Source: Actinomadura physcomitrii (GTDB lineage: Bacteria; Actinomycetota; Actinomycetes; Streptosporangiales; Streptosporangiaceae). From it: a DNA stretch of 64,000 nucleotides. Shown piece by piece: positions 1 through 64,000 of the stretch; the first letter of the stretch is position 1; each line of letters starts with the position of its first letter. The notes under the pieces are model-generated. The model was not told the DNA's origin. It saw only the letters and a list, made by a program, of their open reading frames with translations, and ran no database searches. Location: NCBI RefSeq assembly GCF_008923205.2, contig NZ_WBMS02000002.1, positions 62,001 through 126,000 of the forward strand, in the 5' to 3' direction. The position numbers and the translations under genes were made by a program.

Positions 1-1
1 C

Positions 2-556
2 CGGCTCGTCGCGATGGGCATGAGCCTCGGCGCCATCGAGCACCTGCTCGACAAGGACCCGGAGAAGGCGCGGACCCTGCTGGCGCAGACCCGCGAGTCG
101 TCCGCGAAGGCGCTGCACGAGCTGCGCGACCTCGTCCGCGGCATCCACCCGCCGGTGCTCGCCGACCGCGGCATCGGCGACGCGGTGAAGGCGCTCGCGC
201 TCGACCACCCGCTGCAGGTCGAGGTCGTCGCCGAGCTGCCGGCCCGGCCCGAGCCGCCGGTCGAGTCCGCCGCCTACTTCGCGGTGTCGGAGGTCCTCAC
301 CAACGCGGCCAAGCACTCCGGCGCGTCCCGCGTCTGGGTCGACATGCGGCACGAGCGCGGCATGCTGCGCATCACCGTCACCGACGACGGGCGCGGCGGC
401 GCGTCCCTGGACGGCGGCACCGGACTGCGCGGGATCGAGCGGCGAATCGGTACATTCGACGGCGTGCTCGCCCTCAACTCCCCGGTGGGCGGCCCGACCA
501 TCGTCACGCTGGAGCTGCCGTGCGCGTTGTCCTCGCCGAAGACCTCGCCCTCCTGA
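2..556 (+). CDS. Sensor histidine kinase, C-terminal part (cut by window edge)
   Basis: This is the C-terminal end of a NarL-family sensor kinase; its beginning lies before the window. The reading frame is open from base 2, so the ATG at 14 is probably internal. The segment ARTLLAQTRESSAKALHELR is the second half of a HisKA_3 dimerisation domain, followed by RGIHPPVLADRG, which is typical of the family. A HATPase domain follows with the N-box SEVLTNAAKHSGAS, the G1 box DDGRGG and GTGLRGIERRI. The phosphorylated His itself lies upstream of the window. The stop overlaps the next gene by 37 bp, so kinase and regulator are translated together as a classical two-component pair. The stimulus cannot be read from this fragment. 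Confidence 0.9.
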   Translation, partial: RLVAMGMSLGAIEHLLDKDPEKARTLLAQTRESSAKALHELRDLVRGIHPPVLADRGIGDAVKALALDHPLQVEVVAELPARPEPPVESAAYFAVSEVLTNAAKHSGASRVWVDMRHERGMLRITVTDDGRGGASLDGGTGLRGIERRIGTFDGVLALNSPVGGPTIVTLELPCALSSPKTSPS

Positions 557-1164
557 GAGAGGGACTCGTCAGCCTCCTGGAGACGCACGGCTTCGAGGTC
601 GCCGACGCCGTCGACAACGGGCCCTCGCTGCTGAAGGCGCTCGTCGACCACCGCCCGGACGTGGCGGTGGTCGACGTGCGCCTGCCGCCGTCCTTCACCG
701 ACGAGGGCCTGCAGGCCGCGCTGGAGGCGCGCCGCCGGATCCCGGGCCTGCCGGTGCTGGTGCTGTCGCAGTACGTCGAGCAGCTGTACGCCCGGGAGCT
801 GCTCGCCGACGGCACCGGCGGCATCGGCTACCTGCTGAAGGACCGGGTGTTCGACACCGCCCAGTTCGTGGACGCGGTCCGCCGGGTCGCCGCCGGCGGC
901 ACCGCGATGGACCCCGAGGTGATCTCCCGGCTGGTCGCCAGCAACACCCGCGACACCCCGCTGAGCCGGCTCACCCCGCGCGAGACCGAGGTGCTGGAGC
1001 TGATGGCGCAGGGACGCTCGAACGCGGCGATCGCCGAGCAGCTCGTGGTGACCGAGCGCGCCGTCACCAAGCACACCGCGAACATCTTCGCCAAGCTCGA
1101 CCTGCCCGTCACCGACGACACCAACCGCCGCGTCCTCGCCGTCCTGGCCTACCTCAACCGCTGA
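520..1164 (+). CDS. NarL/LuxR-family response regulator
   Basis: DNA-binding response regulator of 214 residues, partner of the kinase that ends at 556. The receiver domain (about 1-120) has the acidic pair E7-D8, phospho-acceptor D52 in VVDVRLPP, and Lys in YLLKDR. A LuxR-type helix-turn-helix follows at about 145-205 (LTPRETEVLELMAQGRSNAAIAEQL). The GTG start at 520 lies inside the kinase gene and gives VRVVLAED, the normal beginning of this family. Target genes are not evident; an immediate downstream target would be the small membrane protein at 1250, but there is no sequence proof. Confidence 0.93.
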   Translation: MRVVLAEDLALLREGLVSLLETHGFEVADAVDNGPSLLKALVDHRPDVAVVDVRLPPSFTDEGLQAALEARRRIPGLPVLVLSQYVEQLYARELLADGTGGIGYLLKDRVFDTAQFVDAVRRVAAGGTAMDPEVISRLVASNTRDTPLSRLTPRETEVLELMAQGRSNAAIAEQLVVTERAVTKHTANIFAKLDLPVTDDTNRRVLAVLAYLNR

Positions 1165-1249
1165 CGGCGCTCTCAAGGGCGGAGCGGACTACCCGGGTTC
1201 CCGTGCGGTGACATAGGTTGCTCGGGCGAGTGGCCCTCGGGAGGGCGCG

Positions 1250-1612
1250 ATGAAGGTGATCCTGGTCCTGCTCTGCCTGGCGATCGCGGGCCGCGAGCTG
1301 TACCTGGCGTTCGACCGCAGGCGGCGGGCCGGGGCGCCCGAGATCGCCGACATCCGCACCCAGCTCACCGCGCTCAAGGGCACCCGCGACGAGCTGGAGC
1401 GCTTCCGCTCGGCGCAGCGCGAGCGGCTGGAGCGGCTCACCGCGCAGATCGGCCCTTTGCTGATCGTCCGGACGCCCCGGGAGCTGCTGTGCGGCGTGCT
1501 CCCGCTGGCGGAGCTGCGCCTCCCGGAGACCGCCGGGCTGCTGGACGACCCGTCCCGCGCGGCCGCGCGCCTGCGCCGCCTCCCCGCCGCCCGCCTCCTC
1601 GACGCGTCCTAG
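1250..1612 (+). CDS. Small membrane-anchored coiled-coil protein, unknown function
   Basis: A 120-residue protein I do not recognise. It begins with one short hydrophobic segment (VILVLLCLAIAG, residues 3-14) followed by Arg-rich positive charge, so the bulk should be cytoplasmic. Residues about 33-70 are rich in Leu/Glu/Arg with heptad spacing, consistent with a short coiled coil. The C-terminus is Ala/Arg/Leu-rich. GGGAGGGCGCG precedes the ATG and supports the start. The stop TAG at 1610-1612 overlaps the stop of the convergent crotonase gene inside the tetranucleotide CTAG. Confidence 0.6.
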   Translation: MKVILVLLCLAIAGRELYLAFDRRRRAGAPEIADIRTQLTALKGTRDELERFRSAQRERLERLTAQIGPLLIVRTPRELLCGVLPLAELRLPETAGLLDDPSRAAARLRRLPAARLLDAS

Positions 1613-2370
1613 CGGGACGTCCAGGTGAAGCGGGGCGGGCGGCGTTCCAGGAAGGCGGCGATGCCCTCGGCGACCTCGCCGCGCGCCGCGACCTCCTCCA
1701 GCCAGCCCCGGACCCTCTCCTCCACCGGCTCGTCGGCGGCGATCGCGTCCACGATGTCCTTGGTCGCCTGCTGGGTCAGCAGCGAGCGCGACGCGAGCGT
1801 CGCGGTGAACGCCGCGACCCGGGCCGGCAGGTCGTCGACGATCTCGTTGAGCAGCCCGATCCGCAGCGCGTGGTCCGCGCCGACCAGGTCGGCCGAGTAC
1901 AGCAGGTACTTCGCGGCGGACGGGCCGACGAGCCGGACGAGCCGGGCCGTCGCCGCCGCCGGGTACACGATGCCGAGCTTGGCGGGGGTGATCCCGAACC
2001 GGGCGCCGGGCGCCGCGAACCGCAGGTCGCACGCCGCGGCGAGCTGGCAGCCGCCGCCCACGCAGAACCCCTCGATCGCGGCCAGCGTCGGCTTCGGGAA
2101 CGCGGCGAGGGCGCGTTCGGCGACCGACGACAGGTGCGAGTCGTCGTCGCGGTGGATGTCGGGCAGCTCGGCGATGTCCGCGCCGGCGCAGAAGTTCCCG
2201 CCCGCGCCGGTCAGCACCACGACGCGGACGCCCGGATCGGCCCGCAGGCCGTCCAGGATCCCGGGCAGGGCCCGCCACATGTCCGCGGACATGGCGTTCC
2301 GCTTCTCCGGCCGGTCGATGGTGATCGTCCCCACCCCGCCCGCGACCTCGCACCGCAATCCGCCGCCCAT
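1609..2370 (-). CDS. Enoyl-CoA hydratase/isomerase (crotonase) family protein
   Basis: A 253-residue crotonase-fold protein, normal length for the family. It has the starting signature GVGTITIDRPEKRNAMS, the first oxyanion segment GAGGNFCAGADI and the second IEGFCVGGGCQLAAACDLRFA. The region where hydratases usually carry PE-x-x-x-G-x-x-P reads ITPAKLGIVYPAAA, so the usual catalytic Glu of that motif is not visible. It may act as an isomerase, thioesterase-like or dehalogenase-like member rather than a classical hydratase. The ATG at 2370 is preceded by AGGGAGGACC, which decides the start. It is transcribed alone and convergent with the small gene at 1250. Confidence 0.85.
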   Translation of the reverse strand: MGGGLRCEVAGGVGTITIDRPEKRNAMSADMWRALPGILDGLRADPGVRVVVLTGAGGNFCAGADIAELPDIHRDDDSHLSSVAERALAAFPKPTLAAIEGFCVGGGCQLAAACDLRFAAPGARFGITPAKLGIVYPAAATARLVRLVGPSAAKYLLYSADLVGADHALRIGLLNEIVDDLPARVAAFTATLASRSLLTQQATKDIVDAIAADEPVEERVRGWLEEVAARGEVAEGIAAFLERRPPRFTWTSR

Positions 2371-2571
2371 GGTCCTCCCTACCGCTCCACCAGCGGCAAC
2401 ATCGTACGGAACCCGGCATGGCGGGCGTTCCTCCGCCCCGAGGACGACGCGCGCGCCCAGGGATACTCCGAACGGATGGATTAGGGACGCCCCCCGCGAG
2501 GGAGGAATGCTGAGGACGCCCGCCGGATTATAGACAGATGAGCGGTCTCTGACCCCGAAACGGAGCTCGCG

Positions 2572-3333
2572 GTGCAGCAGAGCGCACACGCCTTCTGGAC
2601 GATCAACCTGGACGACCCCCTGGCCGCCGCGCCCGATCTGGCCGGCGCCAAGGCGTCCGACCTGGCGCGCGCGGTGCGCCACGGGCTGCCGGTGCCGCCC
2701 GGCTTCGTGATCCCCGTGAAGTGCTTCGTCCGCGGCGAGCGCTACCGGAACACCGGCGAGCTGCGCAAAGCGTGGGCCCGCCTCAGCGCGAGCGGGGCCC
2801 GCGCCCTCGCGGTGCGGTCCTCGTCCACGCACGAGGAGGGCGCGGAGGGCCGGTACGTGTCCGCCCTGGACGTCAAGGGCTGGCCGGAGTTCCTCAAGGC
2901 CGTCACGGGGGTCGTGGCGTCCGCGACGGGGCCCGCGACCACCGCGATCCTCGTCCAGCCGCAGCTGGACCTGGTGTCGGGCGGCGTGCTGTTCGGCGCG
3001 GACCCGCTGGAGAGCCGGACCGACCGCGTGATCGTCTCCGCCACCTTGGGCGGCCCGCGCGCGCTCCGTGACAGCCAGGCCGCCACCACCTACGCGCTCA
3101 ACCGGCGCGGCAAGGTCATCAGCTTGGAACGCGACAGCGGGGCGCCGGAGGAGGAGCCGCTCGCCCATCCGCAGCTGCGGGCGCTGGTCAAGCTCGCCGC
3201 GCGCGCCGCGGCCCTGTTCGGCGGCCCGCAGGAGATCGAGTTCGGGTTCGACCGGGAGGGCGCCCTCTGGCTGCTCCAGACGCGCCCCCTGTCGTCCCTC
3301 ACCCTGCCCCGCGCCCGCCGACCCGCCAGCTGA
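2572..3333 (+). CDS. Stand-alone PEP synthase-type ATP-binding domain protein
   Basis: A 253-residue protein matching only the N-terminal ATP-grasp domain of PEP synthase, pyruvate phosphate dikinase and rifampicin phosphotransferase. Recognisable parts are GAKASDLARAVRHGLPVPPGFVI near the N-terminus, AVRSSSTHEEGAEGRYVS (residues about 82-100) and the closing motif EIEFGFDREGALWLLQTRP. The swivelling phospho-His domain and the pyruvate/PEP domain are absent and there is no sign of them downstream. It may bind ATP and work with a separate partner, or have a changed function. The GTG start has GGAG nine bases upstream. No operon partner is evident; Rho begins 314 bp downstream. Confidence 0.75.
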   Translation: MQQSAHAFWTINLDDPLAAAPDLAGAKASDLARAVRHGLPVPPGFVIPVKCFVRGERYRNTGELRKAWARLSASGARALAVRSSSTHEEGAEGRYVSALDVKGWPEFLKAVTGVVASATGPATTAILVQPQLDLVSGGVLFGADPLESRTDRVIVSATLGGPRALRDSQAATTYALNRRGKVISLERDSGAPEEEPLAHPQLRALVKLAARAAALFGGPQEIEFGFDREGALWLLQTRPLSSLTLPRARRPAS

Positions 3334-3647
3334 CGCGCCGATGACCTTGGGGAATGCGCGAACGGCCGCCGGTGCTGTACTGTCGAAGCAGCGCCTTTGA
3401 TTTCCCGCGCTCCGCGGTTGAGGCGCGCTTCTTCCCCGCCCGGGCCATCTGAGCGCCCGGTGATCCCCCGTCCGGACGCGCCGACGAGCGTCCTGGACCG
3501 TCGCACAAGGGAGCCGACGTCAGCCCGGTGAACCGAGCTGCATTTCTCGCATTCTCCTCGCGTACGAGCCGCGGGCTCCGCCGCCGTACGCGGGATTCGA
3601 CTCCAGGGGGCGCGGCGCTCACCGCGCCGCCCTGAGAAGGGACCCGT
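3334..3647 (+). other. Long rho leader region
   Basis: A 314-bp stretch between the ATP-domain gene and rho without a convincing gene. A 19-codon frame (ATG 3341, stop 3398-3400) has no clear ribosome site and could be a leader peptide or chance. TACTGT at 3378-3383 resembles a -10 box but lacks a good -35. CGTACG occurs twice around 3560-3590 as potential hairpin arms. An in-frame TGA lies 15 bases before the rho ATG, so the short N-terminus of Rho is real in this sequence. Rho genes in other bacteria are controlled by attenuation in their leaders; here that is only inference. Confidence 0.4.
3609..3628 (+). promoter_or_regulatory. Hairpin just upstream of the rho ribosome binding site
   Basis: Perfect 7-bp stem GGCGCGG/CCGCGCC with a 6-base loop, ending 8 bases before AGAAGG, the rho ribosome binding site at 3636-3641. 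Its position could affect translation initiation or cause RNA polymerase pausing. The sequence shows only the structure; a function is inferred. Confidence 0.4.
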
Positions 3648-4868
3648 ATGTCCACTCCCACACTCACTTCGGAACGCCGCCCCGCCGAGGGCAGGGCGCA
3701 CACCGTTCCCACCGCGCGCAAGGGCGCGCAGCAGCAGGCCAGGCGGCCCGCCGCCGACGACCAGCCCGCCGTCCCGTTCCACGGGATCCTCGCCGTCCAG
3801 GACAAGCACGCGTTCGTCCGCACGTCCGGGTACCTGCCCGGCAACGACGACGTGCACGTGTCGCTCGCGCAGGTCAGGACGTACCACCTGCGGCCGGGCG
3901 ACGCCGTCGCCGGGACGGCCCGCCCGCCGAAGAGCGGCCGGGAGAAGTTCGGCGCGCTCGCCACCGTCGAGTCGGTGAACGGGCTGCCGCCCGCGCAGGC
4001 CGCCGGCCGCCCCGAGTTCGCCAAGCTGACCCCGCTGTTCCCGGACGAGCGGCTGCGCCTGGACACCGGCGCGCTCGCGACCCGCGTCATCGACCTCGTC
4101 GCGCCGATCGGCAAGGGCCAGCGCGGCCTGATCGTCTCGCCGCCGAAGGTCGGCAAGACGATGGTGCTGCAGGCCCTCGCGAGCGCGATCAGCCAGAACA
4201 ACCCCGAGGTGCACCTCATGGTGGTGCTGATCGACGAGCGCCCCGAAGAGGTCACCGACATGCAGCGGACGGTCCGCGGCGAGGTGATCCACTCGACGTT
4301 CGACCGGCCCGCGCAGGAGCACACCGCGCTCGCCGAGCTGGCCGTCGAGCGCGCCAAGCGGCTCGTCGAGCAGGGCCACGACGTGGTGATGCTGCTCGAC
4401 TCGATCACCCGGCTGGGCCGCGCCTACAACCTCGCGGCGCCGTCCAGCAGCCGCATCCTGGCGGGCGGCGTCGCGACCACCGCGATCTACCCGCCGAAGA
4501 AGTTCTTCGGCGCCGCCCGCAACATCGAGAACGGCGGTTCGCTGACCATCCTCGCGACCGCGCTGGTGGAGACCGGCTCCCGGATGGACGACGTGTTCTT
4601 CGAGGAGTACAAGGGCACCGGCAACATGGAGCTGAAGCTCGACCGCGGCCTCGCCGACCGGCGGGTGTTCCCCGCCGTCGACATCGAGGCGTCCGGGACC
4701 CGCCGCGACGAGCTGCTGATGTCGCCCGAGGAGCTGGCGCTCACCTGGCGGCTGCGCCGCGCCCTGCAGGGCCTGGAGCGGCAGCAGGCGATCGAGCAGC
4801 TGCTGGAGAAGATGAAGGGCACCTCGTCGAACGCCGAGTTCCTGCTCCGCCTCCAGAAGAGCCTCTAG
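3648..4868 (+). CDS. rho: Transcription termination factor Rho, short form
   Basis: RNA-dependent hexameric ATPase that terminates transcription. Residues about 38-110 form the RNA-binding fold (AFVRTSGYLPGNDDVHVSL as in actinobacterial Rho). The RecA-like motor has the P-loop SPPKVGKT, Walker B VVMLLDSITRLGRAYN and the C-terminal FFEEYKGTGNMELKLDR. At 406 residues it lacks the long Arg/Asp-rich insertion and the N-terminal helix bundle usual in actinobacterial Rho (about 600 residues or more). The P-loop has Val where Rho normally has Ala. It may therefore be a second, specialised Rho. The start has AGAAGG 7 bases upstream. Its stop TAG shares CTAG with the convergent kinase gene. Confidence 0.93.
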   Translation: MSTPTLTSERRPAEGRAHTVPTARKGAQQQARRPAADDQPAVPFHGILAVQDKHAFVRTSGYLPGNDDVHVSLAQVRTYHLRPGDAVAGTARPPKSGREKFGALATVESVNGLPPAQAAGRPEFAKLTPLFPDERLRLDTGALATRVIDLVAPIGKGQRGLIVSPPKVGKTMVLQALASAISQNNPEVHLMVVLIDERPEEVTDMQRTVRGEVIHSTFDRPAQEHTALAELAVERAKRLVEQGHDVVMLLDSITRLGRAYNLAAPSSSRILAGGVATTAIYPPKKFFGAARNIENGGSLTILATALVETGSRMDDVFFEEYKGTGNMELKLDRGLADRRVFPAVDIEASGTRRDELLMSPEELALTWRLRRALQGLERQQAIEQLLEKMKGTSSNAEFLLRLQKSL

Positions 4869-6421
4869 CCCTTCCGCGGCTTGAACGTCCTGAGGACGCG
4901 GTCGTAGAGCCGCTGCCCCGGCGTCCACTGCGCTTCCGGCGCGTGGAAGCAGAACTCGTACCCGGCGGCGCGGCTGCACAGCACGTGCTCCCCGCCCTGC
5001 CGGCCGTGCCCACTATGCCCGCCATGTCGGCCATGCCCGCCGTTCCAGACGAACTCCCATTCCGCGGCGTCCTCGCCGAGTTCCGGCGCGGCCTCCAGCC
5101 GCAGCCGGCGGTAACCGGGATACAGGTGCCTCACCTCGGCCCTGCGCTCGGCGGCGCGCAGCCCGTCCAGCGGCTCGCCGGGGGCCGGGAAGATCCGGAG
5201 CCTGCGCCCCGACGCCTGGTCGTCCCACTCCATGACGTCGCCGCGCCGCTCGCTCTGCCAGCCGGCCGGCACGCGCACCGAGTACGCGCCCTTCTCGGTG
5301 TACTTCACCATCTTCGCCTCGACGCCCGCGGCCGGGCGCAGCGCCAACGAGTCGCTCTTGCCGACGGAGTTCCACCGCGCCGTCCACGTCCCCGCCCCCG
5401 CCGCGACCACCGCGAGGACCGCGACGCTCAGCACGGCGCCGAGCCGCAGCCGCCGCCCGACCAGCACCGGGACCCGCAGCGTCCGCCGGACGCGCGCCGC
5501 GCGCCAGGACGGCCGGGGCTTCGGCCGGCGCGGTTTCGGCACGGGGGCCAGGACGGCGGCCGTCGCGCCCGCCGGTTCGGCGTCCGCGACCTCCTGCAGC
5601 ATCCGGGCGGCCGCCGCGGCCGACAGCCGGTCCTCGGGACGCTCCCGCAGCAGCCCCTCGATGACCGGGGCGAGCGCACCCGCCCGGACGGGCCGCGCGT
5701 AGTCGCCGAGCAGCACCGCGACCATCGACGCGAGCGCGTGGCAGCGCAGGAACGGCGAGAACCCCTCGACCGCCGTGTACAGCGTCGCGCCGAGCGACCA
5801 CAGGTCGGACGCCTCCACGCTCGGCAGCCCGTGCACCCGCTCCGGCGCGAGGTAGGCGGGCGACCCCTCGATGCCCGCCGCCATCGTCTCGGCCTGCAGC
5901 GTCCCGCCGGCGCCGCGGCCCCGGTCGGTGTGCAGCGCGAGCCCGAAGTCGGTGAGCAGGACCCGGCCGTCGTCGCAGACCAGGACGTTGCTCGGCTTCA
6001 CGTCGCGGTGCAGGATGCCGGCCTCGTGCGCGGCGCGCAGCACCGACAGCACCGCGGCGCCGATCCGCGCCGTCCGCCGCACGCCGAGCGGGCCGCCCTC
6101 GGCGACCAGCCGGTTCAGCGAGCACGCCGGCAGGAACTCCATCACGATCCACGGGCGGCCGTCCTCGACGAGGACGTCGTGGACGGCGGCGACGCCGGGA
6201 TGGCGGAGCGCGGCGGTCGCCCGCGCCTCGGCGAGCAGCCGCCGGCACAGCGCGCGGCGCTCGCCCTCGGTGATGCGGCCGGGCAGGCGGACCTCCTTGA
6301 CCGCCACGTCCCGGTCCAGCATCTCGTCGTAGGCGCGCCAGACGGTGCCCATGCCGCCGCGGCCGACCACGGAGAGCAGCCGGTACCGGCGCGCGAGCGG
6401 TGGCGGCCGGTCCCCGTTCAT
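4865..6421 (-). CDS. Membrane Ser/Thr protein kinase with His/Gly-rich extracellular tail
   Basis: A PASTA-less bacterial Ser/Thr kinase (518 residues from the ATG at 6421; a GTG at 6454 would add 11). Kinase domain about residues 12-280: glycine loop VGRGGMGTVWRAYD, Lys in VAVKEV, HRDVKPSNVL, DFG in LLTDFGLAL, and APERV. A basic linker leads to one membrane helix (about 328-347), then a roughly 170-residue extracellular domain with a run rich in Gly and His (about 462-479, HGRHGGHSGHGRQGGEH) and two Cys (CSRAAGYEFC). The His cluster could bind metal ions; this is inference. Neither start has a strong ribosome site. It is convergent with rho, with a 4-bp stop overlap. Confidence 0.88.
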   Translation of the reverse strand: MNGDRPPPLARRYRLLSVVGRGGMGTVWRAYDEMLDRDVAVKEVRLPGRITEGERRALCRRLLAEARATAALRHPGVAAVHDVLVEDGRPWIVMEFLPACSLNRLVAEGGPLGVRRTARIGAAVLSVLRAAHEAGILHRDVKPSNVLVCDDGRVLLTDFGLALHTDRGRGAGGTLQAETMAAGIEGSPAYLAPERVHGLPSVEASDLWSLGATLYTAVEGFSPFLRCHALASMVAVLLGDYARPVRAGALAPVIEGLLRERPEDRLSAAAAARMLQEVADAEPAGATAAVLAPVPKPRRPKPRPSWRAARVRRTLRVPVLVGRRLRLGAVLSVAVLAVVAAGAGTWTARWNSVGKSDSLALRPAAGVEAKMVKYTEKGAYSVRVPAGWQSERRGDVMEWDDQASGRRLRIFPAPGEPLDGLRAAERRAEVRHLYPGYRRLRLEAAPELGEDAAEWEFVWNGGHGRHGGHSGHGRQGGEHVLCSRAAGYEFCFHAPEAQWTPGQRLYDRVLRTFKPRKG

Positions 6422-6540
6422 GGGGGTGTTATGCGCCCGGATCCGGCGCCGCACGCCCCGCCGCCGTCAATTCTTTCTTGACCGCTTTCCGGCGCGTCGC
6501 TGGTTGTGGAATCCGCCGCCGCCCCGTCCGGCGGAGCGGG

Positions 6541-8115
6541 TCAGGCGAAGACGGACCTGGCCCACTTGTAGTCGGACTTCCCGACCGCGGTGCGCTGCAC
6601 CTCGCCGACCACCTTCAGCTCGCGGGGCAGCTTGTAGCCGGCGAGGCGGCCGCGGCAGTGCTCGGTCAGCTCGTCCAGCGTGACCGTCGCGCCGGGGCGC
6701 GGGGCGACGACGGCGGCGACGCGCTGCCCGAACCGCTCGTCCGGCAGGCCCACGACGACGGCGTCGTAGACGTCCGGGTGGTCCTTCAGCGCGACCTCGA
6801 CCTCCTCCGGGTAGACCTTCTCGCCACCCGTGTTGATCATGAGGGAGCCGCGGCCGAGCAGGGTGATGGTGCCGTCCTCCTCCAGGCTCGCGAAGTCGCC
6901 GGGGATCGACCACCGGGTGCCGTCGGCATCGGTGAAGAACGTCGACGCGGTCTTCGCCGGGTCGTTGTAGTACCCGAGCGGGATGTTGCCGCTGCGCGCG
7001 AGCCTGCCGATCTGGCCGGGCGCGACCACCTTCAGGTCGTCGTCCAGGACGGTGATGCCCGGCTTCATCATGAACCGGGCGGTGCCCTCCTTGGCGTCCA
7101 CGGACGGCCCGCACGCCCCGGTCTCGGACGCGCCGTAGTTGTCGAGGAACATGATGTTCGGCAACTGGCAACGGAGTGCTTGCTTTGCTCCCTCGGTGAG
7201 CGGCGCGCCGCCGGACGCGATCGCCATCAGCGAGGACGTGTCGTACGCGCCGGTCGCCAGAGCCTTGGCGACCGGGCGGGCCATCACGTCGCCGACCAGC
7301 ATCAGCACGTTCGCCTGCTCCTCGGCGAGCAGCGTCAGCGCCCTGCCGGCGTCGAACGCGTGGTCGGTGTAGAGGACGACCTTCGCGCCGCTGAACAGGC
7401 CCATGAACGCGACCCACTGGCCGGCGCCGTGCATGACCGGCGCGCAGTCGAGCACGGCCATCGCCGGCTGCTCGGCGTTCGCCGCGATCGCCTCGGGGCT
7501 GGTGATCGGGTCGCCGAGGACGTTCCCGCCGCCGAGCGCGCCGAAGAAGATGTCCTCGCAGCGCCACTCGACGCCCTTGGGGTAGCCGGTGGTGCCGCCG
7601 GTGTACATGATGTAGCGGTCGTCGCTGGACCGCTCCGGGAAGGTGCCGCCGGACCCGGCCGCCGCGAGGGCGTCCTCGTAGCGGACGGCGTCCGGTATGT
7701 CCGCGGACGAGCCGTCCTCCAGCACGACGACGTGCCGCAGCTCCGGCAGGTCCCCGCGGATCTCCTCGACCTTCTCCAGCAGCGACCGCTCCCCGATCAG
7801 CGCGACGGAGTCGGAGTCGGACAGCACGTGGTGCAGCTCGCCCGCGACGTACCGGTAGTTCACCGGGATCGGCACCGCGCGGATCTTGAACGCGCCGATC
7901 ATCGCCTCGACCCACTCCGCGCGGTTGTAGGCGAGGATCGCGACGTGCTCGCCGGCCCGCACGCCCGCGGCGGCCAGATGGCGGCCGACCCGGCTCGCCC
8001 GCTCGTCGAGCTGCGCGTACGTGCGCCGCTCGGCGCCGGCGACGAGGGCGGGGCGCTCGGGCCCCGCCTCCGCCAGGATCTCGAGCAGATCGGCCAGGTT
8101 GTAGCTGCGCGCCAT
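6541..8115 (-). CDS. Acyl-CoA synthetase (AMP-forming)
   Basis: A 524-residue member of the ANL superfamily that should activate a carboxylic acid to its CoA thioester through an acyl-AMP. The P-loop is YTGGTTGYPKGVEW, the adenine segment is NYGASETGACGP, the A8 hinge region is LGRGSLMINTGGEKVYPEEV and the catalytic Lys lies in AVGKSDYKW near the C-terminus. The sequence resembles the FadD-type synthetases of actinobacterial lipid and steroid side-chain degradation, but the substrate cannot be read. The ATG has GAGGA seven bases upstream. It appears monocistronic, between the Ser/Thr kinase and a secreted esterase-like protein. Confidence 0.9.
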   Translation of the reverse strand: MARSYNLADLLEILAEAGPERPALVAGAERRTYAQLDERASRVGRHLAAAGVRAGEHVAILAYNRAEWVEAMIGAFKIRAVPIPVNYRYVAGELHHVLSDSDSVALIGERSLLEKVEEIRGDLPELRHVVVLEDGSSADIPDAVRYEDALAAAGSGGTFPERSSDDRYIMYTGGTTGYPKGVEWRCEDIFFGALGGGNVLGDPITSPEAIAANAEQPAMAVLDCAPVMHGAGQWVAFMGLFSGAKVVLYTDHAFDAGRALTLLAEEQANVLMLVGDVMARPVAKALATGAYDTSSLMAIASGGAPLTEGAKQALRCQLPNIMFLDNYGASETGACGPSVDAKEGTARFMMKPGITVLDDDLKVVAPGQIGRLARSGNIPLGYYNDPAKTASTFFTDADGTRWSIPGDFASLEEDGTITLLGRGSLMINTGGEKVYPEEVEVALKDHPDVYDAVVVGLPDERFGQRVAAVVAPRPGATVTLDELTEHCRGRLAGYKLPRELKVVGEVQRTAVGKSDYKWARSVFA

Positions 8116-8254
8116 GCCACGTCCTCGGAGCGTTTCGGGGTGGGTGGGGACGCCTCCGATCATCCTGGCCCACCGGCGATCGACTCAATGCCTGTTGTCA
8201 TCGGGTCCAATGAGTTCGGTCACACGGTCGAGCCCGGTCGCCCGGCGCGCCCGC

Positions 8255-9544
8255 TCAGCGCGGCAGCGGGACGTACGTCAGCCGGGTCGGGACGCCGCTG
8301 TCGACCAGCCGGCCGTCCGGCCCGAACGTGCCGAGCCCGAAGTCGTTGTCGTTGATCACCGCGAGCGTGCGGGAGTCGGCGAGCGCCACGCCCTCGATCT
8401 TGCCGGGGACGCCCGGGACCGTCCCGAGGTCCACGGCGAGGGTCTTCGGCAGCGGCGCGATGCCCGACGCGGACTGCTCCAGCGACGGGCTCGTCCGCTC
8501 GTCGTCCCAGCGCATGCCGAGGATGTCGGTGGCCTTGCGCAGGTCGACCCGGTAGATCTTCGCGACGTTGTCGGTCCGCTCGTCCACCAGCAGCTCGTGG
8601 TCGCTCACGGCGGTCAGCGCGGAGATCTTCATCTCCTTCTGGTCGCCGCAGTCGGCCGGGTCGAACGCGCACACGTCCTCGAACCGGTACGCGTACTCGC
8701 CGGCCACGCGGCCCTTGCGGAGGTCGAACCGGAACACGCGGGCGATCCGCGACTTCTTGTAGGCGTCCTTGTCCGGATTCGACAGCGGGCTCTGCACCGC
8801 GACGTACAGGGACTTACCGTCCGGAGATACGGTCAGCCCCTCGAAGCCACGGTTCTCGGTCCGCTCGTTCAGGATCGAGGGCAGCACCGCCTTCACTGGG
8901 TAACCGGGCTTCCCCGTCCACCCCTGCGGGACGTACCGCTCGACGACCCGCCCACGGCGGTCCAGGTGCAGCAGCGACGGGCCGTACTCCTCCGCCACCC
9001 AGAAGTCGCCGTCCTTGGTCCGGACGAGCCCTTCGGAGTCGATGCCGTCGGCGTCGTAGGCGAGCCGCTCCGTCCCGTCGAAGCCGTACGGGGCCGACTC
9101 GCGGCCCTCCACGTTCGGCAGGCCCGTCACCGGGCGGCCCTGCGCGTCCGTGATCGGCAGCGCTCGGGTGATCTTCAGCTTGTCCTTGCGGACCCGCAGC
9201 TTCACGATCGCCGGGTCGAACGAAGCGACGGGGAACGTCACGCGGTCCTCGCCGTCCACCGTGACCTCGCCGTTCGGGCCGCGGTCGGTGATCGCCCAGA
9301 ACTCGTCGCGCGGGGCGCCCTTCTCGTGGAACAGGTCGCTGCCGACGCCGCCGAGCGCGACCCCGTGGTCGTCGGCGACGCTGCCGGGCAGCAGCCCGTT
9401 CTGGAACTGCGCGAGCGGCACGCGCGGCAGCGTCGCGCTCGCGGGGGACGGCCGGGACGCGGCGAGCGCCGTCCCGGGGGCGAGCACGGCGGCGAGCGCG
9501 GCGCCGGCGATGAGCGTGCGGTAAGGCAATGAGCGATCTGTCAC
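8255..9544 (-). CDS. Secreted phytase-like esterase (esterase-like activity of phytase family)
   Basis: A 429-residue exported protein. A signal peptide runs to about residue 32 ([20 protein letters not shown], cleavage after ALA). The mature part has beta-propeller-type repeats of the phytase-like esterase family: [83 protein letters not shown]. The likely start is GTG at 9544; a TTG five codons later is possible. The substrate is probably a phosphate or carboxylic ester but is unproven. No operon partner; the divergent gene is sigE. Confidence 0.8.
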
Positions 9545-9721
9545 AGCCGGGACCGTAGAGCCCGCGGGTGTCCGGGCGATGATCCCCAGGTGAAGGGCCG
9601 GATCCCCGGGCCGCCGGATCCGGCCACGCCGGAGGCTTCTTACACCGGTCTTATCTGGGTACCGGCATGCTGTGCCGTAACGATTTCGTATCAGACGGGG
9701 GTCGTGGTGAGCGCAGGCACG

Positions 9722-10252
9722 ATGGCGTGGACTCCTCCAACGTGGGAGGAGATCGTCACCGAGCACTCCACAAGGGTGTTCCGGCTGGCGTACCGCCTCA
9801 CGGGCAACCGGCACGACGCCGAGGACCTGACCCAGGACGTCTTCATCCGGGTCTTCCGCTCGCTGTCGTCCTACAGCCCCGGCACGTTCGAGGGCTGGCT
9901 GCACCGCATCACCACCAACCTGTTCCTCGACCGCGCCCGCCGCAAGCAGCGCATCCGCTTCGACGCGCTCGCCGACGACGCCGCCGAGCGGCTCCAGGGC
10001 CGCGAGCCGAGCCCCGCCCAGTCCTACGACGAGCGCCACCTCGACGCCGACATCCAGAAGGCCCTGGACGGCCTCGCCCCCGAGTACCGCGCCGCGGTCG
10101 TGCTGTGCGACATCGAGGGCCTCACCTACGAGGAGATCGCCGCGTCCCTCGGGGTGAAGCTCGGCACCGTCCGCTCGCGCATCCACCGGGGCCGCGCCCA
10201 GCTGCGCAACGCGCTGGAGCACCGCCGCCCCGCCGAGGTCACCGGGGCCTGA
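9722..10252 (+). CDS. sigE: ECF RNA polymerase sigma factor, SigE type
   Basis: A 176-residue extracytoplasmic-function sigma factor. Region 2: [30 protein letters not shown]. Region 4: [41 protein letters not shown]. The wording matches mycobacterial SigE ([36 protein letters not shown]). In that family an anti-sigma factor normally follows; none is present here, as the next gene is an alpha/beta hydrolase. Start ATG 9722 is chosen from the family N-terminus MxxWxE; a GTG at 9707 is in frame. It should direct envelope-stress transcription. Confidence 0.92.
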
Positions 10253-10261
10253 CCGCCCGGC

Positions 10262-10275
10262 GTGACCAGCGTCAC
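10262..10275. promoter_or_regulatory. Small inverted repeat GTGAC-N4-GTCAC
   Basis: Perfect 5-bp arms separated by CAGC, in the gap between sigE and the hydrolase, about 40 bp before the hydrolase GTG; a third GTGAC follows at 10279. It could be an operator for the hydrolase. Short repeats like this also occur by chance in GC-rich DNA. Confidence 0.25.
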
Positions 10276-10313
10276 TAGTGACCGGCGAGTAACTTCGGGC
10301 CTACCCTCGGCCC

Positions 10314-11129
10314 GTGGACATCGTCTTCGACCGCCGCGGCGAGGGCCCGCCGCTGGTGCTGCTGCACGGCATCGGCCACCGCCGCCAGGGCTGGTACCCG
10401 GTCCTGGACCTGCTCGCCGCGGAACGCGACGTCATCGCCGTCGACCTGCCCGGCTTCGGGGAGTCCCCGCCGCTGCCGGGCGGCACCCCCTACACGCTCG
10501 ACTCCGCGATCGCCGTCCTCGCCGCCGCGTTCGCCGACCTCGGCCTGGACCGCCCGCACATCGCCGGCAACTCGCTCGGCGGCCTGTTCGCCCTGGAGGC
10601 CGCCGACCGCGGCCTGGTCAGCTCCGCGACGGTACTGTCGCCCGCCGGCTTCTTCAACGCCGCCGAACTGCGCTACGCGTCCTCGGTGCTGCGCGCGTCC
10701 CGGCTCGGCGCCCGCGTCCCCGACGCGATGCTGGCCCGGCTGGCCCGCTCACCGCGCCGCCGCGCCGCGATGTTCGGCATGATCTACGGCCGTCCGGACC
10801 TGATGGACATCGAGGCCCTCACCGGCGACGCCCGCGCGCTGCGCGACGCCGTGGGCTTCGAGCCGACCCTCCGCGCCGGCCGGGCCACCCGGTTCACCGG
10901 CTCCTGCGCGGACGTCCCGGTCACCATCGCGTGGGGCACCAAGGACCGGCTGCTGCTGCGCAGCCAGGCCGTCCGCGCGCAGCGCCGCCTCCCGCACGCC
11001 CGGTTCGTCTGGCTGGAGGGCTGCGGCCACGTGCCGATGTCCGACGACCCGCCGCAGGTCGCCCGCGTCCTGCTGGACGGCAGCGCGCACCCGCTCCTCG
11101 GCGCCCGTCCGGAGGCCGCCGCGTCCTAG
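10314..11129 (+). CDS. Alpha/beta hydrolase
   Basis: A 271-residue alpha/beta-hydrolase-fold enzyme with all landmarks: oxyanion LLHGIGHRRQGW, PGFGES, nucleophile Ser in AGNSLGGLFAL, acid Asp in WGTKDRLL and His in GCGHVPMSDDPPQ. It has no signal peptide, so it is likely cytoplasmic. The GTG start follows the sigE stop by 61 bp, so co-transcription is possible. It sits where an anti-sigma gene would be expected after sigE. Substrate unknown. Confidence 0.85.
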   Translation: MDIVFDRRGEGPPLVLLHGIGHRRQGWYPVLDLLAAERDVIAVDLPGFGESPPLPGGTPYTLDSAIAVLAAAFADLGLDRPHIAGNSLGGLFALEAADRGLVSSATVLSPAGFFNAAELRYASSVLRASRLGARVPDAMLARLARSPRRRAAMFGMIYGRPDLMDIEALTGDARALRDAVGFEPTLRAGRATRFTGSCADVPVTIAWGTKDRLLLRSQAVRAQRRLPHARFVWLEGCGHVPMSDDPPQVARVLLDGSAHPLLGARPEAAAS

Positions 11130-11164
11130 CCGCAGCCGCCGGAAACGGGGGGAACAAGGGGCGG

Positions 11165-11217
11165 TTGACACGTGTTTGAGCCTTCAACTAACCTCGGGTT
11201 AGTCGTTGAATTTTCAA
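11165..11217 (+). promoter_or_regulatory. yceI promoter with a nested triple operator
   Basis: A near-consensus promoter, TTGACA (11165-11170), 18-bp spacer, TAACCT (11189-11194), is covered by three inverted repeats. Two are of the form TTGAR-N2-TTCAA (11176-11187 and 11206-11217), with centres 30 bp apart. Between them lies a perfect CTAACC-TCG-GGTTAG (11188-11202) that contains the -10 box. The layout fits tight repression, probably by a MarR-like dimer, but no regulator gene is adjacent. The sites are read directly; the regulator is inference. Confidence 0.75.
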
Positions 11218-11240
11218 GCACTAGCGCCACTGGAGCCACC

Positions 11241-11789
11241 ATGAGCATCGACACCATCGCCCCGGGCCTGACCGCCGGCACCTGGAACATCGACCCCGCC
11301 CACTCCGAGGTCACCTTCTCCATCCGGCACCTGATGACCAAGGTGCGCGGGTCCTTCACCGAGTTCTCCGGCTCCGTGCAGATCGCCGAGGACCTCGCCG
11401 GCTCCACCGCCACCGCCGAGATCAAGGTGGCCTCCCTCGACACCCGCAACGCCGACCGCGACGCCCACGTGCGCAGCGCGGACGTGCTGGACGTCGAGAA
11501 CCACCCGACCATGACCTTCAACACCACGGGCGTGCGGGCCGAGGACGGCGAGTACTACCTGGACGGCGACCTCACCATCAAGGGCGTCACCCGCCCGGTC
11601 ACCCTGACGGTCGAGTTCCACGGCGTCGGCGAGGACCCGTGGGGCGGCACGCGCGCCGGGTTCTCCGCCGAGACCACCGTCAACCGCAAGGACTGGGGCA
11701 TCGAGTTCAACGTCCCGCTGAAGGGCGAGGGCGCCCTCCTGGGCGACAAGGTCACCCTCCAGCTGGAAATCCAGGCCGTCCGCGCCTGA
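11241..11789 (+). CDS. YceI-family lipid-binding protein
   Basis: A 182-residue YceI protein, a lipocalin-like barrel that binds polyisoprenoid-type lipids. Family features: AGTWNIDPAHSEVTFSIRHLM at the start, VRGSFTEFSGSV, VENHPTMTFNT, LDGDLTIKGVTRPVTL and NRKDWGIEFN. It lacks a signal peptide, as is usual for actinobacterial versions. GGAG seven bases before the ATG marks the start. A strong operator array covers the promoter, so expression is probably inducible. It is followed by two hairpins. Confidence 0.93.
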   Translation: MSIDTIAPGLTAGTWNIDPAHSEVTFSIRHLMTKVRGSFTEFSGSVQIAEDLAGSTATAEIKVASLDTRNADRDAHVRSADVLDVENHPTMTFNTTGVRAEDGEYYLDGDLTIKGVTRPVTLTVEFHGVGEDPWGGTRAGFSAETTVNRKDWGIEFNVPLKGEGALLGDKVTLQLEIQAVRA

Positions 11790-11832
11790 CGGGCGCCTGG
11801 AGCGGAGCGCCAGCGGAGCGTAAGGCGCCCGT
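11789..11832 (+). terminator. Long hairpin directly after yceI
   Basis: Perfect 10-bp arms, ACGGGCGCCT and AGGCGCCCGT, enclosing 24 bases that contain repeats of GCGGAGCG. The first arm overlaps the last base of the yceI stop codon. There is no U-tract, which is normal for high-GC actinobacteria. Confidence 0.6.
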
Positions 11833-11899
11833 TAGGCGGCTTGTGCCGGGGGGTGTGGGGGGGCGCCCACACACACAGATACTGACGGGCGCGCGCACC

Positions 11900-11936
11900 G
11901 GAAAGGGCCGTTCCACACCGGTGGACGGCCCTTTCC
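11900..11936. terminator. Bidirectional terminator between yceI and the histidine kinase
   Basis: Arms GGAAAGGGCCGT and ACGGCCCTTTCC are perfectly complementary, and the stem continues with TCCAC/GTGGA after a single bulge around the loop ACCG. It lies between two convergent genes and is the strongest hairpin in this part of the window. Confidence 0.85.
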
Positions 11937-11948
11937 GCTGTCCAGGGG

Positions 11949-13298
11949 TCATTCCACGTCGAGGGGTAGGCGGAGCGCGAAGCGGGCGCCGCGGGCGTCG
12001 TCCTCGACGCGCAGCGTCCCGCCGTGCGCCTGCGCGATCTCCCGGGCGATGGCGAGGCCGAGCCCGGTGCCGCCGGCGCCGCGGCTGCGCGCGGTGTCCA
12101 GCCGGGTGAACCGCTCGAACACGCGCTCGCGGTCCGCGGGCGCGATGCCGACGCCGTCGTCGGTCACGGTGAGCAGCGCGTGGCCGCCGTCGCGCACCGC
12201 CTCCACGGCGATGACCCGGTCGGCGTACCGCTCGGCGTTGTCCAGCAGGTTCCCCAGCAGCCGGACGAGCTGCATCCGCACGCCCCGCACCGTCACGCCG
12301 TGCGCGAGCTCCTTCTCGATCTTCACCTGGAAGGTGCGGCGGCCGATCTCCGCGCCGGCCAGCGCGGACAGGTCGATCGGCTCCTGCGCGACCGTCCCGC
12401 CCGTCCCGATCCGGGCGAGCAGCAGCAGGTCGGTGACGATCGACTCCAGCCGGTCGGTGTCGTGCAGCGCCTGCTCGACCACGGCGGGCAGGTCGTTGTC
12501 GTCCGGGTGCATCGACGCGTCCTCGAGGTTGGCGCGCAGCCCCGCGATCGGGGTGCGCAGCTCGTGCGAGGCGTCCGAGGCGAACTGCCGCTGCCGCCCG
12601 ACCGCCGACTCCAGCCGGTCGAGGGTCGCGTTCGCGGTGCGGGCGAGCTGCGCGATCTCGTCCTCGCCGGGCGGCTCCGGCACCCGCCGGCTCAGGTCGG
12701 ACGCGCTGATCTCGGCGAGCTGGGCGCGGATCGCCTCGACGGGGCGGAGCGTCCGGCCGACGACCCGCCAGGTGATCCAGGCGGCGAGCCCGGCGAGGAC
12801 CGCCACCCCGGCCCCGAGCGCCGCCTCCAGCAGCCCGTTCACCAGGTAGGACGGCATCGGCTCGGCGGCGTACACGACGACCGAGCCGGGCGCGGTGGTG
12901 GCGCGGATCGCCTCCGCGACGAGGCAGCGCCGGTGCGGCCAGCTCCCCCGGCACTCGGTGAAGTCCCGCACCCGCATCCCCGGGGACGGCCAGAGCCGGC
13001 TGACCGGCGGGCGTCCCGCGGCGGCCGGCGTCGCCGCCCGCACGCGCCCGCCCGGCTCGACGACCTGCATCAGGACGCGTCCGCCGCTGCCGTCGGGGAT
13101 CGGGTCGCGCAGCGAGCCGTCCCGGACGCCGCCGCTGACCCGCCGCGCGTCCACCTGGGTGCGCTGCAGCAGGTCGGACCGGACGATCGCGCGGACGGCG
13201 AGGTCGACCCCGGCCGCGGTGACGCCCCAGACGAGCGCCGCGATGATCGCGGCGACGACGGTGTCCCTGGTCCTGATCGACCGGGGGCGGATCCGCAT
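11949..13298 (-). CDS. Orphan sensor histidine kinase
   Basis: A 449-residue membrane kinase. Helix 1 at about 13-35, a roughly 115-residue extracytoplasmic sensor with two Cys (C116, C125), helix 2 at about 153-176, then HAMP (TLRPVEAIRAQLAEISASDL). HisKA has phospho-acceptor H245 in SDASHELRTP. The HATPase has NLLDNAERYA, DDGVGIAP and [13 protein letters not shown]. No response regulator is adjacent: upstream is a divergent glutamate-cysteine ligase gene, and the OmpR-type regulator at 14982 already has its own kinase. The partner must be encoded elsewhere or be shared. Confidence 0.9.
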   Translation of the reverse strand: MRIRPRSIRTRDTVVAAIIAALVWGVTAAGVDLAVRAIVRSDLLQRTQVDARRVSGGVRDGSLRDPIPDGSGGRVLMQVVEPGGRVRAATPAAAGRPPVSRLWPSPGMRVRDFTECRGSWPHRRCLVAEAIRATTAPGSVVVYAAEPMPSYLVNGLLEAALGAGVAVLAGLAAWITWRVVGRTLRPVEAIRAQLAEISASDLSRRVPEPPGEDEIAQLARTANATLDRLESAVGRQRQFASDASHELRTPIAGLRANLEDASMHPDDNDLPAVVEQALHDTDRLESIVTDLLLLARIGTGGTVAQEPIDLSALAGAEIGRRTFQVKIEKELAHGVTVRGVRMQLVRLLGNLLDNAERYADRVIAVEAVRDGGHALLTVTDDGVGIAPADRERVFERFTRLDTARSRGAGGTGLGLAIAREIAQAHGGTLRVEDDARGARFALRLPLDVE

Positions 13299-13449
13299 GC
13301 ATCACAGAGTGTCACGGGACCCCGGATCGCCGGTACAGGTTACCGGCCAGTCACTAAACGCGGCCCGAAATCACCCGCCGGGTTTTCCACCCCCTCAGCC
13401 GGGACATCCCGTTTTATGACGGTTCCTCCGGAGCACCAGGGACGGACAC

Positions 13450-14919
13450 ATGGGCAGGGACGTGGCTTCGGTCACCATCAGCGGCGAGGACCGCCGGCGC
13501 TACCGCGACAAGGTCCGCAGATGCCTGGACGTGCTGGCCCGCATGCTCGGCGAATCCCAGTTCGACTTCGAACGCCCGCACATCGGCCTGGAGATCGAGC
13601 TCAACCTGATCGACGAGCTCGGCGACCCCCTGATGCGCAACGCCGACGTGCTCAAGGCCATCGCCGACCCGGCCTGGGCCACCGAGCTCGGCCAGTTCAA
13701 CCTGGAGATCAACATCCCGCCGCGCGAGCTCGGCGGCGAGGGCACCGGCGCCCTGGAGACCGAGGTCCGCGACCAGCTCGAGCACGCCGAGGCCCGGGCC
13801 GGCGAGGTCGGCGGCGAGCTCGTCATGATCGGCGTGCTCCCGACCCTGCGGCGCAGCGACATCGGCGAGGAGACCCTCTCCTCCAACGCCCGCTACAAGA
13901 TGCTCAACGACCAGATCTTCCGCGCGCGCGGCGAGGAGATGCACATCGCCATCGACGGCCCCGAGCCGCTGCGCATGCACACCGACACGATCCTCCCCGA
14001 AGCCGCCTGCACCAGCGTTCAGTTCCACCTCCAGGTCAGCCCCGACCAGTTCGGCGCCTACTGGAACGCCGCCCAGGCCGTTGCCGGCGCGCAGGTCGCG
14101 ATGGCCGCCAACTCCCCCTTCCTGTTCGGGCACCGGCTCTGGCACGAGACCCGCATCACCCTGTTCGAGCAGGCCACCGACACCCGCCCCGCCGAGCTGA
14201 AGTCCCAGGGCGTCCGGCCCCGCGTCTGGTTCGGCGAACGCTGGATCACCTCCGTCTTCGACCTCTTCGAGGAGAACACCCGCTACTTCCCGTCCCTCCT
14301 CCCGCTCTGCGACGACGAGGACCCCCTCACCGTCCTCGACGAAGGCGGCATCCCCGAACTCGGCGAGCTGACCCTGCACAACGGCACCATCTACCGCTGG
14401 AACCGGCCCATCTACGCCGTCGTGAAGGGCCGTCCGCACCTGCGCATCGAGAACCGCGTGCTGCCCGCCGGGCCGTCCGTCGCCGACGTCGTCGCCAACG
14501 GCGCGTTCTACTACGGCGTCGTCCGCATGCTCGCCGAGCAGGACCGTCCCGTCTGGTCGCGGATGTCGTTCAACACGGCCGAGGAGAACCTGCACCGCGC
14601 CGCCCGCGACGGCATCGACGCCACCCTCTACTGGCCCGGCGTCGGCGAGGTCCCCGCCGCCGAGCTCATCCTGCGCAAGCTGCTCCCCCTCGCCCACGAG
14701 GGCCTCGACCGCTGGGGCGTCGACCCGGCCCGCCGCGACCGGCTCCTCGGCATCGTCGAGCGCCGCTGCGTCACCGGCCGCACCGGCTCCGCCTGGCAGA
14801 TCGACACCGTCGAGGCCATCGAGGAGTCCACCGCCGCCCCCCGCCACGAGGCCCTCCGCCTCATGACCCGCCGCTACGTCGAGAACATGCGCACCAACGC
14901 CCCCGTCCACGAATGGTGA
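13450..14919 (+). CDS. Glutamate-cysteine ligase family protein (GCS2)
   Basis: A 489-residue enzyme of the GCS2 family, which joins glutamate and cysteine (or a related amine) using ATP. Visible signatures are HIGLEIELNLID, GQFNLEINIPP, TDTILPEAACTSVQFHLQVSP, NSPFLFGHRLWHETRI and IENRVLPAGPS. In actinobacteria such enzymes may supply gamma-glutamylcysteine for ergothioneine (EgtA type) or have other amide-forming roles; no other egt gene is nearby, so the pathway is open. The ATG has GGGA upstream. It stands alone, divergent from the orphan kinase. Confidence 0.85.
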   Translation: MGRDVASVTISGEDRRRYRDKVRRCLDVLARMLGESQFDFERPHIGLEIELNLIDELGDPLMRNADVLKAIADPAWATELGQFNLEINIPPRELGGEGTGALETEVRDQLEHAEARAGEVGGELVMIGVLPTLRRSDIGEETLSSNARYKMLNDQIFRARGEEMHIAIDGPEPLRMHTDTILPEAACTSVQFHLQVSPDQFGAYWNAAQAVAGAQVAMAANSPFLFGHRLWHETRITLFEQATDTRPAELKSQGVRPRVWFGERWITSVFDLFEENTRYFPSLLPLCDDEDPLTVLDEGGIPELGELTLHNGTIYRWNRPIYAVVKGRPHLRIENRVLPAGPSVADVVANGAFYYGVVRMLAEQDRPVWSRMSFNTAEENLHRAARDGIDATLYWPGVGEVPAAELILRKLLPLAHEGLDRWGVDPARRDRLLGIVERRCVTGRTGSAWQIDTVEAIEESTAAPRHEALRLMTRRYVENMRTNAPVHEW

Positions 14920-14981
14920 CGAACACAGGATCTCCACATGTCGGGCACGGTGTGGGCGTTTCGTGTGCTTAGAGTGCCCAT

Positions 14982-15665
14982 GTGGGTGAGACGCGGATCC
15001 TGGTGGTGGAGGACGAGCCGACGATCGCGCGGGCCGTGGCGGACCGGCTGGCCGCCGAGGGGTTCGCGGTCGAGACGGCGGCGGACGGGCCGTCCGGGGT
15101 GGAGCGGGCCCGCGCGTTCGGGCCGCACCTCATCGTGCTGGACGTGATGCTGCCCGGGTTCGACGGCCTGGAGGTGTGCCGGCGCGTGCAGGCGGAGCGG
15201 GCGACGCCGGTGCTGATGCTGACGGCCCGCGACGACGAGACGGACCTGCTGGTCGGGCTCGGTGTCGGCGCCGACGACTACGTGACGAAGCCGTTCAGCA
15301 TGCGGGAGCTGATGGCGCGCATCAGGGCGGTGCTGCGGCGCGTGGAGCGGCCCGGGGTGGACGCGGCGGGCCACGGGCCGATGCGGGCGGGGCCGGTGGA
15401 GGTGGATCCGCGGGCGCGGCGGGTGCGGCGGGACGGCCGGGAGGTGCACCTGACGCCGACGGAGTTCGACCTGCTCGCGTGCCTGCTGCGGAACCGGGGC
15501 GCGGTGCTGACCCGCGCCGTCCTGCTGGAGCAGGTGTGGGACTGGGCGGACGCGTCCGGGACGCGGGTCGTCGACAGCCATGTGAAGGCGCTGCGCCGCA
15601 AGCTCGGGCAGGGTCTGATCCGCACAGTGCACGGCGTCGGCTACAGCGTGGAGGCGGCGCAATGA
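14982..15665 (+). CDS. OmpR-family response regulator
   Basis: A 227-residue regulator: receiver domain with ED at 10-11, phospho-acceptor D54 (IVLDVMLPG) and Lys in VTKPFS, followed by a winged-helix domain (VHLTPTEFDLLACLLRNRGAVLTR, VDSHVKALRRKLG). Start GTG 14982 is chosen because it gives the normal N-terminus MGETRILVVEDE. TAGAGT at 14970-14975 looks like a -10 box only 6 bases upstream, so the transcript may be leaderless. The stop overlaps the kinase start as ATGA, so the two are co-translated. Confidence 0.93.
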   Translation: MGETRILVVEDEPTIARAVADRLAAEGFAVETAADGPSGVERARAFGPHLIVLDVMLPGFDGLEVCRRVQAERATPVLMLTARDDETDLLVGLGVGADDYVTKPFSMRELMARIRAVLRRVERPGVDAAGHGPMRAGPVEVDPRARRVRRDGREVHLTPTEFDLLACLLRNRGAVLTRAVLLEQVWDWADASGTRVVDSHVKALRRKLGQGLIRTVHGVGYSVEAAQ

Positions 15666-16714
15666 TGGAGGCGAGGGTTTTCCACAGGCTGTGGACGAGG
15701 TGGCCGCGGCCGCTGGACCCGCTGCGGTCCATCAAGGTGAAGTTCGGCGTCGTCGTGGTGGTGACGGCGTGCGTCGCGGTGCTCATCGTCCTGTGGGGGT
15801 ACCCGCTGGGGTTCCGGGCGCGGCAGACGATGCCGGTCGGGGTGCTGATCTCGCTGGTGGTGATCCAGCTGCTCGCGCACGGGATGACGGCGCCGCTGCG
15901 GGAGATGACGGCGGCGGCGCGGGCGATGGCGCGCGGCGACTACAGCCGCCGGGTGCGGGCGACGTCGCGGGACGAGGTCGGCGAGCTGGCGCAGGCGTTC
16001 AACCGGATGGCGGCGGATCTCGCGGAGGTGGACCGGCAGCGCCGGGAGTTCGTCGCGAACGTCTCGCACGAGCTGCGGACGCCGATCAGCGCGCTGCGGG
16101 CGGTGCTGGAGAACGTCGCGGACGGCGTCACGCCCGCGACGCCGGACGTGCTGGAGTCGGCACTGGAGCAGACCGAGCGGCTCGGCCGGCTCGTCACGCA
16201 GCTGCTGGACCTGTCGCGGGTGGAGGCGGGCGCGGCGCCGCTCGACCTGGACGAGCTGGACGTGGCGGCGTTCATCGGCGACGTGGCGGCGGAGGCGGCG
16301 GCGGGCCATCCGGGCGCGCGGTTCGAGGCGGACGTCCCGCCGGGCCTGCGCGCGACCGCCGACCGGGACCGGCTGCATCAGGTCGTCGCGAACCTGCTGG
16401 ACAACGCGGCGAAGCACGGCCCGGCGGACCGTCCGGTGACGGTGTCGGCGCGGCCGGGCGCGGCGCCGGGCGGGCTGGTCACCGAGGTCGCCGACGAGGG
16501 GCCGGGCATCCCGCCGGAGGAGCGCGCGCGGGTGTTCGAGCGGTTCTCGCGCGGCGCGGCGAACGGCGCGCGCGCCGGGACGCCCGGCGGCGGGACCGGC
16601 CTCGGCCTCGCCATCGCGAACTGGGCGACGGAGCTGCACGGCGGCGACATCACCGTCCTGGACACCCGGGCGGGCTGCCGCATCCGCGTCACCCTCCCCG
16701 GCCCCCCGCGTTGA
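15662..16714 (+). CDS. Sensor histidine kinase with almost no external domain
   Basis: A 350-residue kinase paired with the regulator at 14982 through a 4-bp ATGA overlap. Two membrane helices (about 28-46 and 57-75) are joined by only about ten residues, so the signal is probably sensed in the membrane or by the HAMP domain ([20 protein letters not shown]). HisKA: H136 in [10 protein letters not shown]. HATPase: [30 protein letters not shown]. The stop codon lies inside the left arm of a perfect inverted repeat shared with the convergent Nudix gene. Confidence 0.92.
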
Positions 16715-16823
16715 CTTGTGGCGTGTCGTGGTTATGCGGCCGTCCATAACCGCCCCCCGCGTGTGCGTTGGGGGGTGTGGGGGGTCGCCCCCCCCCCCAA
16801 CCCCCCCCCCCGCCACAAGTCAA
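16711..16823. repeat. 13-bp inverted repeat enclosing G- and C-homopolymer runs
   Basis: Perfect arms TTGACTTGTGGCG (16711-16723) and CGCCACAAGTCAA (16811-16823) contain the stop codons of both convergent genes. Between them are GGGGGG-TGT-GGGGGG and two runs of eleven or more C separated by AA (about 16790-16811). The arms can act as a bidirectional terminator; the G-runs could form a quadruplex. A related G-rich motif followed by CGCCC occurs after yceI at about 11849-11866. Confidence 0.8.
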
Positions 16824-17374
16824 CGGTTCTCGTGGAGGGTGAGGAGGGTGTAGGCGGCGACGGTGGAGTCGTCGGTGACGCGGCCGTCGCGGATCATCGC
16901 GGCGAACTCGGCGCGCGGTACGAGGCGCTGCCGCATGTCCTGCTCCTCGGGTTCGCGGTCGGCCTCGCCCGCCTTCAGGTCGGTGGCGAGGAAGACGTCG
17001 AAGCCCTGGCCGCTCGTCCCGTGCGAGCAGTTCAGGTGGCCGAGGTGGGTGAGGGTGCCGGCGCGCAGGCCGGTCTCCTGGGCCAGCTCGATGCGGGCCA
17101 GCTCCTCGGGCTCGGCGCTCTGCCGGTCCGGCAGCGAGCCCTGCGGGAAGCTCCAGGTGCGCCTGCCGATCGGGTACCGGAACTCCTCCACCATGTGGAA
17201 GCCGTCGCCCTCGACCGGGATGACCAGCGCGAAGTCCGGTTTCTCGATGATGCCGTAGATGCCGCGCGAGCCGTCGAGGCGCTCGACCTCGTCCTCGCGG
17301 ACGAGCATCCACGGGTTCTCGTAGACGACCCGCGAGCCGACGCGGCGGACGGCGGGCTCCTGCTCTCGGCTCAT
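16820..17374 (-). CDS. Nudix hydrolase with a partly degenerate Nudix box
   Basis: A 184-residue Nudix-fold protein, most like ADP-ribose pyrophosphatases (YENPWMLVREDEVE, EFRYPIGRRTWSFPQGSLP, SHGTSGQGFDVFLATDL). The Nudix box reads GSLPDRQ...ARIELAQETGL: the first Glu is Gln, the Arg of REUxEE is Ile, and one Glu of the EE pair is Gln, while the last Glu is kept. Activity may be reduced or altered. It starts one base after the GntR stop, so it is the second gene of a GntR-Nudix operon. Confidence 0.85.
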   Translation of the reverse strand: MSREQEPAVRRVGSRVVYENPWMLVREDEVERLDGSRGIYGIIEKPDFALVIPVEGDGFHMVEEFRYPIGRRTWSFPQGSLPDRQSAEPEELARIELAQETGLRAGTLTHLGHLNCSHGTSGQGFDVFLATDLKAGEADREPEEQDMRQRLVPRAEFAAMIRDGRVTDDSTVAAYTLLTLHENR

Positions 17375-17375
17375 T

Positions 17376-18125
17376 TCAGGCTCCCGGGCCGTAGCGGTAC
17401 ACGAGCTCGTGCCGGTCGCCCACCACGACGCGGTGGGTGACCTCGACGACGCGGCCGTCCTCGTCGGTGCCGCGCCGCCACAGCGTGAGGACGGGCTGCT
17501 CGGGCCCGATCCGCAGCGTCTCCTGCTCGTCCGCGCGGGGCAGCCGGCAGGTGACGGTCTCCTCGAAGGCGATGCGGTGCCCGGTCTCCTCGAGCCGCGA
17601 GTAGATGCCGCCGGGGCCGGTGTCGATCTCGCGCAGCCGCGGGATCTCCGCGACGATGTCGAGGATCACCCAGGTGGTGGCGGTCTGCACGGGCGGCTCG
17701 CCCTCGACGCCCTGGACGCGGGCGCGTTCCAGCACCCGCGTGCCGGGCGGGACGTCCAGGTGCCGGGCGAGCCGTTCGCCCGCCTCGATCTCGGCGACGG
17801 TGGTGCGGGTGAACGGGCGGCGGCCGTCCCGCTGCGCGGAGACGTGGAAGCCGCGCCAGGCGCCGACCTGCCGGGTGATGTCGGACGCGGCGCGGCGCAC
17901 CGGCGCGGCCGTGCGGACCTGGACGCCGGCGCCGTGCCGGGCCTCGACCAGGCCCTGCTCGGCGAGCATGCGCAGCGCGCGGCGGACGGTGGAGCGGTCG
18001 GCGCCGAACGTGCGCGCGAGGTCGCGCTCGGACGGCAGCCAGGCGCCGGGTTCCAGCTCGCCCTCGACGATGCGGGCGGCGAGGGCGCTGGTGATCGCCT
18101 GGGCCTTGGTGGGGGGACGCGGCAT
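17376..18125 (-). CDS. GntR-family (HutC/UTRA type) transcription regulator
   Basis: A 249-residue repressor-type protein. Winged helix at residues about 8-70 (ALAARIVEGELEPGAWLPSERDLARTFGADRSTVRRALRML), then a UTRA effector domain (about 95-245; LDVPPGTRVLERARVQGVEGEPPVQT, PVLTLWRRGTDEDGRVVEVTHRVV). AGAAGGA precedes the ATG. It is first in an operon with the Nudix gene. A 34-bp near-perfect palindrome lies 72-105 bp upstream, between it and the divergent small gene at 18246, and is the likely operator. The effector may be a sugar or nucleotide-sugar derivative. Confidence 0.9.
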   Translation of the reverse strand: MPRPPTKAQAITSALAARIVEGELEPGAWLPSERDLARTFGADRSTVRRALRMLAEQGLVEARHGAGVQVRTAAPVRRAASDITRQVGAWRGFHVSAQRDGRRPFTRTTVAEIEAGERLARHLDVPPGTRVLERARVQGVEGEPPVQTATTWVILDIVAEIPRLREIDTGPGGIYSRLEETGHRIAFEETVTCRLPRADEQETLRIGPEQPVLTLWRRGTDEDGRVVEVTHRVVVGDRHELVYRYGPGA

Positions 18126-18196
18126 ACCGGATCCTTCTCTGCTGCCTGCCGGGAGGCCTTGCAGGCATTCTGCCGAACCCGGCGCGGGACCGGGGT

Positions 18197-18230
18197 GGTC
18201 GGCCTAGGGTAGACCTACCATAGGCCGACC
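18197..18230. promoter_or_regulatory. 34-bp palindrome, candidate GntR operator
   Basis: Outer arms GGTCGGCCTA and TAGGCCGACC (10 bp) and inner arms GGTAG-AC-CTACC pair perfectly; only one symmetric position (18207/18220) mismatches. It ends directly before AAGGAG, the ribosome site of the gene at 18246, and lies in the divergent promoter region of gntR. One dimeric regulator could control both directions. Confidence 0.75.
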
Positions 18231-18245
18231 AAGGAGTCCGCGTCG

Positions 18246-18476
18246 ATGTCGCTGATCACCTGCATGCCCGGCTGGCACGGCGAACGCTCGGAGCGGGGCC
18301 TGAAGGCCACCCGGGTCACCCCGCTGTCGGACTACCAGCTGCTCAACGGCTGCCTGGAGGAGATCACCGCGCTGGACGAGGGCGAGCTGTGGCTGCTGTG
18401 CGACGCGCAGACCCGGCTCGCCGAGCGCGTCGCCACCGCCGAGCGCCTCCGCGGCGGCGTCCGGTTCGGCGGTTGA
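18246..18476 (+). CDS. Small protein of unknown function (76 aa)
   Basis: I do not recognise this 76-residue protein. It is soluble-looking with two Cys near the ends of a mixed first half (ITCMPGW, LNGCLEE) and a helical acidic second half (LEEITALDEGELWLLCDAQTR). AAGGAG sits seven bases before the ATG, giving strong support for translation. It diverges from the gntR-Nudix operon across the 34-bp palindrome, so it is probably under the same regulator and may take part in the same process. Confidence 0.65.
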   Translation: MSLITCMPGWHGERSERGLKATRVTPLSDYQLLNGCLEEITALDEGELWLLCDAQTRLAERVATAERLRGGVRFGG

Positions 18477-18685
18477 GTCGCCCCGCCCTGTCCGCCCGGC
18501 GGACGCGCGTCCCTCCACCGAGGCCCGCGAATGAGCCGGGAGAGCGACACCGGAGCCGGGGGGACGAAAGAGGCCTCGGTCACCCGCCACAGCCGGACGT
18601 ACCAGGAGCTGCGCTCGCTGCTGCTGTCGGGAACCCTCGCCTCCTCCGCGTTGACCGCGCGGCCGGGTGCCGGCGGGCGGCCCGG

Positions 18686-19963
18686 TCAGGTGCGGCGGAA
18701 GGTGACGACCTCGGCGCTGTCGCCGACGGCCTCGCGGGCCGGCGGGATGATGCGCTCGCCGGCGTTGTCGGCGAGCAGCGCGCGGGCGCGCAGCACGATC
18801 TCCAGGTCGAAGCGCAGGTCCGGGTCCAGGAGCTGGTCGCCGAACAGCTCCTCCAGCTGCCGCAGCCGGTACCGGACGGTCTGCGGGTGGACGTGCAGCC
18901 GCATCGCGACCTCGTTGGCGTTGCGGCCCGACTGCAGCCACGCGAGCAGCGTCTCGGCGAGCCGGTCCTGCTGGCTGGCGCGCAGGTGCGACAGCGGCGC
19001 GAGGCGCAGGTCGGCGAGGGAGGTGATGAGCCCCTCGTCCTGGAACAGGATCAGCGTCGACATGTGCTCGACGCTGCGGATGACGCCGTCGTGGGCCTCG
19101 ATGACGCCGCGCTGGACGAGGCACAGCGTCTTGCGCGCCCACTGGATCGACCGGGCCGCCTCCATCAGCGGGACGGTCGGCCCGACGACGGCGAGGCTGC
19201 CGGCCAGGGCGCGGTCGACGAGCTTGGCGCGGCCGGGGCCGTCCGGGTCGGGGATGATCAGGCTGGGGGTGCGGCGGGTCAGGTCGGCGAGCACGTCCGG
19301 CGGGAACGCGGGCTGCCGGGTGTCCTGCCCGGGACGGCCGAGCGCGACGGCGGCGACGGTGCGCGGCAGCGGCCAGTGCGCGGCGGCGGCGAGGTCGGCG
19401 ATGGCCTCCTGCGCGGCGGGCGGGTCGGCGAACAGCAGGTCGAGCAGGCGCTTGCGGCGGCGCTGCATCTCGCCCGCGACGGCGGCCTTGGCCTGCGAGA
19501 ACCCCTCGGCGGCGGCCTTGGCCAGCTCGTCTTGGAACTGCATCAGCGCCTCCCCGACGGCGCCGAGGGTGCGCGGCGAGACCCGCTGGGCCTCGGCGCC
19601 CTCGGTGATCCGCCGCCAGGCGACCATTCCACCGACGCGCATCGCGGACTGCATCGCGTCGAGGCTGCGGCCCTCGCCGGCCTCGCCGCGGCCGATGGCG
19701 CGGAAGAAGTCGGTGACGGAGGCGGGCTCGTGGCCGGGATCGGCCACCCGGTCGACGAAGTAGTGCAGCACGCGCTCGACGGCCTGGCGGAGCGTCCCCG
19801 AGTAGGAGCCGTCGCCGGGGCGGTCGTACTCGCGGACCTTGGTCTGGATCTCCTGGATCATGTCGTCGGCCACCTCGTCGAGGTGCGGCCGCATGTGATC
19901 CGCCAGTTCCCTGGGCAGATCCGCCCACGGGCGCCCGAACGTGGCCGAACCGTCGTCCGACAC
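18686..19963 (-). CDS. PucR/CdaR-family helix-turn-helix regulator
   Basis: A 425-residue regulator. The N-terminal half has a helical sensor region typical of actinobacterial PucR-like proteins (ADDMIQEIQTKVREYD, DAMQSAMRVGGMVAWRRI). A GGDEF-like degenerate middle and a C-terminal PucR helix-turn-helix follow (LAETLLAWLQSGRNANEVAMRLHVHPQTVRYRLRQLEELFG). The GTG at 19963 has GGGAGG seven bases upstream. It is divergent from the qcrB-like gene across about 236 bp, which makes that gene a possible target; ligand unknown. Confidence 0.9.
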   Translation of the reverse strand: MSDDGSATFGRPWADLPRELADHMRPHLDEVADDMIQEIQTKVREYDRPGDGSYSGTLRQAVERVLHYFVDRVADPGHEPASVTDFFRAIGRGEAGEGRSLDAMQSAMRVGGMVAWRRITEGAEAQRVSPRTLGAVGEALMQFQDELAKAAAEGFSQAKAAVAGEMQRRRKRLLDLLFADPPAAQEAIADLAAAAHWPLPRTVAAVALGRPGQDTRQPAFPPDVLADLTRRTPSLIIPDPDGPGRAKLVDRALAGSLAVVGPTVPLMEAARSIQWARKTLCLVQRGVIEAHDGVIRSVEHMSTLILFQDEGLITSLADLRLAPLSHLRASQQDRLAETLLAWLQSGRNANEVAMRLHVHPQTVRYRLRQLEELFGDQLLDPDLRFDLEIVLRARALLADNAGERIIPPAREAVGDSAEVVTFRRT

Positions 19964-20199
19964 GGAACCTCCCCGCCGCTCGTCCCCCTGCGTTGCGCGC
20001 CGTACACACGGGGTAATTACTTACTTTTGGGACTCGTGTGGGGCAAATCATGACCCGTGGCGGTGCCCGGGCGCAAAGTCTAGGTCGAGATACGACCAGG
20101 TTCGGCCGGTCGGTTCGATGGTTATCCACAGTCGGCGCCACCCCTGGCCTGACCGTCCGTCCGGTGCGACAGTGAAGGCACAGGCGAGCATGCGCAAGC

Positions 20200-21861
20200 G
20201 TGAGGTGGTGCCCGGTGCCCGCGAGCCCAGCCGACCGCGTCCCCCCGAGCCCAGCCGACCGCGTTCCCGCGAGGGCCCTCGCCGCCGCCGGCCGCGCCGC
20301 CGACGACCGGTTCGGCGGCGCCGCGTTCGCGCGCAAGGCGCTCCGCAAGGCGTTCCCCGACCACTGGAGCTTCCTGCTCGGCGAGATCGCCATGTACTCG
20401 TTCCTGATCATCGTGCTGACCGGGGTGTTCCTCACCCTGTTCTTCGTCCCGAGCGCGAACGAGACCGTCTACGACGGGTCCTACGGGCCGCTGAAGGGCG
20501 TGCGGATGAGCGAGGCGTACGCCTCCGCCCTGCACATCAGCTTCGACGTGCGCGGCGGGCTGCTCATGCGGCAGATCCACCACTGGGCCACCGACGTCTT
20601 CATGGCCGCCATCACCGTCCACCTGCTCCGCAACTTCTTCACCGGCGCGTTCCGCAAGCCCCGCGAGCTGAACTGGCTGATCGGGATCCTGCTGTTCATG
20701 CTGGTGATGGTGAACGGCCTGTTCGGCTACTCGCTGCCGGACGACCTGCTGTCCGGCACCGGCATCCGGATCCTCGAGGGCGTGCTCGCGTCCGTCCCGC
20801 TCGTCGGCTCGTACCTGGTGATGTTCGTGTTCGGCGGCGAGTTCCCCGGCACCGACATCATCCCGCGGCTGTACGTCGTCCACATCCTGCTCATCCCGGG
20901 CATCCTGCTCGCGCTGATCCCCCTGCACGCCGTCGTGCTGACGTGGCGGCAGACGCACACCCAGTTCCCGGGCAAGGGCAGCACCAACACGACCGTCCGC
21001 GGCTACCCGTTCTTCCCCGTCTTCATCGCCAAGACCACCGCGTTCTTCCTGTGGGTCTTCGGCATCACCGCGCTGCTCGCGGCGTTCTTCCAGATCAACC
21101 CGATCTGGCTGTTCGGCCCGTACGACCCCGGCGCGATCAGCTCCGGCTCGCAGCCCGACTGGTACATGGGCTGGCTGGAGGGGTCCCTGCGGATGATGCC
21201 GGCCTGGGAGATCAGCGCGTGGGGCCACACGGTCCCGATGAACGTGCTCGTCCCCGCGCTCGGCGTGCCCGGCCTGCTGTTCACCGGCCTCGCCGCCTAC
21301 CCGTTCGTCGAACGCTGGGTGACCGGCGACGGCCGCGTCCACCACCTGCTCGACCGGCCCCGCGACGTCCCGGCCCGCACCGGCATCGGCATGGGCGGCG
21401 TCGTCTTCTACGGGGTGCTGTGGGCCGCGGGCGGCAACGACGTCATCGCCGACCGGTTCGACATCCCGCTGTTCTGGACGACCTGGTTCTTCCGCTGCAC
21501 GATCATCCTCGGCCCCGTCCTCGCGTACATCGTCGCGTACCGCATCTGCCTCGGCCTGCAGCGCCGCGACCTCGGGCTCGTCCGGCACGGGCTGGAGACC
21601 GGCGTCATCCGGCGCCTCCCGAGCGGCGAGTACATCGAGGTGGAGCGGCACCTCCCGGCCGAGGAGACCGCGCTGATCACCGACGACCGCCCGCCGGCCG
21701 CCGTGTCGCTGGCCCGCCCGGACACCAAGGGCGTCCAGGCGCCGGAGCGGCGCTCCGGCCTCGGCCGCGTCCGCATCGCGCTGAACCGCCGCTTCATCCA
21801 CGACCTCGCCGCCCCCGACCGTGCAGCGACCGAGGAGGAGCGGCACGCGCTCGGCCCCTGA
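20200..21861 (+). CDS. qcrB: Cytochrome bc1 complex cytochrome b subunit, solitary copy
   Basis: A 553-residue membrane protein of the actinobacterial QcrB type. It has the paired haem His in HISFDVRGGLLMRQIHHWATDVF and VVHILLIPGILLALIPLHAVV, plus the quinone-site segment SQPDWYMGWLEGSLRMMPAWE. About nine membrane segments and a long soluble tail are seen. In the main operon qcrB follows qcrC and qcrA; here no qcrC, qcrA or ctaE is adjacent, so this is probably an extra paralogue. The N-terminus contains an 18-bp sequence repeated with a 24-bp period, giving SPADRVP twice. The exact start among several GTGs is uncertain. Confidence 0.9.
   Translation: MRWCPVPASPADRVPPSPADRVPARALAAAGRAADDRFGGAAFARKALRKAFPDHWSFLLGEIAMYSFLIIVLTGVFLTLFFVPSANETVYDGSYGPLKGVRMSEAYASALHISFDVRGGLLMRQIHHWATDVFMAAITVHLLRNFFTGAFRKPRELNWLIGILLFMLVMVNGLFGYSLPDDLLSGTGIRILEGVLASVPLVGSYLVMFVFGGEFPGTDIIPRLYVVHILLIPGILLALIPLHAVVLTWRQTHTQFPGKGSTNTTVRGYPFFPVFIAKTTAFFLWVFGITALLAAFFQINPIWLFGPYDPGAISSGSQPDWYMGWLEGSLRMMPAWEISAWGHTVPMNVLVPALGVPGLLFTGLAAYPFVERWVTGDGRVHHLLDRPRDVPARTGIGMGGVVFYGVLWAAGGNDVIADRFDIPLFWTTWFFRCTIILGPVLAYIVAYRICLGLQRRDLGLVRHGLETGVIRRLPSGEYIEVERHLPAEETALITDDRPPAAVSLARPDTKGVQAPERRSGLGRVRIALNRRFIHDLAAPDRAATEEERHALGP
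20223..20264. repeat. Tandem duplication inside the qcrB start
   Basis: The 18 bases beginning GAGCCCAGCC at 20223 recur exactly at 20247, a 24-bp period. The duplication is in frame (eight codons) and lengthens the N-terminal cytoplasmic extension of the cytochrome b. Confidence 0.85.
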
Positions 21862-21929
21862 GTCCCCGCGGTGGGTGTGCCCGCGCGCGGCGGCCCGGCC
21901 CCCGCCGGCCCGCCCGCGCGGCCTCCCCC

Positions 21930-22268
21930 TCACCCCGCCTTGGCCCGGACGACCGCCTGCGCGGCCCTCCTCAAGCCCACCTGGATCACCAGGTAGGCGA
22001 CGAAACAGCAGAGCGCCACGAGAAAGACCACCGCCACGGCCGGCCCTGGAAGGAGACTGAACGGGCTGCACAACAGCAACGCCACGCCGAGAACCAACAG
22101 CGCGTTGCCCGTGCGCGTCCGCTCCCTGAGCGGCAGTTCTTCGTAACTCACCTTCGCGCTGCGGGACACCTTGTATTTCCCGACGCCTTTGCGGGTGCGC
22201 ACTCCCACGGCGATACAGGCAAGCCCCAGCGCAGCGTACGCCACGGTCCCGACGACGATCACAGGCAC
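21930..22268 (-). CDS. Small membrane protein of unknown function
   Basis: A 112-residue protein not recognised. Hydrophobic segments at about 3-21, 53-70 and 74-98 suggest three membrane helices, with a basic cytoplasmic loop between the first two (RTRKGVGKYKVSRSAK). It starts at GTG 22268. The DNA is less GC-biased at third positions than its neighbours, so it may have been acquired. It lies beside a decayed antiporter gene. Confidence 0.55.
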   Translation of the reverse strand: MPVIVVGTVAYAALGLACIAVGVRTRKGVGKYKVSRSAKVSYEELPLRERTRTGNALLVLGVALLLCSPFSLLPGPAVAVVFLVALCCFVAYLVIQVGLRRAAQAVVRAKAG

Positions 22269-22479
22269 AACGGCACCTCTTCAGAACCAGTCGTCAATCT
22301 GGTCGACCGCCCATCCTCCTCCACCCACCACCCCGAAGGGCCGGTGGGCGTCACCCGGTTCGGGGGTGCCGAAGCTCAGCCTCGTCCCGCCAGGGGCGAG
22401 GGTGACGGGCACGTCGTCGTCGTTCTGCGGCGCGTCGTCGTGGCGCGCGTCCCGGCGGTCGCTCCGGCGCGCGGACGGC

Positions 22480-22810
22480 CCCGGTCAGCGGTTCGACGCC
22501 GCGCGCGAGGACGGGCCCGGCCACCGCGAGGATCAGCACGTACGCCGCGGCGAGCGGGCCGAGGCGGGCGTTGGTGCCCGCGGTGACCGCGGCCCGGCGA
22601 TGACGATGTTGAACTCGCCGCGCGGGACGAGCGCGACGCCGGCGCGGAGCCGTCCGGTGACCGCGACGCCGGCGCGGCGGGCGGCGAACCAGCCGGCCGC
22701 GAGCTTCGTCGCGATGCCGATGACGGCCGGCAGCGCGGCGATGCCGAGCACCGGGGGCAGGTCGTGCGGGTCGGTGCGCAGGCCGAAGAAGACGAAGACG
22801 CGCTGGGGTG
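22480..22810 (-). pseudogene. Remnant of a cation:proton antiporter (KefB-like), C-terminal part only
   Basis: Only the last membrane part of a CPA2-type Na+(K+)/H+ antiporter is recognisable. In one frame: RVFVFFGLRTDPHDLPPVLG, then KLAAGWFAARRAGVAVTGR and LRAGVALVPRGEFNIVIAG. After the IVIAG segment (near 22596) the match continues in another frame with TAGTNARLGPLAAAYVLILA and GPVLARGVEPL, so about one base is missing. The first two thirds of the gene are absent; upstream is an unrelated intact gene. A sequencing error could explain the frameshift but not the missing N-terminus. Confidence 0.75.
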
Positions 22811-22872
22811 CACCGCGCCGAGCGGCGCGGCGCGCTTCGCCCGCGACCTGTCCTGACCTTCCGCGGAGCCGG

Positions 22873-23406
22873 TCAGGCCGCTCCGGCGGCGGCAGCGGGG
22901 CCGGTCCAGATCGCGGCGATGCGGGAGACGTACCGGCCGCCCGCCGTGTCGCCGGGCACCACCAGCTGCGGGCCGTCGGCGTCCATGTCGCGCCCGTCCA
23001 CGCGGGTGGCCAGCAGCGCGACGCCACCGCCGTAGCGGGGGTCGATCTCGGCCCAGGACAGGACGGCGGTGTGCCCGTCCCGTCCGGTCACCGCGATCAG
23101 GAACCGCACCCGGTCCTTGCCGATGACGGGATCGAACCGCGGGCCGGCGGCGAGCAGGACGTCCAGCAGCAGCGGGCCGGTGTAGGCGTGCCGCTGCTCG
23201 CCGAGCCGGCCGCAGGCGAAGCCGGCCTCGACGGTGCGCTGCGGCATCTCGCGCAGGTCGGCGACCGCCAGCAGGGCGGCGCGCTCCAGGTCACCGGACA
23301 GCCGGAGCCGGGTCCCCGCCGCGCCGGGTGCGCGGGCGCCGGGCACTCGAGCCGGACGGGACGAGGCGGCCGCTTGCGGGAGCCGGGAGGAGATCCCCTT
23401 GTCCAT
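22873..23406 (-). CDS. Small molybdopterin-oxidoreductase-like fold protein
   Basis: A 177-residue protein that resembles the compact actinobacterial proteins annotated as molybdopterin-dependent oxidoreductases: LRLSGDLERAALLAVADLREMPQRT, YTGPLLLDVLLAAGPRF, FLIAVTGRDGHTAVLSWAEIDPRYGG and a C-terminal QLVVPGDTAGGRYVSRIAAIWT. Cofactor-binding residues are not clear, so it may bind another ligand. GGAGGA precedes the ATG at 23406. It is alone, downstream of a long inverted repeat. Family assignment is from memory of motif order and is moderate. Confidence 0.5.
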   Translation of the reverse strand: MDKGISSRLPQAAASSRPARVPGARAPGAAGTRLRLSGDLERAALLAVADLREMPQRTVEAGFACGRLGEQRHAYTGPLLLDVLLAAGPRFDPVIGKDRVRFLIAVTGRDGHTAVLSWAEIDPRYGGGVALLATRVDGRDMDADGPQLVVPGDTAGGRYVSRIAAIWTGPAAAAGAA

Positions 23407-23497
23407 GCGTTCCTCCGGAACACCATGAGGCGAGCCGACGGCACGGCCCGCTCCCTCGATGCTTCCGCACCTGCGGCTCTTGTCAAACATTCCTTTC

Positions 23498-23537
23498 GCA
23501 GATGCAAGCTTTTCCGCCAGTAGAGGCTTGCATCTGC
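23498..23537. repeat. 12-bp perfect inverted repeat upstream of the small oxidoreductase-like gene
   Basis: Arms GCAGATGCAAGC (23498-23509) and GCTTGCATCTGC (23526-23537) with a 16-base spacer. It is about 90-130 bp before the start of the gene at 23406, where an operator would lie, and is AT-richer than its surroundings. It could also form an RNA hairpin. Confidence 0.55.
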
Positions 23538-23551
23538 CGGTGGCAAGTTCC

Positions 23552-23570
23552 GGCCGGACGACGTCCGGCC
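23552..23570. terminator. Hairpin after the His-rich secreted protein gene
   Basis: Perfect 8-bp stem GGCCGGAC/GTCCGGCC with loop GAC, 42 bp beyond the stop of the minus-strand gene at 23613. Probable intrinsic-type terminator without a U-tract. Confidence 0.5.
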
Positions 23571-23612
23571 GCCCCGGGATCTCACCGGGACGGCCGGACG
23601 CCTCAGTGCGTT

Positions 23613-23897
23613 CTACCAGTGGTGGCCGTGGTCGCCGTGACCGTGGCCGTGACCGTGGCCGTGGTGGCCGTGGTGGTGGCCGTAGCCGCCGTGGTGATGG
23701 CCGCGGTCGCGGACGCATCTGTGCCAGTACGGGTCCCAGTGGGTCCCCCACGGGCAGCCGCGCGGATGCGCCTGCGCGCCCGCGGTCGTCTCCGCCGCGC
23801 TCGCCGAGGCGGCGGGCGCGACCACGGCCAGGCCGGTGGCCATGGCCAGGCCGGCGGCGGTCAGCGCCGCCGAGCGCAGCGGACTCGGGATCTTCAT
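23613..23897 (-). CDS. Secreted His/Gly-rich small protein, likely metal-binding
   Basis: A 94-residue exported protein. Signal peptide about residues 1-34 (SAALTAAGLAMATGLAVVAP, cleavage near SASA). The mature part has one Cys pair (CPWGTHWDPYWHRC) and ends in about 30 residues of which roughly half are His, in HHG/HGHG repeats. Such tails bind Ni, Zn or Cu in other proteins; binding here is inference. GGAGGAGAAAC before the ATG is an excellent ribosome site. The gene is divergent from a secreted protease. Confidence 0.75.
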   Translation of the reverse strand: MKIPSPLRSAALTAAGLAMATGLAVVAPAASASAAETTAGAQAHPRGCPWGTHWDPYWHRCVRDRGHHHGGYGHHHGHHGHGHGHGHGDHGHHW

Positions 23898-24113
23898 GTT
23901 TCTCCTCCAGGGGTTCGGGGCCCTGCCGGACCCTTGTCTCCTCCCCTCCAGTACCCGGAGCGCGACCGGTCGACTACTCCTCGTAGGTAAATCATTAAGG
24001 CTCTGACCTGCACGATCGACGGTCCGGCGGGACCGCGGCAGGAGCGTTGAACTCCGCCGGGCGCGGCGCCGTAACACCTCCCGTAGATCGTCATCTCGGG
24101 AGCTGGAGGGCTC

Positions 24114-25253
24114 ATGAGGCGCCGGAACGCCGCGAGGAAACGTCGTCTGCGTACCGTGGTCGGAGCGAGCGTGGCGGTCGCCGGTGCGGCCGGCCTCGTC
24201 GCCGGGTCGCTGTACGCCGGCCACACCGGGGAGGGCGCGCAGGCGGCGAAGCTCGCCGGGGACGCGCAGGCCCGCAGAGCACAGGCCGGCGGCGCGCGGG
24301 CGTCGAGCGCGCAGCCGCGGGCGGCGGCGCTCGCGGCGCGGCTCGCCGGACGGCTCGGCGGACGGACCGCCGGCGGGTACCTCGACGCCGCCGGACGTCC
24401 CGTCGTCACGGTCGCCACCGCGGCGGACGCGGCGATGGTGCGGTCGGCGGGCGCCGTCCCGAAGATGATGCGGACGAGCCCGCGGACCCTGGCCAGGACG
24501 ACCGCCGCGCTGCGCCGGTCGATGGCCGGGACGCCCGGCACCGGATGGGCCGTCGACCCGGCGACGTCGCAGGTCGTGATGTGGGTCGACGACTCGGTGA
24601 AGGGCGCCCGGATGGCCGGGGTGCGGCGCGCGGCGGCGGGCATGGGGACGGCGGTGCGGATGGTGCGCCTCCCGGGCCGGCTGCACACCCTCGCGCTCGG
24701 CGGCGACGCGATCTTCGGAGGCGGCGCGCGCTGCTCGCTGGGCTTCAACGTCGAGCGGGGCGGGCAGCCGTTCTTCCTCACCGCCGGGCACTGCGGGAAC
24801 ATCGTGAAGGACTGGACCGCCGACCAGGCGGGCGCGCAGGCTCTCGGCACGACGGTGCAGAGCGACTTCCCGGGCAACGACTTCGCGCTCGTCCAGGCCA
24901 CGGACGACGGGCAGAGCGCGGTCGACCTGCACGACGGCACCGCGCAGCCGATCGCGAAGGCCGCCGACGCGGTGGTCGGCCAGCAGGTGGCGCGCAGCGG
25001 CAGCACGACGGGCGTGCACACCGGGCGGGTCACGGCGGTCGGCGCGACGGTGAACTTCCCGGAGGGGACGGTCACCGGGATGATCCAGACGACCGTCTGC
25101 GCCGAGCCGGGCGACAGCGGCGGCCCGCTGTTCAGCGGGAAGACCGCGCTGGGGCTGACGTCGGGCGGGTCGGGCGACTGCCAGACCGGCGGCGTCACGT
25201 TCTTCCAGCCGGTCACCGAGGCGCTCCAGACGTTCGGCGCGCAGATCCCCTGA
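24114..25253 (+). CDS. Secreted trypsin-like serine protease (S1, streptogrisin type)
   Basis: A 379-residue preproprotease. A twin-Arg-free signal region (about 12-35, VVGASVAVAGAAGLVAG) precedes a long pro-region of about 170 residues with the alpha-lytic-type segment GWAVDPATSQVVMWVDDSV. The mature domain starts near GGDAIFGGGARCSLGFNV. The catalytic triad is visible: His in FFLTAGHCGN, Asp in FPGNDFALV, Ser in EPGDSGGPLFS. Four Cys can form the two usual disulfides. GGAGGG lies seven bases before the ATG. A hairpin follows the stop. Confidence 0.93.
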   Translation: MRRRNAARKRRLRTVVGASVAVAGAAGLVAGSLYAGHTGEGAQAAKLAGDAQARRAQAGGARASSAQPRAAALAARLAGRLGGRTAGGYLDAAGRPVVTVATAADAAMVRSAGAVPKMMRTSPRTLARTTAALRRSMAGTPGTGWAVDPATSQVVMWVDDSVKGARMAGVRRAAAGMGTAVRMVRLPGRLHTLALGGDAIFGGGARCSLGFNVERGGQPFFLTAGHCGNIVKDWTADQAGAQALGTTVQSDFPGNDFALVQATDDGQSAVDLHDGTAQPIAKAADAVVGQQVARSGSTTGVHTGRVTAVGATVNFPEGTVTGMIQTTVCAEPGDSGGPLFSGKTALGLTSGGSGDCQTGGVTFFQPVTEALQTFGAQIP

Positions 25254-25267
25254 GGCCGGTGAACCGT

Positions 25268-25294
25268 GCGGGCGGGACGTCACATTCCGCCCGC
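25268..25294 (+). terminator. Terminator hairpin after the protease
   Basis: Perfect 8-bp stem GCGGGCGG/CCGCCCGC with an 11-base loop, 15 bp after the protease stop and 50 bp before the next gene. Confidence 0.65.
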
Positions 25295-25344
25295 CGGCTC
25301 CGTCATGGAGGTATCGGCATCGAAACCACCATGAGGAGATCACC

Positions 25345-25815
25345 ATGAACGCCCGGATCAACTTCTACGGGAGCGACCTGGCCATGAAGGTCGCGAAGTA
25401 CTTCAACTCCGCGGGCAAGGCCATCGCCGAGTCGGGCCTTCCCGCCGCGACGCAGGAGCTGGTGCGGATCCGCGCGAGCCAGATCAACGGCTGCGGCTTC
25501 TGCCTCGACATGCACACCAAGGACGCCGCGGCCGCCGGGGAGACTCGGCAGCGGATCAACCTGGTGGGCGCCTGGCGCGAGGCCACGGTCTACACCGACG
25601 CCGAGCGCGCGGCGCTCGAGCTGGCCGAGGAGGGCACCCGCCTCGCCGACGGGTCCGGCGTCAGCGACGAGACCTGGGCGAACGCCGCGAAGCACTTCGA
25701 CGAGGAGCAGCTCGCCGCCCTGGTGGGGATGATCGCCCTCATCAACGCCTACAACCGCCTCAACGTCATCACGCGAATGCCCGCCGGCGACTACGTGCCC
25801 GGCCAGTTCGCCTAG
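25345..25815 (+). CDS. Carboxymuconolactone decarboxylase/AhpD-like protein
   Basis: A 156-residue all-helical AhpD-fold protein. The redox motif is CGFC in IRASQINGCGFCLDMHTKDA, with the conserved His after it, followed by WREATVYTDAERAALELAE and the closing NAYNRLNVITRMPAGDY. Proteins of this type reduce peroxides or alkyl hydroperoxides with thiol chemistry. GAGGAGATCACC precedes the ATG. The following LysE gene is 75 bp downstream on the same strand. Confidence 0.92.
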   Translation: MNARINFYGSDLAMKVAKYFNSAGKAIAESGLPAATQELVRIRASQINGCGFCLDMHTKDAAAAGETRQRINLVGAWREATVYTDAERAALELAEEGTRLADGSGVSDETWANAAKHFDEEQLAALVGMIALINAYNRLNVITRMPAGDYVPGQFA

Positions 25816-25890
25816 CTAGGAGTCCGCCGAGACGGACGCGCCGCCCGGAAACGCGTTGTCGGGACATGAGCGGCTTTGGATACTTGGCGG

Positions 25891-26514
25891 ATGGTGTCCT
25901 CGCTCGTGGCATTCGTCGGCGCGGCGTTCCTGGTCGCGATGGTCCCCGGCCCCAGCACGGCCGTGATCCTGCGGCGCTCGGTGATGAACGGCCGCGCCAA
26001 CGGCATGGCGACCGTGCTGGGCAACGAGTGCGGGGTGCTGCTGTGGGGCCTGGCCGCCGCGTTCGGCCTGTCCGCCCTCCTGCTCGCCTCGCGCCTCGCC
26101 TACGACGCGATGCGGATAACGGGCGCCGTGGTCCTGGTGTGCATGGGGGCGCGCGCGCTGTGGAAGGCGCGGCACGAGGACGGAGCGGACGGGGAGCCGG
26201 CCCCGGCCGCGGCCGTCTCGCACGGGCGCGCGTTCCGGCAGGGCCTGATCACCAACGTCGCGAACCCGAAGGCGGGCGTGTTCGCGGTGTCGTTCCTGCC
26301 GCAGTTCGTCCCGCACGGCGCGCCCGTCCTGGCGACGCTCGTCCTGTTCTCGGTGATCTGGGCCGTGGTCGACATGGCGTGGTTCCTGCCGATGGTCTGG
26401 CTGGCCGGACGCGCCCGTGTGCTGCTGCGGCGCGCGTCGATCCGGCGCCGGATGGAGCAGGTGTCCGGGCTCGTCCTTCTCGGCCTGGGCCTCCGCCTCG
26501 CCGCCGATTCCTGA
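25891..26514 (+). CDS. LysE/RhtB-family amino-acid exporter
   Basis: A 207-residue inner-membrane exporter with about six helices. Family signatures: FLVAMVPGPSTAVILRRSVMNG near the start and GLITNVANPKAGVFAVSFLPQFV in the middle. A TTG at 25876 would add five residues; ATG 25891 gives the usual N-terminus and is preferred. No cognate LysR-type regulator is adjacent; a broken MarR gene lies downstream on the other strand. Confidence 0.88.
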   Translation: MVSSLVAFVGAAFLVAMVPGPSTAVILRRSVMNGRANGMATVLGNECGVLLWGLAAAFGLSALLLASRLAYDAMRITGAVVLVCMGARALWKARHEDGADGEPAPAAAVSHGRAFRQGLITNVANPKAGVFAVSFLPQFVPHGAPVLATLVLFSVIWAVVDMAWFLPMVWLAGRARVLLRRASIRRRMEQVSGLVLLGLGLRLAADS

Positions 26515-26532
26515 CGTCCCTCCTTCACCGGG

Positions 26533-26670
26533 TCACGGCCGGGCGTCGACGAGCCGCGACAGCAGGGTGACGAACTGGCGCTGCTGGCCGTCAGGGGTGC
26601 GAGGAACTCCTTCTGAACGCCGTCGACGACCCTGTCGAGTTCGCGGAGCCGTCCGGCGCCCGCCCTGACC
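26533..26670 (-). pseudogene. C-terminal fragment of a MarR-family regulator, frameshifted
   Basis: In one frame the minus strand reads RLRELDRVVDGVQKEFLAPL; after a frame change near 26600 it reads DGQQRQFVTLLSRLVDARP and stop. Together these match the last helices of MarR regulators (linker, LAPL, then QFVTLLxRLVDARP). The DNA-binding part is missing; upstream is a hairpin and then an unrelated gene. I infer a decayed regulator. Confidence 0.6.
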
Positions 26671-26671
26671 C

Positions 26672-26730
26672 GTTGACGTGCGGCGTGTCGCCCTGGCCGC
26701 GCTCATCAGGGCGGCACGCCGCGGCTCAAC
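26672..26730. terminator. Large imperfect hairpin
   Basis: Arms GCGGCGTG-T-CGCCCTG (26680-26695) and CAGGGCG-G-CACGCCGC (26707-26722) pair over 15 bp with one mismatch; GTTGA and TCAAC flank them as a further 5-bp pair. It lies directly downstream of the minus-strand gene at 26736. Its left arm resembles the arm at 16711 (GTTGACxTGxGGCGTGTCG). Confidence 0.6.
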
Positions 26731-26735
26731 CGCGA

Positions 26736-27128
26736 TCATCGCTGGTCGTCGCCCTGCGGCGTCCATTCGTAGTTGCCGGACGCGGCGGAGTCGGCCGTGT
26801 CCCAGCAGAAGCCGTAGGTCACGTCCGGCTGGTGGCCGGTGGTGCCGTCGATGGCCTTGGAGTTGCAGGCCTTGCCGTCGGCGGTGGTCCCCTGGCGCGG
26901 GGCCTCGGCCAGGATGTTCTGCACGCCGAGCTTGGGGAGCTGGGCGTCCAGCTGCTCGACCCGGTCCTGCAGCTCGGCCTGGTTCCAGGCGGGCCGCATG
27001 GAGTAGTTGTCCAGGCTGGGGGTGGGCGGGTCGTCGGCGTGGGCGGGGCCCGCGACGGCCGTCAGGCCGGCGGCGGCGACCGCGGTCGGGGCGCACGCGC
27101 GGGCCAGTGCCCTCAGGTGCCGTTCCAT
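26736..27128 (-). CDS. Small secreted protein, probably C-terminally truncated
   Basis: A 130-residue exported protein: signal peptide about 1-31 (APTAVAAAGLTAVAGPAHA), mature part with a short coiled segment (WNQAELQDRVEQLDAQLP), two Cys (KACNSK, GFCWD) and the end GNYEWTPQGDDQR. From memory, longer actinobacterial secreted proteins continue after a W-x-PQG motif at this position. The abrupt stop next to a broken MarR gene suggests that the catalytic or main domain has been lost. GAGGAGAGCTCCC before the ATG is a good ribosome site. Confidence 0.6.
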   Translation of the reverse strand: MERHLRALARACAPTAVAAAGLTAVAGPAHADDPPTPSLDNYSMRPAWNQAELQDRVEQLDAQLPKLGVQNILAEAPRQGTTADGKACNSKAIDGTTGHQPDVTYGFCWDTADSAASGNYEWTPQGDDQR

Positions 27129-27651
27129 GGGAGCTCTCCTCGGGCGGTCACCTGGCCATGGTGATGGCCAAGATCACGTACCGGGACAGCGCCAAACTGG
27201 CACACACTTCATCCGTTTTTGCCGCACATGGCGGCGACTACGTTGAGCGACGTTCCCTGCCCGTATCGTTAGAATGCCCAGCACGTCACGAAATGACCGG
27301 CTCGGCATGCATAAAGCCGATGCGACGGAGGTCACTCCCGGGCCTCGGCGAACACGGGCACCAACAAAGATCGTTTCTGACCACAGAGTCGCGCAGGGGG
27401 CGAGCGGGGTTTACAGCATTCCCGCAGATTTCCGGAAATGGCCAGTCAGCTCACTTTTCCAGCGCATTCCGGTTGTGCGGTGATTGATCCCGCTAAGCTC
27501 CAGGCGCATCGTTCTCGTCCGGCACACCGGGCCTTACTGCACGAGCGCACCCGCCCTGCAAGCCGCGCGGTCCCGCGGCTTCCCCCGCCATCGGCCAGGT
27601 GCGAATCCAGCCCGGAACGCATGGAGAGACCCCCCGATCAGAGGAGCAGCA
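27129..27651. other. Gene-free 523-bp region, less GC-rich
   Basis: No convincing gene in any frame. It should hold the promoters of the divergent genes at 27128 and 27652. TAAGCT near 27493 may be a -10 box for the downstream gene. Base composition is visibly less GC-rich than in neighbouring coding DNA (for example around 27195-27440). A 69-codon open frame (27274-27483) has no ribosome site and ordinary composition. The region may be a remnant of inserted or decayed DNA. Confidence 0.4.
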
Positions 27652-28383
27652 ATGCGTGCAACTCGGCTGGCCGCGGCGGCGGTCGCCACCGGGTCCCTGG
27701 TGTTCGGCATGGCGGGCACCGCCCTCGCCGACGCCCAGGACGGGCCCAAGGCCGGGCAGTTCTGCAAGAAGGCCGAGATCGGCAAACAGGTCAAGCTCGC
27801 GAACGGCACCCTGCTGAAGTGCGAGCTCAAGGCCGGGCAGAAGGTCCCCCACTGGGTGGACGTCACCGGCCAGAAGCCGCCGACGGCGCCGCCCACCGAG
27901 CCGAAGCCGACGTTCACGTTCGGGTTCGACAAGGTGAAGCTGTCCAGCCGGGTCGTCGCGCCCGGACGGCACACCACGTTCACGGTGACGTGCCCGGGCA
28001 CGGTGACCATCACCGGCAACGGCTACACCCGCAACCCGCTGCCCGTGAAGAAGGTCGGCAAGGCCACCTGGACCGCGACCGGCACCTTCAAGAGCAGCCT
28101 GCCCGACCCGACGGTCGCGACGGTGGTCTGCAAGGGCTTCGGGTCCGTGAAGTACAGCACCCACCCGTCCAAGACCCCGGCCAAGCCCGGCAGCGGCCTG
28201 CAGCCGGCCACGCCGAAGATCCCGAACGGGCGGATCGACACCGGTGACGGCAGCATGTACGGCCGGACGGCCGGTTCCGGCGCGCCGCTGATGGCGATCG
28301 GCTGGGGCGCGCTCGCGGCCGCCGGGCTCGGTGCCGTCGCGCTGCGGCGGCGGACGGCGCGGGAGCGGTCGAACGTTGCCTGA
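27652..28383 (+). CDS. Exported protein with C-terminal membrane anchor, partner of class F sortase
   Basis: A 243-residue protein: signal peptide about 1-27 (AAAVATGSLVFGMAGTALA), two Cys pairs (FCKKAE...LKCELK and VTCPGT...VVCKGF), Ig-like region at about 95-165, a Pro/Gly linker, then a hydrophobic helix (APLMAIGWGALAAAGLGAVA) and an Arg-rich end. This is a sortase-substrate layout, but no LPxTG is present; the residues before the helix are MYGRTAGSG. It is immediately followed by a class F sortase gene. The ATG has GAGGAG upstream. Confidence 0.7.
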   Translation: MRATRLAAAAVATGSLVFGMAGTALADAQDGPKAGQFCKKAEIGKQVKLANGTLLKCELKAGQKVPHWVDVTGQKPPTAPPTEPKPTFTFGFDKVKLSSRVVAPGRHTTFTVTCPGTVTITGNGYTRNPLPVKKVGKATWTATGTFKSSLPDPTVATVVCKGFGSVKYSTHPSKTPAKPGSGLQPATPKIPNGRIDTGDGSMYGRTAGSGAPLMAIGWGALAAAGLGAVALRRRTARERSNVA

Positions 28384-28426
28384 GTTCCGAGCATCGGCCG
28401 GCGACGGCCGGGACCGGGGGGCCGCG

Positions 28427-29068
28427 GTGCCCGCCGGGCTCGGCCGCGCCGGATGCGCGGTGGCCGGGGTGCTGCTCGCCGGGCTGCTGATCAGCGCCTG
28501 CGGAGGGGGCGACGGACACGCCGCGTCCTCGCCGTCCGCACCGAAGTCGGCGCCGGCGGCGAGCGCGACGCCCGGCGGCACCACGGCCGCGTCGAACGTC
28601 TCGTCGCTGGCCCCGTCCGAGCCCACCAAGATCACGATCTCGAGGATCGGGGTGTCGGCGCCGGTCGGCCAGATCGGGCTGCTGCCCGGCGGCCGGATCC
28701 AGGAACCGCCGCTGAGCAGGCCGAACCTGGCCGGCTGGTACAAGGAGGGCCCGACGCCGGGCGAGGTCGGCCCGGCGGTCATCCTCGGCCACGTCGACGC
28801 GAACAAGAAGGCCGCGGTCTTCTTCCGGCTGAAGGAGCTGAAGCCGGGCGACAAGATCCAGATCGGCCGCAAGGACGGGACGACCGCCACGTTCACCGTG
28901 GAGCGGACGCAGCGCGTCAACAAGGACGCCTTCCCGCACCGGAAGGTCTTCGGCGAGTCGCTGGACCACCCGGCGCTCCGCCTGGTGACCTGCGGCGGCG
29001 CCTTCGACCCCAAGGCGGGCCACTACACCGAGAACCTCATCGTCTACTCGACGATGACCGCCTCCTGA
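28427..29068 (+). CDS. Class F sortase, lipoprotein-like
   Basis: A 213-residue sortase. From GTG 28427 it begins with a lipoprotein-type signal (AGCAVAGVLLAGLLISAC, Cys about residue 28); a TTG at 28376 overlapping the previous gene would lengthen it. The sortase core starts at ITISRIGVSAPV. Active His is in AVILGHVDANK and active Cys in RLVTCGGAFD. The position often occupied by Arg after the Cys reads HYTENLIVYS. It probably anchors or processes the upstream protein. A terminator hairpin follows. Confidence 0.85.
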   Translation: MPAGLGRAGCAVAGVLLAGLLISACGGGDGHAASSPSAPKSAPAASATPGGTTAASNVSSLAPSEPTKITISRIGVSAPVGQIGLLPGGRIQEPPLSRPNLAGWYKEGPTPGEVGPAVILGHVDANKKAAVFFRLKELKPGDKIQIGRKDGTTATFTVERTQRVNKDAFPHRKVFGESLDHPALRLVTCGGAFDPKAGHYTENLIVYSTMTAS

Positions 29069-29090
29069 GCCCGCCCCTTGACGCCGAATC

Positions 29091-29121
29091 GCGGCGTGCC
29101 GTCCCGGAAACGGCACGCCGC
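29091..29121. terminator. Bidirectional terminator between sortase and ccr
   Basis: Perfect 12-bp stem GCGGCGTGCCGT/ACGGCACGCCGC with loop CCCGGAA, between convergent genes, 22 bp after the sortase stop and 15 bp after the ccr stop. Confidence 0.85.
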
Positions 29122-29135
29122 AGGCCGGCGGGTGG

Positions 29136-30455
29136 TCAGCGGCGGTAGAGGGTGAACTTGTCCTCGCCGATGCGCTCGCGCAGCGCCGGGTCGTCGATGC
29201 CCTGGCCCTCGCCGGTGGCGCCGCAGAGGACGGCGACCTTGCCGATGTGCTGGTTGGTCTGGACGGCTCGGGTCGCCTCGCCCGCCTCGTCCAGCGGGAA
29301 CACCGAGGACAGCGTCGGGTGGATCATGCCGAGCGAGAACAGCCGGTTCACCTCGACGGCCTCGTGGTAGTTGAAGCCGTGCGAGCCGATGATGCTCTTC
29401 AGCCGCATCCACAGGAACCGGTTGTCGTACTCGTGCTTGAAGCCGGTCGACGAGCCGCAGGTGACGATCTTGCCGCCGCGCTTGGCGACGTAGACGGACG
29501 CGCCGAACGTCTCGCGGCCGAGGTACTCGAACACGATGCCGGGGTCCTCGCCGACGAGGCGGCGGATCGCCTCGCCGAGCATCCGGCCCGCCTTCGGGTG
29601 CCGCAGGCCCTGCTCGCCGAGGTTCAGCTCGCTGCGGTTGATGACGTGCTCGCAGCCCTGCGACCGGACGATCTCGGCCTTCTCTTCGGAGGAGACGACG
29701 CCGACCGGGATGCCTCCGCCGTTCCTGACCAGCTGCGTCGCGAACGAGCCGAGCCCGCCCGTCGCGCCCCAGATCAGCACGACGTCGCCCTGCTTCATGC
29801 GGGCGCCGTGGCTGCCGACGAGCATCCGGTACGCGGTCGCGGCGCAGAGCGTGTTAGAGCCCGCCTCCTCCCAGGTGAGGTGCGCGGGCTTGCGGATCAG
29901 CTGGTTCGCCTTGACGATGCAGTACTCGCCGAGCGACCCGAAGTTGGTCTCGAAGCCCCACGCGAGCTGCGACTCCGACATCATGCCGTCGTCGTAGGAG
30001 CCGTGGTCCTCCTCGTCCACGTAGGACGGGGACAGCACGACCTTGTCGCCGGCCTTCCAGTTCTTCACGCCGCTGCCGGTGCGGACGACGACGCCGGAGC
30101 CGTCGGAGCCGAGGATGTGGTACGGCAGGTCGTGGCGGGCGCCGTACCAGCCCTGCCGGCCGAACTTCTCCAGGAACGCGAACGTCGGCACCGGCTCGAA
30201 GATCGCCGACCAGACGGTGTTGAAGTTGATCGCCGCCGCCATCACCGCGACCACGCACTCGTCGGGCGCCAGCTCGGGCATGTCGACCTCGCCGACGTGC
30301 ATGGATTTGCGCACGTCCTTGTCGGTCTGGCCGTCGAAGATGCCGACCTCGTCCTTGCGGGTGAACGCGGCGCGGAACCGGGTCGGCAGGTCGATCTCCT
30401 GCAGCTCGGGTCCGCTCGCTCCGGACCGGACGGCGTCGAGCAGGTCGTGGGCCAT
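29136..30455 (-). CDS. ccrA: Crotonyl-CoA carboxylase/reductase
   Basis: A 439-residue medium-chain reductase that carboxylates 2-enoyl-CoA with CO2 and NADPH. Crotonyl-CoA gives ethylmalonyl-CoA; longer enoyl-CoAs give alkylmalonyl-CoAs. Signatures: LAPDECVVAVMAAAINFNTVW, LPYHILGSDGSGVVV, KVVLSPSYVDEEDHG, WGATGGLGSFATQLVRNGGG and GSHGFNYHEAVEVNRL. CGGAGGACACTC precedes the ATG. It is the second gene after the polyketide synthase (36 bp gap, same strand), which argues strongly that its product is the synthase extender unit. Confidence 0.95.
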   Translation of the reverse strand: MAHDLLDAVRSGASGPELQEIDLPTRFRAAFTRKDEVGIFDGQTDKDVRKSMHVGEVDMPELAPDECVVAVMAAAINFNTVWSAIFEPVPTFAFLEKFGRQGWYGARHDLPYHILGSDGSGVVVRTGSGVKNWKAGDKVVLSPSYVDEEDHGSYDDGMMSESQLAWGFETNFGSLGEYCIVKANQLIRKPAHLTWEEAGSNTLCAATAYRMLVGSHGARMKQGDVVLIWGATGGLGSFATQLVRNGGGIPVGVVSSEEKAEIVRSQGCEHVINRSELNLGEQGLRHPKAGRMLGEAIRRLVGEDPGIVFEYLGRETFGASVYVAKRGGKIVTCGSSTGFKHEYDNRFLWMRLKSIIGSHGFNYHEAVEVNRLFSLGMIHPTLSSVFPLDEAGEATRAVQTNQHIGKVAVLCGATGEGQGIDDPALRERIGEDKFTLYRR

Positions 30456-30491
30456 GAGTGTCCTCCGTGAACGACGGGGTGGGGCGCGGCC

Positions 30492-33400
30492 TCAGCGGGC
30501 CGGAGTTGACCGTGCCGCGGTCCGGGCGCGGCCGGACGCGTCGCGCGCGTCCGGGCCGTCCGCGGGCCGCCGGGTGCCGCCGTCCGCGCCCGCGGCGCGT
30601 CCGGCGAGCCGGCCCTCCAGGTGCGCGGCGAGGATCTCCACGCCCGGCGGGTCCAGCAGGTTCAGGTGGTGCACCCCGGGGATCGTGACGATCTCCAGGT
30701 CGGAGCAGAGCCCGCCGAAACCGTTGGTCCCGTCGAGCACGTAGCGCGCGTCGCGCACCGCCCAGGGGGTCTCCTCCGGGGCGTGGTAGAGGATGACGCG
30801 GCCGTCGTAGGGCCGCGGCTGGTACGCCTCCAGGGATCGGGTGTCCTGGTGGGACGTGAGCTGGTGGGTGAGGGCCGCCGGCGGGATGTAGTCCACCAGC
30901 GGCGCCGCCCGCTCCATGACCAGCGCGAACTGCGCCTCTTCGTCCAGTCCGGACAGCTCGTCGTAGGTGAGCGTGACGTCCAGGCCGTACGTCTGGTTGA
31001 TGTAGTCGGCGAACGCGGCGAACCGGCGGGCGAGGGTGTCGGACTCGTCGTCCACCGCGAGGGGGATGCCGGCGTCGAACAGCGCGACGAACTCGACGTC
31101 GCGGCCGGCGGCGGTGAGCTGCCGGGCGGTCTCGTAGGCGAGGACGCCGCCGAACGACCAGCCGCCGAGCCGGAACGCGCCCTCGGGCTGCGCCTCGAGC
31201 AGGTGCTGGACGTAGCGGGCGGCGCGCTCCTCGACGGACGGGGCGTCCTCGAACCGCTCCAGGCCGTAGACGGGCTGGTCGGCACCGAGCAGGTCGATGA
31301 GCTGCCGGTAGCAGGCGGTGGTGCCGCCGGCGGGGTGCGCGATGAAGATCGGGCGGCGGTCGCCGGTGGGCTTGAGCGGCCGGACGGTCTGCCGCGCGGC
31401 CTCCTCGTCGGCGGCCCGGATGACCTCCGCGACGTTCTCCGCGGTCGGGACCTCGAACAGCTCGCCGCGCGTCACTTCTCTGTTCTCCCCGACCAACCGA
31501 CCCCGACCGACCTCCCGGGCCAGTTCGGCGGCGACCATCGCGACGACCTGGTCGGCCTGGTGCTCCTGGCCGCCGAGGTCGGCGAAGAAGTCGGCGGTGA
31601 CGCCGACCCGGTCGAGGCCGAGGACGTCCTCGAAGATCCGGACGGCGAGGCGCTCGGCGGCGTCGCGCGGCATGACGTAGCCGGACTCGGCGTTCGACAC
31701 GGCGGTGGACGGGGCGGCGGCGCCGGCGAGGCCCAGCTCGCCGGCGGCCCACTCCTCGAACACGTTGACGCTGGCGCCCTGCAGCAGCACGGACGGCGGG
31801 ACGGTCAGGCCGAGGTCGTGCTCGACGCCGCTCTTGATCCGGACGGCGACGAGGGAGTCCAGGCCGAGGTCGGTGAGCGGGACGGCGGGGTCGAGGCGCT
31901 CCGGGTCGAACCCGAGGACGGACGCGATCCGGTACCGGACCCGCGCGGCGATCAGCGCGCGGGCCTCGACGGGGTCGAGGTTCTTGAGGGCGTCGACGCC
32001 GGGCCAGTCGCCCGCGTCGTCCGCGCCGCGCTCGGCCGCCGCCTCGGTCAGCGCCGCGAAGTAGGGCATGTTGCGGATCTCGGGGAACAGCTCGACGGCC
32101 GTGACCGGGTCGAACCGCAGTACGCCCGCCGCGGTCGTGCCGTGCGCGAGGAGCGCTTCGAGGGCCTCGGCGCCCTCCTCGGGGCTGATCGGGTCGATGA
32201 CGGTCACCGCGGTCTCGGCCGCGCCGCCGACGCGCGACCACGTGCCCCAGTTGATCGTGGTGCCGGGCCGGCCGTGCGCCCGCCGGTACGCGGCGAGCGC
32301 GTCGATCGCGGCGTTCGCCGCCGCGTACGCGGCCTGGCCGGGCGAGCCGAGCAGCGCCGCCGCCGACGAGTGCAGCGCGAACCAGTCGAGGCCGGCGTCC
32401 CAGGTGGCGTCGCTGAGCCGCCGCGCGCCCTCGACCTTCGCCGTCCACACCCTGTGGAGATCCTCGGCGCCGAGGTCGGCGATCAGCCGGTCGTCGATCG
32501 CGCCGGCGCCGTGCACGACGCCGCGCAGCGCCAGGCCGCCCTCCGTGGCGGCCTTCACCAGGCGCTCGGCGGTGCCGGGCGCGGCGATGTCGCCGAGGAC
32601 GACGCCGACGTCCACCCCGCTCTCGCGCAGCTTCGCGATCACCTTCTCGGCGCCGGCGCCGGGGCCGCTCCGGCCGGACAGCACGATCCGTCCGGCGCCG
32701 CGCTCGGCCAGCAGCCGCGCGGTGACCAGGCCGATCCCGCCGTACCCGCCGGTGATGATGTAGGCGCCGCCGCGCCGGACGATCTTCCTGGGCCTGGCGT
32801 CGGAGTCGGGGAGGGCGGCCTGCGCGAGGCGCGCCGCGTACCTGCGGCCGGCGCGCCAGGCGACCTCGCGGGCGGCGCCATCGCCGAGCAGCTCCCGGAC
32901 CAGGTCGTCGGGCCGGTCGACGTCGACGAGCGTCGCCCGCTGGACGGTCCGCTCGAACGCCAGGACGCGGGTCAGCGCGGCGGCGAACCCGTGCCCGGGC
33001 TCGCCGGCCTCGCCGTCCAGCACGGGGACGGCGCGGTGCGTCGCGACGTACAGGCGGGGGCCGTCCGGCAGGGAGCGGCTCGTCTCCGCGATGGCGAGCA
33101 CGAGGTCCTCGTCGACGAGGTCGGCGGCCGGGACGAGCACGACCCCTTCCACGCCGGAAGTGTCGCCCAGGTCGGTGCGGTCGCGGCGGACGGCGCGGCG
33201 TCCGCTGCTTTCCAGCCCGGCGGCGGTCGCTGCGGCGAGGGCGTCATCGTCGTCGGCGAGGATCAGCCATGTGCCGTCACGCTCGCCGGGCTCGGGGGCC
33301 TCCGCTTCGTCCCACAGCAGCTCGACCAGCTTGTCCGCGACGGGGACGGGGACGTCGTGGCGCTCGGTGCGGCGCAGCACGATGCCGGTCGCCTCCGCCA

Positions 33401-36400
33401 GGACCTCGCCGCCGGCGCCGAGCAGCAGGACGGAACCGGTCATCTCGCCGTCGTCCTGCACCGCCGCCACGCGGACGTGCCCGCCTCGGTGCGTGGGCCC
33501 GTGCACGCGCAGGCTGCCGATCGTCTCGGCGAGCCAGACGCCGCCGCCCGCGACCGCCGCCGCCTCCGCGGACAGCGCGGCCAGGCAGCGGTCGAACACC
33601 TCGGGGTGCAGCCGGTAGTGCCGCGACCCGCGCTCGGCGCCCGCGACCTCCGTCGCCGCGCCGGGCTCCGGCGCGGGGGCGGGACGCGCGTCCTCGCCGA
33701 CGTCCGCGCTGGCCAGCCGCGCCCACGTGCCGGCGGGCGTCAGCGCGTGCACCTCGACGCGCTGCTCGGCCTCGGCGAACGTCGTCGTCACCGTCGTGCG
33801 CCCGGCGAGCGCGAGCGGGCGCTCCATCCACAGGCTGTTGACGCGGACGGCCTCGGTGCCGAGCGCCGTCGCGCCCGCCGCGAGCGCCATCTCCGCGAAC
33901 GCCGCGACCGGCAGCGCGGGCAGGCCGTGCACGGCGAGGTCGCCGAGCCACGGCTGCGCGTCCAGGCCGACGTCGGCGCGCCAGGCGTGCCGGTCCTCAC
34001 CGGGCAGCTCGACGTGCGCGCCGAGCAGCGGATGCTCGTCACGGCCGCCGCGGTTGCGGTTCGACAGGTCGACCCAGTGGCGCTCGTGCCGCCACGGCGA
34101 CTGCGGGACGTCCACGATCCGGCCGTCCGAGGGCTGCGCGACGGCGAGGCCGTGCGCGGCGAGCGTCGCGAGCTGCGCGTGGAACGTCAGCGTGTCGTCG
34201 GTTTCCTGGCCCTTCGGCGCGCGCTTCAGCGTGTGCGTGACGAGGGCGCCGCTGCCGGCGAGGGTCTCCCCGACCGCGTGCGCGAGGATCGGATGCGCGT
34301 TGACCTCGACGAACGTCCGGAACCCGTCCTCGGCCGCCGCCGCCACCGCGTCCGTCAGCCGGACCGGGTTGCGCAGGTTCGCCGCCCAGTACTCGACGTC
34401 CAGCCGCGCGTCCTCGCCGTCGAACGCCCGGGGGTCGGGCAGCGCCGTCGTGTAGAGCCTGATGCCGTCGGCGAGCGGCGTGCCGGGTTCGAGGCCGACC
34501 TCGGCGAGCTGCTCGCGCAGGTTGGGCAGCAGCGGGTCGACCTGCGGGGAGTGCCCCGCGCCCTCCGCCTGCACCATGCGCGCGAGCCGGCCCTCCGCCT
34601 CCGCACGCTTGACGATCTCGGCGACCTGATCGGCGTCGCCCGTCACGACCGTCTGCTTCGGCGAGGAGTGCACCGCCGCATACACCTCGGGCAGCCCGTC
34701 CGCGAGCCGCTCGACGTCCTGCGCGGACGCGCCGAGCACCGCCATCGCGCCGCCGCCGACCAGTTGCGTCAGCAGCTTCGACCGCCGCACGATCACCCGG
34801 ACGCCGTCCTGCGGGGTGAGCGCGCCCGCGACGACCGCCGCCGCGACCTCGCCCATCGAGTGCCCGATCACCGCGCCCGGCACCACGCCGTACGCCTGCC
34901 ACATCCGGGCCAGGCCGAGCTGGACCGCGAAGAGCACCGGCATCGTGTCGGCCGGGCCGTCCGGCTTGCGGCCCTCCTCGAGCAGCGACCACAGGTCCGG
35001 GCCGCCCTCCTCGGCGAACAGGCCGTCCAGGTCGTCGATCGCCTCGGCGAACGCGGGCTCCTCCTCCAGCAGCCGCTGCGCCATGCCCGCGCGCTGCGCC
35101 CCGTATCCGGAGAACACCCAGACCGGACGTCCCGGGACGCCGAGCGCCGAACCCGTCACCACGCCCGGATGCGGACGGCCCTCCGCGAGCGCCTTCAGGC
35201 CCTCGACCAGGCCGTCGCGGTCGCGGGCCGACACCGCCGCGCGGGACCGGCCCCGCCCGCCGCGCCGGTGCAGCGTCCGCGCCAGGTCGGCGAGCTTCAC
35301 GTCGTCGCGGGCCGGGACCCACTCCGCCAGCAGCGCGGCGTGGTCGCGGACGCGGTCGTCGCTCGTGTCCGACAGCGGGAACGTCCGCACCACCGCCGGC
35401 CGGCTCGCGACCTCCTGCGCCGGAGCCTCCTCCAGCAGCACGTGCGCGTTCGTCCCGCCGAACCCGAAACCCGACACGCCCGCGCGCGCGGGATGGCTCC
35501 GCTCCGGCCACGGCGTCTCGTCCGCGACCACCCGGAGCCGCAGCTCGTCGAACGGGATGTGCGGATTCGGCTCCTTGTAGTGCGCGCTGGCCGGAATCAC
35601 CTTGTGGTGCAGCGCCAGGACGGTCTTGATAAGGCCCGCTATGCCCGCCGCCGACTCCATGTGGCCGAGGTTGCTCTTCGCCGACCCGATCAGCAGCGGC
35701 TCGTCCTCCGCCCGGCCCGCGCCGAGCACCTCCCCGACGGCCTTCGCCTCGATCGGGTCGCCCAGGAACGTGCCCGTCCCGTGCGCCTCGATGTAGTCGA
35801 CCTCGCCGGTCTCCACGCCCGCCGCCGCGTACACGTCCCGCAGCAGCGCCCGCTGCGCGTCCGAGTTCGGCGCGACCAGGCCGTTGGAGCGGCCGTCGGA
35901 GTTGACGCCCGAGCCCTTCACCAGCGCGAGGATCCGGTCGCCGTCGCGGACCGCGTCCGACAGCCGCTTCAGCACCACCGCGCCGCAGCCCTCCGCGCGG
36001 ACCATCCCGTCCGCCGACGCGTCGAACGCCTTGCAGTGCCCGTCCTTCGCCGTCGCGTCCGCCAGGTCGAACGTCATCGTCACCGTCGGCGACAGCAGCA
36101 CGTTCACCCCGCCGGCGAGCGCCACGTCCGCCTCGCCGCTGCGCAGCGCCTGCACCGCCAGATGCGTCGACACCAGCGACGACGAGCACGCCGTGTCCAC
36201 GATCATGCTCGGGCCGCGCAGGTCCAGCAGGTACGACAGCCGGTTCGCGATGATGCTCAGTGCCGCGCCCGTCGCCGTGAACGGCTCCAGCGACGCCAGG
36301 TCCGACGCGGTGAACGCCGCGTACTCCGGCGCCGACACGCCCACGAACACGCCGGTGCGGCTGCCGCGCAGCGACGCCGGCCCGATCCCCGCGTGCTCGA

Positions 36401-37061
36401 ACGCCTCCCACGCCACCTCGAGGACGAGCCGCTGCTGCGGGTCCATCACCGCCGCCTCGCGCGGCGTGATCCCGAAGAACTGCGCGTCGAACCGCGCCAC
36501 GTCGTCCAGGAACCCGCCGAGCCGCGTCGTCCGCGCCAGCCGGTCGGCGACCTCCGGGGAACCGTCGTCGAACGGGTCCCAGCGGCCGTCCGGCACCTCC
36601 CGGATCGCGTCGCCCCGGCCCGTCAGGAACCGCCAGTACTCCGCCGGGCCCGTCAGGTCGCGGTCGCCGCCGGGGAACCGGCAGCCGATCCCGATCACCG
36701 CGATCGGCTCGTCGTCGCGCGCCGCCGCCCGGACCGGCGCCGCCGCGGGCTCCGCTTCGGCCGCGGCCGAGGCGCCGCCCGCCAGCGCCCGGGACAGCTT
36801 GTTGATCGTCGGGTGCTCCCACACCAGCGTCGCCGGCAGCGCCCGGCCCAGCATCTGCTCGAGATCGCCCGCGATCGCGACCGCGTCCCGCGACGCCAGC
36901 CCGAACTCCTCGAGCGGACGGTCCGGGTCGACCTCGGCCTCGGGGATCCTGGAGCGCCGCGCGATCTGCTCGATCAGGTGCCGGCGAATCGCGTCCTCGG
37001 CGGCGCGAGTGTCGCCCTCCGCGGTGTCGCGCGCGGCTCCGGAACGATCGTTGCTCTGCAT
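30492..37061 (-). CDS. Single-module polyketide synthase, mycolate-condensase-like (ACP-KS-AT-DH*-KR-ACP-carrier*-TE)
   Basis: A 2189-residue type I synthase from ATG 37061 (GGGGGGAA upstream). N-terminal ACP 20-95 with S57 in [16 protein letters not shown], the form found in FadD32-loaded carriers. KS 117-545: C292 (DTACSSS), H427 (EAHGTGT), H467 (NLGHMES). AT 645-950: S735 (GHSMGE) and GAGH at 834-837, resembling the xAGH motif of ethylmalonyl-type ATs. DH-like 1010-1230 has Leu1042 for the catalytic His but keeps D1157, so it is probably inactive. KR 1430-1640: TGGYGGIG, K1542, Y1579, N1583, IDD motif. ACP 1695-1775: S1736. A second carrier-like domain (1797-1885) lacks the Ser (LGGQEH). 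TE 1903-2150: S1969, D1996, H2131. Predicted product: 2-alkyl-3-hydroxyacyl chain, transferred or released by TE. Confidence 0.93.
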
Positions 37062-37172
37062 GCGGTGGGTTCCCCCCATGAAACCGGGATCGTTCATCGA
37101 AGCGGAGGGACCACTTTGTCCTACGGTGACCGGCTCACGATGCGCACCCAGACCACTTTTCTCCCCTGCCAC

Positions 37173-37190
37173 TTGTCACGGTGATGACAA
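37173..37190. promoter_or_regulatory. Palindromic operator TTGTCA-N6-TGACAA, pks/mfs promoter region
   Basis: Perfect 6-bp half-sites with a 6-bp spacer, extended to CTTGTCA/TGACAAG. It lies in the 289-bp divergent region, 112 bp before the synthase and 161 bp before the transporter. The same half-sites with the same spacing occur upstream of the acyl-AMP ligase at 46030. This is the strongest sign of coordinated control in the cluster. Confidence 0.8.
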
Positions 37191-37350
37191 GACTCAGCAG
37201 TAACCAATGTGGCCTGATGGGATAGTTGAGGGGCTCTGCCCTAACAGCGGGCCGAGTGACCAGATGCCAACCAATAGTAACAATAGCCACGAACGCTTTT
37301 AGGGGGAAGCGGCGGATTTCCCGGCGGCACGGGACCCGCCGCGGGATCAG

Positions 37351-40017
37351 GTGACCCGGGGCCGATACCGATGGGCGCTGGCGGTGGTGGCCGTCAGCGC
37401 GTTCATGACCACCATGGACAACACGGTGGTCTTCACCGCGCTGCCCAGGATCATGGCCGACCTCGGCATGTCGTCCTCCGCCAAGGACTGGGTCGCCACC
37501 GGCTACATCCTCATGTTCTCCTGCCTGATGATCACCGGCGGACGGCTCACCGACCTGTACGGCTGCCGGCTCACCTTCACCACCGGCATGGTCGTCTTCA
37601 CCGCCGCCTCCGCCGTCTGCGGCCTGTCCCACACCTCCGAAGTGCTCATCCTCGCCCGCATCGTGCAGGGCGGCGGCGCCGCGCTGGTGCTGCCCGCCAC
37701 CCAGGTCATGGTCACCGTCGGGCGGAGCGACAAGCAGCGCTCCATCGGCAACATCGTCTTCATCGGCGCCGCGTCCAGCGCCACCGCGCTCGGCCCCACC
37801 ATCGGCGGCATCATCGTCGAGCACTTCCACTGGGGCTGGATCTTCCTGATCAACATCGTCCCCGGCGTCCTCGTCATCCTGCTCGGCGCCGTCGTCCTCA
37901 CCGGCCGCAGCAAGAACCCGCACGCCCGCATCGACCTGCCCGGCGTGCTCATCTCCGCGACGATGCTGTTCGCCTTCATCTACGGCCTCGAGGACGGCAA
38001 CAAGCACGGCTGGGGCGACCCGTCCGTGCTCAGCACCTTCGCGCTCGGCGCCATCGCGCTCGCCTGCTTCATCGTCGTCGAGAGCTGGGCCCCCGACCCG
38101 ATGATCGACCTGCGGTTCTTCCGCAACCGCGTCTTCACCGGCGGCCTGGTGTCCCAGATGCTCTACGGCATCGGCTTCAACGGGATGATGTTCTACTCCC
38201 AGCCGTTCCTGCAGCGCTTCCTCGGCTTCTCCCCGCCCGAGGCCGGCCTGGTCATGCTGCCCCCCGCCCTCACGATCATGGTGCTGACGCCCGTCGCGTT
38301 CGTGCTCGCCGCCAAGGTCGGCCCCCGGCCCGCCATCGGCGCCGGCATGGGCCTCATGGGCGTCGGCATGGTGCTGTTCTCCGCGCTCGGGATCGGCGAC
38401 GGGTACGCCGACCTCATGCCCGGCGTCCTGCTCGTCGGCGTCGGCGCCGCCCTCGCCATGCCCCTCGTCATGTACGTCCTCAAGGCCGTCCCCGAACGGC
38501 GCGCCGGCGTCGCCAGCGGCGTCATCAACGTCATCCGCGAGGCCTCCGGCGCGTTCGGCATCGCCATCGTCGGCCTGCTCATCCAGACCGTCCCCGACGA
38601 GGGCGCGAGCGCCGAGGCCCTCGAGACCTTCCGGCAGGGCACCTCCTCCGGGCTCGTCCTCGGCGCCGTCCTCGTCCTCATCGGCGGCGTCATCAGCGGC
38701 CTCACCCTGCCCAGCCGGCGCGGCTGGCTCGGCCCCAAGCACGGCAAGCAGACCCCGTTCGCCGAACCCGCCCTCGCGGGCGCCGCGCGCCCCGAACCCG
38801 CCCTCGCCACCGCCACCGCCGTCACCGCCACTCCCCGCGACCCGATCCCCGTCGTCCCGGGCCCGGACCCCGCCGGCGCGACCCCGTCCGCCGGCCCCGT
38901 CCAGGCGCCCACCCCCCTCAGGACGGAAACGGACACCATGGCCGCACCCCGCACCCCCGGTCCCCACTGGTGGAGCGACATCCCCGACGACGACGAGCCC
39001 GCCCCCCGGCACCCGTCCCCGCCGGGCACGACGTCCCCCTGGCAGGACTGGGCCGACACCGCCATCCCCACCTGGACCTTCCCCGCCGAGGAGCCCCCGC
39101 CGCCCACCAGCAAGTGGTTCGACGACGAGTCCGCCGCCCGCTCCCGCGGCACCCTCCCGCCCGACGACGACCCGCTGGCCACGCTCCCCGACCGCTGGAC
39201 GCCCGGCGGCTCCCCCCTCCCGGCCCCCACCCCCGAGACCGAACCCATAGCCGCCGCCCTCCTCAGCGAACTGGCGGCCCGCGGCGGGAACCCCCCGCAC
39301 GACGAGCAGGCGGCGGACGGCGAAGACCCCGCTCCCTCGGTGCCCCACGCCGCGCAGGGGCCGGAGTCCGCCCCCGGCGGCGCGGCGTCGTCCCCGCCCG
39401 ACGATGAACCCCTCGGCGAGGCGCCCGGCCCCGCGCCCGAAACGCCCCGACCGGATGCCGCGGACCCCGAAGCCCCGGTGGCGACGGCCGAGCCGAGCGG
39501 CGCGCAAGGCACCGCGCCGTCCCAGCCGATCACGCTGAACTGGGAGACCCCCGGCCCGTTGAGCACCCCGCCGACGCCCGGCCACGACGACGCCACGACC
39601 GCCCAAGGCGAGACGCGCGTGGGCGACTCCGGCCAGGCGGCGGAGAACCCGCCGGGCTCCGGGGCGTCGCCGCTGGTCGCGCCGGGTCAGGACGTCTCCG
39701 ATCCGCTGAGCGCCCCGGTGATGAGCGAGCCGGCGGGCGAGCCTCGCGGTGTGCCGGACGTCGACGAGCGGCCGGCTCACGTGCTCGGCGGCGAGCCTGG
39801 GGACGCCTGGGTGGCCGGACGCGGGGGCGCGGACCCGGCGGACGCGGCGGACCCGGCGGACGCGGCGGACGCGGCGGACGACGGGGAGGTGCCGGAGGTC
39901 GGCGGGCCGGGGTGGCCTCCGCCGCCGCCGGACGGATGGTTGTACACGCCGTACGTGCCCGAGGACGGGGAGCCGCCCGGCGAGCCGTCCGTCAGCCCGC
40001 GCAGCGATGCCTGGTGA
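37351..40017 (+). CDS. MFS transporter (DHA2, 14-helix type) with a 420-residue acidic Pro-rich tail
   Basis: An 888-residue protein. Residues about 1-465 are a complete DHA2-type major-facilitator exporter (FMTTMDNTVVFTALPRIMADL, motif A region GGRLTDLYGCRLTF, RIVQGGGAALVLPATQ). Such cores are normally about 480-550 residues long. The remaining roughly 420 residues are rich in Pro, Asp, Glu and Ala, with WW-type clusters (HWWSDIPDDDEP, WQDWADTAIPTWTF), and end in DGWLYTPYVPEDGE...SDAW. The tail should be cytoplasmic and disordered, perhaps docking partners. Start GTG 37351 has a weak GGGA site. The glycosyltransferase gene follows after 9 bp, so the two form an operon. Confidence 0.92.
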   Translation: MTRGRYRWALAVVAVSAFMTTMDNTVVFTALPRIMADLGMSSSAKDWVATGYILMFSCLMITGGRLTDLYGCRLTFTTGMVVFTAASAVCGLSHTSEVLILARIVQGGGAALVLPATQVMVTVGRSDKQRSIGNIVFIGAASSATALGPTIGGIIVEHFHWGWIFLINIVPGVLVILLGAVVLTGRSKNPHARIDLPGVLISATMLFAFIYGLEDGNKHGWGDPSVLSTFALGAIALACFIVVESWAPDPMIDLRFFRNRVFTGGLVSQMLYGIGFNGMMFYSQPFLQRFLGFSPPEAGLVMLPPALTIMVLTPVAFVLAAKVGPRPAIGAGMGLMGVGMVLFSALGIGDGYADLMPGVLLVGVGAALAMPLVMYVLKAVPERRAGVASGVINVIREASGAFGIAIVGLLIQTVPDEGASAEALETFRQGTSSGLVLGAVLVLIGGVISGLTLPSRRGWLGPKHGKQTPFAEPALAGAARPEPALATATAVTATPRDPIPVVPGPDPAGATPSAGPVQAPTPLRTETDTMAAPRTPGPHWWSDIPDDDEPAPRHPSPPGTTSPWQDWADTAIPTWTFPAEEPPPPTSKWFDDESAARSRGTLPPDDDPLATLPDRWTPGGSPLPAPTPETEPIAAALLSELAARGGNPPHDEQAADGEDPAPSVPHAAQGPESAPGGAASSPPDDEPLGEAPGPAPETPRPDAADPEAPVATAEPSGAQGTAPSQPITLNWETPGPLSTPPTPGHDDATTAQGETRVGDSGQAAENPPGSGASPLVAPGQDVSDPLSAPVMSEPAGEPRGVPDVDERPAHVLGGEPGDAWVAGRGGADPADAADPADAADAADDGEVPEVGGPGWPPPPPDGWLYTPYVPEDGEPPGEPSVSPRSDAW
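39829..39880. repeat. Short tandem repeats in the transporter tail
   Basis: Units GCGGACCCG and GCGGACGCG alternate several times, encoding an ADPADAADP-type run. This length-variable tract in a disordered tail can expand or contract by replication slippage without changing the frame. Confidence 0.8.
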
Positions 40018-40026
40018 GGAGCCGCC

Positions 40027-41259
40027 ATGAGCCGAATCGTGATCTTCGCCGCGGGGTCGCGCGGCGACATCCAGCCGTGCGTGGCGCTCGGGCGGGCGCT
40101 GCGCGAGCGGGGTGACGAGGTCCGGCTCGTCGCGAGCGCGCGGTACGCGCCGATGGCGATGGCGGCGGGCCTGGAGCTGGCACCGCTGACGGCCGACCCG
40201 ACGGAGATCCTGGAATCGGACGCGGGGCAGGAGCTGCTGGCCGGCGGCCGGAACCCGGTGAAGTTCCTCGGCGGGTTCCGGCGCATCCTCGGGCCGATGG
40301 CGGAACGGCTGCTGGGCGAGTGCCTGGACGCCTGCAAGGGCGCCGATCTGATCCTGGGCCCGACGCTGGGCTTCCTGCCGGAGCACATCGGCGCGCATCT
40401 GGGCGTGCCGCGGGCGCTGATCCACTTCCAGCCGAGCCAGCCGACGGGGGCGTTCCCGCATCCGTTCGTGCCGCAGGCGCGGATGCTGGGCCGCTGGGGG
40501 AACCGGGCGAGCTTCGGGGCGGTCGACCAGATCGCGTGGCAGCTGTCGCGGCCGTTCATCAACCCGTGGCGGGACGAGCGGCTGGGGCTGCCCCGGCTTC
40601 CGCTGCGGGGCCTGCGGCGGGACGGGACGGCGGTGCTCGCGTGCTTCAGCGAGGCCGTGGTGCCGCGTCCGAAGGACTGGCCGGCGAGCGTCCACATGAC
40701 CGGGTACTGGTTCTGGGACGAGCCGGAATGGGAGCCGCCGGAGGAGATCACCGCGTTCCTGGAGGCGGGGCCCGCGCCGGTCTACGTCGGGTTCGGGAGC
40801 ATGGTGCCGAAGGACGCGCGGATGACGGGGCGGGTCGTCCGGACGGCGCTGCGGCTGGCGGGCCTGCGCGGCGTGGTGCAGGGCGACCCGGACACCTCGG
40901 ACGACGAGGTCCTCGCGGTGCGGGACGTCCCGCATGCGTGGCTGTTCCCCCGCATGTCGGCGGTCGTGCACCACGGCGGCGCCGGGACGACGGCGGCGGG
41001 GCTGCGGGCGGGCGTCCCGACGGTGGTGTGCCCGTTCTTCGGGGACCAGCCGTACTGGGGCGAGCGGGTCGCCGCGCTCGGCGCGGGGCCGGCGCCGCTG
41101 CCGTTCCGCGCGATGACGGTGCCGCGGCTCGCGCGGAGGCTGCGGCGCGTCGCGGAGGACCAGGAGATGGCGGACCGCGCGTACGAGGTGGGCCGGCGCA
41201 TCCGGGCGGAGGACGGCGTGGGCCGCGCCCGCGACGTCATCGACGGGCTGCTGCGCTAA
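40027..41259 (+). CDS. Glycosyltransferase family 1 (sterol/lipid glucosyltransferase type)
   Basis: A 410-residue GT-B enzyme. The N-terminal half starts IVIFAAGSRGDIQPCVALGRAL, as in GT28-like lipid and sterol glucosyltransferases. The nucleotide-sugar site is MSAVVHHGGAGTTAAGLRAGVPTVVCPFFGDQPYWGERV. Similar actinobacterial enzymes glycosylate lipids and polyketides. AGGAG lies before the ATG, 9 bp after the transporter stop. In this context it most likely adds sugar to the synthase product or its acceptor. It converges on the MmpL gene with only three bases between the stops. Confidence 0.92.
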   Translation: MSRIVIFAAGSRGDIQPCVALGRALRERGDEVRLVASARYAPMAMAAGLELAPLTADPTEILESDAGQELLAGGRNPVKFLGGFRRILGPMAERLLGECLDACKGADLILGPTLGFLPEHIGAHLGVPRALIHFQPSQPTGAFPHPFVPQARMLGRWGNRASFGAVDQIAWQLSRPFINPWRDERLGLPRLPLRGLRRDGTAVLACFSEAVVPRPKDWPASVHMTGYWFWDEPEWEPPEEITAFLEAGPAPVYVGFGSMVPKDARMTGRVVRTALRLAGLRGVVQGDPDTSDDEVLAVRDVPHAWLFPRMSAVVHHGGAGTTAAGLRAGVPTVVCPFFGDQPYWGERVAALGAGPAPLPFRAMTVPRLARRLRRVAEDQEMADRAYEVGRRIRAEDGVGRARDVIDGLLR

Positions 41260-41262
41260 AAG

Positions 41263-44001
41263 TCAGTCGGAGCTCCACGTCCAGCCGTTGCCGTCGGGGG
41301 ACGGGACGATCCGGCGCTTGACGCGCGGTGGCCGGACGGGCTGCGGCTGCGGCCGGCCGTTCGCCCACGGCGCCCACGGTTCCCGCGGCGCCTGCGGTGC
41401 TTGCTGCTGGCGCGGCGCGGACGGGTGCGGGTCGCGGAACACCAGCTGCGGCCGTTCGCCGTCGACCGGCCCGCTCGGGGTGGGCTGCAGGACGGACCGG
41501 AACGCGTCGTTCGCGTCCCGCACCGGCACGGCGGCGGGCTCGGGCGCAGGCGGCGCAGGTGGCACGGCAGGCGCAGGTGGCGCAGGCTCAGGCCTTGCCG
41601 GCGCCGGCGGCGCCTCCGACGAGGCCTGCTCCCAGTGCACGCGGTACGGGAACGGCTGCGCCTCCGGGAGGGGCGGCGGGACCGCGACCGCCGCCGCACC
41701 CGCGCCCGCGGCGGCCGCGCTGTGCTCGCGCAGGTCCATCTTGGCGTGCAGGAACGCGAGCGGGCCGGGCAGCCACCAGTTCGCCCTGCCGAGGAACCGC
41801 ATCGTCGCGGGCACCAGCAGGGACCGGACGAGCACGGCGTCCACGACGACGGCGACGAACATGCCGACGCCGATCAGCTTCACGACGGTGATGCCGGCCA
41901 TGCTGAACGCGGCGACGACGACGAGGAACAGCAGGGCGGCGCTGGTGATGATGCTGCCGGTGTGCTGCATGCCGCGGGCGACGGCGGCGCGGTTGTCGTG
42001 GCTGCGGTCCCACTCCTCGCGGATGCGGCTGAGCAGGAAGACCTCGTAGTCCATGGACAGGCCGAACACGACGGCGAGGATCAGGATCATGCTGGTGGCC
42101 TCGACGCCGCCGGTCGGGGTGAAGTCCAGGACCCCGGCGAGGTGCCCGTACTGGAAGCCCCAGACGATCGCGCCGAACGACGCGCCGATCGACAGCACGT
42201 TCATGACGATGGCCTTCAGCGGCAGCAGGACCGAGCCGAAGAACATGAACAGCAGCAGGAACGTGGCGATCCCGACGGCGACCGCCATCTTCGGCAGGCT
42301 GCGCATCAGGCTGGACATCAGGTCCATCTGCGCGGCGGTGCTGCCTCCGACGTCGATGTGCATCGGGGTGCCGTCCGAGGTCAGGCTCATCGCGCGGATC
42401 TTCTTGACGAGGTCCTGCGCGTGCTTGTCCATGGGTTCGTACTTGTGCGTGACGGAGATCCGCACGCCGCCGTACTCGCCGGAGTAGCCGGTGAACTTGG
42501 CCTCGGTGACGCCCGGCAGCGCGGCGAGCGTCTTGCGGAAGTTCTCCAGGTAGGGCGGGATGTTGTCGCCCGACTTGGACGGCTTCCAGTCGCGCGGGAT
42601 CAGGTCGCCGGAGACGACCACGTCGATCGGTTCGGCGGACCCGTTGGGGAAGTCGCGCTTGACGGTCTCGACGACGGCGCGGGTCGGGCTCGCCTTCGGC
42701 AGGACGCGGGCGTCGACGCTGCCGAACTGGACGTGCAGGAACGGCTGGAACATGACGCCGAGGATCACCACCACCCCGGCGAAGTACGGCAGCGGGTGCT
42801 TCATGACGCTGTGGCCGAGCCGGTACCAGAAGCCGCTGTCCCGGTCGCGCTGCGCGCGCTTGGACGTCGGGCGCCGCCAGGGCATCCGGCCGCCCTCGAC
42901 GCGCGTCCCGAGCAGGGCGAGCATCGTCGGCAGCAGGACCGTCGCGCCGAACACGGCGACCATGACGGTGGCGATGCCGGCGAGCCCGATGGTCCGCAGG
43001 AACATCTGCGGGAACAGCAGCAGGCCCGCGAGCGCGGCGGACACGGTGACGCCGGAGACCATGATGGTGCGGCCGGCGGTGGCGAGGGTCGCGGCGAGCG
43101 CGTCCTCCCGGGCCGGGAGCATCGCCTGCTTGTAGGCCTTCTTCGCGGCCTTGCGCGCGCGCTTGTCGCGCTCGCGTTTCCAGGGTTTGCCGGGCGGTAG
43201 GCCCCTTGCGGCCATGCCGCGCTGCAGTTCCTCGCGGAACCGGCTGATGATGAACAGCGAGTAGTCGATCGCGAGGCCGACGCCCATCATCGTGACGACC
43301 TCGAGCGCGAACGACGTCACGTCGGCCACGTAGGTGACCACGTGCAGGACGGCCAGGCCGCCGATCGTGGAGAAGGCGGCCACGCCGATCGGCAGGAGGC
43401 CGGCGACGATCGCGCCGAACAGCAGCACCATCAGGATCAGCAGCGGCAGGATGGTGATCGTCTCGGCGTTGACGATGTCGGCGACGACCTGCTCGCCGAA
43501 CTCCTGCCCGAGCGGGACGGCGCCGCCGAACTGGACGGTCAGCCCCGGCGCCCGCAGCCGGTCCTTCAGCTTCTGGTAGTTCTCGATCTTGGTGGGGTCG
43601 TCGCCCTTCAGCTTCAGCGCGACGAACGTCTCGTGCTTGTCGCGGGAGGCGAAGGACGCGGCGTCCTTCTCGTCGAACGACCAGTAGGAGATGATCTCGG
43701 CGACCTGGCTCTTCGGGAGCCGCGCCGCGGTGGTGACGACGGCGGCCTCGTAGCGCGGGTCGTCCACCGTCATCGTGTCGCTCTTGTAGAGGACGAGGAC
43801 GTCGGGGTTCGTGCTGCCGAAGTAGGTCGCGCCGAGCCGCGCGACGAGCGTCGAGGACGCGTTCGGGTCCTCGAAGCCGCCCGCCTTGAACTTCGCGAGC
43901 ACGCCGAGGCCCCAGGCGCCCGCCACGCCGGTCAGCAGCAGGATGCAGACGAGGGTGACCCACCGTCGCCGATGGATGAGACGCCCCAGCCCCGAGAGCA
44001 T
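41263..44001 (-). CDS. MmpL/RND-type lipid exporter
   Basis: A 912-residue proton-driven transporter of the MmpL family. Helix 1 at about 14-34, a large periplasmic domain, then helices 2-6; this is repeated in the second half. The proton-relay Asp-Tyr pairs are visible in GVGLAIDYSLFIISRFREEL and VFGLSMDYEVFLLSRIREEW, as in MmpL3. The C-terminal 150 residues are Pro/Ala-rich and cytoplasmic, ending GNGWTWSSD. AGGAGGACC before ATG 44001 sets the start. It follows the acyl-AMP ligase by 49 bp, so export of the synthase-derived lipid is the likely job. Confidence 0.93.
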   Translation of the reverse strand: MLSGLGRLIHRRRWVTLVCILLLTGVAGAWGLGVLAKFKAGGFEDPNASSTLVARLGATYFGSTNPDVLVLYKSDTMTVDDPRYEAAVVTTAARLPKSQVAEIISYWSFDEKDAASFASRDKHETFVALKLKGDDPTKIENYQKLKDRLRAPGLTVQFGGAVPLGQEFGEQVVADIVNAETITILPLLILMVLLFGAIVAGLLPIGVAAFSTIGGLAVLHVVTYVADVTSFALEVVTMMGVGLAIDYSLFIISRFREELQRGMAARGLPPGKPWKRERDKRARKAAKKAYKQAMLPAREDALAATLATAGRTIMVSGVTVSAALAGLLLFPQMFLRTIGLAGIATVMVAVFGATVLLPTMLALLGTRVEGGRMPWRRPTSKRAQRDRDSGFWYRLGHSVMKHPLPYFAGVVVILGVMFQPFLHVQFGSVDARVLPKASPTRAVVETVKRDFPNGSAEPIDVVVSGDLIPRDWKPSKSGDNIPPYLENFRKTLAALPGVTEAKFTGYSGEYGGVRISVTHKYEPMDKHAQDLVKKIRAMSLTSDGTPMHIDVGGSTAAQMDLMSSLMRSLPKMAVAVGIATFLLLFMFFGSVLLPLKAIVMNVLSIGASFGAIVWGFQYGHLAGVLDFTPTGGVEATSMILILAVVFGLSMDYEVFLLSRIREEWDRSHDNRAAVARGMQHTGSIITSAALLFLVVVAAFSMAGITVVKLIGVGMFVAVVVDAVLVRSLLVPATMRFLGRANWWLPGPLAFLHAKMDLREHSAAAAGAGAAAVAVPPPLPEAQPFPYRVHWEQASSEAPPAPARPEPAPPAPAVPPAPPAPEPAAVPVRDANDAFRSVLQPTPSGPVDGERPQLVFRDPHPSAPRQQQAPQAPREPWAPWANGRPQPQPVRPPRVKRRIVPSPDGNGWTWSSD
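41552..41581. repeat. Direct repeat in the MmpL Pro-rich tail
   Basis: GGCGCAGGTGGC occurs at 41552-41563 and again at 41570-41581 (18-bp period, in frame), part of a Pro/Ala low-complexity tract. Confidence 0.6.
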
Positions 44002-44050
44002 GGTCCTCCTGTGTCGTCGCGGCCGCGGGACGCGGCGTGCGAGGCCGAGA

Positions 44051-45847
44051 CTACTTGCGGGACGCGAGCCGCGCCGCCGTGGTCGGCAGCGCGCCGTCCA
44101 GGTACCGCCGCCGCGTCGCCGCCCGCGCGATCTTGCCGCTGGACGTGCGGGACACCCCGCCCGGCTCGACGAGCACGAACGCGTGCACACTCATCTCGTG
44201 CTCGACGTTCACGGCGCCGCGCACCGCCGACTCGACCTCGTCGAGGTCCAGCCGGCCGAGCGGCACCCGCCGGTTCCGCTCGGCGACCACGACGAGCCGC
44301 TCGGTCTCCTCGCCGGGCAGCGCGAACGCGGCGACGAAGTCGGGCCGCACCGCCGGGTGCGCCTCCTGCGTGGTGACCTCGATGTCCTGCGGGTAGTGGT
44401 TGCGGCCGTCGACGATGATCAGGTCCTTGATGCGGCCGGTGACGTACAGCTCGCCCTCGTGGACCACGCCGTAGTCGCCGGTCTTCATCCACGGCCCGGC
44501 CGGCAGATCGCCCGGGTCGGCGAGCTCGCCGCCGAAGGTGTCCTGACTGCGCTCGGAGTTGCGCCAGTACCCTGCGGCGGTGTTCGGACCGTGCACCCAG
44601 ATCTCGCCGACGTGCCCGTCGGGCTGCTCGGCGCGCGCGTCCGGGTCGACGATCGCGACGATCTGCCCGGACGGCCGGCCGCACGACACCAGCGTGCTGG
44701 CCCGCTCGGCGTCCGCGTCGCACAGCCGCACCTCGCCCTGCGTGAGCGCGTCCCGGTCCACCGAGATGATCTTCGGGGGGGCGTCCTCGGCGGCGGCGGT
44801 GACGAATACCGTCGCCTCCGCCAGCCCGTACCCGGGGGCCTGCGCGCCCGGGCGCAGGCCCGCCGGCGCGAGCGCCTCCGCGAACGTCGCGAGCGTCGAG
44901 GTGCGGATCGGCTCCGCGCCGTTCAGGCAGGTCGTCAGCCCGGACAGGTCCAGGCCCTCCAGCTTCTCCGGCGACGCCATCGACGCCACGTACTCGTACG
45001 CGAAGTTCGGGCCCGCGGTGTAGACGTTCTTGCCCGGCCGGGCCGCGATCAGCTGCAGCCAGCGCATCGGGTTCATGATGAACGACACCGGGTCGGTGTA
45101 GATCGCGTGGTCGCCGCGCACCAGCGGCAGCGCCATCGTCGCGATCAGGCCCATGTCGTGGAACAGCGGCAGCCAGCTCACGAGCTCGGGGTCCGGCTTC
45201 TCCGGCGCCCATCCCGCCCACAGCTGCGCCGCGTTCGCCGTCACGTTGCCGTGGGTGATCTCCACGCCCGCCGGGCGGCGCGTCGACCCGGACGTGTACT
45301 GCAGGTACGCCAGGTCGTCGAACCCGATCGGCTCGTCCTCCCAGGACGCGGCGAGCCCGAGGTCGACCTCCTCGGCGAACAGGATCTCCTTCGGCTGCGG
45401 GACATCGTGGTCGGCGAGGAACTTCTCCACGTGCGGCAGCGCGTTCCGGGTCGTGACGATCACCGCCGGCTCGCTGTCGGTGTACGCGCCGATCAGCCGG
45501 TCGGCGTGCCCGGGCAGGTCGGGCGAGAACAGCGGCACCGCGATGACGTGCGCGTACATCGCGCCGAGCATCGTCATCATGTACTCGAGCGTCTGCGGCA
45601 GCAGCAGCGCGGCGCGCTCGCCGGGACCGGTCACCTGGCGGAGCGCGGTCGCCGTCGCGCGGGCGCGCCTGTCGGTCTCCGCCCAGCTCAGCGTGATGTG
45701 CTTGCCGGCCGGGTCCAGCGAGTAGTCGACGAAGGTGAAGGCCGGGGCGTCCGGCTTCTCCCTCGCCCACCGCGCGACCCGCTCGATCAGCGGGGTGCGG
45801 CCGGAGCCGCCGGGGAGGAGTTCGGGAAGCAGCGAGCCCAATGCCAT
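44051..45847 (-). CDS. Fatty acyl-AMP ligase, FadD32-like
   Basis: A 598-residue FAAL that activates a fatty acid as acyl-AMP and passes it to an acyl carrier protein rather than CoA. The P-loop reads YTSGSTRRPAGVEITHGN, the form seen in mycobacterial FadD32, with Arg and Ala replacing the usual Gly and Lys. Further motifs: WLPLFHDMGLIATMALPL, NGAEPIR, GYGLAEATVFV, KTGDYGVVHEGELYVTGR, DLIIVDGRNHYPQDIE and RTSSGKIAR near the end. Its natural acceptor is the N-terminal ACP of the synthase at 30492. The ATG has GGGAG upstream; the MmpL gene follows in the same operon. Confidence 0.93.
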   Translation of the reverse strand: MALGSLLPELLPGGSGRTPLIERVARWAREKPDAPAFTFVDYSLDPAGKHITLSWAETDRRARATATALRQVTGPGERAALLLPQTLEYMMTMLGAMYAHVIAVPLFSPDLPGHADRLIGAYTDSEPAVIVTTRNALPHVEKFLADHDVPQPKEILFAEEVDLGLAASWEDEPIGFDDLAYLQYTSGSTRRPAGVEITHGNVTANAAQLWAGWAPEKPDPELVSWLPLFHDMGLIATMALPLVRGDHAIYTDPVSFIMNPMRWLQLIAARPGKNVYTAGPNFAYEYVASMASPEKLEGLDLSGLTTCLNGAEPIRTSTLATFAEALAPAGLRPGAQAPGYGLAEATVFVTAAAEDAPPKIISVDRDALTQGEVRLCDADAERASTLVSCGRPSGQIVAIVDPDARAEQPDGHVGEIWVHGPNTAAGYWRNSERSQDTFGGELADPGDLPAGPWMKTGDYGVVHEGELYVTGRIKDLIIVDGRNHYPQDIEVTTQEAHPAVRPDFVAAFALPGEETERLVVVAERNRRVPLGRLDLDEVESAVRGAVNVEHEMSVHAFVLVEPGGVSRTSSGKIARAATRRRYLDGALPTTAARLASRK

Positions 45848-46346
45848 TGATCTATCTCCCGAGGGGACGGGCCGGGCGGGCCATCGTAGGGGGCGGGCGC
45901 CGTCGGCGATGCGTGCGGCCGACCGGACGACCGTGTCCAGCGCCCCCGGCTACCGGCGATGATCGTGAAGCTACCGGATGGTAGGCAGCGTGCGATATTA
46001 GCTGCGCGCCACATTCGCCGCGGCCGGGTTTGTCACCGCTGTGACAAGAGGAATTGCCATTTCACGCGTGGGCGCAGGCGTCGTTACCGACCGTGTGCGC
46101 ACTAGTGGTCCGAGGCGAAGATCCCCCCGTCCGTGACCGCGACTTTGCTGTCAGCGCAACAGCTTAGTGACACGATCCCCTATTCGACACCGGGCCAGTA
46201 CATCCGCACTCGATTCACATGCCCGCACGAGGGAGGTGGGCGCTTCGAGGCGCTGCGGCCGGGCCCGGCCGTGCGGCTGACGCCGGCCCTGCTCTTTTGG
46301 GAAGATGCAAGGATCCGGGTCAGAGCCTCCAGAGGGGTCCGCTTTC
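45848..46346. other. Divergent control region between the acyl-AMP ligase and the metallopeptidase cassette
   Basis: About 500 bp without a gene. It contains TAATAT on the minus strand (46000-45995), a good -10 box for the acyl-AMP ligase operon, with an operator 30-47 bp upstream. GCTACCGG occurs twice (about 45949 and 45970), and CTACC-GGAT-GGTAG is a small hairpin. Farther right, around 46130-46220, the DNA is AT-richer than average. No RNA gene was recognised. Confidence 0.5.
46030..46047. promoter_or_regulatory. Second TTGTCA-N6-TGACAA operator, upstream of the acyl-AMP ligase
   Basis: Identical half-sites and spacing to the site at 37173 (spacer CCGCTG instead of CGGTGA). It lies 183 bp before the ligase start and just upstream of a TAATAT -10 box. 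It links the ligase-MmpL operon to the synthase-ccr and transporter-glycosyltransferase operons. Confidence 0.8.
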
Positions 46347-46703
46347 ATGCAGCCTGCGCCTTCGCCCATGGAACCCATCTTCGAGCTGCCCCTGAACGAG
46401 GTCGAAGTCATGATCGGCGAAGCGCTGCTGGCGGACGGGTTCGGGGCCAAGGACGCGAACGACGCGGAGAAGCGGCTGGTCGCGCGGCGCTGGTTCCAGG
46501 CGAACATGGAGGCGTTCCGCGCGGCCGTGTGCGGGTCGGGGTCGGTGGTCGCCGGCGCGAACAAGGACCGCAATGCGCTGCTCGGCGCTCTCGTCGATGT
46601 CCTGGGGAGCCGGTTTGGGGTGACCGTCCCCGTCGCGGCCGTCTCGGTCATGATCATGCACTACGGGGTCGACCGGTTGTGCGCCGCGCCCGGCGGCGAG
46701 TAG
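46347..46703 (+). CDS. Small helical protein of unknown function preceding a metallopeptidase
   Basis: A 118-residue protein (an ATG at 46305 would add 14 residues). AGAGGGG lies about ten bases before ATG 46347. No family is recognised. It looks helical, with conserved-looking segments VEVMIGEALLADGFGAKDAND, RRWFQANMEAFRAAV and a hydrophobic end VPVAAVSVMIMHYGVDRL. The stop is four bases before the metallopeptidase ATG, so the two are almost certainly translated together and may work as a pair. Confidence 0.6.
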   Translation: MQPAPSPMEPIFELPLNEVEVMIGEALLADGFGAKDANDAEKRLVARRWFQANMEAFRAAVCGSGSVVAGANKDRNALLGALVDVLGSRFGVTVPVAAVSVMIMHYGVDRLCAAPGGE

Positions 46704-46707
46704 CGGG

Positions 46708-47883
46708 ATGCGGTTCGAGGAGGCCGTCGCTCTGGCCGGCGGGCCGGCCGACGAGGAGCTGGTCGAGGCCTGCCTGACCCCGGACGGTGCCTCCGCCGTC
46801 GGCGGCACCCTGCAGAGCGTCGGCGCGGTGATGCGGGGTCTGCTCAAGCAGACCCCGTTCCAGGACGCGATCGACCTCGTGATCACCAATTCGCCGTCGC
46901 TGCGGTGCGGTGTCACCTTTCTCGACGACCGCCGAGCGGCCATCTTCATTCCGCTCGGCGCCCTGGCTCGGGCCAGGGCTCTCGCGCGCCGCCTGCTGTG
47001 GCACCTGGACCAGCGCGGTCCGGTCATCCACATGATGGGCTCGGCCATGGACGTCCGGGACTTCCCCTGGGAAATCGCCCCCGACCTGGTCGTCGTCTTC
47101 GGTGCGGACGCCGAGGAGGACCCCGGGTACTGGGACAGGCTCGACGCGTTCGACCGGCGAACGCCTGCGAAGAGGAGGCGGGAGGAGGCGGTCAATGACA
47201 TGACCTGTCACTGCCTGCTCTTTCTCGCGCTGCATGAACTGGCTCACATCGCCCAAGGCCACGACCAGCTCGCCAGGCTGGCCGGGTCCGGCGACCCGCG
47301 CATCCGGCCTGATCTCGATCAGACGCGGTTGCGGCGCGGGATGGAGGTACAAGCCGACATCCTGGCCGGGCAGACCCTCGCCCGGATTCTCCTCTTGGCC
47401 CCGGGCCAGGCGGGGCTCGCTGCCAAGCGTCCCGATGTCGTCTTCGGCCGCTCGGGATTCGCGACGGCGATGCTGTTCGGGATGTACGACACGCATCGGA
47501 AGACCGTTTACGAGTACGACACCGGGATCTATCCGCATCCGATCATCCGTTACGAGTTCTCCTACGAGAGCCTGCAACACGTGCTGGAGGAACAGCGGCA
47601 CGAACGGCGGCAACGGGTGGAGCAGGCCAGCTGGTTGGGCTGGCAGGACTGCATCGTCGCGTTCAACGCGATGGAATTCGCCTGTCTCGATGGGATGTAC
47701 GGCAGCCCGCCCGCCGGCACGCAGGGCGGCACCGGCAGGTACATCCCCCTCACCACGCTGAAGTACGGCGCCGCATCGGCGCTCAGGCCGCGCATGATCG
47801 AGGACTCCCGGCTGGCCGACGAGGTCGAGCGGATCGTCGAGACGCTCGGTGACGAGGAGGCGGGCGGCACATCGCCCGGGTGA
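46708..47883 (+). CDS. HExxH metallopeptidase-like protein
   Basis: A 391-residue protein with no signal peptide. The zinc site is HELAH in LFLALHELAHIAQGHD (about residues 170-186), and MEVQADILAG about 40 residues later gives the third ligand in the ExxAD pattern, as in many gluzincin-like peptidases. The N-terminal 150 residues and C-terminal 150 residues match nothing I know; the C-terminus has WLGWQDCIVAFNAMEFACLDG. It forms a cassette with the small gene just upstream. Possible roles include regulated proteolysis, stress or defence; none is proven. Confidence 0.65.
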   Translation: MRFEEAVALAGGPADEELVEACLTPDGASAVGGTLQSVGAVMRGLLKQTPFQDAIDLVITNSPSLRCGVTFLDDRRAAIFIPLGALARARALARRLLWHLDQRGPVIHMMGSAMDVRDFPWEIAPDLVVVFGADAEEDPGYWDRLDAFDRRTPAKRRREEAVNDMTCHCLLFLALHELAHIAQGHDQLARLAGSGDPRIRPDLDQTRLRRGMEVQADILAGQTLARILLLAPGQAGLAAKRPDVVFGRSGFATAMLFGMYDTHRKTVYEYDTGIYPHPIIRYEFSYESLQHVLEEQRHERRQRVEQASWLGWQDCIVAFNAMEFACLDGMYGSPPAGTQGGTGRYIPLTTLKYGAASALRPRMIEDSRLADEVERIVETLGDEEAGGTSPG

Positions 47884-47969
47884 TCAGCCGGGGACGCCGA
47901 AGATCCCGGCGGATTCCAGCGAGCGCCGCCCCGGGGGGCGCGGGTCGGGGCCGACCGTCCGGGAAGCCG

Positions 47970-49667
47970 TCAGATGTAGGCGCCGCCGCGCGCGGCGGCT
48001 TCCGCCCGCGCCTCCGCCGCGCGGGTCTCCGCACGGTAGAGCGCGATCCGGCGCCGCCACAGGCCGAAGCACGCCGCGCCCCACAGCAGGCCGATCTCCG
48101 CGACGATCGCGACGCCGAGCACCACCGCCCAGTCGGTCCCGTTGCCCTGCTCCATCCCGACCGGCGACACCAGCATCATCCGGCCGTCGCCGCGGTCGGT
48201 GCCGTCGCTCGTCGTCCCGGCCATGGCCTGGCTGTTCGGCATGGGCACCGGCCCCGGCGCGTTCAGCGGCGGGAGCGGGACGCCCGGCCGTCCCTGGCCG
48301 GGCACGACGGGCAGGTCCGGCACATGCCCCTCCTTCACATGCCCGCCGTCGGCGGTCCAGCCGTAACCGGCGCCGCCGTCCGCCGCCGACCACTCACCGG
48401 CCGGGTAGCCGTCCTCCGCCGACGCGACGTCGCCCGTGGGCGTCCCGCCGTGATGCTCGTGCTTCCCGGCGCCGGGAACCCCGTCGTCCCACGGCACGCC
48501 TTCGTCGTACGACCAGGTGTGCTGGCCGGCCGCGTCACTTCCATCGGCCGCGCTGCTCGGCCCGTCGCCGTAGACGGTGACCGTGTGCTGGCTCGGCTCG
48601 GCGTGGTGGCTCGGCGACTTGTGTGCCGTGGCGCCCTGGTGCGCCGGCGCGCTGTGATGCGGCTGCTGAGCCCCGGCATCGGTGTCACCCATCTGGTGGG
48701 GCGCGGCGTGCTGTACCGGCGCCCCGTCCGAAGGCGGCAGTCCGTGCGCCAGCGGCCGACCGTGATGCGCCGGCTTCCCCTGCGCGGACGACTGACCGTA
48801 CGCGGGTGGCTTCCCCTGCGCGGGCGGCTTCGCGTGGGCGAAGGGCTGGGCGTGCGCGGGCGGTTCGCCGTGCGGGCATGGCCGGCCGTGCGCCGGCGGA
48901 CGGACATGCTCGGGCTGAGTCGGCCGCCCCTGGTGCAGGTGCTGGCCGGCGGTCGTCGCCGGGCTCTTGTGGCACGACGAGGCGGGGACGTCCTGCGGAC
49001 GCCCCGCCTGGCATTGGGGTGCGGCCCCCTGCGGCACGACGGCGTTGCCGGTGGACGTGTCGTCCTGGCAGGACTTCCCGGTGCCGGGCGCGTCGGCGGT
49101 GCAGTGCGCGTCGCCCTCGTTGGGGCCGGGCTGGGGCTGGGCGGGCGGCGCGTCGGCCGCCGCGGACTCGCCGCCGTCGGCCGGAAGGTCGAGGACGGTG
49201 CGGGACGAGCGGGGCGCGGCGTTGTCGGCGTCGGCGATGGTGAGGATGGCGGGCCGGGTCCGCGCCGGCCGCGCCAGGGCGGAGGCTGGGATCGAGACGG
49301 TGGCGGTCCTCGTCACCCGCGCGCCGCCCACCTCGCCGAGGTCGCAGCGGAGTTCGTGGCCGGAGCTCAGCCGGGCGCAGCCGGGCGGGCGGTCCGCCCA
49401 GGTCAGCGGGGCGGCGGCGCGGAGGCGCAGGACGGTGCGGTGCGCGACGCCGCCCTCAGCGCGGACGCGGACGGTGTGGCCGAGCGCGTGGCCGGGCGCG
49501 CCGACGGCGGCCGCGGACGTCGAGGTCGCGATGATCAGCCGGACGGCGGACGGGTCGGCTTTCGCGGCCGCGCCGGTGAGCATCAGCGGCGGTACGGCGA
49601 GCGCCCCGCCCGCCATGATCGCGCCGAAGCGCGCCCTGCTGCGTGTCCTGCTGCCACCGGTTCGCAC
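47970..49667 (-). CDS. Long His/Pro/Gly-rich surface protein with C-terminal membrane anchor
   Basis: A 565-residue exported protein. Signal peptide about 1-38, a folded region of about 130 residues with a Cys pair (PGCARL, LRCDLG), then about 330 low-complexity residues dominated by His, Pro, Gly, Gln and Ala (QGKPPAYGQSSAQGKP-type repeats, SHHAEPSQH). One membrane helix lies near the end (WAVVLGVAIVAEIGLLWGA), followed by a basic/acidic tail. The low-complexity part probably spans the cell wall and may bind metals. GAGAGGGGA precedes the GTG at 49667. Function unknown. Confidence 0.7.
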   Translation of the reverse strand: MRTGGSRTRSRARFGAIMAGGALAVPPLMLTGAAAKADPSAVRLIIATSTSAAAVGAPGHALGHTVRVRAEGGVAHRTVLRLRAAAPLTWADRPPGCARLSSGHELRCDLGEVGGARVTRTATVSIPASALARPARTRPAILTIADADNAAPRSSRTVLDLPADGGESAAADAPPAQPQPGPNEGDAHCTADAPGTGKSCQDDTSTGNAVVPQGAAPQCQAGRPQDVPASSCHKSPATTAGQHLHQGRPTQPEHVRPPAHGRPCPHGEPPAHAQPFAHAKPPAQGKPPAYGQSSAQGKPAHHGRPLAHGLPPSDGAPVQHAAPHQMGDTDAGAQQPHHSAPAHQGATAHKSPSHHAEPSQHTVTVYGDGPSSAADGSDAAGQHTWSYDEGVPWDDGVPGAGKHEHHGGTPTGDVASAEDGYPAGEWSAADGGAGYGWTADGGHVKEGHVPDLPVVPGQGRPGVPLPPLNAPGPVPMPNSQAMAGTTSDGTDRGDGRMMLVSPVGMEQGNGTDWAVVLGVAIVAEIGLLWGAACFGLWRRRIALYRAETRAAEARAEAAARGGAYI

Positions 49668-49841
49668 GGGATCCCCTCTCGCGGTTCCTTTTCGCTGGTG
49701 CTGCCAGGGGGGTGCTCTTCGTTGCAGTGTGTAGTCATTCGTTTCCAGAACGTCGCCACACGTAACCCGACGGGGCCCCTCTTTCGCGTAGTGAAATCAG
49801 ATCTCCGTAGAATCGGGGGATCGCGAGGAGAGGAGGCGCGG

Positions 49842-50585
49842 GTGGCGGAGGCCGTGCGGTCGCTGGAGCGCGCGTTCGAGCTGCTGGAGCATCTGGCGGA
49901 CGCGGGCGGCGAGATGGCGCTGTCGGAGCTGACCGAGGTGTCCGGCCTGCCGATGCCGACCATCTACCGGCTCATGCGGACGCTGGTGAACCACGGGTAC
50001 GTGCGGCAGGAGCCGTCGAAGCGGTACGCGCTGGGCCCGCGCCTGATCCGGCTCGGCGAGGGCGCGAACCGGCTGCTCGGGACGTGGGCGCGTCCCGTCC
50101 TGGCGCGGCTGGTGGACGACGTGGGCGAGACCGCGAACATGGCCGTGCTGGAGGGCGACGAGGCCGTGTACGTGGCGCAGGTGCCGTCGAAGCACTCGAT
50201 GCGGATGTTCACCGAGGTGGGGCGGCGCGTGCAGCCGCACTGCACCGGCGTCGGCAAGGCGCTGCTGTCGCAGCTGCCGGACGAGCGGGTCCGCGACATC
50301 CTCGGCCGGACGGGGATGGCGGCGCACACGCCGAACACGTTCACCGACCAGGACGCGCTGCTGGCCGAGCTGCGCCGGATCCGCGAGCAGGGCTTCGCGC
50401 TGGACGACGAGGAGCAGGAGATCGGGGTGCGGTGCGTCGCGGTGCCGTTGCGGGGGGCGCCCGCGCTGACGGCGCTGTCGGTGTCGGGGCCGTCCGGCCG
50501 GATGACCCTCGAGGCGGTCGCCGACGTCGCGCCGATCGTGCGGGACGCGGCGGACCGCTTCGCCAAGGAGCTCGGCGGCGCCTGA
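49842..50585 (+). CDS. IclR-family transcription regulator
   Basis: A 247-residue regulator. Winged helix about 1-65 (VRSLERAFELLEHLADAGGEMALSELTEVSGLPMPTIYRLMRTLVNHGYV), then the IclR effector domain (about 75-240; PHCTGVGKALLSQLPDE, RIREQGFALDDEEQEIGVRCVAVPL). GAGGAGAGGAGG before GTG 49842 sets the start. IclR proteins usually control catabolic or glyoxylate-linked operons; no such operon is adjacent, and the convergent neighbour is a DUF1232 protein. It is the nearest regulator to the lipid cluster (about 4 kb), but a link is not shown. Confidence 0.93.
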   Translation: MAEAVRSLERAFELLEHLADAGGEMALSELTEVSGLPMPTIYRLMRTLVNHGYVRQEPSKRYALGPRLIRLGEGANRLLGTWARPVLARLVDDVGETANMAVLEGDEAVYVAQVPSKHSMRMFTEVGRRVQPHCTGVGKALLSQLPDERVRDILGRTGMAAHTPNTFTDQDALLAELRRIREQGFALDDEEQEIGVRCVAVPLRGAPALTALSVSGPSGRMTLEAVADVAPIVRDAADRFAKELGGA

Positions 50586-50608
50586 CAGGTCCGCCTCGTT
50601 CCGGGTCG

Positions 50609-50971
50609 CTAGTCGATCGGCTCGCCGACGATGACGGTCGGGCGTCCGCTGCGCTCCCACATCACGAAGTCGCCGGCGGACCTGACGAGCACCGCCGCGA
50701 GCCACAGCGCGAGGCCGGTGTCGTCGGCGATGCCGGCGATCGGGATGACGTCGGGGATCGCGTCGATCGGCGAGATGATGTACACGAGGCCGAGCGCGAG
50801 CAGGCCGAGCGTCCCGAAGGACATGCCCTTGTACTGGCCGCGCAGCACCGACTTCAGCATCCGCGGCACCGCGCGGAACCGCTCCCAGAAGCCGGGCACG
50901 TCGGGCTGGAGGGTCTCGCTGTAGATCTGCCAGGCCTGCCCGGCGGCGGCCGTCCTGCGCTTCCTGTCCAC
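50609..50971 (-). CDS. DUF1232 (YkvA-like) membrane protein
   Basis: A 120-residue protein with the DUF1232 signature LALGLVYIISPIDAIPDVIPIAGIADDTGLALWLAAVLV, forming two membrane segments. GAGGAGCACCT directly before GTG 50971 is a strong ribosome site, so the shorter start is chosen over an ATG at 50995. The role of the family is unclear; it is found with membrane and stress proteins. It converges on the IclR gene with 23 bases between stops. Confidence 0.82.
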   Translation of the reverse strand: MDRKRRTAAAGQAWQIYSETLQPDVPGFWERFRAVPRMLKSVLRGQYKGMSFGTLGLLALGLVYIISPIDAIPDVIPIAGIADDTGLALWLAAVLVRSAGDFVMWERSGRPTVIVGEPID

Positions 50972-51360
50972 AGGTGCTCCTCGGTCAGGGTTCATGAGGG
51001 CGCGCCCCCGCGGCGCCCACGTCCCTCTATGACGTGATCGATGCCGGTTTTGTTCCGCCCGGACGGCCATGAGGCCCGGATCACAACCGGCGCGCCGCCG
51101 CGGACACCGGAATGATCGTCAGGATGATCGGAGACGGGCCGCCGGCACGGTGCCGCACCTACCCGCGCGGGCCCGTTCGGGTCACCGGAAGTGAGTTCTT
51201 CGTCACTCTCGCGGGCGACGTGCGGTGATTCCGGCGCATTCTCCGGCGCCCGCTGCCAGCATGAGAGGTCCCGAGGCTTGAGAGTCCCGAGGGAGGAGCG
51301 CCGACTCCCCGAGGCACGACCGGCACCGCCCGTCGAGCACCGCAGGAGCTGAACCACCAC
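50972..51360. other. Intergenic region with no recognised gene (389 bp)
   Basis: Divergent promoter space for the DUF1232 gene and the hydrolase at 51361. GTCCCGAGG occurs twice (about 51270 and 51287) as a direct repeat close to the hydrolase start, and GCAGGAG forms its ribosome site. No open frame with a ribosome site and no RNA structure was recognised. Confidence 0.4.
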
Positions 51361-52296
51361 ATGAGCGGCGACCATACGAACAGACCCGTCCACGGGACCG
51401 TGGAAGGCGCCGCCTACGTGGCGCTGCCGCCCACCGCGGTCGACGCGACCGCGTCCGGGCCGACCCGGCTGCTGATCGCCTGGCCCGGTTTCGACCCGCC
51501 GCGCACCGCGGCCGCGCTCGCGGCGGCGATCCCGATGACGGGCGTGCCGGTGTGGCGCGTCTACCTCGACCTGCCCGGCCGGTCGCCGGGCGGGCTCGGC
51601 TCGGGCGCGATCCTGGAGACCGAGGCCATCGAGGCCTACGGCCGCGCGGTCGAGCAGGCCGCGGCCGGGCTGCCCGCCGCGGTCGCCGAGCTGCGCCGCG
51701 ACCTGGCGCTGCCGGACGGGCCCGTCGCGCTCGCCGGGTTCAGCACGGGCGGCGCGGCGGCGCTGCTGGCCGTCGCGCGCGGCGAGGTGGCGGTGAGCGC
51801 GGCCGCCGCGATCGCGCCGGTCGTCGCCCCGGCGCGGGCGGCGCGGGCGGTGGAGCGGCGCGCGGGACGCGACCGGACGTGGAGCGAGCCGGCGCAGGAG
51901 CTCGCGGAGCGCCTCGACCTCGGCGCGCTCGCCGGCGACATCGCGGCGCGGGACGTGCCGCTGCTGCTGGTCGGCGGCGGCCGCGACCGGGTCGTCCCGG
52001 CCGGCGAGGTCACCGCGTTCCGCGACGTGCTGCAGCGGCGCGGCGCGGGTTCGGTGGAGCACGCCGCGTTCCGGATGGGGCACGCGCTCGCCGCCGAGCC
52101 CGGCACCGAGCCGCGGCCGCCGATCACCGACGCCGTCCGCGTCGACGGCCTGCTCACCGACTGGTTCCGGGAGCGGCTCGCGGACGTCCGGCCCGCGCAA
52201 GAGCATGGCGCGGGGCACGGCGCCGCGCCGGCCGCCGCGCACGGCCCCGACGCCGACACCGCGCCCTACCCGGCCCCGGCTCCGCTCGGCCGCTGA
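51361..52296 (+). CDS. Alpha/beta hydrolase-like protein with His/Ala-rich tail
   Basis: A 311-residue alpha/beta-hydrolase fold: LLIAWPGFDPPRT (oxyanion region), nucleophile Ser in LAGFSTGGAAALL, acid Asp in LLVGGGRDRVVPAGEV and His in RMGHALAAEPG. The last 40 residues are Ala/Pro/His-rich (EHGAGHGAAPAAAHGPDADT). GCAGGAG precedes the ATG. There is no signal peptide. It resembles dienelactone-type hydrolases in size; the substrate is unknown. Confidence 0.8.
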   Translation: MSGDHTNRPVHGTVEGAAYVALPPTAVDATASGPTRLLIAWPGFDPPRTAAALAAAIPMTGVPVWRVYLDLPGRSPGGLGSGAILETEAIEAYGRAVEQAAAGLPAAVAELRRDLALPDGPVALAGFSTGGAAALLAVARGEVAVSAAAAIAPVVAPARAARAVERRAGRDRTWSEPAQELAERLDLGALAGDIAARDVPLLLVGGGRDRVVPAGEVTAFRDVLQRRGAGSVEHAAFRMGHALAAEPGTEPRPPITDAVRVDGLLTDWFRERLADVRPAQEHGAGHGAAPAAAHGPDADTAPYPAPAPLGR

Positions 52297-52317
52297 CCGA
52301 GACCACGAGCGACCCGG

Positions 52318-52345
52318 CTCGCGGGCAGCGTGAAGCGCCCGCGAG
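52318..52345. terminator. Bidirectional terminator between hydrolase and RlpA genes
   Basis: Perfect 9-bp stem CTCGCGGGC/GCCCGCGAG with a 10-base loop, between the stops of two convergent genes (22 bp from each). Confidence 0.8.
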
Positions 52346-52366
52346 GCGGGTTGCGCGTGGTGGAGC

Positions 52367-53023
52367 TCAGCCCCTGGAGAGGACCTCGTAGCGGACCGGG
52401 ATGACGCCCGAGCCCGTGCCGCCGACCTTCTTCATCGCCGCCGTGGACAGGTCCAGGCAGCGGCCGCCCGCGTACGGACCCCGGTCGTTGATGCGGACGA
52501 CGACCGAACGGCCGTTGTTCTTGTTGGTCACGCGGACCTTGGAGCCCATCGGCAGCGTCTTGTGCGCCGCGGTGAGGGCGTTCGGGTCGAAGGGCTCGCC
52601 GCTCGCGGTCATCTGCCCCTCGCCGTAGAAGGACGCCTCGCAGCTGCCGGACTGCAGGACCTTCGCCTTCTTCTTCGGCTTCTTCGGTGCGGCCTTGTGC
52701 TCGGCGACCGCCTCGGGCCGCGCCTTCTTCGGCTTGGCCTTCTTCTTGGTGTGCTTCGGGTCCGGGTCGCGGGGCCCGCCGCGGCTCGCCCGGGACGGCT
52801 CCGGCCTCGGCGGGTCCGCCGCCGGGGTGGCGGCGCCCGGAGCGGTCTGCGCCGCCTGGGCCGAGTCGGCCGGGGCCTTGGCGCCGTTGACGACGGCGAA
52901 CGCGCCCACCACGAGGACGGCGGCGGCGACGCCGGCGACGATCAGCAGGGTGCGCGGTCTCGGCCGCGGAAGGCGGGCCCGAAGGCGCGCGTGAAGACGA
53001 TGTCGTTCGTCAGGGTTGCCCAC
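52367..53023 (-). CDS. RlpA-like double-psi beta-barrel protein with Lys-rich linker
   Basis: A 218-residue envelope protein. A membrane helix or uncleaved signal at about 26-46 (TLLIVAGVAAAVLVVGAFAV) is followed by a Pro/Lys-rich linker (about 80-122; KKKAKPKKA-type runs) suited to crossing the wall, then the RlpA domain (CEASFYGEGQMTASGEPFDP, HKTLPMGSKVRVTN, VVRINDRGPYAGGRCLDLS). RlpA proteins cut or bind naked glycan strands. GTG 53023 is preceded by GAAGGATCCTTC, a 12-bp palindrome that contains the ribosome site and may hide it in a hairpin. Confidence 0.88.
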   Translation of the reverse strand: MGNPDERHRLHARLRARLPRPRPRTLLIVAGVAAAVLVVGAFAVVNGAKAPADSAQAAQTAPGAATPAADPPRPEPSRASRGGPRDPDPKHTKKKAKPKKARPEAVAEHKAAPKKPKKKAKVLQSGSCEASFYGEGQMTASGEPFDPNALTAAHKTLPMGSKVRVTNKNNGRSVVVRINDRGPYAGGRCLDLSTAAMKKVGGTGSGVIPVRYEVLSRG

Positions 53024-53432
53024 GAAGGATCCTTCGGTAGGGGACAGGACCCGGACGCCCGGCGTTTCTCAGCGCCGTTCTCGCGGCGCGCCGGGGCGAC
53101 CTCCTCGTCCCCCGAGTCCCGCACCGCCCATGGGCTTCAGTGCCCGTCCGCGCGCTCTCTCAGCGCGCCGCCGCGTCAGCGCGGCTTCGGCGTCCGGCAG
53201 GTGCGGCTGCGTGACATCTTCACTTTTGATCTCGATAGCGCCGCACAAGTCCTTGACCGTACGTTGCGCCCGGAGTGAATCAAGCCCAGGCCCGGCCTTT
53301 GTGGGGTTTGTCACCTCTTTTTTTGCCCTGCGAAGCTGATCCACTTCGCTGGGTGAGCGCTTATCAAGATCCTATTTACCCGCCATGGAAGGTGTGATCT
53401 CGGACATATAACAAGCGTTCGTTCGGCACGAA
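53024..53432. other. Upstream region of the RlpA gene (about 410 bp)
   Basis: Contains the palindrome GAAGGATCCTTC at 53024-53035 overlapping the RlpA ribosome site. The stretch 53215-53420 is AT-richer, with a T-run at 53315-53322 (an A-run on the RlpA sense strand). A 91-codon minus-strand frame (53344-53069) has no ribosome site and an Arg-rich end, so it is not called. I looked for the c-di-AMP riboswitch often found before cell-wall hydrolase genes and did not find its conserved segments. Confidence 0.4.
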
Positions 53433-53478
53433 AACGGGGCGTTCCGGGATGCACTTGACATCTCCGGAACGCCCCGTT
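53433..53478. terminator. Strong 15-bp terminator stem
   Basis: Arms AACGGGGCGTTCCGG and CCGGAACGCCCCGTT are perfectly complementary with a 16-base loop. It lies 25 bp beyond the stop of the minus-strand gene at 53504 and separates it from the RlpA gene. Confidence 0.88.
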
Positions 53479-53503
53479 CCGAGGTGATTTCGTGGGGCGG
53501 CGG

Positions 53504-54220
53504 TCAGCGCCCCACGGGCAGCTTCGGCAGGTAGACCGGCGGGCCCGACAGCTTGTCCGTCAGCCCGTCGGTCGGCAGCCCGCCGCCGGTCAGGCCGCCG
53601 GGCGCCCGCCCCGTGTCGGACGGGCGCTCGCGCGTCTTCAGCACGTTGACCACGCTCCCGACCTGCGAGTGCGCCGTCTTCACGGTGCCGTCGGCCTCCC
53701 CGGCGAGGCCCCGCGGCGCCGGCTTGCCGCGCCGCAGCCCGGCCCCGTCCGGGAACACCATCGAGATCGGCGCGGCGGAGCGCAGCGCCGCGGCGTCGCC
53801 CGGCCGCCCGAGGGCCACCGCGTCGCCGAGCGGGCCGCTCCCGGACGCACGTGACGCACCGGACGCGGCGGACCGGCCGGTCGGCAGCGCCGCCCCGCCC
53901 ATCTTCCCGACCTTGCTGTGCACCACCCGCTTCGGGACGGAGGTGACGCGGCCGACGACCCGTCCCGGCACCGCGGCGGCCTGGCCGACCGGAGCGGGCA
54001 GCCCGGACGCGGCACCGGGCGCGGAGGCGGTACGGGCCGCCGAGGCGGGGGCGGCGGCCGCCGGCGGCGGCAGCGCGGGGCCGACCTGCCCGGCCGTCCC
54101 GTGGACGAGGTCGGCGACCGGGCCCTGCACGGCGTTCGCCGGCGCGGCGAACACCGCCGACACGGCGAATACCGCGGACGCGGCGGACAGGCCCGGCAGC
54201 TTTCTGGCGGATCGGTTCAT
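53504..54220 (-). CDS. Secreted Ala/Gly/Pro-rich protein of unknown function
   Basis: A 238-residue exported protein. Signal peptide about 1-31 (LSAASAVFAVSAVFAAPANA). The mature chain is low-complexity, rich in Ala, Gly, Pro and Ser, with no Cys and few aromatics; the end is SGPPVYLPKLPVGR. Basic segments (VPKRVVHSKVGKM) could bind wall polymers. GGGGGAAA precedes ATG 54220. A strong terminator follows. No family recognised. Confidence 0.6.
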   Translation of the reverse strand: MNRSARKLPGLSAASAVFAVSAVFAAPANAVQGPVADLVHGTAGQVGPALPPPAAAAPASAARTASAPGAASGLPAPVGQAAAVPGRVVGRVTSVPKRVVHSKVGKMGGAALPTGRSAASGASRASGSGPLGDAVALGRPGDAAALRSAAPISMVFPDGAGLRRGKPAPRGLAGEADGTVKTAHSQVGSVVNVLKTRERPSDTGRAPGGLTGGGLPTDGLTDKLSGPPVYLPKLPVGR

Positions 54221-54465
54221 GGCTGTTTCCCCCGAGATTCTCGGATCGACTCTGCGCGGTGTGCGTGCGCCCGTGGCGTGCGTTTTTCCGGCGCACCGTC
54301 GAGCGGGCACGTTAGTACAGCGGGGATGGCGCGCATGCCGAATAGGGGAATCGATCAGGGTCGGCCGGTAAAGATCTACGGAAATGCGACGCGGGGACGC
54401 CCGTGGACGTCCCCGCGTTTCACCGCGCCGGCACTCCGGCGCGCGGGCCGTTCAGGCCCCCGGCG

Positions 54466-55569
54466 TCATTCGGCGCCGAGCGCGATGGCCTCGTCGACCT
54501 CGGTCTTGCGGGCGGCCAGCTCCGCCGCGTACTTCTCCTCGTCGACCTTCTCGGCGATCTCCTCGTCCTGGCGCATCAGCGCTTCGAGGTCGGCCTTGGC
54601 ATTGTCGAGGACGCCCATGTCGGCATAGGCGGCCTTCACCTTGTCGCCCCAGAGGCCGACGTCGCGGACGCACGGGACGATCCGGCTGAAGAGCAGCGAT
54701 TGATAGAGCGTGTACATATCCGAGTTGTCGACATATTCCATGCACTTGTCGACCGGCATGTTCAGCTGCTCGAACACCTCGCGGCCCTTGAACCGGTCGC
54801 GCATCAGGTAGCAGCCCTCGACCACGAACTCCTCGCGCTCGGCCCGCTCCTTGTCGGTGAGCTGGGCGTAGTAGTCCTTGAGCGCGAGCCGGCCGAACGC
54901 GACGTGCCGCGCCTCGTCCTGCATGACGTACGCGAGCAGCTGCTTGACCAGCGGGTTCGTCGACATGTCCCGGTACAGCCCGAACGCGGCGAGCGCGAGG
55001 CCCTCGATGAGCACCTGCATGCCGAGGTAGGGCAGGTCCCAGCGGCTGTCCTCGAGCGACTCGGCGAGCAGCTTCGCCAGGTCCTGGTTGATCGGGTAGT
55101 ACATCCCGATCTTCTCGTGCACGAACTTGGCGTACAGCTCGACGTGCCGCGCCTCGTCCATCGTCTGGGTGGCGGCGTAGAACTTCGAGTCCAGGTCCGG
55201 GACGGACTGGACGATGCGGGCCGACACGTTCAGCGCGCCCTGCTCGCCGTGCAGGAACTGGCTGAACAGCCAGGACCCCTGGTGGCGGCCGAACTCGTCA
55301 CGCTCCTTCTGCGACATCTTGTCCCAGATGTCGGAGCCGACGAGGGGGTTGAAGTTGTCCGGCAGCCCGGCGACGTTGATCGGATCGACCTCGAGGTCCC
55401 AGTCGATGCGCTTCGCCGCGTCCCACTGCTTGTCCTTGCCCTTCTGGTACAGGTTCAGCAGCCGGTCGCGGCCTTCGTCGTACTCCCAGGTGAACCGGGC
55501 GTCGCCCGCCATCGGTACGTTCCACGTCTCCGTGGGCACGGGCGTGGAGTAGAGGTCGTAGGAACTCAC
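54466..55569 (-). CDS. Ferritin-like diiron oxygenase/desaturase-type protein
   Basis: A 367-residue helical protein with two iron-binding helix pairs: Glu in FLHGEQGALNV and TMDEARHVELYAKF, then Glu in VLIEGLALAAF and MQDEARHVAFGRLALKDYY. The repeated DEARH motif gives four carboxylates and two His, a diiron centre. Relatives include acyl-ACP desaturases, AurF-type N-oxygenases and R2-like proteins; the exact reaction is not clear. GGAGGA precedes GTG 55569. It faces a DesK/DesR-like system across palindromes at 55630 and 55695, which suggests membrane-lipid control. Confidence 0.8.
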   Translation of the reverse strand: MSSYDLYSTPVPTETWNVPMAGDARFTWEYDEGRDRLLNLYQKGKDKQWDAAKRIDWDLEVDPINVAGLPDNFNPLVGSDIWDKMSQKERDEFGRHQGSWLFSQFLHGEQGALNVSARIVQSVPDLDSKFYAATQTMDEARHVELYAKFVHEKIGMYYPINQDLAKLLAESLEDSRWDLPYLGMQVLIEGLALAAFGLYRDMSTNPLVKQLLAYVMQDEARHVAFGRLALKDYYAQLTDKERAEREEFVVEGCYLMRDRFKGREVFEQLNMPVDKCMEYVDNSDMYTLYQSLLFSRIVPCVRDVGLWGDKVKAAYADMGVLDNAKADLEALMRQDEEIAEKVDEEKYAAELAARKTEVDEAIALGAE

Positions 55570-55629
55570 TGGGGGGTCCTCCTCGGGGTGGCGCCGCACC
55601 GTCGCGACGCATGGTGTGCTCCGCCCACC

Positions 55630-55658
55630 GCTTTACATACCTTCGTAACATGTAAAGC
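55630..55658. promoter_or_regulatory. Palindrome GCTTTACAT-N11-ATGTAAAGC before the diiron gene
   Basis: Perfect 9-bp arms with an 11-bp spacer (55630-55638 and 55650-55658), 61-89 bp upstream of the diiron gene and AT-rich in a very GC-rich setting. It looks like a TetR- or response-regulator-type operator. It could bind the neighbouring DesR-like regulator or an unlinked repressor. Confidence 0.7.
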
Positions 55659-55694
55659 GCGGGGAGGCCAGACCCCATGCGCGGGCAAGGCGGC

Positions 55695-55710
55695 CATGAC
55701 AAAAGTCATG
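55695..55710. promoter_or_regulatory. Palindrome CATGAC-AAAA-GTCATG
   Basis: Perfect 6-bp arms around AAAA, between the diiron gene and the DesK-like kinase, 63-78 bp before the kinase ATG. A second candidate operator in the same divergent region. Confidence 0.5.
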
Positions 55711-55772
55711 CCGGACCCACGACGACGCTCACTAACGCCCTGAGCTGCGCTTCGGCATACGATGCAGGCGCC

Positions 55773-56933
55773 ATGACCACGAGGTTGTTCGACAGCGGAG
55801 ATCTGGACGGCGCCGACCCGGGCCGGTCCCGGCGGCGGCGCGCGTTCTTCTCCTCGTTGGGGCTGGTCTACCTCGTGCCCGTCGCCGCCGAGATCGCCGA
55901 CTACTCCGGTGCCCGGATGGCAATGGCCATCGCGGGGCTGATCGCCTTCGTCGGGCTGTTCCTGGCGACACCGCTCAGCATGCGGAGCTGGGTGGAGCCG
56001 GTCAGGCCCCGCACGTACGCCCTGCTCGCCGCGTTCGCGGTGCTCGCCGCCGCGCTGCCGTTCGCGTTCGGCCCGCAGTGGCTGGGCACCCCGATCTATC
56101 TGTCGATGGTCTTCGCCATGACGCTGCCGATGAACCGGGTGGTCTGGGGCATCGGCGGCACCGCGGTGCTCATCGTCGTGCAGTGCCCGCTGATCGGTGC
56201 CCCCGGCGCGCTGTGGCCGATCGCGCTCACCGCGCTGTCGCTCGGGCTGTTCATGGTCGGGTTCCGGCACGCGCGCACGCTCGTCCAGCAGCTGCGCGAG
56301 GCGCGCGGCGAGGTCGCCCGGCTCGCCGCCGCCGACGAGCGCCTGCGCATCGCCCGCGACCTGCACGACCTGCTCGGGCACAGCCTGTCGCTGATCGTGC
56401 TGAAGAGCGAGCTCGCGCGGCGGCTCGGCGAGCGGGACACCGAACGCGCCATGGCGGAGGTGAGCGACATCGAGTCGGTGGCGCGCCGGTCGCTCGCCGA
56501 CGTCCGCGCCGCGATCTCCGGCTACCGGCGGCGCGACCTCGCCGAGGAGCTGGACGGCGCCCGCGCGGTGCTGGCGGCGGCCGAGGTCGAGGCGGTCGTG
56601 CGCCGGTCCGGGACGCCGCTGCCCGACCAGGTCGACGGGCTGTTCGGCTGGGCCGTCCGGGAGGGCGTCACCAACATCGTCCGGCACGCCCGCGCCCGCC
56701 GCGTCACGATCACCGTCGGCCGGACGGCCCGCGAGGCCGCCCTGGAGATCGTCGACGACGGCCGCGGCACGGCGGGCGAGGGGCACGTGCCCGGGCACGG
56801 GCTGGAGGGCCTCGCGGAGCGGGTCGCGGACGCCGGCGGGACCGTGGCGGCCGGCCCGCGCGGCGGCGGCTTCCGGCTGGCGGTGCGCGTCCCGCTCGGC
56901 GCGGGAAGGGCGGCGGTAGAGTCCGCCACGTGA
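55773..56933 (+). CDS. DesK-like membrane sensor histidine kinase
   Basis: A 386-residue HPK7-type kinase with four to six membrane helices in the first 165 residues (FSSLGLVYLVPVAAEIA, MAIAGLIAFVGLFLATP, ALLAAFAVLAAALPFAFG, ALTALSLGLFMVGF) and no large external loop, as in DesK thermosensors. Phospho-acceptor H198 in RIARDLHDLLGHSLSL; HATPase with REGVTNIVRHA, DDGRGT and GHGLEGLAERV. Start ATG 55773 is chosen at the N-terminus typical of the group. The stop overlaps the regulator start by 4 bp (GTGA). Confidence 0.92.
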   Translation: MTTRLFDSGDLDGADPGRSRRRRAFFSSLGLVYLVPVAAEIADYSGARMAMAIAGLIAFVGLFLATPLSMRSWVEPVRPRTYALLAAFAVLAAALPFAFGPQWLGTPIYLSMVFAMTLPMNRVVWGIGGTAVLIVVQCPLIGAPGALWPIALTALSLGLFMVGFRHARTLVQQLREARGEVARLAAADERLRIARDLHDLLGHSLSLIVLKSELARRLGERDTERAMAEVSDIESVARRSLADVRAAISGYRRRDLAEELDGARAVLAAAEVEAVVRRSGTPLPDQVDGLFGWAVREGVTNIVRHARARRVTITVGRTAREAALEIVDDGRGTAGEGHVPGHGLEGLAERVADAGGTVAAGPRGGGFRLAVRVPLGAGRAAVESAT

Positions 56934-57535
56934 TCCGCGTGATGCTCGCCGAGGACCAGCGGATGGTCCGCGGCGCCCTGGCCGCGCTGCTCGGCCTGGA
57001 GGCCGACCTCGAGGTCGTCGGCGAGGCGTCCGGCGGCGACGAGGCCGTCGCGCTCGCCGCCCGGACCAGGCCGGACGTCGTGCTGCTGGACATCGAGATG
57101 CCGGGCCGGGACGGCCTCGCCGCCGCGCCGCGGATCCGCGCCGCGGCGCCCGACTGCAAGGTCATGATCCTGACGACGTTCGGCCGGCCCGGCTACCTGC
57201 GCCGCGCGATGGAGGCCGGCGCGTCGGCGTTCCTGGTGAAGGACGGCCCGGCGCAGGAGCTGGCCGCCGCGATCCGCCGGGTCGTCGCCGGCGAGCGCGT
57301 CATCGACCCGGCGCTCGCCGCCGCCGCGCTCAGCGCGGGCCCGAACCCGCTGTCGCCGCGCGAGCGCGACGTGCTGGCCGCGGGCGCGGACGGCTCCACG
57401 GTCGCCGACATCGCAGGCCGGCTGCACCTGTCGGAGGGGACCGTCCGCAACTACCTGTCGTCCGCGATCAACAAGGTCGGCGCCCGCAACCGCATCGAGG
57501 CCGTCCACACGGCCCGCGCCCAGGGCTGGCTGTAG
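56930..57535 (+). CDS. DesR-like NarL-family response regulator
   Basis: A 201-residue response regulator: receiver with ED at 8-9, D54 (VVLLDIEMPG), Lys in AFLVKDGPAQ, and LuxR-type helix-turn-helix (LSPRERDVLAAGADGSTVADIAGRLHLSEGTVRNYLSSAINK). It starts at GTG 56930 overlapping the kinase stop. In Bacillus, DesK/DesR turns on a fatty-acid desaturase when membranes stiffen. Here the divergent gene encodes a diiron protein, an attractive but unproven target. Confidence 0.93.
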   Translation: MIRVMLAEDQRMVRGALAALLGLEADLEVVGEASGGDEAVALAARTRPDVVLLDIEMPGRDGLAAAPRIRAAAPDCKVMILTTFGRPGYLRRAMEAGASAFLVKDGPAQELAAAIRRVVAGERVIDPALAAAALSAGPNPLSPRERDVLAAGADGSTVADIAGRLHLSEGTVRNYLSSAINKVGARNRIEAVHTARAQGWL

Positions 57536-57537
57536 CC

Positions 57538-57554
57538 CCGGCGGGGGCCGCCGG
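57538..57554. terminator. Compact bidirectional terminator filling a 19-bp gap
   Basis: CCGGCGG-GGG-CCGCCGG, a perfect 7-bp stem with a 3-base loop, occupies almost exactly the space between the stops of the DesR-like gene and the convergent LURP-one gene. Confidence 0.75.
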
Positions 57555-58163
57555 TCAGCGGGACTGGAGGGCGTCGAGGCCGACGGCCTGAGCGATCACG
57601 AGGCGGCGGTCCAGGCGCGGGTCCCTGATGTCGACGACGTAGCGGTCGCGCAGGCCGAACTTCTTCTCCACCGAGAAGACGACCTGGTCGCCCGCGTAGA
57701 AGTCGAAGTGGTACGGCCACGCGAACGGCAGGTTCTCCGCGTACGGGATGAAACCCCACACCCGGCGCAGCACCGCGACGAACTTGTTGCGCTCGCTGCC
57801 CGTCGTCACGCCGAGGCCGGGCTGCTCCAGATGCCACGTCGAGGCGATCAGCGACTTCTTGAAGTCCTTGCGGAACACCCCGATCGGCAGCCCGTTCGCG
57901 TCCGTGATGTCGTAGGCCGACGCCAGGTCGATGCGCTTGCGCGCCTTGAAGCCGAGAATCGGGCGGGTCTTGGAGTCGTCGGCGTACAGCGTCACCTGCT
58001 CCTTGAACGCCAGCCGCTTCTGCTGCGCGAACGCCAGCAGTTCGCCCTCCCCGCCGTCCGGGGTCTCGGCGTGCACCTCGTACTGGTTCACCATCAGGCG
58101 GACCCGCTGCCGGATCAGCAGCCGGTTCTGCGCCTGGAGCCGCTCTGCGTCCAGCGAACTCAC
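57555..58163 (-). CDS. LURP-one/Tubby C-terminal-like protein
   Basis: A 202-residue protein of the LURP-one-related (scramblase-like) fold: RLLIRQRVRLMVNQYEVH at the start, LLAFAQQKRLAFKEQVTLYADDSKTRPILGFKARKRIDLASAYDI, FRKDFKKSLIASTW and FPY/WPYHFDFYAGDQVVFSVEKKFGLRDRYVVDI. The last helix is the usual buried one. Function in bacteria is unknown; lipid or membrane association is suggested by the fold. GTG start at 58163; the TetR gene lies 97 bp upstream on the same strand, so co-transcription is possible. Confidence 0.8.
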   Translation of the reverse strand: MSSLDAERLQAQNRLLIRQRVRLMVNQYEVHAETPDGGEGELLAFAQQKRLAFKEQVTLYADDSKTRPILGFKARKRIDLASAYDITDANGLPIGVFRKDFKKSLIASTWHLEQPGLGVTTGSERNKFVAVLRRVWGFIPYAENLPFAWPYHFDFYAGDQVVFSVEKKFGLRDRYVVDIRDPRLDRRLVIAQAVGLDALQSR

Positions 58164-58260
58164 CCTCGTCCCGTCGCGTTTTCGCGCGAGTCTGCCATAA
58201 ACGGCGAGCTGAGGGCGATATCCGGGCGAAATACCAAAGGGTGGCGGCCGGGCGCGCGGG

Positions 58261-58911
58261 TCAGGCCTCCCGGATGTGCCCCGCGAGGTACCCGTGGATC
58301 AGCCGCTCCGCCTCGGCGACGATCAGCGGGTCGCCGTCCGGGTCGCGGCGGAAGGCCATCTTCAGCACCGCGTCGCCCGCCTCCACCGCGATGGCCAGCG
58401 CGGTCGCGAGGCCGGGGGTGTCCCGCACGCCGAACGTCTCCACGATCATCTCGCGGAGCCGGTCGGCGACCACCGCGTTGTTGTCGGCGTCGGAGTCGAG
58501 CAGGTTCACGTCGGCGACGTCGCCGAAGCGCAGCACCCGGAACCCCGGCACCGTGCGGTGCATCTCGACGAAGATCTCGATGATCACGCCGACGGTGTCG
58601 GACCAGTCGGCGAACTCCCCGGCCGCGAGCCGCGCCGAGATCCGCTGCCCGAACACCTCCAGGTTGCGCAGCGCGAGCGCCTGCGCGACGGCCCGCTTGT
58701 CCGGGAAGAACTGGTACACCGACCCGATCGCGACCTCCGCGCGCTGCGCGATCCGCGTGGTGGTGAGGCCGTCGTAGCCGTCCTCGTCGAGGATGTCCGC
58801 GCACGCGTCGAGCATCCGCTGGACGCGTTCGGCGCTGCGGCGCTGGGCGGGACGTCGGCGGAGCGGAGTCCGGATCTCGGTCACGCCACCATTGTCACCC
58901 GAACGGGCCAT
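58261..58911 (-). CDS. TetR-family transcription regulator
   Basis: A 216-residue TetR regulator. Helix-turn-helix at about 22-70 (RVQRMLDACADILDEDGYDGLTTTRIAQRAEVAIGSVYQFFPDKRAVAQAL), followed by a helical ligand domain (VIIEIFVEMHRTVPGFRVLRFGDV). It is divergent from the GH1 glucosidase across 113 bp and may lead into the LURP-one gene. Ligand unknown. Confidence 0.92.
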   Translation of the reverse strand: MARSGDNGGVTEIRTPLRRRPAQRRSAERVQRMLDACADILDEDGYDGLTTTRIAQRAEVAIGSVYQFFPDKRAVAQALALRNLEVFGQRISARLAAGEFADWSDTVGVIIEIFVEMHRTVPGFRVLRFGDVADVNLLDSDADNNAVVADRLREMIVETFGVRDTPGLATALAIAVEAGDAVLKMAFRRDPDGDPLIVAEAERLIHGYLAGHIREA

Positions 58912-59024
58912 GCTCGGTCATGGCCCGGCCCGCGTTCCCCACCCCGCGGTCACGGGACCCTTCCGCCGCGACCATCCCGCCCCGTAAAGTCCGAAGACGA
59001 TTCGCGTTCGACGGAAAGGGACGG

Positions 59025-60359
59025 ATGGGACTTCCGGAGGGCTTCCGCTGGGGCGTCGCGACCGCCGCCTACCAGGTCGAGGGCGCCGTGGACGAGGACG
59101 GCCGCGGGCCGTCGACCTGGGACGTCTTCGCGCACACCCCGGGCCGGGTGCGCGACGGCCACACCGGCGACGTCGCCTGTGACCACTATCACCGGTGGCC
59201 GGAGGACGTCGGGCTGATGCGCGACCTCGGCGTGGGCTCCTACCGGTTCTCGATCGCGTGGCCGCGCGTCCAGCCGTCCGGCAGCGGCGCCGCCAACCCG
59301 CGCGGCTTCGACTTCTACGACCGGCTCGTCGACGCGCTGCTCGCCGCGGGCATCGACCCCGCCGTCACCCTCTACCACTGGGACCTGCCGCAGCCGCTGG
59401 AGGACGCGGGCGGCTGGATGAACCGCGACACCGCCTACCGGTTCGCCGAGTTCGCCTACCGCGCCGCCGACCGCCTCGCCGACCGCGTCGGCATGTGGAT
59501 CACGCTGAACGAGCCGGTCGTCGTGACCGCCTACGGGTACGCGTTCGGCGTCTACGCGCCCGGCAGGACGCTGCTGCTGGACGCGCTGCCGACCGCCCAC
59601 CACCAGCTCCTCGGCCACGGCCTCGCCGTCACCGCGCTGCGCAGCCGCGGCGCCCGCCGCGTCGGGCTGGCCAACCACTACTCGCCCGCCTGGCCCGCCG
59701 ACCCGGAGTCCGCCGCGGACCGGGACGCCGCGCTCGCCTTCGACGCCTTCATGAACCGGACGTTCACCGACCCGGTGCTGACCGGCGCCTACCCCGACCT
59801 CGACGCGCTCGGCGGCGCCGGCCTCGCACCGTACGTCCACGACCTGGACATGTCCGTGATCGCCTCGCCGATCGACTTCCTCGGCGTGAACTACTACCAG
59901 CCGACCGGTCTCAAGGCGCCGCCGCCGGACGGCCCGCTCCCCTTCGAGATCGCCGACGTCACGGGCCACCCGGTGACGGGGATGGGGTGGCCGATCGTCC
60001 CCGACGCGTTCCTGTCCCTGCTGCGGACGCTGCGCGAGCGGTACTCGACCCGGCTGCCGCCGCTCTACATCACCGAGAACGGCTGCTCGTTCCCCGACGA
60101 GGTCGGCCCGGACGGCACCGTCGACGACACCGCCCGCATCGAGTTCCTCGACGCGCACATCGCGGCGATGCGGACCGCCGTCGAGGAGGGCGTCGACGTC
60201 CGCGGCTACTACGCCTGGTCCCTCCTCGACAACTTCGAATGGGCCGAGGGGTACCACCCGCGCTTCGGGCTCGTCCACGTCGACTACGAGACGCAGAAGC
60301 GGACGCCGAAGAAGTCCTTCGGCTGGTACCGCGACCTCATCGCCGCGTCGTCGAAGTGA
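59025..60359 (+). CDS. GH1 beta-glucosidase
   Basis: A 444-residue glycoside hydrolase family 1 enzyme, normal length. N-terminal signature FRWGVATAAYQVEGAVDEDGRGPSTWDVF. The acid/base Glu is in MWITLNEPVVVT and the nucleophile Glu in LYITENGCSFPDE. The aglycone region YYAWSLLDNFEWAEGYHPRFGLVHVDYETQKRTPK closes the protein. No signal peptide, so it acts on imported disaccharides or glucosides. Start ATG 59025 follows AAAGGGA. No sugar transporter is adjacent; the divergent TetR may regulate it. Confidence 0.95.
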   Translation: MGLPEGFRWGVATAAYQVEGAVDEDGRGPSTWDVFAHTPGRVRDGHTGDVACDHYHRWPEDVGLMRDLGVGSYRFSIAWPRVQPSGSGAANPRGFDFYDRLVDALLAAGIDPAVTLYHWDLPQPLEDAGGWMNRDTAYRFAEFAYRAADRLADRVGMWITLNEPVVVTAYGYAFGVYAPGRTLLLDALPTAHHQLLGHGLAVTALRSRGARRVGLANHYSPAWPADPESAADRDAALAFDAFMNRTFTDPVLTGAYPDLDALGGAGLAPYVHDLDMSVIASPIDFLGVNYYQPTGLKAPPPDGPLPFEIADVTGHPVTGMGWPIVPDAFLSLLRTLRERYSTRLPPLYITENGCSFPDEVGPDGTVDDTARIEFLDAHIAAMRTAVEEGVDVRGYYAWSLLDNFEWAEGYHPRFGLVHVDYETQKRTPKKSFGWYRDLIAASSK

Positions 60360-60367
60360 CGCGGAAC

Positions 60368-60387
60368 GAGCCTTCGCACCGAGGCTC
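60368..60387. terminator. Small hairpin between glucosidase and hemerythrin genes
   Basis: Perfect 6-bp stem GAGCCT/AGGCTC with an 8-base loop, nine bases after the glucosidase stop and 18 bases before the convergent stop. Weak but well placed. Confidence 0.45.
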
Positions 60388-60405
60388 GGCCCTCAGCGAC
60401 CCGTC

Positions 60406-61038
60406 CTAAGCGCGCGCGGGCCACAGGTCGAGGGCCTTGTAGGCGGGCACCCAGTCGTTCGTGTAGGCCGCGCGGACGGGCTCGGGAAGCGGCGCCAGCA
60501 TCGCCGCCGCCGCGCTCTCGGACGCGCCGTCCAGCATCCACGGGATGACGCGCGGGCCGTCCGGCCCCACGTACTTCCCGCTGGCCTGCCCGAACTCGAT
60601 CCACTGCGCCTCGGTCAGGGTCGCGTCGATCAGCGCGAGCGCCTCGTCCTCCTCGTGCTTGAGGTGCCCGCCCAGCGCCGCGGCCAGGGTGTCGGTGAGC
60701 TCGCCGAGCCGCGCGGGCCCCGACTCGGGGTCGGCGAGCGCCGCGTCGATCGCCTCGATCACCGGGTCCACCGCGGCGTGCTCGGCCTCCATCGCGTCCA
60801 GCAGCGCCAGGCCGTCCGGGCGCCCGGCGAGGGCCTCGCGCATCACCGGCCAGAGCGCCTCGTCCTCGGCGGTGTGGTGGGCATGCAGCGCCTTCTTGAA
60901 CAGCTCCCACCCCACGGCGGTGGCCAGCAGCCGCCGGGGGTCGTCGTCCGCGCGGGCGGTGACCTCGGCGATGTGCCGCAGGTCGCGGCGCAGCGCGTCG
61001 TGGAAGGTGTACATCGACGTCATGTCCAGCTTGCTCAT
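60406..61038 (-). CDS. Hemerythrin HHE domain protein
   Basis: A 210-residue four-helix protein binding a non-haem diiron site. Metal ligands are visible in YTFHDALRRDLRHIAEV, KALHAHHTAEDEALWPVM, AMEAEHAAVDPVIEAI and LGGHLKHEEDEALALI. The C-terminal 70 residues (WIEFGQASGKYVGPDGPRVI...YKALDLWPARA) are typical of actinobacterial members. Likely roles are oxygen, NO or iron sensing or storage. GAGGAGACCGTG precedes ATG 61038. A TnpB relic lies just upstream. Confidence 0.92.
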   Translation of the reverse strand: MSKLDMTSMYTFHDALRRDLRHIAEVTARADDDPRRLLATAVGWELFKKALHAHHTAEDEALWPVMREALAGRPDGLALLDAMEAEHAAVDPVIEAIDAALADPESGPARLGELTDTLAAALGGHLKHEEDEALALIDATLTEAQWIEFGQASGKYVGPDGPRVIPWMLDGASESAAAAMLAPLPEPVRAAYTNDWVPAYKALDLWPARA

Positions 61039-61150
61039 CACGGTCTCCTCGAGCCGATCGGGTCGTCCACAGCACTGACGGATCGCGCGGCGCCGACGTG
61101 ACCGGCTCCGGCGGAGGAGTCCCGGAAAGGATCGGTAGGCTTTCCAGCCG

Positions 61151-61948
61151 TTATCTGGCCACCACCAGGCGGCCCCCGTTCCACCCGGTCTTGTACTCCG
61201 ACATCCGCCGCACGGCCCCGAACCCCTGATCGGCGACCGCGCGCGCCAGCCGCCGGTTGGCGACCATCCCGGTGACGTTGAGGTCCTCGACCACCACGGT
61301 CTCGTACCGGGCGGCCAGGTGTGTGGTGGCCTTGTGCAGCGCATCGGCACGCAAGGCGGCGACGCGGGCGTGGTGGCGGGCTAGCCGCGCCGCGGCCTTG
61401 GCGCGGTTGCTCGATCCACGCTGCTTGCGGGAGTGGGCCTTGCCGAGCCGCGCGAGTTTGCGCAGCCCGGCCCGCAGTGCTTTCGGCCCGTCGATCTCGA
61501 TCACGCCGCCGTGCTCGTCGACGGCGGTCAGCAGCGTCTTCACGCCGAGGTCGACCCCGACGACGCTGCCCGGCCGGGCGTGCCGCTCCGGAACCGCACG
61601 GTCGACTTGCACGGTGAAGGACACGTGCCGGCGGTGCGCGGTCCGCGACACCGTCGCCGACAGGATCCGCGCCGTCCCGTTCTCGATCCGGCGGGCGAGC
61701 TTGCGGGTGGACTCGTGCGTGGCGATCACCCCGAGGCGCGGCAGCGTCACCGTCCGGCCTCCGCGGCGCATCGCACCGGTGCAGAACCGAGTCCCGGGAC
61801 CGTCCGCGCTTCTTGAACCGGGGAAACCCCAGACGCCGCCCCTTGCGGGACCGGACGAACTCGCGCAGCGCCCGGTCGCATGCGAGCGCAACGCCCACTC
61901 CTGCGCGGGGGCGGGGTCCAGCGCGAACCGGTACGCCTGCGTCACCAT
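61151..61948 (-). pseudogene. Decayed TnpB (IS605-type OrfB) gene
   Basis: Begins as an OrfB/TnpB protein (VTQAYRFALDPAPAQEWALRSH), then loses about 60 codons; a second frame carries CDRALREFVRSRKGRRLGFP and FKKRGRSRDSV, and the first frame resumes at FCTGAMRRGGRTVTLPRLGV. RuvC Asp (VVGVDLGVKTLL) and Glu (VVVEDLNVTGM) are present. The gene stops after EYKTGWNGGRLVVAR, so the zinc ribbon and the third RuvC Asp are missing. No TnpA, no terminal hairpins and no omega-RNA region were recognised. It cannot make an active nuclease. Confidence 0.85.
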
Positions 61949-62088
61949 CACACCCCGCACCGTAACCAGGGTCACCGACAAAACCCGACCAACGGCAAGA
62001 CCCGGGGGGACATAAACACCTACATACGAGTAGGTTCACTCACCTTCCACTCAACAGTCCTGCACCCCCTTGTCTTGGAGGTCCGCGC

Positions 62089-63822
<1,734 letters not shown>

Positions 63823-63880
63823 GCCTGGCCGCGCAGTCAGGGGTGTCGGCTATAAAGGCTAATACGGCAACGTTTCGTAC

Positions 63881-63893
63881 ACCAACGTTTGGT
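63881..63893. promoter_or_regulatory. Palindrome ACCAA-CGT-TTGGT at a small gene start
   Basis: A 13-bp inverted repeat that reaches into the GTG start at 63892, with CAACGTTT also repeated at 63868-63875 and 63883-63890. TAATAC at 63860-63865 may be the -10 box. It looks like an operator for the downstream gene pair. Confidence 0.5.
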
Positions 63894-63981
63894 GAGGCAA
63901 CGACCGCTGCTCGTCTGGCTGCCAGCGGTGGCCGTGGCCGCGCACGTCGTCGGCGGCGTCCTGTTCGCCGTCATGGGCTGA
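63892..63981 (+). CDS. 29-residue single-helix membrane peptide
   Basis: A tiny open frame: GTG start, basic beginning (MRQRPLL) and one hydrophobic helix (WLPAVAVAAHVVGGVLFAVM), then stop. It ends 11 bases before the ATG of the next gene, whose ribosome site is GAGAGGGGA. Small membrane subunits of this size precede some secondary-transporter genes, but the next gene is cut by the window, so this remains a guess. Confidence 0.45.
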   Translation: MRQRPLLVWLPAVAVAAHVVGGVLFAVMG

Positions 63982-63992
63982 GAGGGGAACGC

Positions 63993-64000
63993 ATGGCGCT
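63993..64000 (+). CDS. Start of a gene cut by the window edge
   Basis: Only ATGGCGCT is visible. GAGAGGGGA 3-11 bases upstream and the preceding small membrane gene support a real start. Product cannot be determined. Confidence 0.5.

Follow-up and report, generated by a model that had tools for sequence, protein, structure and literature searches.

A predicted mycolate-type lipid synthesis locus with a crotonyl-CoA carboxylase/reductase in Actinomadura physcomitrii

In mycolic acid synthesis, Pks13 joins a chain activated by an FAAL to a long carboxyacyl-CoA, and trehalose receives the product. According to PMC9210659, mycolic acids are restricted to the Corynebacteriales, Pks13 has the domain order ACP-KS-AT-ACP-TE without reductive domains, and PpsA, ordered ACP-KS-AT-DH-KR-ACP, works within the modular ppsABCDE set. 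The locus compared here with both systems lies in a window of 64,000 nt from Actinomadura physcomitrii (GCF_008923205.2, NZ_WBMS02000002.1, positions 62,001–126,000, forward strand), the window being this whole stretch of analyzed DNA. It shares with the Pks13 system a ligase and, on one single-module protein, an N-terminal carrier, KS-AT, a second carrier and a TE. It differs in a KR and a dead DH between the AT and the second ACP, in a CCR that replaces the AccD of the Pks13–FadD32–AccD4 set, and in missing the family cut-offs. With PpsA/FadD26 of phthiocerol synthesis it has in common the order ACP-KS-AT-DH-KR-ACP and a closer ACP-KS identity, but the synthase here ends in a TE, carries a dead DH and is accompanied by a CCR. 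Judging from sequence, we consider it likely (probability of about 0.7) that the locus encodes a mycolate-type condensation system whose synthase shares a clade with Pks13 and whose products are 2-alkyl-3-hydroxy lipids.

Layout and recurrence of the locus

The locus spans positions 29136–45847, bounded by the stop codon of the CCR gene and the start codon of the ligase gene. Pfam and NCBIfam matches, strand and spacing confirmed all six genes that a preliminary description had placed here, in three operons: CCR and synthase (minus strand), MFS transporter and glycosyltransferase (plus strand), and MmpL transporter and ligase (minus strand). The crotonyl-CoA carboxylase/reductase (CCR; 29136..30455, 439 aa, TIGR01751) adjoins the single-module synthase (30492..37061), which has 2189 aa from a conserved start within an ORF open to 37172. 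The MFS transporter (37384..40017, 877 aa, MFS_1), with its likely start at 37384 in an ORF of 37351–40017, is followed by a GT1/GT28-type glycosyltransferase (40027..41259, 410 aa), which has Pfam matches to EryCIII-like_C, UDPGT and Glyco_transf_28 and a sterol 3-beta-glucosyltransferase as its best solved structure (177 bits). The MmpL-family RND transporter (41263..44001, 912 aa, PF03176) has an ORF open to 44190, and the fatty acyl-AMP ligase (44051..45847, 598 aa) was found to be FadD32-like by NF038339, solved structures and a tree.

Both Actinomadura and the family to which it belongs carry the locus widely; its nearest named hosts are Actinomadura, and it was detected in 10 of the 11 same-genus genomes among the matches listed, the window genome counted. 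A search for the same gene set in genomes of the family had been proposed as a check, and because the set recurs widely across genus and family, its assembly here is not a matter of chance. An FAAL lies near the synthase in 25 and an MmpL in 29 of 47 loci, some of which are cut by contig or fetch edges. Wherever a CCR is in view (45 of 45 loci), its gene follows that of the synthase on the 3' side in the same orientation; in 2 of the 47 (L019 and L020) the contig ends before the CCR slot. Relatives from another family, here called f17-type, are without a CCR and retain the dehydratase histidine (4/4); in two of these four, a carboxyl transferase lies directly 3' of the synthase, in the CCR slot, likewise adjoining it as in the Pks13 system. 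The genus Actinomadura is not known to produce mycolates. No description of the locus or its product was found in a literature search, for which subscription papers were mostly out of reach.

Domains and ancestry of the synthase

Pfam, NCBIfam, a 46-row alignment and trees gave the synthase the order ACP-KS-AT-(dead DH)-KR-ACP-(carrier-like segment without Ser)-TE, with Pfam matches to KS, AT, KR, two PP-binding domains, TE and a PKS dehydratase, all on the minus strand. The N-terminal acyl carrier domain (36780..36989, approximate limits) carries an 11-residue motif whose Pks13 counterpart is ELGLSSRDAVA. The ketosynthase (35265..36710) displays DTACSSS, EAHGTGT and KSNLGH, and the acyltransferase (34170..35123) displays GHSMGE together with GAGHSP in the stretch of the specificity site; a motif search of the accessible part of the AT review PMC6164871 returned no rule for this GAGH site. 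The vestigial dehydratase (33354..34034) is matched by PS-DH and by PKS_DH_N (73 bits, residues 1047–1141), and the histidine of its HxxxG motif is replaced by leucine (GDLAVHG). The ketoreductase (32235..32768) has the NADPH motif GGYGGIG and the catalytic Ser and Tyr. It is followed by the C-terminal acyl carrier domain (31752..31940, LGLDSL), by a carrier-like segment without serine (31428..31655, approximate limits, DLGGQEHQ) that was read from the alignment, and by the thioesterase (30633..31355, GWSFGG and HHLNLL).

The N-terminal ACP Ser, the KS Cys-His-His and the AT Ser are kept in 46/46 alignment rows, and the KR Ser and Tyr, the second ACP Ser and the TE Ser and His in 44/44 covering rows. 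The dehydratase histidine is missing in all 48 CCR-type synthases (the 46 aligned rows plus L199 and L201), which rules out a live dehydratase. The preliminary description had read a single-module synthase with a Pks13-type N-terminal ACP and the reductase inside it; these features stand, the KR with its catalytic pair, and the dehydratase had been overlooked. Since its histidine is gone throughout, the expected product remains a 3-hydroxy one.

The NCBIfam model mycolic_Pks13 (NF040607) scored 1288 bits on the synthase, below its cut-off of 2100 and nearly equalled by a generic PKS model (1231 bits). The best solved structure in a phmmer search was mycocerosic acid synthase (958 bits), with Pks13 at 905 bits. 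The TE end (residues 1782–2153 in a shorter numbering) shows 32–37% identity to the end of Pks13, and the ACP-KS part 58–60% to mycobacterial PpsA-like enzymes versus 50–53% to Pks13. A first KS tree, from a panel without PpsA, had set the synthase beside Pks13 at 100/98; because the PpsA-like enzymes are closer in identity, the tree was rebuilt with them, and the sister statement is now weaker.

In a tree of ACP-KS-AT (988 columns; 48 rows, comprising 15 of 48 CCR-type synthases, 8 of 28 Pks13 loci, 4 f17-type, 4 PpsA-like and 17 others), the CCR type, the CCR-less f17 type and Pks13 form one clade at 97/95, and the PpsA-like enzymes are the next branch beside it. The same grouping was obtained with the KS alone (91/82). 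Left out of two of the trees before building, as long-branch or near-duplicate rows, were L025_bact3, L044, L014 and L010; also left out were L007, L008, L085, two L025 rows, L031, L209, L077, L165 and L163. The grouping upholds the earlier assignment to the Pks13 type, but a test did not reject the alternative tree joining the CCR type with the PpsA-like enzymes (p-AU 0.142).

Chain activation, extender supply and the predicted product

The best curated model for the ligase is that of FadD32 (NF038339; 575 bits, below the cut-off of 975), and its best solved structures are FadD32 entries (442–450 bits); 5EY8 is given as FadD32 in PMC11837247. In the tree its group, supported at only 86/88, contains FadD32, the ligases of the f17 type and two lineages from the window genome; the ligases from these two other places in the genome are nearer to it than FadD32 is.

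The CCR passes TIGR01751 (518 bits, cut-off 379) and is the only match over that cut-off in the window genome. Its best solved structure is the octenoyl-CoA reductase/carboxylase 4a0s (562 bits, residues 6–435), which we take to be CinF; the structure of the Kitasatospora CCR scores 486 bits. CinF-type CCRs belong to modular antibiotic lines. The window enzyme resembles CinF and other alkylmalonyl-forming CCRs over its near full-length sequence and in its CO2 residues, but its partner, in all 45 loci with the CCR in view, is a synthase of the Pks13 clade. The CO2-binding residues N81, F170, E171 and H365, given for KsCcr in PMC10966969, map to N79, F168, E169 and H359. An alignment of 46 CCRs, which replaced a strict motif regular expression that missed 13 of 47 loci, shows Asn, Glu and His kept in all 46, with Phe in 42 and Tyr in 4. 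The kept pocket, and the CCR's occupation of the slot filled by carboxyl transferase in the two f17 relatives, agree with the proposal that it stands in for a carboxylase.

By analogy with FadD32 and Pks13, the ligase would adenylate a fatty acid and transfer it to the N-terminal carrier. In the AccD role, the CCR would turn a 2-enoyl-CoA, NADPH and CO2 into alkylmalonyl-CoA; its active-site residues are observed, and this substrate is the presumed one. The AT may then place the alkylmalonyl extender on the second carrier, and the KS would join the two chains once to give a 2-alkyl-3-keto thioester. The built-in KR, whose residues are seen in place, would yield the 3-hydroxy form, where the pathway is expected to stop because the dehydratase is dead. 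Release by the TE could be to water or to a sugar or polyol. Genes, residues and ancestry all speak for the 2-alkyl-3-hydroxy acid synthesis foreseen in the preliminary description, the product itself being predicted.

A CCR that makes ethylmalonyl-CoA or a similar unit would instead lead to a 2-ethyl or other 2-short-alkyl 3-hydroxy fatty acid, nearer to PpsA/phthiocerol chemistry than to mycolates. Consistent with this, the Kitasatospora CCR forms ethylmalonyl-CoA (PMC10966969), identity over the ACP-KS part is highest with PpsA-like enzymes, and the tree uniting these with the CCR type is not rejected (p-AU 0.142). Nevertheless, among solved CCRs the octenoyl-CoA enzyme ranks first, ahead of that of Kitasatospora (562 vs 486 bits), and the alignable TE region and the f17 neighbours favour the Pks13 side; we therefore regard a short branch as unlikely.

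We find it rather improbable that the locus makes a diffusible secondary metabolite, such as a glycosylated lipid antibiotic or a TE-formed beta-lactone, with the glycosyltransferase and MFS protein serving export or self-protection. These two families are common in antibiotic clusters, and in NCBIfam the glycosyltransferase scores best on a model of a rifamycin-inactivating transferase, its 104 bits falling far short of the cut-off of 800. An envelope lipid is the better fit to the wide conservation and to the MmpL and PS1-like partners. The CCR could also act as a trans enoyl reductase, following the DH and leading to saturated 2-alkyl acids, a role suggested by its resemblance to PKS enoyl reductases (Pks2 match, 42 bits) and by the presence of a DH domain. 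With the DH histidine missing in 48/48 synthases and the CO2-binding residues kept in 46/46 CCRs, this role is disfavoured and appears very improbable.

Under the mycolate-type reading, the origin of the pathway would become visible from a relative of its synthase that works by the same ligase-carrier logic in Actinomadura and the surrounding family. It would also offer a natural comparison of an in-protein KR plus dead DH with a separate reductase, and of CCR with AccD. As a tentative extension, on balance doubtful, we suggest that mycolate-type lipids may predate the mycolata and extend beyond them, with a parallel envelope-lipid pathway in the Actinomadura family. An ancestral reducing synthase might have lost its dehydratase, kept its KR and taken on CCR in place of a biotin-dependent carboxylase, and an antigen-85-like enzyme would attach the product outside the membrane; Pks13 would then be a stripped-down branch of the same lineage. 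The locus predicts a lipid class for which strains that are easy to grow could be examined directly. Mycetoma is caused by some species of Actinomadura, and an undescribed envelope lipid could matter there too.

Putative partners for transfer and export

After release, the glycosyltransferase may add a sugar, and export of the product would fall to the two pumps, MmpL and MFS. In many relatives, an antigen-85/PS1-like acyltransferase may move the acyl chain outside the membrane. A PS1/antigen-85-like esterase gene was found in 18 of 47 loci; the best PDB match of the cluster esterase is PS1 (E 1e-33), and its best NCBIfam match is weak, a PHB-depolymerase model that gives 45 bits where the cut-off is 150. 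Ser and His are present in 24/24 cluster rows and Glu in 22/24, with Asp in the other two (L197, L198). The cluster esterases share the sequence family, the Ser-Glu-His and the HxWxxW stretch with PS1/MytA and antigen 85, presumably mycoloyltransferases, but lie on a branch separate from the mycolata enzymes in the tree. The window's own cluster lacks the gene; its genome has an unlinked relative on another contig (G000:C49, 58% identical to the esterase of L015), from which the acyltransferase could possibly be supplied.

The MmpL protein matches PF03176 (240 bits) and scored 372 bits on the MmpL3 model NF052608, below the cut-off of 1400. It forms its own clade in an unresolved fork; orthology to MmpL3 is unsupported, the tree showing no specific grouping with it. 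A plasmid search with the MmpL returned one record, from Nonomuraea (46%). The MFS transporter matches MFS_1 at 152 bits and ends in a Pro-rich tail of ~430 aa, which differs from species to species, and its match in Actinocorallia is limited to about residues 1–445.

Gene content and spread of the locus

The preliminary description had proposed a six-gene system for synthesis and export of a mycolate-like lipid at 29136-45847, and Pfam/NCBIfam profile matches recovered all six genes. The crotonyl-CoA carboxylase/reductase gene (CCR; 29136-30455, minus strand) forms an operon with that of the single-module polyketide synthase (30492-37061, minus), the MFS gene (37384-40017, plus) with a glycosyltransferase gene (40027-41259, plus), and the MmpL gene (41263-44001, minus) with that of a FadD32-like fatty acyl-AMP ligase (FAAL; 44051-45847, minus). 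Considering the observed gene content, domain order, active-site states, conservation and, within its limits, tree position, we give a probability of about 70% to a mycolate-type system producing 2-alkyl-3-hydroxy lipids. The ligase would pass an acyl chain to the carrier, and the product would be released to a polyol, glycosylated and exported, with the envelope as its predicted place; chain lengths of the lipid are likewise predictions. Actinomadura are not known to make mycolates. A literature search, with most subscription journals outside its reach, found no paper on the locus or its product.

Judged by the synthase, the closest named relatives of the genome are Actinomadura: the search returned 15 Actinomadura records at 82–94% identity (best segment) and two Actinocorallia at 62–64%, the remaining 19 of 36 loci being distant polyketide synthases from other bacteria (27–47%). 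With the divergent dehydratase stretch as query, the synthase was detected in at least 31 of 200 family genomes (the window's own included) and 10 of 68 genera, a minimum because further synthases of the family, L199 and L201, came to light when 296 genomes of the class were searched with a Pks13 model. Among the genomes listed for that query, 10 of 11 from the same genus were positive; the 149 genomes without a match are not itemised. Near the synthase in 47 loci were found MFS (44), glycosyltransferase (38), MmpL (29), ligase (25) and a PS1/antigen-85-like esterase (18), all minimal counts, since contig ends or fetch limits cut several loci short.

The genome measures 10.0 Mb in 110 contigs, with the window on C23. 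Its contigs C16 and C20 score identically for a FAAL, for a KS fragment and for a reductase, reflecting either a duplicated stretch or assembly redundancy. The MFS protein has a proline-rich, poorly conserved C-terminal tail of ~430 aa (38716-40017, plus). A sortase gene (PF04203; 28331-29068, plus) adjoins the end of the CCR gene, and a sortase relative occurs close to the locus in several Actinomadura records and two further genomes. A trypsin-family protease with an alpha-lytic-type prodomain is encoded at 24114-25253 (plus).

Active sites of the synthase and CCR

Pfam identified KS, AT, dehydratase, KR, two carriers and TE in the synthase, bearing out the ketoreductase that the preliminary description had placed inside it and adding a dehydratase that it had left out. 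The window protein was aligned with 45 distinct orthologs, giving 46 different rows once the duplicates L064 and L067 had been removed; the N-terminal carrier Ser, KS Cys-His-His and AT Ser were kept in every row. The KR Ser and Tyr, second carrier Ser, and TE Ser and His were present in all 44 rows covering them, the shortened L020 and L060 falling outside these counts. The dehydratase His was absent from all 46, as well as from L199 and L201 of the same type, and a carrier-like stretch ahead of the TE was without Ser in the 42 rows aligning there. From these residue patterns, a single condensation followed by ketoreduction and release is therefore expected.

CCR was the sole one of 57 matches in the genome above its curated cut-off, and its nearest solved structure was 4a0s, an octenoyl-CoA reductase/carboxylase. 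Four residues hold CO2 in the Kitasatospora CCR (PMC10966969); the residues named there correspond to N79, F168, E169 and H359 of the window CCR. An alignment of 46 different CCRs shows no variation at Asn, Glu and His; the Phe position carries Tyr in 4 sequences and Phe in the other 42. In every one of the 45 loci with CCR in view, its gene sits 3' of the synthase gene and on the same strand; in L019 and L020 the contig stops before any CCR. The 2999-base gap between the two matches in L021 arises because the synthase match there is broken, the synthase open frame stopping 44 bases ahead of the CCR match.

Ancestry of the synthase and relatives without CCR

Four loci of another family of relatives (f17: L196, L197, L198, L200) encode ligase and synthase with no CCR match within 19.5 kb, and all four synthases keep the dehydratase HxxxGxxxxP motif, whereas the CCR-type enzymes have lost its His. 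CCR presence thus tracks loss of this His across 52 synthases (L019 and L020 without CCR in view), which share ancestry and are not independent cases. A carboxyl transferase directly follows the synthase in L196 and L200 (606 and 541 bits). This ligase–synthase–carboxyl transferase row resembles the gene order fadD32-pks13-accD4, although the L196 and L200 synthases differ from the Pks13 system in carrying KR and an intact dehydratase motif.

CCR-type, f17-type and Pks13 synthases joined at 91/82 in a KS-only tree with PpsA-like enzymes in the panel and at 97/95 in an ACP-KS-AT tree, where the PpsA-like enzymes formed the next branch (100/97); the latter label comes from our reading of size and neighbouring KS genes for L239 and from grouping with it for L240-L242. 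Constraining the CCR type with the PpsA-like enzymes cost 9.8 log units and was not rejected (p 0.142), and a phmmer search with the whole protein ranked mycocerosic acid synthase first among solved structures (958 bits; Pks13, 905). PpsA is without a TE in the domain order given in PMC9210659. The C-terminal stretch of the synthase, TE included, aligns with Pks13 at 32–37% identity, which favours the Pks13 side over PpsA.

Esterases and variant loci

In Actinocorallia (L015, L018) and A. fibrosa (L013), the MmpL and glycosyltransferase genes are separated by one or two esterase genes, whose starts look signal-peptide-like in our reading. Pfam assigned the esterases of L015, L071 and L197 to PF00756, and the best solved structure for the L015 protein was PS1 (120 bits, E 1e-33), which we take to be a corynebacterial mycoloyltransferase, followed by antigen 85C (56 bits). 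The triad Ser and His were kept in 24/24 cluster rows, with Glu in 22 and Asp in 2. Against a mycoloyltransferase likeness, however, the best NCBIfam match was a weak PHB-depolymerase model, and the mycolata enzymes sit on a separate branch from the cluster esterases. No esterase gene was found in the window cluster; contig C49 of the same genome encodes a relative with 58% identity to the L015 protein, within the cluster-esterase clade.

In L071, a single 1077-aa open frame (15458-18691, minus) holds MmpL (PF03176) and esterase (PF00756), a possible transporter-acyltransferase fusion; the related L072 has them as two overlapping genes. Loci of one genus (g52; L066:15938-19501, plus, and L069) encode a different ligase, 38–39% identical, beside the glycosyltransferase. 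The protein after it in L066 reads to us like a condensation domain, perhaps marking a lipopeptide side branch.
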